DNA of 35,388 bases, taken from positions 1-35,388 of IMG/VR virus record IMGVR_UViG_3300037264_004781; one strand, given 5' to 3'. The notes beneath the pieces are model-generated. The model was not told the origin of the DNA and searched no databases. It worked only from the letters and a program-made list of their open reading frames with translations. The translations under genes and the position numbers were made by a program. Within the stretch, counting starts at the first letter, position 1; each line of letters opens with the position of its first letter. The stretch comes from a virus. Of the stretch, positions 1-35,388 are shown piece after piece.

Positions 1-27
1 TCGATGGGAGGGGTAGCGAAGGTTCAT
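1..27 (-). CDS. Start of an unidentified gene running off the left edge
   Basis: An ATG on the minus strand overlaps the stop codon of the next gene upstream (ATGA overlap). The visible codons read MNLRYPSHR and stay open to the edge. The overlap matches the gene packing seen elsewhere in this phage, which is the only support. Nine residues are too few to assign a family. Confidence 0.4.
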
Positions 28-221
28 GCCGTGTCTCTCCTGGGTCGGTTGCGTTCGTTACGCCACGGGACGCCGAACTGCGCGGCCAGGGCGGTAATAT
101 CGATGCGCCGATGGTAGGTCGTCGTGCCGTAACAAGCGCCCTTGAGGACCTTCCACGACAAGGCACCGTGCTGCTCCGCGAGGCGCTTCGCCTCCACGAT
201 GTGATTTTCTCCTTGTTGCAT
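24..221 (-). CDS. Small hypothetical protein (65 aa)
   Basis: This short basic protein follows the truncated kinase gene by only a few bases on the same strand, and its stop overlaps the start of the next gene as ATGA. The sequence is charged and soluble-looking, with no membrane segment or motif I recognise. No clear Shine-Dalgarno precedes the ATG, so it may depend on translational coupling to the kinase. I checked whether it could be the missing C-terminal half of the kinase; it does not resemble the lid or second half of that family. Function unknown. Confidence 0.5.
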   Translation of the reverse strand: MQQGENHIVEAKRLAEQHGALSWKVLKGACYGTTTYHRRIDITALAAQFGVPWRNERNRPRRDTA

Positions 222-226
222 CCGAA

Positions 227-529
227 CTAGGCTACCGCTGCGTAAATTGACCGGTCCTGCACTACACTCGTGTGGGTATTAACCAACTCGGCGGCCAACG
301 TGTGTTGGTTGAAACGTTCCTTGAGGGCGTGCATTTGGAACGCGAACGCCCAACGCTTTGGATCGTTATAGAAGAGACCAAGAAGCTGCCGGAACGATGG
401 CTTATCGACTGGCTCCGGCATGAGCGTGCACGGGCCGCCCTTGCTTCGGAGGTTGTGCAGCGTAGTGCAGAGCGTTGATTTGCCTGCGCCGATGTTGCCC
501 TCTACGGCGATGAAAAGGGCTTTAGTCAT
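227..529 (-). CDS. Deoxynucleoside kinase, C-terminally truncated
   Basis: The 100-residue product begins like a deoxynucleoside kinase of the dCK/dGK/TK2/dNK family, which phosphorylates deoxynucleosides for nucleotide salvage. A P-loop GNIGAGKST lies at residues 11-19, a substrate-site PEPVDKP at about 38-44, an FQMHALKERF helix at about 64-73, and the DRS motif at 92-94. Family members are usually about 200 residues or more; here the frame stops (TAG) seven codons after DRS, losing the lid and the second half of the fold. The ATG at 529 overlaps the methyltransferase stop by a few bases and sits just before the P-loop, so I prefer it to the in-frame ATG at 568. It is probably a remnant, or a regulatory fragment, rather than a normal kinase. 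Confidence 0.8.
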   Translation of the reverse strand: MTKALFIAVEGNIGAGKSTLCTTLHNLRSKGGPCTLMPEPVDKPSFRQLLGLFYNDPKRWAFAFQMHALKERFNQHTLAAELVNTHTSVVQDRSIYAAVA

Positions 530-1328
530 CTTGTGCGGTGGGTAACTGTATAGCGCTGATGTCGTCATCCCCGACCCCCTGTAATGTCGTGGTCTCTTGA
601 AGTGGCGGTGACCCCAATGTCGAGAGATTGGCGGACCCGATCTCCTTGGCTAGACTCGCGGCCGCGAGTGCGAAGTAAGCCGCGTCCTTCTCGAGGCTGA
701 TGTGTCGACGACCAGTTCTCGTTGCCGCGACGGACATGGTGCCGCTGCCGGCAAACGGGTCGAGCACAAGCTCACCAGGGTGACTCAGAATCGTGATGAG
801 TTCCTGGAACAAACCGGTAGGCTTTTTCGTTGGGTGCTTCGAGCGCGGAGAGGCGTAGTGGAATTCACATCGCTCGTAGTGCTTGCCCGCCCCGCGATTG
901 AAGGCCCACTTAGCGCCTGGCTTAACGGCCCACAACGCCGACTCGCTGCTTTGGACGAATGAGCGATCCGGGTTAAGGGGCATAGGGTTCCCTTTAATCC
1001 ACTCTAACTTGCGCTTGACCGAGTAACCCATCGACGTAAGCGCAGCCGAGACGTAGCCCAACACTTGCCACGAGTTCCAGATAACGATCGAGCCGCCCGG
1101 CATGATGGCCGGGTCCACGAGTTTGAGCCACGAGAGCTGATCAAACTCACCGTCCCAAGAGAACTCAAAGCCACGGCGCTTCAGCGTATCGAGGTTGTTT
1201 TTGCGGCTGATGTTATAAGGTGGATCGGTGAGACAAAGCCTTACGCTGCCAGGTTTTATTCTGGGGAGCAGCTCCATCGAGTCTGCCAAGTAAATAGCAG
1301 ACTGCTCAGGAATGTAGTCCATGCCCAC
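522..1328 (-). CDS. DNA adenine or cytosine-N4 methyltransferase (N4/N6 family, beta class)
   Basis: This enzyme should transfer a methyl group from S-adenosylmethionine to an exocyclic amino group of DNA. The catalytic motif IV DPPY is at residues 35-38 and the SAM-binding motif I FAGSG at about 192-196, preceded by HPTKKP. Motif IV before motif I defines the beta class typical of PF01555 enzymes. The length, 268 residues, is normal for an orphan phage methyltransferase, and no restriction partner is adjacent. A GTG at 1328 has a weak AGG upstream at good spacing; an ATG two codons downstream (1322) is an equally possible start. It likely protects phage DNA from host restriction or marks it for regulation. 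The recognition sequence cannot be read from the protein. Confidence 0.92.
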   Translation of the reverse strand: MGMDYIPEQSAIYLADSMELLPRIKPGSVRLCLTDPPYNISRKNNLDTLKRRGFEFSWDGEFDQLSWLKLVDPAIMPGGSIVIWNSWQVLGYVSAALTSMGYSVKRKLEWIKGNPMPLNPDRSFVQSSESALWAVKPGAKWAFNRGAGKHYERCEFHYASPRSKHPTKKPTGLFQELITILSHPGELVLDPFAGSGTMSVAATRTGRRHISLEKDAAYFALAAASLAKEIGSANLSTLGSPPLQETTTLQGVGDDDISAIQLPTAQDD

Positions 1329-1353
1329 GTCCGACCTATCTACACCGCGTATT

Positions 1354-2232
1354 CTACAGGGCTAAGTCGTTTGTAGGAATCGTTTTCTGTTCAGCACTAG
1401 GCGAAGCCGCAACACTAGAATGGGGGATGAGTTGCGGCGCTGTCTCTACCTCTGCGAGCGAATTTGTGAGCGCCGCGAGGTTGAGAGCGAGGCCCTCTTT
1501 GGTTGCCTTCATAGCGAAGGTCATCTGTCTAAGGGCCTCCTCCCCGGCTGAGACATTATCGATGAGCGCCCGCGCTCCGGCGATGTGAGCCGTCAACAAA
1601 GCGCTTGTCCTCTCACTACGGCGACGTGTCTCGTCTGAGAGTTTGCGGATCTCTTCCTTGGCCTGGTCGAGGTTCTCTCGCTGTAGGCGGGCGGCCTCAC
1701 GAACTTCGGCGATGACGCGAAGGGCTGCCGTTTCGCGGCCAGCCACGGACCGTAGTCGTTCTTGCGCTGCCTCGAATCGAGCGCGGTCCTTACCATAGCG
1801 ACGCTCTAATGCCGTTCTCGCGGCCCACTCGCGGTCGTAGGCCTGACGCCAAGCGCTGTCGATGACTTCGACAACATCAACCTTTTCGGCCTTAACCTCT
1901 TCACTGTCCTTGGTTTTCTCGATCGCGGACAGGAACCAATCCAGTTCCTGCTCAGCCGCGCCCTGAACTGCGGCGGACCAACCGCCAGCCGCCTCGATCA
2001 GCGGAACCTCTAGTCGTTCTGCTAGTGCCTTGGCGTCGTAGTAGTGCTTGTGGCCGATCCACGACTTCATCACGACGATGACGTCAGGAGTAGCCTTGGG
2101 CTCAGGAACGCGGCCGCGACTGCCTTCATCTTGGTCGAACTGCTCCACCTCGAAGGCGGCCTTGATCCAAGAAGGGACGTTTCGATCCTTCCCACCAACG
2201 ACGAACAATTTACGCTTCTTGGCGTCAGCCAT
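1354..2232 (-). CDS. DUF2325-like N-terminal domain with long coiled coil
   Basis: The first roughly 90 residues read as an alternating beta/alpha fold starting with FVVGGKDRN. They include a DVIVVMKSWIGH strand-loop and a VPLIEAAGG strand, resembling the DUF2325 family of small Rossmann-like domains. Residues about 100-240 are almost entirely charged heptad-like helix rich in Glu, Arg and Ala, a probable coiled coil, followed by a polar tail. No catalytic motif is recognisable. The ATG at 2232 has a strong GGGAGG upstream, and the promoter-like element GGGTATAAG lies just before that. It begins the minus-strand run toward the methyltransferase. Role unknown; the coiled coil suggests self-association. 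Confidence 0.75.
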   Translation of the reverse strand: MADAKKRKLFVVGGKDRNVPSWIKAAFEVEQFDQDEGSRGRVPEPKATPDVIVVMKSWIGHKHYYDAKALAERLEVPLIEAAGGWSAAVQGAAEQELDWFLSAIEKTKDSEEVKAEKVDVVEVIDSAWRQAYDREWAARTALERRYGKDRARFEAAQERLRSVAGRETAALRVIAEVREAARLQRENLDQAKEEIRKLSDETRRRSERTSALLTAHIAGARALIDNVSAGEEALRQMTFAMKATKEGLALNLAALTNSLAEVETAPQLIPHSSVAASPSAEQKTIPTNDLAL

Positions 2233-2234
2233 GC

Positions 2235-2263
2235 GGCCTCCCGGTGTTCTTATACCCGGGGCC
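2235..2263 (-). promoter_or_regulatory. GGGTATAAG promoter-like element inside an imperfect inverted repeat
   Basis: On the minus strand GGGTATAAG (2249-2257) sits 16 bases before the ATG at 2232. It is flanked by GGCC/CCGG blocks that can pair, with a two-base bulge. The right arm contains the GGGAGG ribosome binding site. No convincing -35 hexamer is present at 17 bases. The same core recurs at 3898, 10090, 11187 and 34467. Confidence 0.5.
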
Positions 2264-2305
2264 GTCCGAACTCGACATCTTCATGCGTCGCGTTGAAGGC
2301 TACAT

Positions 2306-2731
2306 CTAGAGCGACGCGAGCAGGTCAAGCGGATTGATGTCGTAGCGCTCTAGGTAGCGAGCTACGACGCCGCGTTTTGGCGTGCAGTGGCTTGCGTTGC
2401 GGCCGCGATAGATCAGCGAATCCGGCGTCACGGTCTTCCTGTTCGCGATGACGACACCGGTTTTGATCACGACGTAGCCACCGGTTTGCAGCTTCATGGC
2501 GAAGTGCATGAAGTCCTTGTGGCGGTGCCAAGCTCCGTAGTCCTTGCAATAGTTGGCGCCAAAGCCTCTTTGTTCGCGGCAACAAGGCTCGAAGTCGCGC
2601 AAGACGGCAGCCTCAAGCTGCGAGAGCTTGATCCCGTCCGGTAACTCAGGAAGTCGGCGGACCAAAAAACTAACGGCGATGTTACGTCGATCGTTCGCGT
2701 TAGTTGTTGGCAGCTCGCTACGGCCTCTCAT
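2306..2731 (-). CDS. Hypothetical protein (141 aa)
   Basis: I do not recognise the family. The protein is basic, with a CCREQ cysteine pair, a GAWHRHKDFMHFAMKLQ segment and a predicted beta-hairpin around GGYVVIKTGVVIANRK. This could be a small nucleic-acid-binding or winged-helix fold, but no motif proves it. An SD-like GGAGG occurs about 13 bases before the ATG at 2731, which is rather far. It is co-directional with genes on both sides at short spacing. An antisense reading frame over the same bases lacks an SD and is treated as a shadow. Confidence 0.6.
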   Translation of the reverse strand: MRGRSELPTTNANDRRNIAVSFLVRRLPELPDGIKLSQLEAAVLRDFEPCCREQRGFGANYCKDYGAWHRHKDFMHFAMKLQTGGYVVIKTGVVIANRKTVTPDSLIYRGRNASHCTPKRGVVARYLERYDINPLDLLASL

Positions 2732-2760
2732 GCGCGAGCGATGACCTCCACACGACGCTC

Positions 2761-3132
2761 TCAGTCAGCTGATCCTGCCAGGAGAGTAAGCGCGTCGGTC
2801 ATTGGCAGCCTATCAATGATGTTCACGACGCGCTTTGGCAGTTTAGCCATGTAGGCCTGAGCCCGGTCGGTCCGCTTGATTGCTCTGCGATCGCCGCCTG
2901 AGAGGCTTAGGAAGCCACGATCGATGATAAACCGAAGCATGCTGTCCATCGTTGCCCGACGCGAGTGCTTGTAGAAGAAGAAGCGCTTCTCGGCTGAATC
3001 GGCGGCGTCCTTGTTAAGGTTGTACATGAGCGTGTCGTAGCCGATAGACGAGCTGATCGGAACTCGACTGATGATAAAAGCGTTTACCAGTGTCTGGTTC
3101 GGAGGATTCCCTTTTCCCGAAAACTTTTTCAC
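2761..3132 (-). CDS. Hypothetical protein, possible winged helix (123 aa)
   Basis: A GTG start at 3132 is preceded by AGGAG at good spacing, which decides this start. Residues about 30-85 look like helices followed by a wing-type strand (ATMDSMLRFIIDRGFLSLSGGDRR), as in small winged-helix DNA-binding proteins, but the match is only by pattern. The N-terminus is Lys/Gly rich and no enzyme motif is visible. It lies between two unknown minus-strand genes and probably shares their transcript. Confidence 0.6.
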   Translation of the reverse strand: MKKFSGKGNPPNQTLVNAFIISRVPISSSIGYDTLMYNLNKDAADSAEKRFFFYKHSRRATMDSMLRFIIDRGFLSLSGGDRRAIKRTDRAQAYMAKLPKRVVNIIDRLPMTDALTLLAGSAD

Positions 3133-3175
3133 GCAGTGCTCCTAGGGTCTTTTACCTGCGGCCGATCGACCGCGT

Positions 3176-3850
3176 CTATGTGTAATTCCACGGCACCGTG
3201 TCGCGGCCGTTTATCTTGAACGTCTGATGTCGCCAGTCAACGTCTACCTTAGCCAGAGTGATTGTTCTCCTGTGGAGTCCCAATAGCTCGAAGAGCGCGC
3301 TTAGGTCGCGCGTCGCGATCGGAACTACAATGCATTTGGCTGTAGGTGCTCTTAGCGCTTTGTAGACAAACGCGTCCGCCCGGAACGCACCGGCGCTGAT
3401 AGATAGTCCGGCGATGACGATGTCTGGCCGGTATAGATTGATCCAATGATAGTGGAGGAACGGCGCCACGTTCTTAGCCTTGTTGAGTCGACCGAAGCTC
3501 CAGACCCAAGACAACGGGTGGCCAAAAGACGTCTCGCCTACGATACGGCGGCGTTCCGCTAAATCAGGAGACGTGCACTGCGCCCTTAGTTGTCGCCGTC
3601 TGCTGTGTAACTGGCGCTGGCGCTCGACCTCGTGCTCGATGTCAAGAAGGAACCGACCCATCTCCTGAGCGTCATCAAAAAGCATTCGCGCGAGGCGTAG
3701 CGTATCTATAGGAGGTGAGTGCAAGCTCTCATGGCGAATGGCGGCCGCCGCACGGGCGACTAAGTCCTCGCGCCGCAAGGCTGCTAGAGCCAGGGCGTCT
3801 AATATAGTCAGCTCTAGATACTTACGTTTACGCGGCCTGGTCACCGACAC
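3176..3850 (-). CDS. Hypothetical basic protein divergent from cobS (about 224 aa)
   Basis: The frame is open upstream to 3973, but that extension would overlap the cobS start and the promoter-like element at 3898. I therefore prefer the GTG at 3850, which has GGAG four bases upstream; GTG 3844 is also possible. The protein is helix-rich and basic at the N-terminus, with an Arg/Gln-rich stretch near the middle and hydrophobic strands such as DIVIAGLSISAG and CIVVPIATRDL in the C-terminal half. The latter suggest an alpha/beta domain. No family is recognised. It is the first gene of the minus-strand group, divergent from the plus-strand replication cluster. Confidence 0.55.
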   Translation of the reverse strand: MSVTRPRKRKYLELTILDALALAALRREDLVARAAAAIRHESLHSPPIDTLRLARMLFDDAQEMGRFLLDIEHEVERQRQLHSRRRQLRAQCTSPDLAERRRIVGETSFGHPLSWVWSFGRLNKAKNVAPFLHYHWINLYRPDIVIAGLSISAGAFRADAFVYKALRAPTAKCIVVPIATRDLSALFELLGLHRRTITLAKVDVDWRHQTFKINGRDTVPWNYT

Positions 3851-3876
3851 ACAGCTCCAACTGTCGTAAGTCTCGA

Positions 3877-3906
3877 CTGACCACGAACTCTTGACCAGGG
3901 TATAAG
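3877..3906 (+). promoter_or_regulatory. Probable promoter upstream of cobS
   Basis: CTGACC (3877-3882) and TATAAG (3901-3906) are separated by 18 bases, a sigma70-like layout, and the -10 is part of the recurrent GGGTATAAG core. It lies about 35 bases before the chosen cobS ATG and between divergent genes. Confidence 0.5.
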
Positions 3907-3940
3907 TGTTCGCACCCAGGTGTGGGCTGCGGAGATAATG

Positions 3941-5971
3941 ATGAGTAAGAAGCCGACCCAGACAGCCAGACAAGTCCTCGAAAAGCTCAGTGCTGATAGT
4001 AGCGGGATGGCTGGCCTCATCACATCCCCGTTCGGGGTGCTCAACGATCTAGTTAGGCGAAATGCTGAAACCGTTATGGACCCTGGGTTCTGCGACGATC
4101 TTGTTGAGAGGCTCCTTGCTAGTGGCAAGGAGGTCTGTGAACCAGATCGAGCCCTCTCGCTACTGGGCGTCGCAGACCTTGCCGGGCTTGTAGTCCACCC
4201 ATTCTTCATTCGCGCAGCCGCCCGTCGCGGCTACTCCTTCTACATTAGCGCCGATGGCGGCCTACACCGCCAGTCACACGCCGATACACCGCGAACAGCC
4301 CAGGTCGTGCTCGAAGGACCGGTTGAGTCTGATTTCTACGTCGAGCAGCCGTGGTTCAACACTCTCGAAAAGTTTGTCCAGAACAATCAGCCCGTATTGC
4401 TGATCGGGCCAGCCGGATGTATCTCAGGTGACACCAACATCTCCTATGTAGTGAGAACTGTGGATGGAAAGCTGCGCAACAAGAAAGGCGGCTCTATGGA
4501 GCGCCTTTTCAGGCGGTTCAACCAGTTGGCACAGGTAAGTTGCGGACCACGTTGGGCAGAAGACGCAGATTTCTTTATCCAATCTGTGACTGATGACGGT
4601 GTGATTTTTCTTAACCACATCGAATCGGTTGTAGATTCTGGAAACCAGCCGGTTTTCCGTATGTTGACGGATACGGGTAAATCGCTGAAGGCTACCGCCG
4701 ATCACAAAATTCTCACTGAGCATGGATACGAGGAGCTTCAGAACCTTGATGTGGGCGACCGTGTCTGTGTAAATCCGGGTAAGGCCAGGTCGCGAGGTGG
4801 TAGGCGCCCGCGTCCATACAGGAAGGAAGTCTTCGTAAAGTATCATCCGTCGGCAAGGACAAGGGTGGTTAATGGGTCCACATACCATCGACTTTACGTT
4901 TATCACGCCATCTATGAGGCATGGCGGAATAACCTCTCCTACACCGACTACATCGCGCTCTTGAATGACAAACCACGAGCCTGCAACACCAAGCTCTGGA
5001 CGATTCCGGTCGGTCACGCGGTCCATCACATCGATGAGGACCACAAGAACAACGCGATTGAGAATCTGGAGCTGATCGATTTTGCTCAACACAGCCGGCT
5101 GCACTCATCAAAGCACGGAGTGCCTATACTGTCCGAACTCGAATCAATCGTCAGTATTGAGCCTGTCGGAATTGAGCACGTTTATGATATTGTTTGTGCC
5201 AACCCATGCCGCAATTTCGTCGCTGGAGGGATTATAGTTCACAACAGCGGCAAGTCGGAGTCCGTAGAGAGGCTCTTCCGAAAGCGCAGCCAAGTCCTCC
5301 AGATCATCTCATGCACGCCGGCCATGTCAGCCGATGACTTCGAGGGGAAGATCGACATCAAAGATGGCGATACCGTGTTTACACCGTCGCCGTGTGCCAT
5401 CGCGGTTCGCGAAGGTCATGGACTCCTGCTAGACGAGGTAGACGCAGCTCCGGCTGAGGCCTGCTATTCTCTTTACAGAGTGTTGTCTGGTAAGGACATG
5501 CGCATTGCCAGGCAGGGCTACGAGGGTGTGACGCCTCTTCATAGGAGCTTCCGTGCAGTCGGCACTCAGAACACCGAAGGTCGTGGCGACGACCGTGGCA
5601 TCCACCACGGACGATCCTACCAAGATGAAGCGTTCCTCGACCGCTGGCCGGCCTACATCCGCGTCGACTATCCGGCCTTCGAGACTGAAGTTTTGATCCT
5701 CACGAAGAGAACCGGCGTGCCAAAAAAGCAGGCAGAGAAGATCGTCAAGGCCGCGACCGAACTGCGCAGGGCGTTCTCGACGGACAGGGTCATGTTTGTA
5801 ATGACGATGCGTAGAACGCTCGCTGTTGCGAGCAGCATCGCGGCCGGCTTCACACCGGAGGACGCCTGGCGATTTGCGGTACAGAACCGGGCGACGCCTG
5901 AGGACTGTCAGACGATTGAGGATTTCGTGAACAGGGTCTACGGATCGACGGCCAAGAAGCCGGTGAGCTGA
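3941..5971 (+). CDS. cobS: CobS-like AAA+ ATPase interrupted by an intein
   Basis: After intein removal (residues 160-435) the product is about 400 residues of MoxR/CobS-class AAA+ ATPase. The Walker A, GPAGSGKS, exists only after splicing because the intein sits inside it. Walker B is LLLDEVDA. A NTEGRGDDRGIHHG segment followed by DRW matches the signature region of cobaltochelatase subunit CobS. CobS works with the vWA protein CobT, and a CobT-like gene lies about 2.4 kb downstream, so the two likely form an ATP-driven complex; phages use such pairs for unproven purposes. The ATG at 3941 was chosen because GGAG lies six bases before it; GTG 3920 and ATG 3938 are upstream alternatives. The protein should be inactive until splicing restores the P-loop. 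Confidence 0.88.
   Translation: MSKKPTQTARQVLEKLSADSSGMAGLITSPFGVLNDLVRRNAETVMDPGFCDDLVERLLASGKEVCEPDRALSLLGVADLAGLVVHPFFIRAAARRGYSFYISADGGLHRQSHADTPRTAQVVLEGPVESDFYVEQPWFNTLEKFVQNNQPVLLIGPAGCISGDTNISYVVRTVDGKLRNKKGGSMERLFRRFNQLAQVSCGPRWAEDADFFIQSVTDDGVIFLNHIESVVDSGNQPVFRMLTDTGKSLKATADHKILTEHGYEELQNLDVGDRVCVNPGKARSRGGRRPRPYRKEVFVKYHPSARTRVVNGSTYHRLYVYHAIYEAWRNNLSYTDYIALLNDKPRACNTKLWTIPVGHAVHHIDEDHKNNAIENLELIDFAQHSRLHSSKHGVPILSELESIVSIEPVGIEHVYDIVCANPCRNFVAGGIIVHNSGKSESVERLFRKRSQVLQIISCTPAMSADDFEGKIDIKDGDTVFTPSPCAIAVREGHGLLLDEVDAAPAEACYSLYRVLSGKDMRIARQGYEGVTPLHRSFRAVGTQNTEGRGDDRGIHHGRSYQDEAFLDRWPAYIRVDYPAFETEVLILTKRTGVPKKQAEKIVKAATELRRAFSTDRVMFVMTMRRTLAVASSIAAGFTPEDAWRFAVQNRATPEDCQTIEDFVNRVYGSTAKKPVS
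4418..5245 (+). mobile_element. Intein with HNH endonuclease in the CobS Walker A
   Basis: The 276-residue intein starts at Cys1 (CISGDT), has a block B-like ATADHKIL, and ends FVAGGIIVHN with Ser as the +1 extein residue. All residues expected for class 1 splicing are present. An HNH homing endonuclease core (VHHIDEDHKNN then NLELI) lies between the splicing halves. Insertion splits GPAG from SGKS, a conserved ATPase site favoured by inteins. Confidence 0.95.
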
Positions 5972-5978
5972 GGAGAGC

Positions 5979-6581
5979 ATGAAGATCATCAACGCGACCG
6001 CGTGGTCAACCGACGCCCTCAAGTCAGTGGTGGATAGGGCCTGCCTGGAGATCAAGGAGCTGGAGGACTGTCGACACCCAGCTTATGCTGAGATCTGCTT
6101 CAAGCCCACAAGCAGCTACCACAAGCCAGTCCATACCACTGAGTCTAGGATCACTAGGCAGCGCCTTGATGTCCTCCTTTGGCAGCCGGTCAAGTTCAAG
6201 AACAAGCTCGACGAGCTGACGTTGATTGCGGCTGTGACCGGTGACGACGGTTTCGTCATGCCACCGTTAGCCGCCGCACAACTGCTCGTGCACATCAAGG
6301 ACGCGCTTGGTGGACGTTATGGCTACGGTAAGGAGCTGGACGAGGTCGCAAAGAGTGTCAAGAACCCGCCGGTCGTCCATGAACGATTGGCCGAACAGGG
6401 TCGGATCGATGAGGCTGAGATGGTGCTCGCGCAAGCGAAGCTCGATCTCGCGACCGTCCGGGAGAAGTTCGAAGCTGCAGAGGCCGGCTTTCTTAGGCGG
6501 ATCGACAAGTTCCAGAAGACCATTGACTTCAACAAGAAGAAGCTCGACAGGGTCAAGAAGGAGCAGCTCACCAGCCGATGA
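5979..6581 (+). CDS. Hypothetical protein with C-terminal coiled coil (200 aa)
   Basis: The ATG at 5979 follows the cobS stop by a few bases and has GAGGAG upstream. The N-terminal half has mixed strands and helices with no recognised motif. Residues about 130-195 are a long Lys/Glu/Leu/Ala helix, a likely coiled coil, ending in a basic tail. The stop overlaps the peptide deformylase start as ATGA, so the two are translationally coupled. Its place between cobS and def says nothing definite about function; it could be an adaptor of the CobS-CobT complex, but this is a guess from location. Confidence 0.75.
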   Translation: MKIINATAWSTDALKSVVDRACLEIKELEDCRHPAYAEICFKPTSSYHKPVHTTESRITRQRLDVLLWQPVKFKNKLDELTLIAAVTGDDGFVMPPLAAAQLLVHIKDALGGRYGYGKELDEVAKSVKNPPVVHERLAEQGRIDEAEMVLAQAKLDLATVREKFEAAEAGFLRRIDKFQKTIDFNKKKLDRVKKEQLTSR

Positions 6582-7084
6582 GTGACAAAATACTTCGATA
6601 CCCGGATTCACGACTCCGCCAGAAGGCGGAGCGGTTGACCAAAATCACGCTCGATGACAAGCGTCGAGCGTTCGACATGCTCAAGCTCATGCGAGAAGAC
6701 GGCGGAATAGGGCTCGCCGCGCCACAAATTGGCTGGGGTGTTCGGCTTGTGGTCTGCAACGTCAGCGGTAAGCCGGAAGACGACCTCATTCTCGTCAATC
6801 CAGCCATCGCAGAGCCGTCGAAAGAGACATGGCTTGAAGAAGAGGGCTGCCTCTCTGTGCCTGGCATCCGCGCCAAGGTCGAGCGGCCGCAGACGTGCAA
6901 AATTCTCGCGGCCAGCCTGGATGGTGAGATCTTGGCCTTCGGCGTCAAGGGGATGTTGGGTCGATGTCTCATGCACGAAATAGATCATCTATTCGGGACC
7001 CTCCTCATCGATCGACTGACTCCGGCTAGGAAAGTTGCGATCAATGGGAAGCTCAAGCGGCTGGAAGCGAGCTTCGTCCGGTAG
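6578..7084 (+). CDS. def: Peptide deformylase
   Basis: The enzyme removes the formyl group from the N-terminal methionine of nascent proteins using a bound metal ion. All three family motifs are intact: GIGLAAPQ at residues 43-50, EGCLS at 89-93 with the metal-binding Cys91, and HEIDH at 133-137 supplying two histidines and the catalytic Glu134. At 168 residues it is full length for a bacterial-type enzyme, with a short basic C-terminus. The start overlaps the preceding stop (ATGA). Phage deformylases are known in large marine and other phages, where they are thought to support translation and protein turnover during infection. No key residue is missing, so it is probably active. Confidence 0.96.
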   Translation: MSDKILRYPDSRLRQKAERLTKITLDDKRRAFDMLKLMREDGGIGLAAPQIGWGVRLVVCNVSGKPEDDLILVNPAIAEPSKETWLEEEGCLSVPGIRAKVERPQTCKILAASLDGEILAFGVKGMLGRCLMHEIDHLFGTLLIDRLTPARKVAINGKLKRLEASFVR

Positions 7085-7092
7085 AACTCTGT

Positions 7093-7659
7093 ATGAGCGG
7101 ACGACCTAGAGTTCTTAACTTCATTCAGACGACCAGTAAGAAGGCAGCAGCAGTCCAGTACAAGAAGAACTGGATCCGCTACGTGGAAGCACCGGCAGAG
7201 CTTCTGCAAGGCTATACGTGGGTCTTTACAGACGGTTCGACCACCGGCTGGCACGCAGCCGTGTTGATTCTTCCTGGTCTGAACATCCGTAGACTCGCAG
7301 CCCACGTTGCGCCCACTCCGACCAGGAACGTTGGTGCGGAGATGAACGGGCTCATTCTTGGGCTTAAGCATGCTCAGTCGGGCATCCCTGTGTGGGCTGT
7401 TTTTGACTACGTTGGGGTCGGAGCTTGGATCACCGGTGGCTGGGAAATCAAGAGCTTCGAGGTCCAGGAGCAGGTCCGCAAGATCGAGAAGATTATCGAT
7501 GAGCGTGATCTCACACTCAATCTCTTCCACCATCCTGGACACCAAAAAGACAAGAGCCAGTTCACCTTCTTTAATGGCGTAGCGGACAGCCTCTGCTCTG
7601 GTAAAAAGGCCGTGGACTCAGTGGAGCAGCTGACGAGCAAGGGGAAGACAAATGGTTAA
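7093..7659 (+). CDS. RNase H type 1-like nuclease
   Basis: The protein shows the RNase HI fold signature: a first strand with Asp47 in FTDGST, Glu83 in GAEMNG, Asp105 at the end of the VFD strand, and a late HPGH...NGVADSLC segment with His150 and Asp165. Together they match the D-E-D-D metal site that cuts RNA in RNA/DNA hybrids. The N-terminal 40 residues are basic and could be a hybrid-binding extension. It lies among replication genes, fitting removal of primer RNA; the family-A polymerase in this phage has no visible 5'-3' exonuclease domain, so a separate primer-removing enzyme makes sense. The ATG has only a weak SD. The stop overlaps the next start by eight bases. Confidence 0.8.
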   Translation: MSGRPRVLNFIQTTSKKAAAVQYKKNWIRYVEAPAELLQGYTWVFTDGSTTGWHAAVLILPGLNIRRLAAHVAPTPTRNVGAEMNGLILGLKHAQSGIPVWAVFDYVGVGAWITGGWEIKSFEVQEQVRKIEKIIDERDLTLNLFHHPGHQKDKSQFTFFNGVADSLCSGKKAVDSVEQLTSKGKTNG

Positions 7660-8380
7660 GGCAAAGAGCAAGAAGGGGCTCAAACGGAGTCCACGATTAC
7701 CGTCTGTCTATATCTTTGCTGAGGACCCACCGCCGAATCCAAAGAAGCCAGCCTTCAAGATCGGGAAGTCTGAGAGTGTCTCTGAGCGCAAGCAACAGCT
7801 TCAGGCGGGAACATCTTGCCGACTCGTCTCTGTGGCCTCCTTTGAGACCAACGACTACACGGAGATAGAAGCAGCGCTACACCAGGTTTTCGTGAAGGTG
7901 CGGATATACGAAGACCGTGAGTGGTTCTGGTTGACCTGGTCAGACATCAGCAACATCATAAATCCAGAATGGCGGGCCATTCACGTTGATCCGATTGTTG
8001 CCAAGATGAAGGCCAAGAGGGCCAAGAAGCTGATTGCCGTTTCATCGGTCGTTACCGCACCGCCGACACCAGTAATATCGACATCTCTGTTACCGCTAGC
8101 TAACCACAAACCGATTGGGTCGATGCCGGCGCCTGAATTCCCTCGTAAAATGACGCAATGGAAGGCGCTACTTTACGTGCTCAGTTGGTATGGAAGACCG
8201 CTTCACTTCCAACGCGAGCTTACTCCAGAGATCGTGCGACTCAACCTAATCACATGTAAGGGTAAAACACTGGCCCAGTCTATACGTGTGGTGATGGGAC
8301 GCCACATTGAAGGCGCTGTTGCAGGTAACCACCAACAGCAGGTTAAGTTCCACAGCGATGGTGTGTATGGGCTCGTCTGA
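7652..8380 (+). CDS. T5orf172 (GIY-YIG-like) domain fused to HARE-HTH domain
   Basis: Residues about 18-105 match the T5orf172/Mug113 branch of the GIY-YIG superfamily: a VYIFAE strand, FKIGKS, an ERKQQLQ helix, a Glu before ALHQVF, and a closing EWFWL. A low-complexity Pro/Thr/Ala linker follows. Residues about 168-242 (from WKALLYVLSWYGRPLHF to the final GVYGLV) resemble the HARE-HTH (HB1/ASXL) winged helix that occurs with nucleases and DNA-modification proteins. The layout suggests a DNA-targeted nuclease or regulator. Family members are common in phages but rarely characterised. The start overlaps the RNase H gene and the end overlaps the CobT-like gene, so the three are co-translated. 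Domain assignments are by eye. Confidence 0.72.
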   Translation: MVKAKSKKGLKRSPRLPSVYIFAEDPPPNPKKPAFKIGKSESVSERKQQLQAGTSCRLVSVASFETNDYTEIEAALHQVFVKVRIYEDREWFWLTWSDISNIINPEWRAIHVDPIVAKMKAKRAKKLIAVSSVVTAPPTPVISTSLLPLANHKPIGSMPAPEFPRKMTQWKALLYVLSWYGRPLHFQRELTPEIVRLNLITCKGKTLAQSIRVVMGRHIEGAVAGNHQQQVKFHSDGVYGLV

Positions 8381-10097
8381 GTCAACTACAACTACCCGTA
8401 GGGTGAATCCCAATGCGTTGATGAACGCCCAGGAGGCGGTCGCCAGCGCGTTTGCGGATAACAACGTCGCGGTCGTGTGGGATGCGATCTCACCGTGGGC
8501 GGATGTCGAGAACCGCACCGTCCATCTCAGGTCGATTCCAGACCTCCTCTCAGACGAGGCGGTCGAGGACGTTCGCGGCGACTGCGACCACGAGCTTGGC
8601 CACATCAAGTTCACCGACCCGGTTGCGTTTTCCAAGATCGGCCGCAAGCTTGTAAAGCTAATCGCCAATGCCATTGAGGACGGCCGCGTTGAGCGGCTAA
8701 TGGCCGAAGAGTGGTTCGGTTGTGGTGAGAACTTAGAGAGGTCCGCAAACCGAGCCGTCTCCAGAATCCTGCTCGCGGCCACAGATGAAGAGTTAAACCG
8801 CCGCCGACGTACACTGTGCGGCCTCAGCCTCATCGCCTATGGCGCGTCGGTCGACTCCGTCGTAGCGCGTCTTGGTGAAGACATCCGGCCGGCCTATAAG
8901 CAGTTTGCCGTAATCATCGATAAGATCGGCATGTGCCGGTCCACTGAGGACACCGTCACCTTGGCGACAGCGATCGCAGACGCATGGCGCTGGCATCCGA
9001 CCAAGTTGGCGTTCGGCCAGCGCGAAGAGCACAGTACGGATAATCAGAACTCCCAAATCGATACAACCCTTGAAGATGAAGCCTCATCTGAAATCGGTGA
9101 TGCGCCTCTTAGCGCGGCCGCAGAGAGGAAGAGCGCCGTCGCGAAGCTATTGCCGACTACTGGAGACGTCTACAGGGCCAAGGCGACTTACGACCGCGTA
9201 GAGACCATCCGTCAACCGTCACTTGACGTGCACCGTCTCTATGGCGCCTTCTTCGATGGGATTAGGAAGATCGTCCCGACGCTACGCCGTCGTCTTCTTA
9301 TGGAGTTCCGAAGCGCCGGTAAACGAGAGGCTCGACACCTTAAGCGCGGCAAGCTCGACGACCGATCACTCCATCGCGTAGCGATGGACGATCAGCGCGT
9401 CTACAAGGCCGGTCGTCGTGCCATCGTGCATAGGTCCAAAGTTACGCTGCTCGTAGACTGCTCTTCCTCGATGACGCACCCGGCGAGGTCTGAAACTTAC
9501 GCAGATGAGCCGATCGTCTTCAGGACAAAGCTGTTCATCGCCGCTCAAGCTGCGGCCGCCGTGTCGATCGTCCTGGATCTGCTCCGTGTGCCCAATGAGT
9601 GCCTGGCGTTCACGACCATCCGCGCTCCTGTTGTCGGACAGCCTAACTACGAGAGAGTCAGGCCGTTGCGGCACCTAACCATCAAGCCCTTCAACAAGAG
9701 CGCGCACGCCTGCCGCGCCAATTTCGTCGCCCTCGGACTCTACGAACAGTGCGCAGAGAATATTGATGGCGAGGCCGTTCTTTGGGCTGCGAAGCGACTT
9801 CTCTCTAAACCTAAGAGTGGAGACAGCCCAGTCTTAATCGTCTTCTCAGACGGCGACCCAGCATCACAGCCGGAGAGCAAGGCGATCCTGGCTAAGCACC
9901 TCGTGGACTCGATACAGCGCGCCGAACGATCAGGCGTCGCGGTGTTCGGCGTCGGGGTCGCGAGTGACGCCGTCCGCAGCTACTACAAAAATGCCGTTGT
10001 CGTCTTCGACGTAGGTAACCTAGTGGCTGACTTTTATGGACTCCTACGCAAAGTTCTTCGCGAGAGAGTATCCTCCGGGCTTCGAAGTCGGGTATAA
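8370..10097 (+). CDS. cobT: CobT-like vWA protein with HExxH motif
   Basis: The C-terminal third is a von Willebrand A domain: VTLLVDCSSSM gives the DxSxS metal-ion-dependent adhesion site (Asp363), and VLIVFSDGDP supplies a later MIDAS strand. Near the N-terminus CDHELGH (His74, Glu75, His78) is the HExxH-type metal site found in CobT-family proteins. An acidic, Ser/Glu-rich linker joins them. CobT partners CobS in cobaltochelatase, and the CobS-like ATPase is encoded upstream, so a chelatase- or MoxR/vWA-like machine is inferred. The substrate is unknown, and no other cobalamin genes are visible. I chose ATG 8370, overlapping the preceding stop; the frame is open from 8307. The final codons fall within a GGGTATAAG element. 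Confidence 0.85.
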   Translation, partial: GSSESTTTTRRVNPNALMNAQEAVASAFADNNVAVVWDAISPWADVENRTVHLRSIPDLLSDEAVEDVRGDCDHELGHIKFTDPVAFSKIGRKLVKLIANAIEDGRVERLMAEEWFGCGENLERSANRAVSRILLAATDEELNRRRRTLCGLSLIAYGASVDSVVARLGEDIRPAYKQFAVIIDKIGMCRSTEDTVTLATAIADAWRWHPTKLAFGQREEHSTDNQNSQIDTTLEDEASSEIGDAPLSAAAERKSAVAKLLPTTGDVYRAKATYDRVETIRQPSLDVHRLYGAFFDGIRKIVPTLRRRLLMEFRSAGKREARHLKRGKLDDRSLHRVAMDDQRVYKAGRRAIVHRSKVTLLVDCSSSMTHPARSETYADEPIVFRTKLFIAAQAAAAVSIVLDLLRVPNECLAFTTIRAPVVGQPNYERVRPLRHLTIKPFNKSAHACRANFVALGLYEQCAENIDGEAVLWAAKRLLSKPKSGDSPVLIVFSDGDPASQPESKAILAKHLVDSIQRAERSGVAVFGVGVASDAVRSYYKNAVVVFDVGNLVADFYGLLRKVLRERVSSGLRSRV

Positions 10098-10098
10098 G
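10090..10098 (+). promoter_or_regulatory. GGGTATAAG element upstream of the SSB gene
   Basis: The recurrent core lies 80 bases before the SSB ATG. It also forms the last codons and stop of cobT (CGG GTA TAA), so it could be coincidence. No good -35 is visible. It is listed because the core recurs before four other genes. Confidence 0.3.
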
Positions 10099-10178
10099 AA
10101 GTCTGGGTCGAGTTGCTGATTAGACCCGATTAGAGCCGAGTCACTTAGACATGGCTCCTTGTGTGAAAGGAATCGTTC

Positions 10179-11084
10179 ATGGCTTATCGCGGCGCTGGCG
10201 CACCTCCCCCCAAGGGAGCTGGTTTTGGTGGTGGCTTCAAGAACAGCAAGCCTGTTTACCACCTCTCTGAGAAGGTCAAGGGCAAGGGCGGCGCACTTGA
10301 GCTTAAGCTCGTTCGCGGTCTCAAGATCAACATCGACGAGCGCGATCGCCCAGTTGTGACGCTCGACCCAATCGTGGATCTCAAGGACGCCTACACGACG
10401 AACCTGCACGTCTTCAACCTTCGCGGTACGAAGGACAACATGGTCGTCTGCCCGAAGACCGAAGCCGATCCCCGGCCCTGTCCGATCTGCAGCGTCCTTA
10501 ACAAGGCTCCGTCGTGGTTCGCGTGCATCACCTGCATCGATCGCTCGAAGTGGTCGCCGCCCGATGGCAAGAACAAGGACATCGTCTACACCGACAATCG
10601 TCGGCTTGCGCTGATCACGCAGACCGGTGCTCCGAAGATGTCCATCAACGCTGAGAAGGCCAAGGGTTGGCGCGGCACCAAGTGGGACATCAGCCGGTCG
10701 AAGCCTGGTGAGGAGATGGGTCGCGACGGCAAGATGCGGCTCTCCTTCAAGGACTCGCCCAGGATCGGCGACCTGTGGTTCTTCACTGGGAAGCTGTCTG
10801 AGGAGGAGATGAAGAAGGAGTTCGAGAAGCCCGCCGCCGCTTACGGGCTGGCGCTCGAAGCCTTCGTCCAGCCCTTCGACTACGACTTCCTCCTCAAGCC
10901 AAAGGACCACAAGCAGCTCCAGGCGATCGCCAACGACATCAAGGACGATCCGACGGCGCTCAAGGACAACGCCAGCGGCGGCGCTTCGGCCGCTGGAGAC
11001 GAAGACGCGAGTCCGTCCGCGAGTCCGTCCGCCAGCCCGTCCTCTGGTGCGCCGGCTAGCGCTGAGGCCGAAATCAAGTACTAG
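10179..11084 (+). CDS. Probable single-stranded DNA-binding protein
   Basis: A Gly/Pro-rich basic N-terminus is followed by a core with VVCPKTEADPRPCPIC and, a few residues on, a WFACITCIDRS segment. This is a Cys cluster like the zinc site of phage gp32-type SSBs, which often contain CPxT...CPIC. The C-terminus is low-complexity Ala/Ser/Pro with Asp/Glu, comparable to the flexible acidic tails with which SSBs recruit replication proteins. It sits directly upstream of the polymerase and is closed by a strong hairpin, consistent with a highly expressed unit. AAAGGA upstream supports the ATG. The assignment rests on pattern and context; a generic zinc-binding phage protein is the alternative. 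Confidence 0.6.
   Translation: MAYRGAGAPPPKGAGFGGGFKNSKPVYHLSEKVKGKGGALELKLVRGLKINIDERDRPVVTLDPIVDLKDAYTTNLHVFNLRGTKDNMVVCPKTEADPRPCPICSVLNKAPSWFACITCIDRSKWSPPDGKNKDIVYTDNRRLALITQTGAPKMSINAEKAKGWRGTKWDISRSKPGEEMGRDGKMRLSFKDSPRIGDLWFFTGKLSEEEMKKEFEKPAAAYGLALEAFVQPFDYDFLLKPKDHKQLQAIANDIKDDPTALKDNASGGASAAGDEDASPSASPSASPSSGAPASAEAEIKY
11007..11042 (+). repeat. Three tandem 12-base repeats in the SSB tail
   Basis: GCGAGTCCGTCC occurs twice exactly and once with changes, encoding repeated Ala-Ser-Pro-Ser units. In-frame units could expand or contract without harming the folded core. Confidence 0.85.
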
Positions 11085-11109
11085 TTTTCCACTACAGATC
11101 AGCCTCTAC

Positions 11110-11148
11110 AGAACGCTGCGCCCACATAGGGCGCAGCGTTCTCGTTTC
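11110..11148 (+). terminator. Strong hairpin, probable terminator after the SSB gene
   Basis: AGAACGCTGCGCCC (11110-11123) pairs perfectly with 11129-11142 around a five-base ACATA loop, a GC-rich 14-bp stem 25 bases after the SSB stop. It is followed by CGTTTC, a short T tract only, so termination may be partial or may instead protect the mRNA 3' end. Confidence 0.75.
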
Positions 11149-11186
11149 TAGACTAGACGCTTTGCCCTATAACTACTCCGCGATCC

Positions 11187-11195
11187 GGGTATAAC
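11187..11195 (+). promoter_or_regulatory. GGGTATAAC element upstream of the polymerase
   Basis: This copy of the recurrent core lies between the SSB terminator and the polymerase GTG, 55 bases before it. CGCG-type flanks could form a short stem around it. No sigma70-like -35 is present at the right distance. A TACAAT at about 11214 is an alternative -10. Confidence 0.45.
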
Positions 11196-11250
11196 CAGCG
11201 CGGAAGCCTCGACCTACAATCATAGACGCACGTCACCAGGGAGGACAACC

Positions 11251-14200
11251 GTGGCTAATGGTGCGCCTAAGCGCGCTGCGAAAAAGGTCAGCCCGCTCGT
11301 GGACAATCCCGATGAAGCGGCGTGGAACCCTAGTGACAGCGGAGACGTCTCTGTTCCATTCTTGATTGAGGCCGCGACCAGGGAGGGTATCTACGCCTAC
11401 GATCTAGAAACAACCGGGCTAAATCCGCGTAAGCACCGCATTGAAGGCGTCGCTATCTATATCCCTAACGACAAAGCGCCGGATAGGAAGCCGGTGAGGG
11501 CCTGGTTCCCTTTCGTCGACGGGACTATGGATCATGCCACTGGCGGTGAGATCACTTCTGTACGTCCGGCGATGAACCAACGCCGGACGATGGATCAGCT
11601 GCGGGAGTTGTGGTCGATCCCTGGCATCATTGCCATTCGCCACAACGGCGGATTCGACGATGGCTTCCTCTTCGCGGCCAGCGGTTGTGAGTCGCCCATC
11701 GTCGTCAAGAATCTGATCGCGGACAGCATGCTCGCGGACTATATCTCAGACGAAAGACGTAAGAGATACGGCCTTAAGATCCGCGTAGAGCAGGTTTTCG
11801 GTCATAAGATGACGACCTACGATGAGGCCGCCGGTAAGCAGGGCGTCTTTGCGTTCGCACTCAAGAAGCCCCTTGGCGCTTACGCAATGGACGATACTAC
11901 GTGGTCCTTCCGCCTCTGGAAATGGGCGATGGATTCCATGCGCAAGCAAGCACCTCCCGTAGAGCATAAGGGCGACCAGTGGAAGTCTCCCTATTTCGAC
12001 GACGGTCTGCCAGGCGTCTTCAGTGACCTGGAGAAAATCTTCTGGAACATCGAGATGAAGGTCCAGCGCGTCCTCCTTGAGATGGAGCTGCAAGGCTGTC
12101 TAATCGACTGGGAGTGGCTTGTTGAGGTTCAACAGCGCATCGAGAAGGACAAGCTGCGCATCCTAGAGGAGATTCAGAAGCAAGCCGGCTGGGCTCCTAA
12201 TCTGCGGTCGCCCAAGCAGGTCAGCGACTTCCTCTATGCCGCGAAAGAAGACGGCGGTCTCGGTCTGCCAACTAAAGACATCGAATATAACGATGAGAGT
12301 GAGTCCTACTCGACCGCTGATAAGGCCATCGCGCACTTCGGTAAGAAGGTTCCGGTAGTCAAGCTCTTACTTGACTACCGCTCGCTTGAGGTAATTGATA
12401 GGTCATTCTGTCAAAAATTGATAGGAATTGCACAGGACGAGGTCCGCGTCTTCGCACGGTTTAGACAGACAGGAACCGTGATTGGAAGACTTTGTGTTGC
12501 CGCTGGCACGCCGATTGAGGTTGTGCGCGATGTCAGTAAGCATCCGGCCGGAATTCCGATCCAAGATGTGAAGTCAGGCGATCTCGTCTACACCTACGAC
12601 GATGCACTCAGGCTTACATTGCGTCGCGTCAAGAAGTCGTGGAAGACTGGTCACCGCAACGTTGTTCGTGTGCATTGGCGCAGTAAGGGAAACAAGCATC
12701 GCGGCTACGTCGATGTGACGCCTGACCACCCGATCAGATTGATTGATGGAACCTACGTTGAGGCTAACAAGCTCGTCGCCGGCGACAGGTGTTTGGCGCT
12801 TAGCAGGAGTGTGTTGTCCGAAGGATATGCACGCGTGTATCCGACTCATGCTGATGAGATCGGACGTGAACACCGCTGGGTTTATGAAACGATCAATGGG
12901 CCAGTTGGCCACAGGCATATTCACCACAAGGATGGAAACAAACTCAACAATCGACTCGACAACCTGGAGGCCCTAAAGCCGGGTGATCACGTTAGCGAGC
13001 ACACCAAGGAGATGTGGGAGGACCCAAAAATTCGGGCCTCAATCACAGCTGCCACTACCGATCGCTGGGAGGATGAAGCCTACTGTGTCAAACACCACGA
13101 GCGCATGAAGCAGTTGTGGAAGGACGGCAAATTCGTGAAGCCGTCTGGCGAGGATCATCCGCAATACATCAGAATTGAGAAGGAATGGCTAGAGGCCGAG
13201 CTTTGGAAGCACGCCGGCCATCCTACACTCGTTGCTAGGGCGCACACGATCAACTTTGATCGCCTGAAGCGCTTCATTAGAGATTACGGCATCGACGCCA
13301 AGACGATCCAATTGCTTCATCGGTCTGACGGTAAACTGATCACCCGTGAAGACGTCGCCCGCGCTATGGAGATGAAGAACCAGCGCGAAGCGCTTAGTTT
13401 TTTGAAAGTGAACTACTATAAGTTCAATGCCCTCCAGAGACACTTCGGTCTCAAACCCGTCTTCAACCACGTTATCGAGCGTGTTGAGGCGCTGCCTGAT
13501 CCGATCGATGTTTATGACCTAGAGATCGAAGGAACCCACAACTTCATCGCCGGTGAGATCTGCGTTCACAATTCAAGTGCGGATCCTGTGAATTTAATGA
13601 ATCAACCGAGAGAGAAGAATCTCATCCGCAAGGCGTTCTGTTCTCGGCTTGAAAACGAGCAGGATCCTGAGCGCCAGGACATGGTGTTCATTGATGCTGA
13701 CTACGGGCAGGTCGAGCTTCGCATGGCCGCACACCTCGCTCGTGAGAAGAACATGATCGAGGTCTACACGACCGGATCCATCTGCACCAAGGGCGCGCTC
13801 GGCATCCCATGTGACCGATTCGCGCAGTGGCACGAGTGTAAGGACTCACTCGAGAAGAAGTGCAAGTGGGATGGCCCGATCCTTCCGGGTCGGCCGAAGG
13901 TGTGCCCCAAGTGCACTGGCGAACTTGAGTGGCAGCAACGATGCCGGCACGTCGATCTTCATCAGCGCACAGCTGAGGATGTCGGAGTCAAGCGTAACCC
14001 TCTTGCCAAGTGCCTGGACGGGCGGACGCTGGTTCGCACGGTCACTGGTGTGAGGTCGCTCGCGTCGTTGATCCCTCTAACTGGCATCCCCGGCAGCCAC
14101 GAGCCGACCGCCGTTATGCTTGCCGACGGTCGCGGCGGTTACGTCACGTCTTCTTCGGCGATCTTCCGGCACAACCGGCCGACGAAGATCGTCGTCACCA

Positions 14201-17067
14201 AGCGCGCTGTCGTGATCGCCACCGAGGACCACCGCTTCCAGGTTCTCGGCGACTTCGGATCGCTAGACCCGGCCACACCCGGTTACGAGCACGTCATCGG
14301 TCGGTCCCTTGTCGAGGCGAAGAACCTTGAGAAGGGCATGAAACTGCCCGTCGCCGAGATGGGCGAGGAGGGGCGAAATCAGGACCACGCCTGGCACGCG
14401 CGTTCGACTCCGCAGAGTGTCCGGCTTAACCCGTTCACGAAGGAGATCGGCGACGGTCCGGCAGGAATAGTCCTGAACGAGGACTGGGCCTACTTCGCCG
14501 GCATGTTTCACGGTGATGGCTGCGCGTCGGGCAACGCCTGTGTCATCACGCACGGGCACACGGACGAATACGAGCCGTGGCGGAAGATCGTGCGCGAAGC
14601 CTGCGACAAGCTCGGGCTTCCTACGACCGTCACCTTAGACAAGCGGAACACCAGGATCGGCTCACGGATCGTGCGGCGATACTTCGCCGCGCTCGGGCTC
14701 TGCGAAGAGGTCGGCAAGAGCGGCACCAAGATCATGGGCGTGCCGTGGTGGGTCTTGGACGGCGGTCCCAGACTCATCTGGACCTACCTCGCCGGGCTGT
14801 TCGACACGGACGGCACCATCGGCAAGAAGACCTCCGGCACGGCCAGCGTGACCATGAAGTCGCCGGAATACGCCGGGCAGATCGCCTTCTTGCTTCGCGA
14901 ACTCGGAATGCCGGTGCTCGTCCAGGCCGGGTTCAACAAGACCTATGAGCGGTGGTACTACACGATCCACGTCCTCGGCGAGGGCCTGAAGCGGTTCCAG
15001 CGGTACTGCCCGATGCGGCACCCGGACAAGCAGGTCCGGCTCACCGAGCGCAACGAGACGATCAAGCGTCGGTGCGCGCCGTCAGACGACGAGGTGATGC
15101 TGGTTCTCGACGGCGGCGAGCGCACGGTCTACGACTTTCAGGTCGAGAACTCCGACCACCTCTACCTCCAGGGCGGGCTTCTTGGACACAACAACCTGAA
15201 TTTCGGGCTTTTGTACAGGATGGGCGCTCCTAAGTTCGTCACCTATGCGGACTTGTACGACGACGACGGTCTTCCGAGGACTGAGTACGCTGAAGGTCTG
15301 GTTGAGAAGTGGCATGAGGCCTATCCTGGCATCGATGAGTGGCACAAGCGAGTTATCGAGGAGCTGAAGAGGAACAACTTCATCGCCTATACGCTGACCA
15401 AGCGTCGTCGTCGACTCGACATCGAGTGGAGTAAGCCGGAAACTCAGTTCCGCGCTGGCACTCAAGCCATCCAGTTCAAGGTCTCGGGCTGCGTGGTTCC
15501 GACAACGCCGATCCTGACAAACGCCGGTTACGTCGAGATCAAGAAACTTGTTGAGAGTAAGACACCAATCTTCGATGGAGTCGGATTTACGAGTAACTAC
15601 GATGTCTTCGATACTGGATCGAAGGATGTGTTCAAAGTAACACTTGCCAATGGACGAAGTCTCACCTGCTCCGCCGATCACCGATTCGCCACGATGTCCG
15701 GTCTCGTTATGGAGTGGTCTAAGTTGTCTGAGTTGACCATTGGCGACACAGTAGGCACTCGTGACCTTCTGGCGCCTTGCGGTGAGACGGACCATGGGGC
15801 ATCGGTGGATGACGCCTATCTTATTGGCGCCATTATTGGAGATGGTTACTACGGCTCGTCTCAAGGATTTACTCTAGCTGCGTCTGCGAAGGAACCTGGT
15901 TGGCCTGAATCACTCGAGGCGTCTGTGATCGCGTCCCAGGGCGATCAGGTTAGCAAGCGGATGCGCTGGGGCATCAGAAAAACCAACCGTGGTGGATTGG
16001 TAAAGGATCTTGTCGTTAACAGCAGTCAGATCAGATCGAACTTGATGATTCTTGGTCTAGACTGTGTGTCCAAGCAGAAGAAGCGGATTCCAGAATGGGT
16101 TTTCACCGCTACACCAGAGATACGCGGCGCTGTTCTTGCTGGTCTTTTTGATACAGACGGATCCGTCCTCAGCTACAAGCAGAAGACATACACAGCGCTA
16201 ACGATCCAGTATTCGTCCAGAGTCAAGGAGCTTGTAGAGGGCGCGTGGAGGCTCGCGAGTTCTTTAGGCATCGAGTGCGGCCTACGCGAGCTTGATGTAG
16301 TAACTTCTGCCAAAGTAGGCGGTCAAACAAAGCAGTATCGGTTGGACGTCGTGTATCGTGGTTTTAGGGCGTTTGATCGTTGGGTCCGGTTACGTCATCC
16401 AAGGAAGGCGGCCACTCTAGCTGGCGCGCTTCAGTTGATCGCGAAGCGGCCTCCCAGGCGTGAACTGCCTTCTACGTATGTGAAGGCTGTGGCCGATATT
16501 GCCGACAAGGCTCCGGCCCTAGCCTCAAGGCAAGGGAGCTTGTCGTTGTTTGATGATGGGAGGCTTCGTCGCAGAGTTCAGACCTATATTGGTCACGCCA
16601 GGACCGGTAACGCCGGTGAGGGTATGATCGGAACCATCCTTGACTACATTGGTGAGAGTGGGCCAAAGGAGGTCTTGACCTACGGCTGGTCTAAGGTCGC
16701 CGCGATCGAACCCATCGGTAAATCGCCAACCTATGACATCGAAATCCATGGCGACAACCATGCCTATGTGGCCAATGGGTTGTTTACTCACAACAGTTGC
16801 CAGGATCTCATCAAAATCGCGATGGCCAAGATTTTTGATGCTAGGAACGGCAGGATCGCAAACTCTCCGCCGGCTGAATCTAAATTGTGGGACCGGTTTA
16901 GGTTTATGATCCAGGTGCACGATGAACTGGTGATGGAGGGGCCGCGTGCTATCCAGAACGAGTGCATGGAGATGGTCAAGACGAACATGGAGAGCGTCGC
17001 GCCGAACCTCTTGGTCCCTCTCGTCGCGAGCGTGCGCGTCGGGAGGAATTGGGATGAAACCCATTAG
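11251..17067 (+). CDS. polA: Family-A DNA polymerase with 3'-5' exonuclease and three inteins
   Basis: Removing inteins at residues 415-774, 921-1314 and 1414-1848 leaves about 749 residues. The exonuclease domain has YDLETTGL (Exo I), RHNGGFDD (Exo II) and YAMDDTT (Exo III), so proofreading is expected; no 5'-3' nuclease domain is seen. Polymerase motifs follow: GRL/SSADP at the first intein site, motif A DADYGQVELR, motif B RNPLAK/NLNFGLLY, SG/SCQDLIK, and motif C VHDE. All three inteins interrupt conserved active-site segments. Between motifs A and B is an extra roughly 50-residue Cys-rich insertion (including CPKC), a probable zinc module. GTG 11251 has GGGAGG upstream. The enzyme should replicate phage DNA. 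Confidence 0.96.
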   Translation: MANGAPKRAAKKVSPLVDNPDEAAWNPSDSGDVSVPFLIEAATREGIYAYDLETTGLNPRKHRIEGVAIYIPNDKAPDRKPVRAWFPFVDGTMDHATGGEITSVRPAMNQRRTMDQLRELWSIPGIIAIRHNGGFDDGFLFAASGCESPIVVKNLIADSMLADYISDERRKRYGLKIRVEQVFGHKMTTYDEAAGKQGVFAFALKKPLGAYAMDDTTWSFRLWKWAMDSMRKQAPPVEHKGDQWKSPYFDDGLPGVFSDLEKIFWNIEMKVQRVLLEMELQGCLIDWEWLVEVQQRIEKDKLRILEEIQKQAGWAPNLRSPKQVSDFLYAAKEDGGLGLPTKDIEYNDESESYSTADKAIAHFGKKVPVVKLLLDYRSLEVIDRSFCQKLIGIAQDEVRVFARFRQTGTVIGRLCVAAGTPIEVVRDVSKHPAGIPIQDVKSGDLVYTYDDALRLTLRRVKKSWKTGHRNVVRVHWRSKGNKHRGYVDVTPDHPIRLIDGTYVEANKLVAGDRCLALSRSVLSEGYARVYPTHADEIGREHRWVYETINGPVGHRHIHHKDGNKLNNRLDNLEALKPGDHVSEHTKEMWEDPKIRASITAATTDRWEDEAYCVKHHERMKQLWKDGKFVKPSGEDHPQYIRIEKEWLEAELWKHAGHPTLVARAHTINFDRLKRFIRDYGIDAKTIQLLHRSDGKLITREDVARAMEMKNQREALSFLKVNYYKFNALQRHFGLKPVFNHVIERVEALPDPIDVYDLEIEGTHNFIAGEICVHNSSADPVNLMNQPREKNLIRKAFCSRLENEQDPERQDMVFIDADYGQVELRMAAHLAREKNMIEVYTTGSICTKGALGIPCDRFAQWHECKDSLEKKCKWDGPILPGRPKVCPKCTGELEWQQRCRHVDLHQRTAEDVGVKRNPLAKCLDGRTLVRTVTGVRSLASLIPLTGIPGSHEPTAVMLADGRGGYVTSSSAIFRHNRPTKIVVTKRAVVIATEDHRFQVLGDFGSLDPATPGYEHVIGRSLVEAKNLEKGMKLPVAEMGEEGRNQDHAWHARSTPQSVRLNPFTKEIGDGPAGIVLNEDWAYFAGMFHGDGCASGNACVITHGHTDEYEPWRKIVREACDKLGLPTTVTLDKRNTRIGSRIVRRYFAALGLCEEVGKSGTKIMGVPWWVLDGGPRLIWTYLAGLFDTDGTIGKKTSGTASVTMKSPEYAGQIAFLLRELGMPVLVQAGFNKTYERWYYTIHVLGEGLKRFQRYCPMRHPDKQVRLTERNETIKRRCAPSDDEVMLVLDGGERTVYDFQVENSDHLYLQGGLLGHNNLNFGLLYRMGAPKFVTYADLYDDDGLPRTEYAEGLVEKWHEAYPGIDEWHKRVIEELKRNNFIAYTLTKRRRRLDIEWSKPETQFRAGTQAIQFKVSGCVVPTTPILTNAGYVEIKKLVESKTPIFDGVGFTSNYDVFDTGSKDVFKVTLANGRSLTCSADHRFATMSGLVMEWSKLSELTIGDTVGTRDLLAPCGETDHGASVDDAYLIGAIIGDGYYGSSQGFTLAASAKEPGWPESLEASVIASQGDQVSKRMRWGIRKTNRGGLVKDLVVNSSQIRSNLMILGLDCVSKQKKRIPEWVFTATPEIRGAVLAGLFDTDGSVLSYKQKTYTALTIQYSSRVKELVEGAWRLASSLGIECGLRELDVVTSAKVGGQTKQYRLDVVYRGFRAFDRWVRLRHPRKAATLAGALQLIAKRPPRRELPSTYVKAVADIADKAPALASRQGSLSLFDDGRLRRRVQTYIGHARTGNAGEGMIGTILDYIGESGPKEVLTYGWSKVAAIEPIGKSPTYDIEIHGDNHAYVANGLFTHNSCQDLIKIAMAKIFDARNGRIANSPPAESKLWDRFRFMIQVHDELVMEGPRAIQNECMEMVKTNMESVAPNLLVPLVASVRVGRNWDETH
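12493..13572 (+). mobile_element. Polymerase intein 1 with HNH endonuclease
   Basis: The 360-residue intein starts with Cys (CVAAGTP), has block B VTPDHPIRL, and ends FIAGEICVHN with Ser +1. Its HNH core is HIHHKDGNKLNN followed by LDNLE. It separates GRL from SSADP, a conserved family-A primer/template motif. Splicing residues are intact. Confidence 0.95.
14011..15192 (+). mobile_element. Polymerase intein 2, LAGLIDADG type, non-canonical +1 Asn
   Basis: The 394-residue intein begins CLDGRTLV and ends LYLQGGLLGHN. Two LAGLIDADG motifs, FAGMFHGDG and LAGLFDTDG, mark the homing endonuclease. It splits motif B between the catalytic Lys and NLNFG. The residue after the terminal Asn is Asn, not Cys, Ser or Thr, so standard transesterification lacks its nucleophile. 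Third codon positions are far more GC-rich than in the neighbouring inteins. Confidence 0.92.
15490..16794 (+). mobile_element. Polymerase intein 3, LAGLIDADG type
   Basis: The 435-residue intein begins CVVPTTPIL, has SADHRFA as block B, and ends YVANGLFTHN with Ser +1. LAGLIDADG motifs are LIGAIIGDGYY and LAGLFDTDGS. It sits in the helix equivalent to the QGTAADIIK segment of Pol I, shortly before motif C. Confidence 0.95.
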
Positions 17068-17083
17068 TTCATAAAGCTATCCA

Positions 17084-17112
17084 TTGACTATTGTTGGGCG
17101 AGAATGTAGACT
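17084..17112 (+). promoter_or_regulatory. Sigma70-like promoter after the polymerase gene
   Basis: TTGACT (17084-17089) and TAGACT (17107-17112) are 17 bases apart. They lie in the gap between the polymerase stop and the next gene, whose GGAGGG and ATG follow within 25 bases. Confidence 0.5.
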
Positions 17113-17135
17113 TCCCTCATTGGAGGGATAAGCAG

Positions 17136-17888
17136 ATGCCCAGAGACCCTAGTCGGTGGAGCACAGCACCAGGTGCGAGCAGTCTCAATGCAAGCCGAGA
17201 GGAGATCATCGCGCTCTTCCGGGAGGGCACGTCGACCGCTGAGATCAGCCGGCGCTATGGCACGGGGGACACCAACGTCCAGCGCTGGCTCAAGGCGCAG
17301 GGCGAGTACGATCGGGTCGTGAAGTGTGCGCTTGAGGAGTGCGCTGTTGAGTTCCCGTTCAGGGTGGGCAAGTTCTACTGCTGTCGGCTTCACACCAAGC
17401 GCGCAGACGCGCGGAATCAGAGCATCAAGCCGGAGAATAGGCTCAAGATCCAGGCGCGCAATCGGCTGAACTCCGCCCTGCGATCTGGGATTGTGGAGCG
17501 GCCAAGTGTATGTCAGCGCTGCGGCGAGACACCACAACAGGGTAAGGATAGCCGGACGCTGCTTCACGCTGATCACTACATGGGCTACGAACCAGATCAT
17601 CGGCTGACGATTCAGTGGATCTGTCATGACTGCGATCGAGATATCGAGATGCTGCGCAAGGGTCGCGATGACAACCGGATTCAGGCCGACGAGCGGATCG
17701 GAAAGTGGACGGTGCTCGCAGTTGACGCCGAATCGCGGCGGTCGGTTGCGAAGCTCAGGTGCCGGTGCGTATGCGGCCACGAGAGCCGCGTGATGGAGCG
17801 CGACCTCGTAGCCAGGAGGTCGCTTGGGTGCGTGAAGTGCCGGCAGGAAGCGTCGCGCGGCGATGTAGCCGTGGATGAGACTCACTGA
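17136..17888 (+). CDS. HTH protein with HNH-like and CxCxCG zinc motifs
   Basis: ATG 17136 is preceded by GGAGGG at eight bases; the frame is open upstream but without an SD. Residues about 18-53 form a helix-turn-helix (EGTSTAEISRRYGTGDTNVQRWL). Next comes a zinc module seen in many phage HNH-like proteins: ARNRLNSALRSG, CQRCG, LHADHYMGY, and WICHDCD. The C-terminus has a second Cys cluster, RCRCVCGHES then LGCVKCR, like the CxCDCG modules that accompany HNH or AP2 homing proteins. The whole suggests a DNA-binding protein, probably a freestanding HNH-type endonuclease inserted after the polymerase gene. The HHxDY-type site is partly changed (HADHYMGY), so catalysis is uncertain. Confidence 0.72.
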   Translation: MPRDPSRWSTAPGASSLNASREEIIALFREGTSTAEISRRYGTGDTNVQRWLKAQGEYDRVVKCALEECAVEFPFRVGKFYCCRLHTKRADARNQSIKPENRLKIQARNRLNSALRSGIVERPSVCQRCGETPQQGKDSRTLLHADHYMGYEPDHRLTIQWICHDCDRDIEMLRKGRDDNRIQADERIGKWTVLAVDAESRRSVAKLRCRCVCGHESRVMERDLVARRSLGCVKCRQEASRGDVAVDETH

Positions 17889-17912
17889 AGTCTTTATAGT
17901 GCAGGAGGTTAC

Positions 17913-18131
17913 GTGATCTTCCGTTTTGGCGATCAAGTAATTTACCCCGACGACCGATACGCTGAGGGCCGTCGTGGGTGGGTCTGTAAACCGCCGCATG
18001 GCAAGCCGGCGCCGCCTCACTACGAGGGCGGCGCCTTTGTGCTGGGGAAGGACCACAACTCACCAATGTGGTTTGATGGTCAGCACCTCAGGGTAGTCAC
18101 CGTGCTTGATCGGCTTGCCGAAGAGACCTAG
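17913..18131 (+). CDS. Small GDxV-type hypothetical protein (72 aa)
   Basis: The GTG at 17913 has GGAGG at good spacing, which supports translation. The sequence starts with FGDQVIYPDDRYAEGRRGWV and ends with VLDRLAEE, resembling an SH3-like or KOW-type small barrel. The neighbour at 18567 has the same outline (GDFVWV, RGFIV, LLDRLA), so the two may be distant paralogues. A 9-bp perfect inverted repeat lies inside the coding sequence. Function unknown. Confidence 0.65.
   Translation: MIFRFGDQVIYPDDRYAEGRRGWVCKPPHGKPAPPHYEGGAFVLGKDHNSPMWFDGQHLRVVTVLDRLAEET
18008..18035 (+). repeat. 9-bp perfect inverted repeat inside the small gene
   Basis: GGCGCCGCC (18008-18016) pairs with GGCGGCGCC (18027-18035) across a ten-base loop, followed by TTTGTG. 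It lies within the 17913 gene and could be a partial terminator or an RNA structure; codon constraints on a Pro/Gly-rich stretch are an alternative cause. Confidence 0.5.
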
Positions 18132-18238
18132 CGCGATGCGTCATCGGGTGCGACTGCACAAGGATTTACTACGCAGAAGCCGTCAGCATCGGGTAGAACG
18201 AACTATCTACATAGTCCAAAAGAAATAGGAGGCGAATC
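18132..18238 (+). promoter_or_regulatory. Intergenic leader of the HU gene
   Basis: This 107-base gap holds two related segments, CATCGGGTGCGAC and CATCGGGTAGAAC. The second resembles the recurrent GGGTATAAC core with one change. AGGAGG lies just before the GTG of the HU gene. Promoter activity is plausible but not shown. Confidence 0.35.
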
Positions 18239-18565
18239 GTGGGTGTGAAGACCGTTACAAAGCGCGACCTAGTTGACATGGTCGCAGTCAAGACTCCGGG
18301 CACGAACAAGACGGAGGTCTTGGCAGTCGTTCAGACGTTCCTCGATGTCATCACGACATCGCTGGGGAACGGCGAACGGATCGAGCTTCGCGACTTCGGT
18401 GTGTTCACGCCGCGAGACCGCGCGGCCCGCAAGGCTCGCAATCCGAAGACCGGCGCCGTTGTCGATGTCCCGGCCAGCAGGACTGTCGCGTTCAAGCTCG
18501 GCAAGGAATTCAAGACGCGCCTGAACACGAAGGCGGCCGTCAAGGCTCCGTCCGCAGCGAAGTAA
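18239..18565 (+). CDS. HU/IHF-family DNA-binding protein
   Basis: This 108-residue protein follows the HU fold: an N-terminal helical dimer part (KRDLVDMVA...KTEVLAVVQTFLDVIT), then GERIELRDFGVFTPRDRAARKARNP, the beta-arm with KTGAVVDVPAS, and the final TVAFKLGKEFK. The conserved GxF and RNPxTG-type arm residues that insert into the DNA minor groove are present. HU proteins bend and compact DNA; a phage copy may organise phage DNA or act in replication and packaging. GTG 18239 has AGGAGG upstream. A basic Ala/Lys tail is added at the C-terminus. I cannot separate HU from IHF by sequence alone. Confidence 0.95.
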   Translation: MGVKTVTKRDLVDMVAVKTPGTNKTEVLAVVQTFLDVITTSLGNGERIELRDFGVFTPRDRAARKARNPKTGAVVDVPASRTVAFKLGKEFKTRLNTKAAVKAPSAAK

Positions 18566-18566
18566 G

Positions 18567-18968
18567 GTGGGCGTCGCACGCGGTGTGATCGGTCAGTGCG
18601 ATACAGTGAGCGGCAGCCGCGTCTACCCCAAATCTGTAATGATTTCCGCGATGTCCAAGCTCCGTCAGGATCTTGGACATCGCGATTTCGTTATTGGCGA
18701 CTTTGTCTGGGTCACTGACCCAAAAATGCGGCCATTCCTACGTGGCTTTATCGTGGCCATCGACGACTATCAAGAGCGGTGCACCATCGTGCTCGATGGT
18801 GCACCGAAGGTCTTCTCCCAGATACGCGGCGGTCGCTGGCGGGTTAGCTGCTCAAAACTCGTCGCGCCAAGCCTACTGGATCGGTTAGCCTTTGAGGGTG
18901 CGGCCGGCCCTACCCCTAAGCATCGACCGTGGCCTTCCGCTCACAAGATCAAGATGGCAACATCTTGA
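18567..18968 (+). CDS. Hypothetical GDxV-type protein with two strong internal hairpins
   Basis: The reading frame follows the HU stop directly. The start is uncertain: GTG 18567, ATG 18639 and ATG 18651 are all in frame and none has a good SD. The conserved-looking part is FVIGDFVWVTDP, RGFIVAIDD, and LLDRLA, like the 72-residue protein at 17913, so a small SH3-like barrel is possible. Two perfect 13-bp inverted repeats lie inside the gene, one covering ATG 18651. They may control translation from the HU message. No enzyme motif is visible. Function unknown. Confidence 0.55.
   Translation: MGVARGVIGQCDTVSGSRVYPKSVMISAMSKLRQDLGHRDFVIGDFVWVTDPKMRPFLRGFIVAIDDYQERCTIVLDGAPKVFSQIRGGRWRVSCSKLVAPSLLDRLAFEGAAGPTPKHRPWPSAHKIKMATS
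18647..18684 (+). repeat. 13-bp perfect inverted repeat covering a possible start codon
   Basis: CGCGATGTCCAAG (18647-18659) pairs exactly with 18672-18684 over a 12-base loop. The left arm contains ATG 18651. It is followed by ATTTCGTTATT, so it could also terminate the HU transcript. Confidence 0.8.
18777..18806 (+). repeat. 13-bp perfect inverted repeat with four-base loop
   Basis: CGGTGCACCATCG (18777-18789) pairs exactly with 18794-18806 across TGCT. It would form a very stable hairpin in RNA of either strand and lies within coding sequence. Confidence 0.8.
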
Positions 18969-18982
18969 TCGCAAGTGAGGCT

Positions 18983-19372
18983 ATGGCTAACCGCCCTAAA
19001 TCACAAATAACATCAGTATGCACAGCGCCCGATTGCGGCCGCAAAATCTACGCTACAGGACACTGCAAGAGGCATTACATGCAAATACTACGGCACGGTC
19101 AGCTGACGCCGCAGCGCGAGCACAGAGGTCCAACGCCATGTTCAGCGCCAGCATGCAAGCTCGCGACCGCGATCCACGGTTACTGCCGTAAACACGCTCG
19201 ACAGATACGACTCTATGGTCAGTTGACGCCAGACCGCGAGTATCTACTAGGCCAGAAGAACTGTGCAGATCCAGGTTGCACGGCTCAGGTCCGCGCGAAG
19301 GCTCTATGCGCGCGACACTACAACAAAGGCTGGCGAAAGGCTAACGATGCAGGAGCCAACCAGCCGCAATAA
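18983..19372 (+). CDS. Protein with three tandem Cys/His zinc-binding repeats
   Basis: Three units of about 35-40 residues share CxxxxC, then a GxC or ALC, then xRHY or xKHA: CTAPDC...GHCKRHY, CSAPAC...GYCRKHA, CADPGC...ALCARHY. The first two end in GQLTP. Each likely binds one zinc ion through three Cys and one His. Units of this kind occur in phage and bacterial DNA-binding proteins and beside HNH nucleases, but no nuclease core is present here. ATG 18983 has GAGG just upstream; a GTG at 18929 is an alternative. Probably a DNA- or RNA-binding protein. Its 3' end overlaps the convergent gene by about 30 bases. Confidence 0.72.
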   Translation: MANRPKSQITSVCTAPDCGRKIYATGHCKRHYMQILRHGQLTPQREHRGPTPCSAPACKLATAIHGYCRKHARQIRLYGQLTPDREYLLGQKNCADPGCTAQVRAKALCARHYNKGWRKANDAGANQPQ

Positions 19373-20261
19373 ATGATGCAAAGGCCGAGACCCACATCAC
19401 GATCTTGAGGAGACTGAATCGCGCCGATTGGTGCACGAGCGTTAGTTCAGGCTTAGCGAATGTCGTAAGCCGACCGCTGTCGTCTCTCACCAGCCAGGCG
19501 TCCAGCCGAAGCACCTCGTCGGCCTTGGTGCGCTCGCGGGTGTAGGTGCCGTCCGGTGTGTCGATCTCAAGTTTTGAAGCGCGGACGTTGATAGTTGTTC
19601 CGGCGATGATTGTGAGCGGCCCTCTTCCAGTCGCCTTTGACCAGACGATGTCACCGATCTTGGGCTCACGGATAGGCTCGACCTTGGTGGGCGCATCGAC
19701 CGGTTCAAGCGCCGGAATCGGTGTCGTGTCCTCCTCAGTCTCATCGAACTCCGTGACCATATCGTCAAACACCACTGTCCTACCTCCTCTTGTAGTAAGG
19801 GCAACACTGGCTCCGCCGTTGGTAGCCGCTGTTTCAGAGCACACCGTCGGCGGAGAGACCAACGAGACCGACAGTCGCACCTCGCAGGCGGCCGCCGCGT
19901 TAGTTGACGCCGCTACTGGAACAGTAGGAGCGGTCGGCGGCGCTGTGGGCGACGCGGCGTTTACCGTATAGGTAGTGCTAGGCAGTGGAACGCGACCGCT
20001 GATAATCGGTTTCTTGATGATCTCATCGCCAGAGGCTGTGAATACTTGCTCACAACCGCAGTAGCAGACGTAGGCGTAAATGGCGGTCGGCTGCAGCGCG
20101 CTCACGCTAACCGTCTTCGGACCGGCATCGGTCAGGTAGGTGAAAGTCGGATTAAACGCATTCTGGCCCATATCTGTGTATACCCACCATTCAGCGTTGT
20201 TGCCCGTCGAAGAGGTGAAACTACTATGGATGTTGGGCTGATGGCTGTTACGATAGTCCAT
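19341..20261 (-). CDS. Hypothetical protein with C-terminal membrane anchor (306 aa)
   Basis: This is the only minus-strand gene between the left cluster and the TnpB-like gene. The N-terminal part is Ser/Thr/Tyr rich with CYCGC. The middle is a long Pro/Thr/Ala/Val linker. Around residues 205-265 is an IGDIVWSKATGRGPLTIIAG barrel-like segment similar to the nearby GDxV proteins. The last 22 residues (KIVMWVSAFASFIAAGWLL then HR) are one hydrophobic helix, a probable tail anchor. No signal peptide or strong SD is seen. The plus-strand frames over this region are shorter and lack an SD, so I favour this one. Function unknown. Confidence 0.6.
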   Translation of the reverse strand: MDYRNSHQPNIHSSFTSSTGNNAEWWVYTDMGQNAFNPTFTYLTDAGPKTVSVSALQPTAIYAYVCYCGCEQVFTASGDEIIKKPIISGRVPLPSTTYTVNAASPTAPPTAPTVPVAASTNAAAACEVRLSVSLVSPPTVCSETAATNGGASVALTTRGGRTVVFDDMVTEFDETEEDTTPIPALEPVDAPTKVEPIREPKIGDIVWSKATGRGPLTIIAGTTINVRASKLEIDTPDGTYTRERTKADEVLRLDAWLVRDDSGRLTTFAKPELTLVHQSARFSLLKIVMWVSAFASFIAAGWLLHR

Positions 20262-20287
20262 GGTTCACCAACCAGTGTGAGGACAGA

Positions 20288-20476
20288 ATGGCTCGTGTAG
20301 TGTCAGTCGACAAGTCCTTCCGTAAAGACGGCGAGAAGTATTTCGTCACGATGCAGAACGACGATGGGTCGAAGCAACAGATCGAGGTCGGCGAAAGTGA
20401 GGCTAAACGCTTCCAGCAAGCGCTCAAAGAGAGCAAGCCAGGCGGACCGCGCCTGCTAACCGAAACACTTCCCTAG
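20288..20476 (+). CDS. Small hypothetical protein (62 aa)
   Basis: ATG 20288 has GAGGAC five bases upstream. The product is charged, with an N-terminal beta-hairpin pattern (KYFVTMQNDDGSKQQIEV) followed by a helix (SEAKRFQQALKES). No family is recognised. It opens a plus-strand run leading to the portal and is 14 bases from the next gene. Confidence 0.65.
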   Translation: MARVVSVDKSFRKDGEKYFVTMQNDDGSKQQIEVGESEAKRFQQALKESKPGGPRLLTETLP

Positions 20477-20490
20477 GAGCGTTAGCACCG

Positions 20491-20787
20491 ATGACTAAGC
20501 GCCAGCCCCCGAAGCCAGAGCCCTCTGAGCCTGACGAGGACAAGACTTCGGATGGGCCAGCTCCATGGAACGTTGAGGTTGAATTTATCGACCTAAGTCG
20601 AAAGAGCGTGATGCATTCTATCTATGGAGCCAGCCTTGACGCCGAACGCGTCTATCTTCTGCTGGAAGATGGGAAGCATATTGTTTACCCTCACGACATC
20701 GTGCGCAAGGTCTTAATGATGCACTCATCTAAATACGATGGTTACGTCGAGTCCAAGCCGCCGAACGGCGAGGAAGTGTCCGAGTGA
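20491..20787 (+). CDS. Small hypothetical acidic protein (98 aa)
   Basis: A Pro/Glu/Asp-rich disordered start (about 28 residues) precedes a compact domain with VEVEFIDLS, YLLLEDGKHIVYPHDIVRKV. Its stop overlaps the GTG of the following metalloprotease-like gene as GTGA, so the two are coupled. AGGAGC is about 12 bases upstream. No family is recognised; it might be a partner of the downstream fusion protein. Confidence 0.65.
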   Translation: MTKRQPPKPEPSEPDEDKTSDGPAPWNVEVEFIDLSRKSVMHSIYGASLDAERVYLLLEDGKHIVYPHDIVRKVLMMHSSKYDGYVESKPPNGEEVSE

Positions 20788-22043
20788 AGCGTGTGTTGGC
20801 CGCGTTTCGTCTGCTGACGCCCAAGCAGCATAAGCTCGGCCCGCTCCGCATCTCCGCAGATTACGATGTTCCGGCCGAGGGCATCGGCGACTTTCTCGAC
20901 GCCAGTTACATCGCCGTCGAGAAGCTCCGCGCCTTCGGTTTCCGCGACAAAGACTTTGGCGGAGCGATTAAAGTCGTCCATCGTGAACCCGGAGAACGCG
21001 CCAATGGTCGCTATACGCCAGAGAGCGACGAGTCAAAAATCTTCTACCCTCAGGTAAGAGGGGCACCCGATTGGTTGTGGACTATTGTCCACGAGCTTGC
21101 GCATCGCATCTGGTACAAGCTCCTCTCTAAGGACGCCAAAGAGGTTTGGACCGTCATCGCAAACAGCATGGGGAAACCGATCCCGCCCAGTGCTGCCGAT
21201 GCGATTACACGGCTGGTCGCTAAGCACCCGGACCGACAGAACTTATGGTTCTTCTTCAAGAAGCACTTTGGACCAGACCTTGAGGCGTTCAAGGCTTGGC
21301 TCCAGACCAAGCGTGTGTCTAATGAGTTTCCGACCGACTACTCGAACGCCGATCCGGCTGAGTCCTTCGCTGAAGTCATGGCCGATACGATCCTAGGTCG
21401 CGGCCGGATCGGACTCAGGATGCAGCGATCCGGTTCGACTATGAAGAAGGTTCTCCTGAGTCTAGTCGCGCCGTTCAGGAATCGTGAGATCTCTGAGGAC
21501 TCGTTGTTGGAGCAGGGTGACGAGAACTTCCTGCAGTCCCAGATCGACCTACCGAGTGTGGCTGGGCCGCTCAGTAAATGGGTCGCCGATAATCTCGCTG
21601 AATCGATGATCGAGCGAGTCGAACGGCGGCCGCACGTCACCTTGGTCTACGGTCTAGATCGACAGGACCAACAGCTCATAGCCGAAGCCGGCGCCGATTA
21701 CGGGCGGCCTATCAGGGTCTCGCTAGGAGCCATGAACTTCTTCGACGCACCCGATCACGACGTGCTTTACATCGAGATCGTGAGCGAGGGCCTGCTAGGG
21801 CTCCGGCGCGCGCTTTTGAAGTTGCCGCATACCCGTAGTCAAACACACGACGACTATATCCCTCACATGACAGTCGCCTACCTGAAGAAGGGTAAGGCTG
21901 CGCGCTTTAAGGGCACAACGCCGTTGCGCGCTGTGGCGTCCCGAGACGGGTTCTCTGTGATCGACGCTATCGGAACAGAGATCTTCATTCCGACCGTTGT
22001 TGAGCAAGCGGCGGCTAGCCCGATCCTACTTGCCGATCGATAA
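20784..22043 (+). CDS. Zincin metallopeptidase-like domain fused to a 2H phosphoesterase domain
   Basis: Two catalytic modules are visible in 419 residues. At residues 103-107 HELAH is the HExxH zinc site, with ESFAE at 193-197 able to supply a third Glu ligand, giving a gluzincin-like arrangement. At 284-286 HVT and at 361-363 HMT are the two HxT motifs of 2H phosphoesterases (LigT/2',5'-RNA ligase-like), each on a hydrophobic strand and about 75 residues apart, as expected for that fold. Substrates are unknown; 2H enzymes can cleave cyclic nucleotides or 2',5'-linked oligonucleotides, an anti-defence role in some viruses. The gene lies shortly upstream of the portal, so virion maturation is also possible. 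GTG 20784 overlaps the previous stop, with GAGGAAG upstream. Confidence 0.75.
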   Translation: MKRVLAAFRLLTPKQHKLGPLRISADYDVPAEGIGDFLDASYIAVEKLRAFGFRDKDFGGAIKVVHREPGERANGRYTPESDESKIFYPQVRGAPDWLWTIVHELAHRIWYKLLSKDAKEVWTVIANSMGKPIPPSAADAITRLVAKHPDRQNLWFFFKKHFGPDLEAFKAWLQTKRVSNEFPTDYSNADPAESFAEVMADTILGRGRIGLRMQRSGSTMKKVLLSLVAPFRNREISEDSLLEQGDENFLQSQIDLPSVAGPLSKWVADNLAESMIERVERRPHVTLVYGLDRQDQQLIAEAGADYGRPIRVSLGAMNFFDAPDHDVLYIEIVSEGLLGLRRALLKLPHTRSQTHDDYIPHMTVAYLKKGKAARFKGTTPLRAVASRDGFSVIDAIGTEIFIPTVVEQAAASPILLADR

Positions 22044-22058
22044 TAGGCTGAGGTGTGT

Positions 22059-22772
22059 ATGGGTCTTCGCGGCGACATGAAGATCGAGACGGCTTCTGGT
22101 CCGATCTCCGTTTCCGAACTTGCCAGACGCTGCGAGTCGAGCCAAGGCCTCTCCGTTCCGGTCTTCGTTTGGACCGGAACGCGATTCTATGTAGCCAAGG
22201 CTTCAGACTTCAGAACGATGGGACAAGAACAGCTCTTTATAGTCGAACTAGATAGCGGCGACAGGCTGTATGTGTCAGCCAGTTCAAGCTTTGTGATGCT
22301 TAACCGCACCACGAAGTTGCCTCCCGAACTCGTTGACGGCGATAGCCTTCTACCACTCTACACCAGTGAAGACGCGCACGGTTACCCGACCTATAAAGAG
22401 CCAGGGACAACGCAACCTAATAAGTTCTCAAGACTTGTGGCTGAGTGGAAGACGGGGCAGAAACTACCCTCCGGTACGTTCGTCGAGCACATCGACAACA
22501 ACCGAAAGAACTACCACCCTGATAACCTGCAGATTACACAGAACATCGCCAAGGCGTCTAAGTCTAGATCTTATGGCATCATACGGGCTGTCGAGGCTGC
22601 TCAAGAGCTGTTCGACGAATACGACCAGCTGGGCTCTAACTCAGCGAGTATCATCCTTAAGCCCAATCACCGAGTGCTCTCAGTGGAGGTGGGCCACCTG
22701 GAGGACGTTTTCACGGCAACAATAGATACGGCAGATACGGTTGCTGTTTCTGGCGTTTTCCTTAAGATATGA
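22059..22772 (+). CDS. Freestanding Hint-HNH protein derived from an intein
   Basis: The 237-residue protein has the layout of an intein but is not inserted in any host protein. A Hint-like N-half (PVFVWTGTRFYVA, LFIVELDSGDRLYVS, GDSLLPLY) leads to an HNH-like core (FVEHIDNNRKN, HPDNLQI), then a C-half (HRVLSVEVGHLEDVF, AVSGVF). GDSLLPLY and the C-half closely mirror portal inteins 3 and 4. The N-terminal Cys is absent, the block-B His is replaced (SASSSF), and the end reads GVFLKI instead of VHN, so splicing should be impossible. It probably acts as a freestanding homing endonuclease next to the intein-rich portal gene. ATG 22059 has GAGG five bases upstream. Confidence 0.8.
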   Translation: MGLRGDMKIETASGPISVSELARRCESSQGLSVPVFVWTGTRFYVAKASDFRTMGQEQLFIVELDSGDRLYVSASSSFVMLNRTTKLPPELVDGDSLLPLYTSEDAHGYPTYKEPGTTQPNKFSRLVAEWKTGQKLPSGTFVEHIDNNRKNYHPDNLQITQNIAKASKSRSYGIIRAVEAAQELFDEYDQLGSNSASIILKPNHRVLSVEVGHLEDVFTATIDTADTVAVSGVFLKI

Positions 22773-22821
22773 AGTTGGTAGACTATAGGTTTAGATTACC
22801 GAAGTCGGACTGAGGTTAACC

Positions 22822-25800
22822 GTGGGTCTAAGAGACGACGCTATTACGTTCCTACGCCAAGTGTTCGGCCGCGAACGCGCCGAACGCGAGAGGGCGGAGT
22901 CTCCCTCAGCCGAAGCTGAACGAAACCTACCGTCTTCGATTTTCAGTGTTTGGGGACGTGAAGACGTCGGCGGTCTACTCACCGTCTCTCAGAACTTGAT
23001 GGATAAGTTCGCCGACTGCGAACAGATGGATGAGTACCCAGACATTAACTGTTTAGCGGGCGATACGAAGGTCTATATCGCTGAAGGCTCAGTGATTAAA
23101 CCGGCCGCGATTCATGATCTGGCCGCTGAGGGCGGCGGCTACCAGATCCTTGCTTACGACCTGGAGACCTCCAAGCTCGTCCTCGTGCAAGGCGAAAACC
23201 CCAGACTCACGGCCAATAACATCCCGGTCATTGCTATCAAGCTGAGCAACGGCGAGACGATTAAGTGCACGAAGGACCACAAGTTCCTCAAGCATGGCAC
23301 TGGCTACGTGAACGCCGAACTGCTTAAGAAGGACGACAAGATCGTCTCTTCGTGGGCCGGTTTCAGCACGTCTCAACTCAGCATCTTCTCCTACCCGGCG
23401 GCCCACTACGTCACCGTGGTGGAGAACCCGTCTGAGGCAGGAGTGACTGACGTTTACGATGTCACGACGAAGACGCACAACTTCGTCGCTAACGGCGTTG
23501 TGGTTCATAATAGCGCCAACCACTACTTCACGAACGACGCGACGCAGCCTGACATTGACACTGGTCGAACTGTCTGGGTCCACTCGAATGACCACGCGCT
23601 AAAGGAGCTTGCGGAAACACTGCTCCATAAGCGGCTCAAGATCGAGGACGAGATCTGGAGCATCGTCTACACGACCGTCAAATACGGAAACGACTACGAG
23701 GAAGTCCTAGTCACCGAGAACGGCGTAATCGGCCTCAACGCGCTCCCCGTTCCGACGATGCGCCGTGTCGAGCAGGCTAACGGCTCTCTGATCGGCTACG
23801 TCCAAGACATCACAGGTAAGTTCACTCAAGACGCGGCCGACCTTCGCGGCATGCTTGCTGGGCAGACAAAGATCCCGGATCACGTTGCGCTCTTCGAGGA
23901 GTGGCAAGTCCTTCACACGCGGCTCCGTGGTACGACTCGTCGGTCTCCTTACGGTGTGAGTATTAGTGACGGCGCTCGCTGGATCTGGAAGCGTCTTGTT
24001 CTTCTCGAAGATGCAATGCTCATCTATAAGCTCTGCCTGCGCGGAGACTCGCAGATCTGGACACCTGGTGGTCGCAAGGCCATCAAGGACCTCAATGAGG
24101 GCGACGAGGTTTACTCATACACCACAGAAGACAAACTCAAGAAGACAAAGGTCGTCTACAAGAAGCACAACGGTCAGGACCAAATTTATCGTGTCCATAG
24201 CGACCATCGTGAGATCTTTGCCAACAAGACGCACCCCGTTTTGGTGGAGCGAATTGTCGGGCATGGTAGTGGTAAACCACGCGCCCGTATTGTTGAGTAT
24301 GTTGAGGTCCAGAACCTGATTCCAGGCGTTCACAGCTTTATGACACCGAAGAAGAACACCAACGACTGGGAAGAGATTCGACTCAAGAGACCAGAGCTTC
24401 ATACTAAGGCAACGCTCACACCACGACCTGAACTTCAGGAAATGGTTACAGCATACGCTGTCTCTAAGAAAATAAATCATGGTGGGAGCGGCTACCGCCG
24501 TATCAAGGAATTCCTGGGCGGCCATCGCGAGATCAAGACAGAGACTGTAATGGCGATGCTGAAGGGTTCCGGTTACACAGCTGAAGACTTGACGGTGAAA
24601 GAGCACTGGTCTGGAGCGCATGGTGACGTTGTAAGAGATGTCACCATTCCTGAATTCGTGGATGAGGACTTTGCCCAGTGGTTCGGCTTCATGCTCGGCG
24701 ATGGTTATATCACCACAAGGCATCAGACTGATGGGTTCGTTACCACTAACGAGGTTGGGTTCTCGTTGGGTGACGATACGACCACCAACGAGAAGTATAA
24801 GAAGCTATTTGAGAAGTATGTTCCACACGTCAAGTTGGTTGGCGATTCAGGTGGCAGGCTTGGTGCATATAGCTTCATATCTTGTAAGTTTGCCGAGTTC
24901 ATGTTGATGAATGGGTTCATTCAAGGCGCGCACAACAAACGCCTACCTGAGTGGATCTACAGGGCTAAGCCATCCATCAAGCTGGCCCTTATTCGTGGAC
25001 TCGCTGATGCTGACGCCCACATCAAACCCCGTAAGAACGGACGGAAGATCAGATACGAATGCGCTCGTTTCGAGATGTGCAATAGAGCGCTTCTCGAAGA
25101 CGTCCGTGAGTTGGCTATGCAACTCGGATTGGTGACTACGTTTGTCAGGTCGCGTGTCCGCAAGGGTGGACGGACTATCGAGGGTCACAAGAAGCCTCTT
25201 CCGACAACGACGGCTTATCAGCTCGACATATCATTTAAGTCTCAACCCATCTCTGAGCGGATCCGGGGCGTAACCACAATCAACAATGATGATATCTGGG
25301 ACATTGGCGTTGAGGCTGATGAGCACAACTTCATTGCCAATGGCGTGTGTCTGCATAACACAAGAGCCCCTGCAAGGTTTGCATTTTATATCGACGTTAC
25401 CGATATTCCTGGCGATAAGGTTGAATCCTTCCTAAGAAAAGCAAAGCAAGACCTGCGTAAACAGAAGATGGTAAACCCGCGTTGCCTCACCGCTGAGACG
25501 CCAGTGACCTGCCTCGACGGCAAGGACCGCTCTATGCGAGAGCTGGCTGAGGAAGTGCCGAAGCTGGCCGCCGAGGGGAAGCACCACTACGTGTTCTCCT
25601 ACGATGTTGAACGGAATCGAGTCGTTCCAGGCAAGATCGTGGGTGCGGCGCTCTCAGGTCAGAAGAAGCCTGTGTATCGCGTCCTACTCGACAACGGAGC
25701 CATCGTTCGCTGCACCGGCGATCATCCGTTCTTGCTCCGCAATGGAACCTACAAGCAGGCGCAGGATCTAGTGCGCGGTGAGTCTCTAATGCCGCTTTAT

Positions 25801-28353
25801 CTCTCAAGAAATAGTGGGGACGCGCAGAGTTGGACGTTCAACGACCCTGGTCTCCATCAGACTATTACCACCGATCAGATGTTGATAAATCAGCACAGCG
25901 ATAATAACCAAATACTGTCGATGATGGAGCAGAGGCTTCATCAGAGCCCCGACATGACCTATAAAGCGATGATCTCCTGGCTTAATTTGCAGAGTGATTT
26001 CAAAGCGCTGCATGGCTGGCTTGATAGAGAGGGGTTCTTCGCCATTCTCAACAGTCGTGGCCTCCCCAACTTTGAGGCTTTTCGTCAGCAAACCATCCGT
26101 CTTTCTCCTGTTGGTCAATCCAATCACAACGTTATTAGTGTCACTCCGGATGGTCTCGAAGACGTCTACGATCTCACTGTTGAGCGCTACCACAACTTTG
26201 CGCTCACTGCCGGCGTGTTCGTCCATAACACTCAGCGCCTTGATATGAGATTTAATCCAATGGACAACAGCGAAGACTTCTTCATCGCTGTTCGTGAGGG
26301 TCGTGAGCTGGCCCGCGTCGAGGTTCTGCAGGGTCCCGACTACCAGGCAACGGACGACGTCGACTACTTCGCCAGGAAGCTTCACGGCGTTCTGAAGGTG
26401 CCGCGCAGCTATCTTGGCCAGGACGACGCAGTCCCCGGGAAGTCGATTCTCTGTCTAACGGGAGATACCGAAGTTCCGCTACTCGATGGACGAACTAGAA
26501 CTCTTGAAGAGTTAACTGCCGAATATCATGCGGGTGGTGAATTCTACGTCTATTCCATAGGCCCAGACGGAAGTATTATTCCTGGAAGAGCACACACACC
26601 TAGACTGACTCGGCCCAACGCCGAAACGTTTGAAGTCACACTTGATAACGGCGAAGTTGTGAAGGCTACACCTGACCATCCGTTTATGATGCGAGATGGT
26701 TCTTATCGTAGGCTTGATGATCTTAAAGTGGGCGACAGTCTTATGCCGCTTTATCGACATGATTCAAAGGCCTCGCGAGACGGTATAGACGGCTACGACA
26801 TGGTTCTCGATCCAGTCGATGAATCATGGAAGTTTACGCACCGGCTTGCTGCTAAGCAGAAGTGGCCTGCGCGGGATCTCAAAAATGAAAGGCGTGTTGT
26901 TCACCACGTCGATTTCAACAAAAGGAATAACGATCCGAGAAACTTGTCAGATCCTCATATTGAAGAGCACCTTCAGATACACCGCGATCACTGCGACAAG
27001 ACTCTACGTCGACCAGAAGTTATTGCTAAGGCTATTGAAGCGTCCAAGTGGTGGACAGGCAGTGAGGAAAACAAGGCACAGTGCCGTCAGAACCTAGAAA
27101 CAGCGCGAGCGCCTGGTGGTGGCCAGGACGCATGGGTTAGGTCTGGTAGGCATCGAACTCTGAAGTCTCGGCAGATGACTGAGCAGTGGAGTGGCGATTC
27201 AAAGCTTCGGGCGCGGACAAAGACAGCTGAGTTCAGCCTCAGTTCTTCAGAGAAGATGAAAGAGTCGATCCGACTTGGAAAAATAAAGGTGCGAGGCTCT
27301 GACAATATCAGGTTCAGAACAGATGCAAGTTTTGCTCGGCTCGTAGATGTGGCTACGAGTTATCACTGCCAAACGATGAAAGACCTAATTAAGTGGACTG
27401 GTTATTCATCGGCCCTTATTTACCGATTGATTAAAGACGCTGGAACTTCTTATAAGGAGTTCGCCAATAACCATCTGGGCGGATTCAAGCCGGGACGGTG
27501 GGGCGGTAAGAATCACAAGATAGTAAGCATCAGACCGGCAGGGCGAGCAGATTGCTACGACTTTGTCGTTGACGACGTTCATAACTACGCGCTTAACGCT
27601 GGAGTCTTTGTCCACAATAGCAATGAGGACGTCAGGGCCGCGCGCGTAACAATGGGCGTTCAGCGCGAAGTGCGGAACAGCATCCGACGGCTCGTCCAGA
27701 TCGACCTCGCAGCCCGTGGCATCGACCCGTTCAAGCATGACCTTCAAGTGATGATGACGGTCCCGTCTGGTATCTATGAACTTGCTCACATGGAGGTCAA
27801 GAACGCTCGCGCCGACTTTGCCGGCCGCATTCAGCCCTTCGTCTCCAAGCGCTATATCCAGAAAGTCGTTTTCAAGATGAGCGATGAGGAGATCGATATC
27901 CTGGAGAAGGAAATCAAGAAGGAGCAAGAGGAGCAGGCGGCTCAACAGCAGCAGCAGCAGCAGGGCGGCGCTCCGGGTGGCGCGGCGCCTGGCCCACTTC
28001 AGATGCCGGACACCTCTGGAGCTTTGACTGGAGCGCCGGGCGCGGCGGCCCCGCCTCCTGGTAGCCCAGACATCGGGCCGCCCCCTGGCACCGCTGGCCG
28101 GCCCAACACAGCCGGCGAGTGGAAGAACTTCGACAACGCGCGGCGCCTAGAAGAGAGGAAGGAGAAGCTCTCCGAGAAGCGCCATGACGAGATTATGGAC
28201 ACGTTGGTTAAGGTCGTGTCGACCGACCGCGCGTTCGCGTCGCGCCTCAACCAGACGAACGCCTTCCTGCAAGAGTTCCGGCACACGGCGTTCGCAAAGA
28301 ACGGCAACGGGTCTGTTGTCGCGGCCCCGCGCGGTCGCGGGCACAAGAAGTAA
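22822..28353 (+). CDS. T4 gp20-like portal protein carrying four inteins
   Basis: The 1843-residue precursor loses inteins at residues 77-230, 405-846, 888-1136 and 1211-1599 to give about 609 residues. Extein segments match T4-type portals: an N-terminal DEYPDIN/SANHYFTND, YKL/TRAPARFAFYIDVTDIPGDK, RFNPMDNSEDFFIAVR, and DVDYFARKLHGVLKVPRSYLG, with SNEDVRAARV after the last intein. Twelve copies should form the head vertex ring through which DNA enters. The C-terminus adds a Glu/Gln-rich helix with seven consecutive Gln, a Gly/Pro/Ala linker and a charged helix, longer than usual. GTG 22822 has a weak GAGG. All four insertions lie in conserved portal segments. Confidence 0.93.
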   Translation: MGLRDDAITFLRQVFGRERAERERAESPSAEAERNLPSSIFSVWGREDVGGLLTVSQNLMDKFADCEQMDEYPDINCLAGDTKVYIAEGSVIKPAAIHDLAAEGGGYQILAYDLETSKLVLVQGENPRLTANNIPVIAIKLSNGETIKCTKDHKFLKHGTGYVNAELLKKDDKIVSSWAGFSTSQLSIFSYPAAHYVTVVENPSEAGVTDVYDVTTKTHNFVANGVVVHNSANHYFTNDATQPDIDTGRTVWVHSNDHALKELAETLLHKRLKIEDEIWSIVYTTVKYGNDYEEVLVTENGVIGLNALPVPTMRRVEQANGSLIGYVQDITGKFTQDAADLRGMLAGQTKIPDHVALFEEWQVLHTRLRGTTRRSPYGVSISDGARWIWKRLVLLEDAMLIYKLCLRGDSQIWTPGGRKAIKDLNEGDEVYSYTTEDKLKKTKVVYKKHNGQDQIYRVHSDHREIFANKTHPVLVERIVGHGSGKPRARIVEYVEVQNLIPGVHSFMTPKKNTNDWEEIRLKRPELHTKATLTPRPELQEMVTAYAVSKKINHGGSGYRRIKEFLGGHREIKTETVMAMLKGSGYTAEDLTVKEHWSGAHGDVVRDVTIPEFVDEDFAQWFGFMLGDGYITTRHQTDGFVTTNEVGFSLGDDTTTNEKYKKLFEKYVPHVKLVGDSGGRLGAYSFISCKFAEFMLMNGFIQGAHNKRLPEWIYRAKPSIKLALIRGLADADAHIKPRKNGRKIRYECARFEMCNRALLEDVRELAMQLGLVTTFVRSRVRKGGRTIEGHKKPLPTTTAYQLDISFKSQPISERIRGVTTINNDDIWDIGVEADEHNFIANGVCLHNTRAPARFAFYIDVTDIPGDKVESFLRKAKQDLRKQKMVNPRCLTAETPVTCLDGKDRSMRELAEEVPKLAAEGKHHYVFSYDVERNRVVPGKIVGAALSGQKKPVYRVLLDNGAIVRCTGDHPFLLRNGTYKQAQDLVRGESLMPLYLSRNSGDAQSWTFNDPGLHQTITTDQMLINQHSDNNQILSMMEQRLHQSPDMTYKAMISWLNLQSDFKALHGWLDREGFFAILNSRGLPNFEAFRQQTIRLSPVGQSNHNVISVTPDGLEDVYDLTVERYHNFALTAGVFVHNTQRLDMRFNPMDNSEDFFIAVREGRELARVEVLQGPDYQATDDVDYFARKLHGVLKVPRSYLGQDDAVPGKSILCLTGDTEVPLLDGRTRTLEELTAEYHAGGEFYVYSIGPDGSIIPGRAHTPRLTRPNAETFEVTLDNGEVVKATPDHPFMMRDGSYRRLDDLKVGDSLMPLYRHDSKASRDGIDGYDMVLDPVDESWKFTHRLAAKQKWPARDLKNERRVVHHVDFNKRNNDPRNLSDPHIEEHLQIHRDHCDKTLRRPEVIAKAIEASKWWTGSEENKAQCRQNLETARAPGGGQDAWVRSGRHRTLKSRQMTEQWSGDSKLRARTKTAEFSLSSSEKMKESIRLGKIKVRGSDNIRFRTDASFARLVDVATSYHCQTMKDLIKWTGYSSALIYRLIKDAGTSYKEFANNHLGGFKPGRWGGKNHKIVSIRPAGRADCYDFVVDDVHNYALNAGVFVHNSNEDVRAARVTMGVQREVRNSIRRLVQIDLAARGIDPFKHDLQVMMTVPSGIYELAHMEVKNARADFAGRIQPFVSKRYIQKVVFKMSDEEIDILEKEIKKEQEEQAAQQQQQQQGGAPGGAAPGPLQMPDTSGALTGAPGAAAPPPGSPDIGPPPGTAGRPNTAGEWKNFDNARRLEERKEKLSEKRHDEIMDTLVKVVSTDRAFASRLNQTNAFLQEFRHTAFAKNGNGSVVAAPRGRGHKK
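23050..23511 (+). mobile_element. Portal intein 1, mini-intein
   Basis: The 154-residue intein begins CLAGDTKV, has CTKDHKFL as block B, and ends FVANGVVVHN with Ser +1. The size and absence of any LAGLIDADG or HNH motif show a splicing-only mini-intein that has lost or never had an endonuclease. Confidence 0.95.
24034..25359 (+). mobile_element. Portal intein 2, LAGLIDADG type
   Basis: The 442-residue intein begins CLRGDSQIW and ends FIANGVCLHN with Thr +1. LAGLIDADG motifs appear as FGFMLGDGY and IRGLADADA. It splits the conserved YKL/TRAP segment of the portal. Its codons look more AT-rich than those of the flanking exteins. Confidence 0.95.
25483..26229 (+). mobile_element. Portal intein 3 with unrecognised or decayed insert
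   Basis: The 249-residue intein begins CLTAETPV, has CTGDHPFLL as block B, and ends ALTAGVFVHN with Thr +1. About 100 residues between the splicing blocks contain no clear HNH or LAGLIDADG motif, suggesting a decayed endonuclease. ESLMPLY links it to intein 4 and to the freestanding gene at 22059. Confidence 0.93.
26452..27618 (+). mobile_element. Portal intein 4 with HNH endonuclease
   Basis: The 389-residue intein begins CLTGDTEV, has ATPDHPFMM as block B, and ends ALNAGVFVHN with Ser +1. HNH core VVHHVDFNKRNN then DPRNLSD. A helical DNA-binding-like stretch (MKDLIKWTGYSSALIYRLIK) follows near the end. It is the closest intact relative, by eye, of the freestanding Hint-HNH protein. Confidence 0.95.
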
Positions 28354-28358
28354 CTACG

Positions 28359-29090
28359 ATGCAGCTCTCGATCAAGAGTAACCACGCAGCTGTTCAAAAG
28401 GCGATCGATGGGTTGCCTCAGAAGGTCGGCGAAGCTGCTGAGTCGGCTGGAGCTGTATTGGCCGCAGAATTGGCGGCCAAAATCAGGTCCATGATTCCCA
28501 AAGAGGGCGGCTGGTTCGACGTCTATAGGCACGCCGTCGATTTCATCGAGATCAGTCCGACCGAGTGGGGTATCGCGGGCATCGCACAGCTGTCGTTCGA
28601 CCAAGTGGAAGCTGATAAGTCGCTACTTTGGTTCCAGGGCGGCGACGAGGGTGCTCAGATTCTGGGGCAATACAATCCGTGGGTGATCGATGCCCTTCCG
28701 TGCGTGGTCGGCGGTATCGCGTCAGACGTTCTAGTACGTCCAGCAAGTGAGTCAGAGGTCGACTTCCATCGAGAGAGGCTCCAGAGCGAGCACTCCTCGA
28801 TAAGCGCGATCCTTACTCGCGTCGGTAAGAAGGTTAGCGCCAGCGGTCTACCGACGATCAACGGCAGCGTCATGGCTGACATCGACTTTCTAACTCGACG
28901 GCTGGAGTTCGGACTTGGGGGATTCCCGAGGACACCGATTTGGGCCACAGTAGCAGGACACGTTCAGTCGATGACGGATGGAGCGGCCGTCACAAAGGCA
29001 TTCGATAATCAACTGAATGGCGACGGTCGGCCACCAGAAACAAAGCACAACTCGAAGACCGCTGCAGACATCAAACACGGCGCTCAGTAG
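28359..29090 (+). CDS. Probable virion or connector protein of unknown family (243 aa)
   Basis: The gene starts five bases after the portal stop, so it is almost certainly in the same late transcript. The N-terminus reads like small phage neck or tail-completion proteins (SIKSNHAAVQKAIDGLPQKVGEAAESAG), with an amphipathic helix rich in Ala. The rest has no recognisable motif. No membrane segment or signal is visible. A connector, tail terminator or minor structural role is inferred from position only. The convergent TnpB-like gene begins its 3' end 38 bases away. Confidence 0.65.
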   Translation: MQLSIKSNHAAVQKAIDGLPQKVGEAAESAGAVLAAELAAKIRSMIPKEGGWFDVYRHAVDFIEISPTEWGIAGIAQLSFDQVEADKSLLWFQGGDEGAQILGQYNPWVIDALPCVVGGIASDVLVRPASESEVDFHRERLQSEHSSISAILTRVGKKVSASGLPTINGSVMADIDFLTRRLEFGLGGFPRTPIWATVAGHVQSMTDGAAVTKAFDNQLNGDGRPPETKHNSKTAADIKHGAQ

Positions 29091-29106
29091 TAGTTTTTCG
29101 CCAGCT

Positions 29107-29128
29107 ATCCAAAGCTTACGCCTTGGAT
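29107..29128 (-). ncRNA. Hairpin abutting the TnpB-like stop, candidate guide-RNA scaffold end
   Basis: Directly after the TAA on the minus strand, ATCCAAGGC and GCTTTGGAT pair as a nine-base stem (one G-U) closed by a GTAA (GNRA-type) tetraloop. Read on the plus strand the G-U becomes an A-C mismatch, so the minus transcript folds better. TnpB guide RNAs normally start inside the tnpB 3' end and extend past it; this position fits. A simple terminator is the alternative, but no T tract follows on either strand. Confidence 0.35.
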
Positions 29129-30250
29129 TTACCCGATGTCGAGCTTCGGGGCAGGCTGGCTACAGCCCACGGCCTTAAAGACCGTATACTTGTTCCTCAC
29201 GTTGGTGGCCGCGTTCTTATCCACGGGCGCTTGAAACGCGCAGTGCGGACATGTGAACTGGCCGCGACGATGCGAGCCCTCGCTACCGCAACGTGAGCAG
29301 GGTAGATTGCCCGGTGGATCAACGTAAGCTACGGCGATCCCCGACGCGGCGGCCCGCGACTCGATCCTGTGTCGGATGTTTTCGTAGAACACCGGGCCGA
29401 CAACAGTCGGCAGTTTTCGCCTTGACGGTGACTGGTGGCGGAAGTCCTCAAGTACGATTACCGCTCTCGGACCGACCCAGTCAACCAGGCACTTAGCCGC
29501 CGTGCTGCAGAACGTCTTCGTTTGAAGGTAGCGCTTCCGACCTAGCCGTTTGAGAAGCCGGCGAACCGAACGTGTTTCGCGGCCCTCTGCCTTTCGGGTC
29601 GAGAGGCGGTCCTCTAGTCTCCTCCTGGTCTTCTCCCCGGACTTCATCATCGCCCGGTGAGCGACACCTGTTACGCGCATTGATCGGCCATTCATGTCAA
29701 TGGCCGCGATAGCATTCACATCGTTTAGGCTCACGCCGACGGGGAGCGCACCTACGCACTCAGGATCGGGTAGCGTGACCGAGAGTGTTGCGTGGAGTTT
29801 GCCACGGCTGATAGCCACGCACAGCGCATCGAACGACTCGGCCTGAGCCATCGCGGACTTGAACTGCTGCGGCACAGTGAACTTAAGTCGTTTACGGCCG
29901 CCGATCGTCCATACCGAAACTGTTCCGTCTTTATTGATGCTTGCGTCGCGCTTAGCCTTCCCGATTAAGAACATCGCCCTAGGCTTATTGAACCGGATCG
30001 GGTCCTTGATCTTGCTATCGTCGCGTTGACTATAGGCGGCCGCAACTGAGCGGATCGCGGTGCACGTCAACTGCGCCTTCAAGAGGCCACGAACTTTTGA
30101 GTAACTCTTGCGATGGAGGGCAATCGCGGACGAGGCATTAACTAATTTGGCAGCGATCTCTGAAACGGCCTGCTGGATGATTCTAAACGACTCGATGGTC
30201 GATCGAAGGTCAGAGTCATCCTCAAGCGTAAGAGTCACCACACGCTGCAT
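29129..30250 (-). CDS. tnpB: TnpB-like (IS200/IS605 OrfB) protein with altered RuvC-I site
   Basis: TnpB is an RNA-guided nuclease encoded by IS200/IS605-type transposons. The N-terminal domain (MQRVVTLTLEDD...) is typical. In the RuvC core, RuvC-II Glu268 (VIVLEDF), the zinc ribbon CSRC...CPHC (Cys318, 321, 334, 337) and RuvC-III Asp344 (APVDKNAATN) are present. The RuvC-I motif, normally GIDxG, reads GVSLND: the catalytic Asp is Ser174. It is therefore probably nuclease-dead, as in TldR-type repressors, unless the nearby Asp177 compensates. No tnpA lies nearby. It is inserted antisense between virion genes. ATG 30250 fits the family N-terminus and the expected transcription start; TTG 30286 would add 12 residues. 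Confidence 0.88.
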   Translation of the reverse strand: MQRVVTLTLEDDSDLRSTIESFRIIQQAVSEIAAKLVNASSAIALHRKSYSKVRGLLKAQLTCTAIRSVAAAYSQRDDSKIKDPIRFNKPRAMFLIGKAKRDASINKDGTVSVWTIGGRKRLKFTVPQQFKSAMAQAESFDALCVAISRGKLHATLSVTLPDPECVGALPVGVSLNDVNAIAAIDMNGRSMRVTGVAHRAMMKSGEKTRRRLEDRLSTRKAEGRETRSVRRLLKRLGRKRYLQTKTFCSTAAKCLVDWVGPRAVIVLEDFRHQSPSRRKLPTVVGPVFYENIRHRIESRAAASGIAVAYVDPPGNLPCSRCGSEGSHRRGQFTCPHCAFQAPVDKNAATNVRNKYTVFKAVGCSQPAPKLDIG

Positions 30251-30256
30251 CTCTGG

Positions 30257-30286
30257 ATCATACGCACTAGAGACGACTGCGGTCAA
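30257..30286 (-). promoter_or_regulatory. Promoter of the TnpB-like gene, probably leaderless
   Basis: On the minus strand TTGACC (30281-30286) and TATGAT (30257-30262) are 18 bases apart, close to sigma70 consensus. Initiation about seven bases downstream would fall at or beside ATG 30250, so the message may lack a leader. Confidence 0.55.
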
Positions 30287-30395
30287 CGGTTAGTGCGCAT
30301 CCCTTTGAGTCTGCTGGACTAATCGCAGTCTTACTATCGACTGATACGTATGATGCAAGTTAGTATGTGAGTAGCGATGGAGTCACCACCGAAGC

Positions 30396-31259
30396 ATGGC
30401 GCTTGATTTTGGCTATAGAACTGGAAGCGTCGATCTCCTTGACTGGGACGACGCGATGATCCGTGGCTTCGGCGCACTCGAAGACGCGAGCAAGAACCAA
30501 TTCTATCTGCCTCTCAACGGGATCTTCATCAAGGTCGAAGGCCGCGAGCAGCCGGTCGACCGCGCGTTGGTTGTCTACAAGCGTCCGGAGCCTACGCAGA
30601 TCACGGCCGTCCTGCCAATGATCGCTGTCATCCGGGATTCGATCGTCCCTGCTGAAATCCGCCTCCTTTCTCCGGTCCAACAGTATCGCCTCCCCGCAGA
30701 GGGCGCGCATGCTGTCTCAGCTAATGGTGAGATCGGCTTCACGAATTACGAGACCAAGGACAAGGAGCAGCCTTACGATCTGTTTTATACGTTCGAGTGC
30801 TGGTCTCGCTACAGGACTGTTGCCCAGATGCTTCTTGCGATGGTTATGCGCGCCTTCCCGCACAGAGGCGCCGTGACGCTTACCGATAGCATCGGGAACC
30901 CGCGCACTTACGCGCTGTTTCAGCAGGGTGTCAACGATCTGACCGACGTAAGCTCCATGGTCGACCGGATCCCCGGCTACGCCCTCTCGATCAAGGCTGA
31001 GGCCGAACTTACCCTCGACAGGACGCCGTTTTCGGCTCCGGCCTTCACCGGCTCAAGGACCAAGACACCGCTGCCTGGCGTTTCTAGCGGCCCTGGTGGC
31101 TACCAACTTGTTCCAGGCCCTGGCGGGTATGGGCTAGTCCCCGCTGATGCCAACGGTATTCCTCTGGCCGGTGGCGGGGTCGCTGATCCCAACCCGGGAC
31201 CTGGCGGGCTTTATGGTACTGGCCAGCCCATTATTCGCGAAGGCGTATACGGGAGCTAA
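30396..31259 (+). CDS. Probable virion structural protein with Gly/Pro-rich tail (287 aa)
   Basis: The first roughly 215 residues form a mixed alpha/beta domain (from FGYRTGSVDLLDWDD through SSMVDRIPGYALSIKAEAELTLD) without a motif I can name. The last 70 are Gly/Pro rich with GPGGYQLVP and GPGGYGLVP repeats, a flexible segment common in virion proteins. The gene sits between the connector-like gene and the sheath, so a neck, tail terminator or tail-completion role is likely by position. The upstream 100-base gap separates it from the divergent TnpB-like gene. No strong SD precedes the ATG. Confidence 0.65.
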   Translation: MALDFGYRTGSVDLLDWDDAMIRGFGALEDASKNQFYLPLNGIFIKVEGREQPVDRALVVYKRPEPTQITAVLPMIAVIRDSIVPAEIRLLSPVQQYRLPAEGAHAVSANGEIGFTNYETKDKEQPYDLFYTFECWSRYRTVAQMLLAMVMRAFPHRGAVTLTDSIGNPRTYALFQQGVNDLTDVSSMVDRIPGYALSIKAEAELTLDRTPFSAPAFTGSRTKTPLPGVSSGPGGYQLVPGPGGYGLVPADANGIPLAGGGVADPNPGPGGLYGTGQPIIREGVYGS

Positions 31260-31262
31260 TCC

Positions 31263-31457
31263 ATGAATGTACGTAGCAAGACATTTCAGGTAGTCGCTAA
31301 GAGCGCAGTGATGGTCGAGACTCCGGATGGAAATGCGGTTAGCTATCCGGCCGGTCACACCTTCGTTGGCAATCCGCTCAATCCACACATCGTTCGCCTC
31401 CTCCGGATCAACGCGATCCGTGAAATGTCGGCGCGCGAAATTCCGAACTTCAGCTGA
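31263..31457 (+). CDS. Small hypothetical protein upstream of the sheath (64 aa)
   Basis: The ATG follows the previous stop by three bases and has GGAG upstream. The protein has beta-strand-like halves (FQVVAKSAVMVET, AVSYPAGHTFVG) and a basic C-terminal helix. It is tightly packed before the sheath gene and is probably cotranscribed with virion genes. No family recognised. Confidence 0.7.
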   Translation: MNVRSKTFQVVAKSAVMVETPDGNAVSYPAGHTFVGNPLNPHIVRLLRINAIREMSAREIPNFS

Positions 31458-31478
31458 TAAGCTGCGAGGAGGCGACCT

Positions 31479-34400
31479 GTGCCCATAACTGAGTTCAAGT
31501 CAGCAGGCGTTTACGGCGTCGAGAAAGCTCCCGCGCGTGCGCCGGACCAGTTCTCGCCGGCTAAGGCCGGGTTTGTTGGATGGACCCAGAAGGGTCCGTC
31601 GAACTACCCCATTCAGGTTCGGTCGATCGAGGACTTCACGCGAGTCTTCGGTCCGACGAACAGCCGTGGCGTCATCCCGCAGCAGATTCGTGGGTTCTTC
31701 GGAACCGGCGGAGAGCGCGCGTGGGTGTCCCGTGTCGCGCCGTCCGACGCGGTCGCGGCCCAGGTGTCCATCGATGCTGTTCCCGGCCCGTCCAAGTGGA
31801 CGTTCATTTCCAACGGTGAAGGTCTGTGGGGTAACGACCTCGCGATCCGCATCCGTGGCAACCGGAACTTCCTCAACTCGACCACTAACTCGTGGGATAA
31901 GTACGACCTCCTCATTCTCGCGCCGGCCGACTTCAATCCGGCCTTCCTGGACGCGGTCGAGACCTACGAGCAGGTCCAGTTCGACGACCCGTCGCAGGCG
32001 GACTATCTCATCAACGTAATCGCTGATCCGCGCAAGCCTAGCCTTCTGGTCAGGACGACCGTCGGCGTTGGTGGCGTGCCGTCAGCCATGCTTCCGACGA
32101 CTGTGACGAATGAGTCTATCGGAACCGGTGGCGGAGCGCCTCTTGCATCACGGTTCGTAGCGACGCTCGCCAACGTGCCTGTGCTTGAGAACACGCTCAC
32201 GATCAAGGCGGTGTCTGGAACGACGAAGTTCCTGCCGACCGCGCCGCTTACTGGCGCGATCAACAGCGTGAACACAGCCTTCACGCTCGCGCTCACCAAT
32301 ATCTCAGTGGTTGAGGGTTCGGCCAGACTCTTCTATCAGAAGCTGCTGGTCACGAACGAGGTTCTGCCGGCCAGCTCCGGTCTGATCAACGGTGCCAATA
32401 GGGACTTCCTCTTCAGCGCCGGTGTGGTCAACAATCCGCTCCACCGCGACATCGTGTCGTTCAAGCTGAAGTACGCCTTCACGGCCGTCTCAACCCCCGC
32501 GCTTGCGGTGATCGGCGCCCTACCAGTCACTTACGCGCTCTCGACGACGCCGCTCACAGGCCCTGTCCATCCTGGCACCGTGACGATCTCTGTGAACATC
32601 AACGGCGTTGGGCTCGCGACGATCACCGACGACGGTGCCGGTGTCCTGTCTGGAACGCAAGGCGCGCTCCCTCTCGGTGGCACGATCAACTACGTCACCG
32701 GTGCGATGACTGGCACGACAGCGGCGCTCGTGGCGCTCTCTAACGTGGCCGCGAACTACTACCAGTCGAACATCATCACCAAGAGCGCCGTTCAGACTCT
32801 GGAGCTGAGCGCTGTTGTTGGTGCTATCGTTGCCGGTACGACTACTTTCACGCAAGGCCTCGTTACTGGTCTGGTTCTGTCCTTCGCGTCGGGCGTAGCT
32901 CGTGTGAAGATTACGGCCGGCGCGGCATTCGTTGGTGGCGCGCTCACGACCAGCACGCCCGGCACCGCGTTCGTCGATCTCGCCTATTTCAACGATCTTG
33001 AGATCGGCATCCCTCTCACCGGCTCGGTTGACCCTCTCGGCGTCAACACGGTCGACCTCGTCAACAGCCAGACTGCTAACGTACCTACTTCCGGGCCTAT
33101 CGATGTTAAGACGCTCTTGGCACCTGCAGCTGGAACCTTCTTCTACATCGACTACGTCGTGCTCGGGAATGTCTACTCGAACACAACGGGCGGTTTGCTT
33201 GGAGACGCGTCCACGGCGTCGACGATCAACACCGATACTGGACTCGTAACGCTTGTGGCGACCGCTGCTCCGCTCACCGGCTCGACGATCGATGTCTACT
33301 ACCAGACCGGCCAATACGCTTATGACAACGGACTTGGCGCGATCGTTGGCGACGTAAATGCGGCCGGCGTCAACACGATCGACTACAACGTGGGTTCGCT
33401 TGACTTTACGTGGGTGGTCGCGCCTCCGGCGGCCACTCCGATCACAGCGTCCTATGTGAAGCTCGCTCAGGCCATTCAGTTCCAGCTGGCCGGTGGCCTG
33501 GACGGATCTGTTATCACCAGGAACGACATCTCGAATCCGACCATTGAGGCGAACCTGAAGGGCATCTACGCCCTCGATTTGGTGGAGGAGCCTCTCAACG
33601 TCGTCGTCCCGGACTTTGAGGGTAGCTCGTTCGTCCAGGCTGATGTCGTAGATTTTTGTGATGCACGGCAGGACAGGTTCGCGGTCTTTTCAATGGCCAA
33701 TGGTACGACGGTCGGTGAGGCGATTCAGTACGTGTTGGTCACGCAGGCCTTCGACTCGAAGAACTGCGCGATCTACTACCCGAACGTCTACTTCGTCAAT
33801 GACGCGACGAACATCGTCGAGCTGCTTCCGGCGTCGGGTTTCGTGGCCGGTGTCTACGCCAAGACGGCTCGAAACAAGAATATCGGCAAGTCGCCGGCCG
33901 GTATCGTGGACGGTGCTCTCGACGCGGATGGAGTTGTCGGTCCGGAGATCAAGCTCAGCCGCGCGGACCAGGACAACCTCTACCAGGCCCGTATCAACCC
34001 GCTTCCGACGTCGGCCGCGACCGGCTACATCGTCAACGGCGCCAGGTCGCTGGCGAAGGAAGTCCGGTGGCGCTACCTGAACGCGCGCCTCCTCAACAAC
34101 TTCCTGATGTACACGACGAAGCAGCAGCTCCAGTGGACGGTCTTCGAGAACAACGGACCGGCTCTGTGGCAGAAGATCGAAGCGGCGCTCAAGGGCTACT
34201 ACAGCTCGCTGTTCCGCCTCGGCTACTTCGGCGGGTCGACGCAGGAGACGTCCTACTTCATCAAGTGCAACGCGAACAACAACAGCCAGGCGTCGATCGA
34301 CCAGGGCAAGGTCATTATCGACATCGGTTTCACTCCGGGCAAACCCGCAGAGTTCGTTATATTCACCTTGACGCAACCAGCTGGAACAGCAACAGCTTAG
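31479..34400 (+). CDS. Contractile tail sheath protein, unusually long (973 aa)
   Basis: The ends match T4 gp18-type sheaths. The N-terminus has FKSAGVYGVEKAP, KAGFVGWTQKGPSNYPIQV and FTRVFGP. The C-terminus has EVRWRYLNARLLNNF, ENNGPALWQKI, an SYFIKCNANNN segment and IDIGFTPGKPAEFVIF. The sheath contracts to drive the tail tube through the cell envelope. Most sheaths are 450-700 residues; the excess is a Thr/Ala/Gly/Val-rich central region (about residues 230-670) with recurring LTG...INYVTG and TITDDGAG patterns, probably added surface domains facing outward. GTG 31479 has GAGGAGG upstream. No intein signature is present despite the heavy intein load elsewhere. Confidence 0.95.
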   Translation: MPITEFKSAGVYGVEKAPARAPDQFSPAKAGFVGWTQKGPSNYPIQVRSIEDFTRVFGPTNSRGVIPQQIRGFFGTGGERAWVSRVAPSDAVAAQVSIDAVPGPSKWTFISNGEGLWGNDLAIRIRGNRNFLNSTTNSWDKYDLLILAPADFNPAFLDAVETYEQVQFDDPSQADYLINVIADPRKPSLLVRTTVGVGGVPSAMLPTTVTNESIGTGGGAPLASRFVATLANVPVLENTLTIKAVSGTTKFLPTAPLTGAINSVNTAFTLALTNISVVEGSARLFYQKLLVTNEVLPASSGLINGANRDFLFSAGVVNNPLHRDIVSFKLKYAFTAVSTPALAVIGALPVTYALSTTPLTGPVHPGTVTISVNINGVGLATITDDGAGVLSGTQGALPLGGTINYVTGAMTGTTAALVALSNVAANYYQSNIITKSAVQTLELSAVVGAIVAGTTTFTQGLVTGLVLSFASGVARVKITAGAAFVGGALTTSTPGTAFVDLAYFNDLEIGIPLTGSVDPLGVNTVDLVNSQTANVPTSGPIDVKTLLAPAAGTFFYIDYVVLGNVYSNTTGGLLGDASTASTINTDTGLVTLVATAAPLTGSTIDVYYQTGQYAYDNGLGAIVGDVNAAGVNTIDYNVGSLDFTWVVAPPAATPITASYVKLAQAIQFQLAGGLDGSVITRNDISNPTIEANLKGIYALDLVEEPLNVVVPDFEGSSFVQADVVDFCDARQDRFAVFSMANGTTVGEAIQYVLVTQAFDSKNCAIYYPNVYFVNDATNIVELLPASGFVAGVYAKTARNKNIGKSPAGIVDGALDADGVVGPEIKLSRADQDNLYQARINPLPTSAATGYIVNGARSLAKEVRWRYLNARLLNNFLMYTTKQQLQWTVFENNGPALWQKIEAALKGYYSSLFRLGYFGGSTQETSYFIKCNANNNSQASIDQGKVIIDIGFTPGKPAEFVIFTLTQPAGTATA

Positions 34401-34418
34401 GGCGAATAAGTAGGGTCC

Positions 34419-34448
34419 AAGTTAGGTCTCAAACAGAGACTTTAACTT
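34419..34448 (+). terminator. Stem-loop after the sheath gene
   Basis: AAGTTAGGTCTC (34419-34430) pairs with GAGAC-TT-TAACTT (34436-34448) around AAACA, with a small bulge. It lies 18 bases after the sheath stop and could terminate or protect the late transcript. Its end overlaps the -35 of the next promoter; there is no long T tract. Confidence 0.5.
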
Positions 34449-34486
34449 GCAGTCAGCCTCCCAGTAGGGTATAACCTACTGGGAGG
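34447..34486 (+). promoter_or_regulatory. Promoter overlapping a perfect 12-bp inverted repeat
   Basis: TTGCAG (34447-34452), 17 bases, then TATAAC (34470-34475) gives a good sigma70-like promoter. CCTCCCAGTAGG (34457-34468) pairs perfectly with 34475-34486 around loop GTATAA. The right arm contains the GGGAGG ribosome binding site of the next gene. Read-through RNA would hide the site, whereas RNA started here would not carry the left arm. Confidence 0.65.
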
Positions 34487-34494
34487 TTCTGTTT

Positions 34495-35388
34495 ATGGGC
34501 AAGATGACTGATGAACAGCGGCAGACCGCATTCGCGGCTTATGCTGCTGGAGAGACTGTCGCGGCGCTCGCAAGACAATACGGTGTAACTGAACAGTCTT
34601 TATGGAAGTCGCTTAAGCGTCGCGGTCTTCTTGTCCAGCGATTGGTGATGAGTCCTCCGCTCACTGAAGCAGAGATCGATAGGGCGGTCAGTCTATACAA
34701 CTCTGGTCAATCTGTTCCGGACGTAGCGACTGTAATGGATCGCAGTGCTGCGACCATATGGAGAGCCTTTAACACTCGTGGAGTCCTACTTACCAAGGCC
34801 AAGAGCAAGCTCCGCCGTATCAGTGATGCCACAAGGGATCAAATCGTAACTTTCTATCAAGACGGCAAGACGCTTGATGAGATTGAGAAGACGCTCGCTG
34901 ACCAGGGCGTAACAAGAACGGTTGCCAAGCTCGAACTCAAGCGTCGTGGCATATCGCGTCGGCGGGCCGGAGCGCGTGGGATCTTCTTCAATCGACCAGA
35001 AAAGCAACAGGAGATCATCAAGCAATATGCTGACGGAGTGTCAGCGTCCCAGCTTGCTGAACTTAATGGTTGCTCGATAGATCCGATCTTCAAGATTCTC
35101 CGCGATGCGGACGTCGAGATTCGCGACTTCGACGCGGCCACAGGACTTGAATGGACAGACGGATCCGGTCGCACCAGGACCATGCGTTCCATGTGGGAGA
35201 TCAAGGCCGCGAAATATTTAGATGCCGATGGCCGCGAATGGGACTACGAGAAAGAGCACTACGACATCGGCGACGGCCACGTCTACACGCCGGACTTCTG
35301 GATCTACGCTGATGACGGCACGCTTGAGAAGCTCGTCGATGTGAAGGGTCAGTTGCGGTCTGAATCGGCGGCCGCGATCGAGAAGTTC
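34495..35388 (+). CDS. HTH-repeat protein with PD-(D/E)XK nuclease domain, 3' end missing
   Basis: The frame is open for 298 codons to the right edge. Residues 1-205 contain about four helix-turn-helix units resembling resolvase or homeodomain-like repeats (for example TVAALARQYGVTEQSLWKSL and SVPDVATVMDRSAATIWRAF). Residues 228-285 carry a nuclease signature: RSMWEIKAAKYL (Glu235), YEKEHYDI, YTPDFWI (Asp267), then LVDVKG (Asp282, Lys284), a PD-(D/E)XK core as in TnsA-like, Vsr-like and some phage homing enzymes. It sits after the sheath, where T4-type phages usually have the tube gene, suggesting a freestanding homing endonuclease. GGGAGG precedes the ATG and its own promoter overlaps an inverted repeat. 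Confidence 0.82.
   Translation, partial: MGKMTDEQRQTAFAAYAAGETVAALARQYGVTEQSLWKSLKRRGLLVQRLVMSPPLTEAEIDRAVSLYNSGQSVPDVATVMDRSAATIWRAFNTRGVLLTKAKSKLRRISDATRDQIVTFYQDGKTLDEIEKTLADQGVTRTVAKLELKRRGISRRRAGARGIFFNRPEKQQEIIKQYADGVSASQLAELNGCSIDPIFKILRDADVEIRDFDAATGLEWTDGSGRTRTMRSMWEIKAAKYLDADGREWDYEKEHYDIGDGHVYTPDFWIYADDGTLEKLVDVKGQLRSESAAAIEKF

What the first reader, a model, noticed from the sequence alone, without database searches (positions are those of the whole stretch)
29129..30250. TnpB-like protein with the first RuvC Asp replaced by Ser
RuvC-I reads GVSLND (Ser174) while Glu268, Asp344 and the zinc ribbon are kept. Loss of one triad residue should abolish DNA cutting but can keep RNA-guided binding, as in TldR-type TnpB-derived repressors. 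A copy within a phage virion-gene region could repress host, rival-phage or its own late genes.
Basis: partly seen in the sequence, partly recalled or inferred. Interest (0 to 1): 0.85.

Follow-up and report, generated by a model that had tools for sequence, protein, structure and literature searches.

The report
Phage-domesticated nuclease-dead TnpB with guide RNA
A family of large environmental phages has kept, in one fixed place among its tail genes, a transposon-derived RNA-guided DNA-cutting protein that has lost its cutting residues but still comes with a conserved guide-RNA scaffold and a short conserved guide, so it probably acts as an RNA-guided DNA-binding switch whose target is not yet known.

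Summary
ORF 29129-30250 (-) is a 373-aa TnpB-like protein whose RuvC-I Asp is Ser174; Glu268, Asp344 and the four zinc Cys are kept. It is no one-off. Six distinct relatives with complete genes (49-97% identity) and two partial ones sit in the same slot in related phages. The first catalytic Asp is S, N, A, A, A, A or S; in the five distant relatives the third Asp is Ser too. The seven form one clade (100/100). Every scanned contig with a close neighbour gene (>=66%) has it; every one with a 45-51% neighbour has an empty slot: one insertion, then retention. dN/dS is 0.07-0.18. The gene's 3' end plus about 30 nt encodes an omega-RNA-like scaffold with a pseudoknot (26 pairs, 100% paired, 6 with compensatory changes). 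Its end point matches active relatives, which places the guide. Guide positions 2-9 are identical in five phages; positions 13-24 drift neutrally. No other intergenic seed copy exists in 203-kb and 135-kb phage contigs, so own-gene control is unlikely. Best reading: an independently domesticated, TldR-like RNA-guided DNA-binding repressor acting on a host or competing phage. Target, TAM and repression are unproven.

The parts
29129..30250 (-). TnpB-like protein, 373 aa; RuvC-I Asp replaced by Ser174, Glu268, Asp344 and CCCC zinc ribbon kept
   Evidence: Alignments and family scans; AlphaFold2 model matching TnpB/Cas12f structures; dN/dS 0.068 against L001
29091..29193 (-). omega-RNA-like scaffold (29193-29100), overlapping the 3' end of the gene, plus the first 9 nt of the guide; hairpins and a pseudoknot (29160-29155 with 29105-29100)
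   Evidence: 26 pairs, 100% of cells paired, 6 pairs with changes on both sides on 7 sequences; same architecture in active relatives
29076..29099 (-). guide region GAAAAACTACTACTGAGCGCCGTG; conserved part is about the first 9-12 nt; overlaps the 3' end of the convergent 243-aa gene
   Evidence: Start placed by the common end point of active elements; conservation contrast
30257..30286 (-). promoter of the tnpB-like gene, TTGACC-18-TATGAT, 6 nt before the ATG (probably leaderless mRNA)
   Evidence: Promoter scan, conserved in six phages
30261..30299 (.). inverted repeat TACGCACTA...TAGTGCGCA over the promoter, largely conserved in all relatives; possible operator or left-end remnant
   Evidence: Alignment of upstream regions
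30337..30366 (+). putative divergent promoter of the 287-aa virion gene, TCGACT-18-TAGTAT
   Evidence: Conserved in relatives; not found by the consensus scan, so tentative
28359..29090 (+). 243-aa gene, left neighbour of the slot
   Evidence: Same neighbour in all relatives and adjacent to the 287-aa gene in empty-slot phages
30396..31259 (+). 287-aa gene, right neighbour of the slot, followed by the tail sheath gene

Best explanation
A TnpB from an IS200/IS605-type element inserted once between two virion genes of an ancestor of this phage group and lost its nuclease activity (RuvC-I Asp in all members, RuvC-III Asp also in one branch). Selection kept it as an RNA-guided DNA-binding protein. 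It is transcribed from its own promoter, antisense to the structural genes. The 3' end of the transcript is an omega-RNA scaffold followed by a guide of which about 9-12 nt matter. The protein-RNA complex binds DNA with a TAM plus seed (AAAAGCTA in most members, AAAAACTA here) and blocks transcription, as TldRs do. The target is probably outside the phage's own genome: a host promoter or a competing phage. Shown here: lost residues, common slot, single insertion, purifying selection, conserved RNA fold, conserved seed. Inferred: RNA binding, DNA binding, repression, target.
For: All seven complete members lack the RuvC-I Asp (S, N, A, A, A, A, S) and five also lack the RuvC-III Asp, while Glu268 and the zinc ribbon are invariant. 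One clade, 100/100. Slot occupied in 10 of 10 close relatives scanned, empty in 12 of 12 distant ones. dN/dS 0.07-0.18. Covarying scaffold with pseudoknot, homologous in layout to active relatives and to the pseudoknot described for ISDra2 (PMC10097598). Guide positions 2-9 identical in five phages at 35-50% neutral identity. No IS200 transposase, integrase or resolvase in the contigs searched. TldR precedent with 6-nt seeds (PMC13418256).
Against: No target site was found in any phage contig, and the host is unknown. The short guide overlaps the neighbour's stop codon in most members, which explains part of its conservation. The RNA structure was written with these sequences in view. Neither RNA nor DNA binding was measured. 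No published TldR sequence was compared.
Confidence: 0.6

Rival explanations
1. It still cuts or nicks nucleic acid with a rearranged active site (for example Asp177 or another acidic residue taking over), and works as a homing or retention nuclease.
For: Glu268 is invariant in the clade, and window and L001 keep Asp344 and have Asp177 nearby. Rearranged TnpB active sites have been described in the literature (own knowledge; paper not held).
Against: Column 177 is D, D, S, N, N, N, L, and five members also lack the RuvC-III Asp. The guide is conserved only over about 12 nt, shorter than the 16-nt guide segment of ISDra2 (PMC10097598).
Confidence: 0.07
2. The RNA-guided complex regulates the phage's own genes, for example the tail promoter next door or its own promoter.
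For: Position beside a divergent promoter; conserved inverted repeat over its own promoter.
Against: The only intergenic copies of the seed in the 203-kb and 135-kb contigs are the guides themselves. Those contigs may be incomplete.
Confidence: 0.1
3. The protein has been recruited for something that does not use RNA-guided DNA binding, for example a nucleic-acid-binding regulator or an RNA-binding factor acting on virion mRNA.
For: The target is unknown; the N-terminal and RuvC surroundings are diverged, with a long stem branch of 1.74.
Against: The scaffold pseudoknot covaries and the seed is conserved next to it, which is expected only if the guide RNA is used.
Confidence: 0.15
4. A decaying TnpB remnant with no function, kept by chance.
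For: Lost catalytic residues and no transposase partner.
Against: Intact frames in seven diverged phages, dN/dS 0.07-0.18, retention in 10 of 10 close relatives scanned, conserved RNA.
Confidence: 0.02

Closest known systems
TldR, TnpB-like nuclease-dead repressors (Wiegand et al. 2024, as described in PMC13418256)
   Same: TnpB descendant with inactivated RuvC, retained guide-RNA scaffold directly at the 3' end of the gene, short seed, phage-borne in the flagellin-linked clade, tied to non-transposon genes.
   Different: No flagellin, CsrA or transporter gene beside it; lies among virion genes of phages without integrase; target unknown; own clade among the sequences compared here; relation to published TldRs not tested.
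IS200/IS605 TnpB (ISDra2 type)
   Same: Fold, zinc ribbon, antisense-free 3' scaffold with a pseudoknot next to the guide, same end motif in active phage relatives.
   Different: Catalytic D191/E278/D361 triad of ISDra2 is broken here; no TnpA partner; fixed in one slot; conserved guide shorter than 16 nt.
Cas12f, including a nuclease-deactivated Cas12f in the PDB (9n9c)
   Same: Best fold matches are Cas12f complexes; the deactivated Cas12f is also matched.
   Different: No CRISPR array was looked for or noticed here; the guide is encoded by the flank of the gene; the 9n9c entry is known to me only by its title.

Membership tests
TldR (TnpB-like nuclease-dead repressor) | Descends from TnpB | tested here: met
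   Domain scans, fold and tree
TldR (TnpB-like nuclease-dead repressor) | RuvC catalytic residues lost | tested here: met
   RuvC-I Asp lost in 7 of 7, RuvC-III Asp in 5 of 7
TldR (TnpB-like nuclease-dead repressor) | Guide-RNA scaffold retained at the 3' end | tested here: met
   Covarying pseudoknotted scaffold, same layout as active relatives; sequence evidence only
TldR (TnpB-like nuclease-dead repressor) | Stable association with a non-transposon gene | tested here: met
   Same slot between two virion genes in all relatives, no TnpA
TldR (TnpB-like nuclease-dead repressor) | Guide matches a promoter that it represses | tested here: inconclusive
   No site in phage contigs; host unknown
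TldR (TnpB-like nuclease-dead repressor) | Guide-dependent DNA binding and repression | not testable with these tools
   Needs RIP-seq, ChIP-seq and reporter assays
TldR (TnpB-like nuclease-dead repressor) | Groups with published TldR clades | not tested
   No published TldR sequence was fetched
Active IS200/IS605 TnpB | Intact RuvC D-E-D triad | tested here: not met
   Ser at RuvC-I
Active IS200/IS605 TnpB | Four-Cys zinc ribbon (TNB domain) | tested here: met
   PF07282 in 16 of 16 members
Active IS200/IS605 TnpB | Mobile: several sites or a TnpA partner | tested here: not met
   One copy per contig, one slot, no Y1 transposase

The most novel reading that the evidence does not exclude
Probably virulent phages carry a natural CRISPRi-like system, a dead TnpB with a fixed short guide, aimed at something outside their own genome: a host promoter, or the tail-operon promoter of competing phages that lack the element. 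The latter would be RNA-guided phage-versus-phage interference descended from homing.
Probability: 0.35. Interest if true: 0.85.

Novelty: new variant of a known kind. Interest (0 to 1): 0.62.

Why it matters
It would be a further domestication of TnpB into an RNA-guided regulator, in a setting (the structural module of probably virulent phages) for which I found no precedent in the held literature. Seven diverged examples give a natural experiment on how a nuclease loses its active site step by step (Asp to Asn or Ser in one branch, Asp to Ala or Ser plus a second Asp in the other) while guide scaffold and seed are maintained. It also suggests that natural DNA-binding guides shrink to about 12 nt once cutting is lost.

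Tried and rejected
Exact peptide patterns gave only two near copies and none in 84,980 bacterial and archaeal genomes. An eight-sequence alignment was too diverse to search with. Rfam: nothing. Seed targets in phage contigs: only the guide loci are intergenic; a 13-nt match at 4985 of the 203-kb contig lies inside an ORF and lacks the first two bases. Empty-slot phages do not carry AAAAGCTAYYT. A scaffold motif search of viral contigs returned only known members plus four chance hits. No phage record held carries the L020 gene or the neighbour protein, so the host stays unknown. The pseudogene reading was rejected on selection. A first dN/dS script failed on a wrong frame for a flank gene and was redone. 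Wiegand 2024 and Altae-Tran 2023 are not held.

Full report
OBSERVATION. The window is a 35,388-base viral record. The minus-strand ORF 29129-30250 encodes 373 aa. The longer TTG start offered mechanically (30286) lies in the -35 box of a TTGACC-18-TATGAT promoter. The -10 box ends 6 nt before the ATG, so the mRNA is probably leaderless (inference). Ser174 aligns without gap to the RuvC-I Asp of intact TnpBs; Glu268, Asp344 and the four Cys are present. Asp177 is not conserved in relatives.

FAMILY. Only the TNB zinc-ribbon domain reaches a Pfam cut-off. NCBIfam guided_TnpB matches below its cut-off and PHROG 506 matches at E 7e-16. An AlphaFold2 model from 16 window and locus sequences (pLDDT 83, pTM 0.61) matches Cas12f and TnpB complexes in the PDB at E 1e-16 to 1e-11, with moderate TM-scores of about 0.44-0.57 for the better matches.

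RELATIVES. An alignment search found four further contigs with 49-51% relatives. A second search added L040, and a search with the 287-aa neighbour added L048-L051. Seven distinct complete genes are known: window, L001 (=L002), L018 (=L019), L020, L021, L040 and L049 (=L050, L051); L006 and L048 are partial, cut by contig ends. RuvC-I reads GVS, GVN, GVA, GVA, GVA, GIA, GVS. RuvC-III reads DKN, DKN, then SKN in the other five. No member has the RuvC-I Asp; Glu268 is invariant. The seven form one clade at 100/100 with a long stem branch (1.74), against 14 intact TnpBs; the fewest changes are 4 for RuvC-I states and 1 for RuvC-III. Window and L001 differ at this codon by one transition (AGC and AAC, from the sequence).

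SLOT. In all ten scanned contigs whose 287-aa neighbour is at least 66% identical, the gene lies antisense between the 243-aa and 287-aa genes or, where a contig end cuts it, at the same place beside the 287-aa gene. In all twelve scanned contigs with a 45-51% neighbour the two genes are adjacent and the slot is empty. Of two long empty-slot contigs, the 275-kb one has no TnpB match at all and the 160-kb one only a weak partial match. One insertion followed by retention is the simplest history. Joining the window flanks (ACTCAA + GAAAAACTACTA) resembles the outgroup empty site (TCTCAAGAAACTAAG). This suggests, weakly, a TAM like TCAA and an original insertion at the -35 region of the tail promoter.

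SELECTION. dN/dS is 0.068 (window/L001) and 0.095-0.175 among the other five at synonymous divergence above 1, similar to or lower than for the 243-aa neighbour at those distances. The gene is not decaying.

GUIDE RNA. The last part of the gene and the short gap after it fold into hairpins plus a pseudoknot. On the seven-sequence alignment all 178 cells pair; six pairs have changes on both sides (shuffle mean 2.9, 2/500 as high); the covariation score is 0.271 against 0.178, 0/500 as high; sliding the partners destroys pairing. I wrote the structure after seeing these sequences, so the slide control is favoured, as the tool warns; the compensatory changes are the stronger evidence. The same architecture ends in GTTGAC or GTTTAC in active relatives. 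The two related elements L022 and L024 are alike only between 2577 and 3794, that is up to that point. The guide therefore starts at 29099 in the window. In ISDra2 the bases just before the guide form a pseudoknot, and such pseudoknots are conserved among Cas12 guide RNAs (PMC10097598).

GUIDE CONSERVATION. Guides: window and L001 GAAAAACTACTA, L018 TAAAAGCTATTT, L020 GAAAAGCTATTT, L021 AAAAAGCTATTT, L040 GAAAAGCTACCT, L049 GAAAAGCTACTT. Positions 2-9 are identical in the five relatives and positions 13-24 are 42% identical, against 35-50% identity at four-fold sites. Positions 7-9 coincide with the neighbour's stop codon in four of the five, but not in L018, where they are conserved all the same. 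A selected guide of roughly 9-12 nt is the best reading. Published TldR work reports that guides as short as 6 nt repress (PMC13418256).

TARGET. The 7-8 nt seed has no intergenic copy other than the guide itself in the 203-kb, 135-kb and smaller contigs, and the empty-slot phages searched lack AAAAGCTAYYT. No tyrosine integrase, resolvase or IS200 transposase was found in the contigs searched, the scans of 84,980 bacterial and archaeal genomes found no member, and tblastn with the L020 protein found none in the phage records. The phages are therefore probably virulent and their host is unknown. A host or rival-phage target is the remaining option, untested.

VERDICT. Nuclease-dead: about 0.93. 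RNA-guided DNA binding kept: about 0.75. Acting as a repressor in the TldR manner: about 0.6. It works like a TldR on every feature that could be tested except the target, which was not found; formal membership is not claimed, because target, binding and repression were not shown and no TldR sequence was compared.

Noticed in passing
window 3920-5971, 11251-17067, 22822-28353: The phage is rich in inteins: one HNH intein in an AAA ATPase, about three inteins (HNH and LAGLIDADG) in DNA polymerase A, and at least four intein N-terminal regions in the large gene upstream of the slot. The near-identical relative L001 lacks some of those in the last gene.
   Followed up: partly
window 22053-22772: A free-standing ORF that resembles intein splicing parts with an HNH nuclease, just upstream of the intein-rich gene.
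   Followed up: no
window 34495-35388: ORF with repeated helix-turn-helix motifs and weak endonuclease-like matches at its C-terminal end, perhaps a homing endonuclease, just after the tail sheath gene.
   Followed up: no
window 20784-22043: 419-aa ORF with a 2'-5' RNA ligase superfamily domain at residues 281-373.
   Followed up: no
window 30261-30299: Inverted repeat TACGCACTA...TAGTGCGCA over the tnpB-like promoter, largely conserved across relatives that are otherwise much diverged there.
   Followed up: partly
L055-L066, gap between the 243-aa and 287-aa genes: Empty-slot phages mostly have a good sigma-70-like promoter there (TTGAGA-17-TAGAAT) that the insertion would have split.
   Followed up: partly
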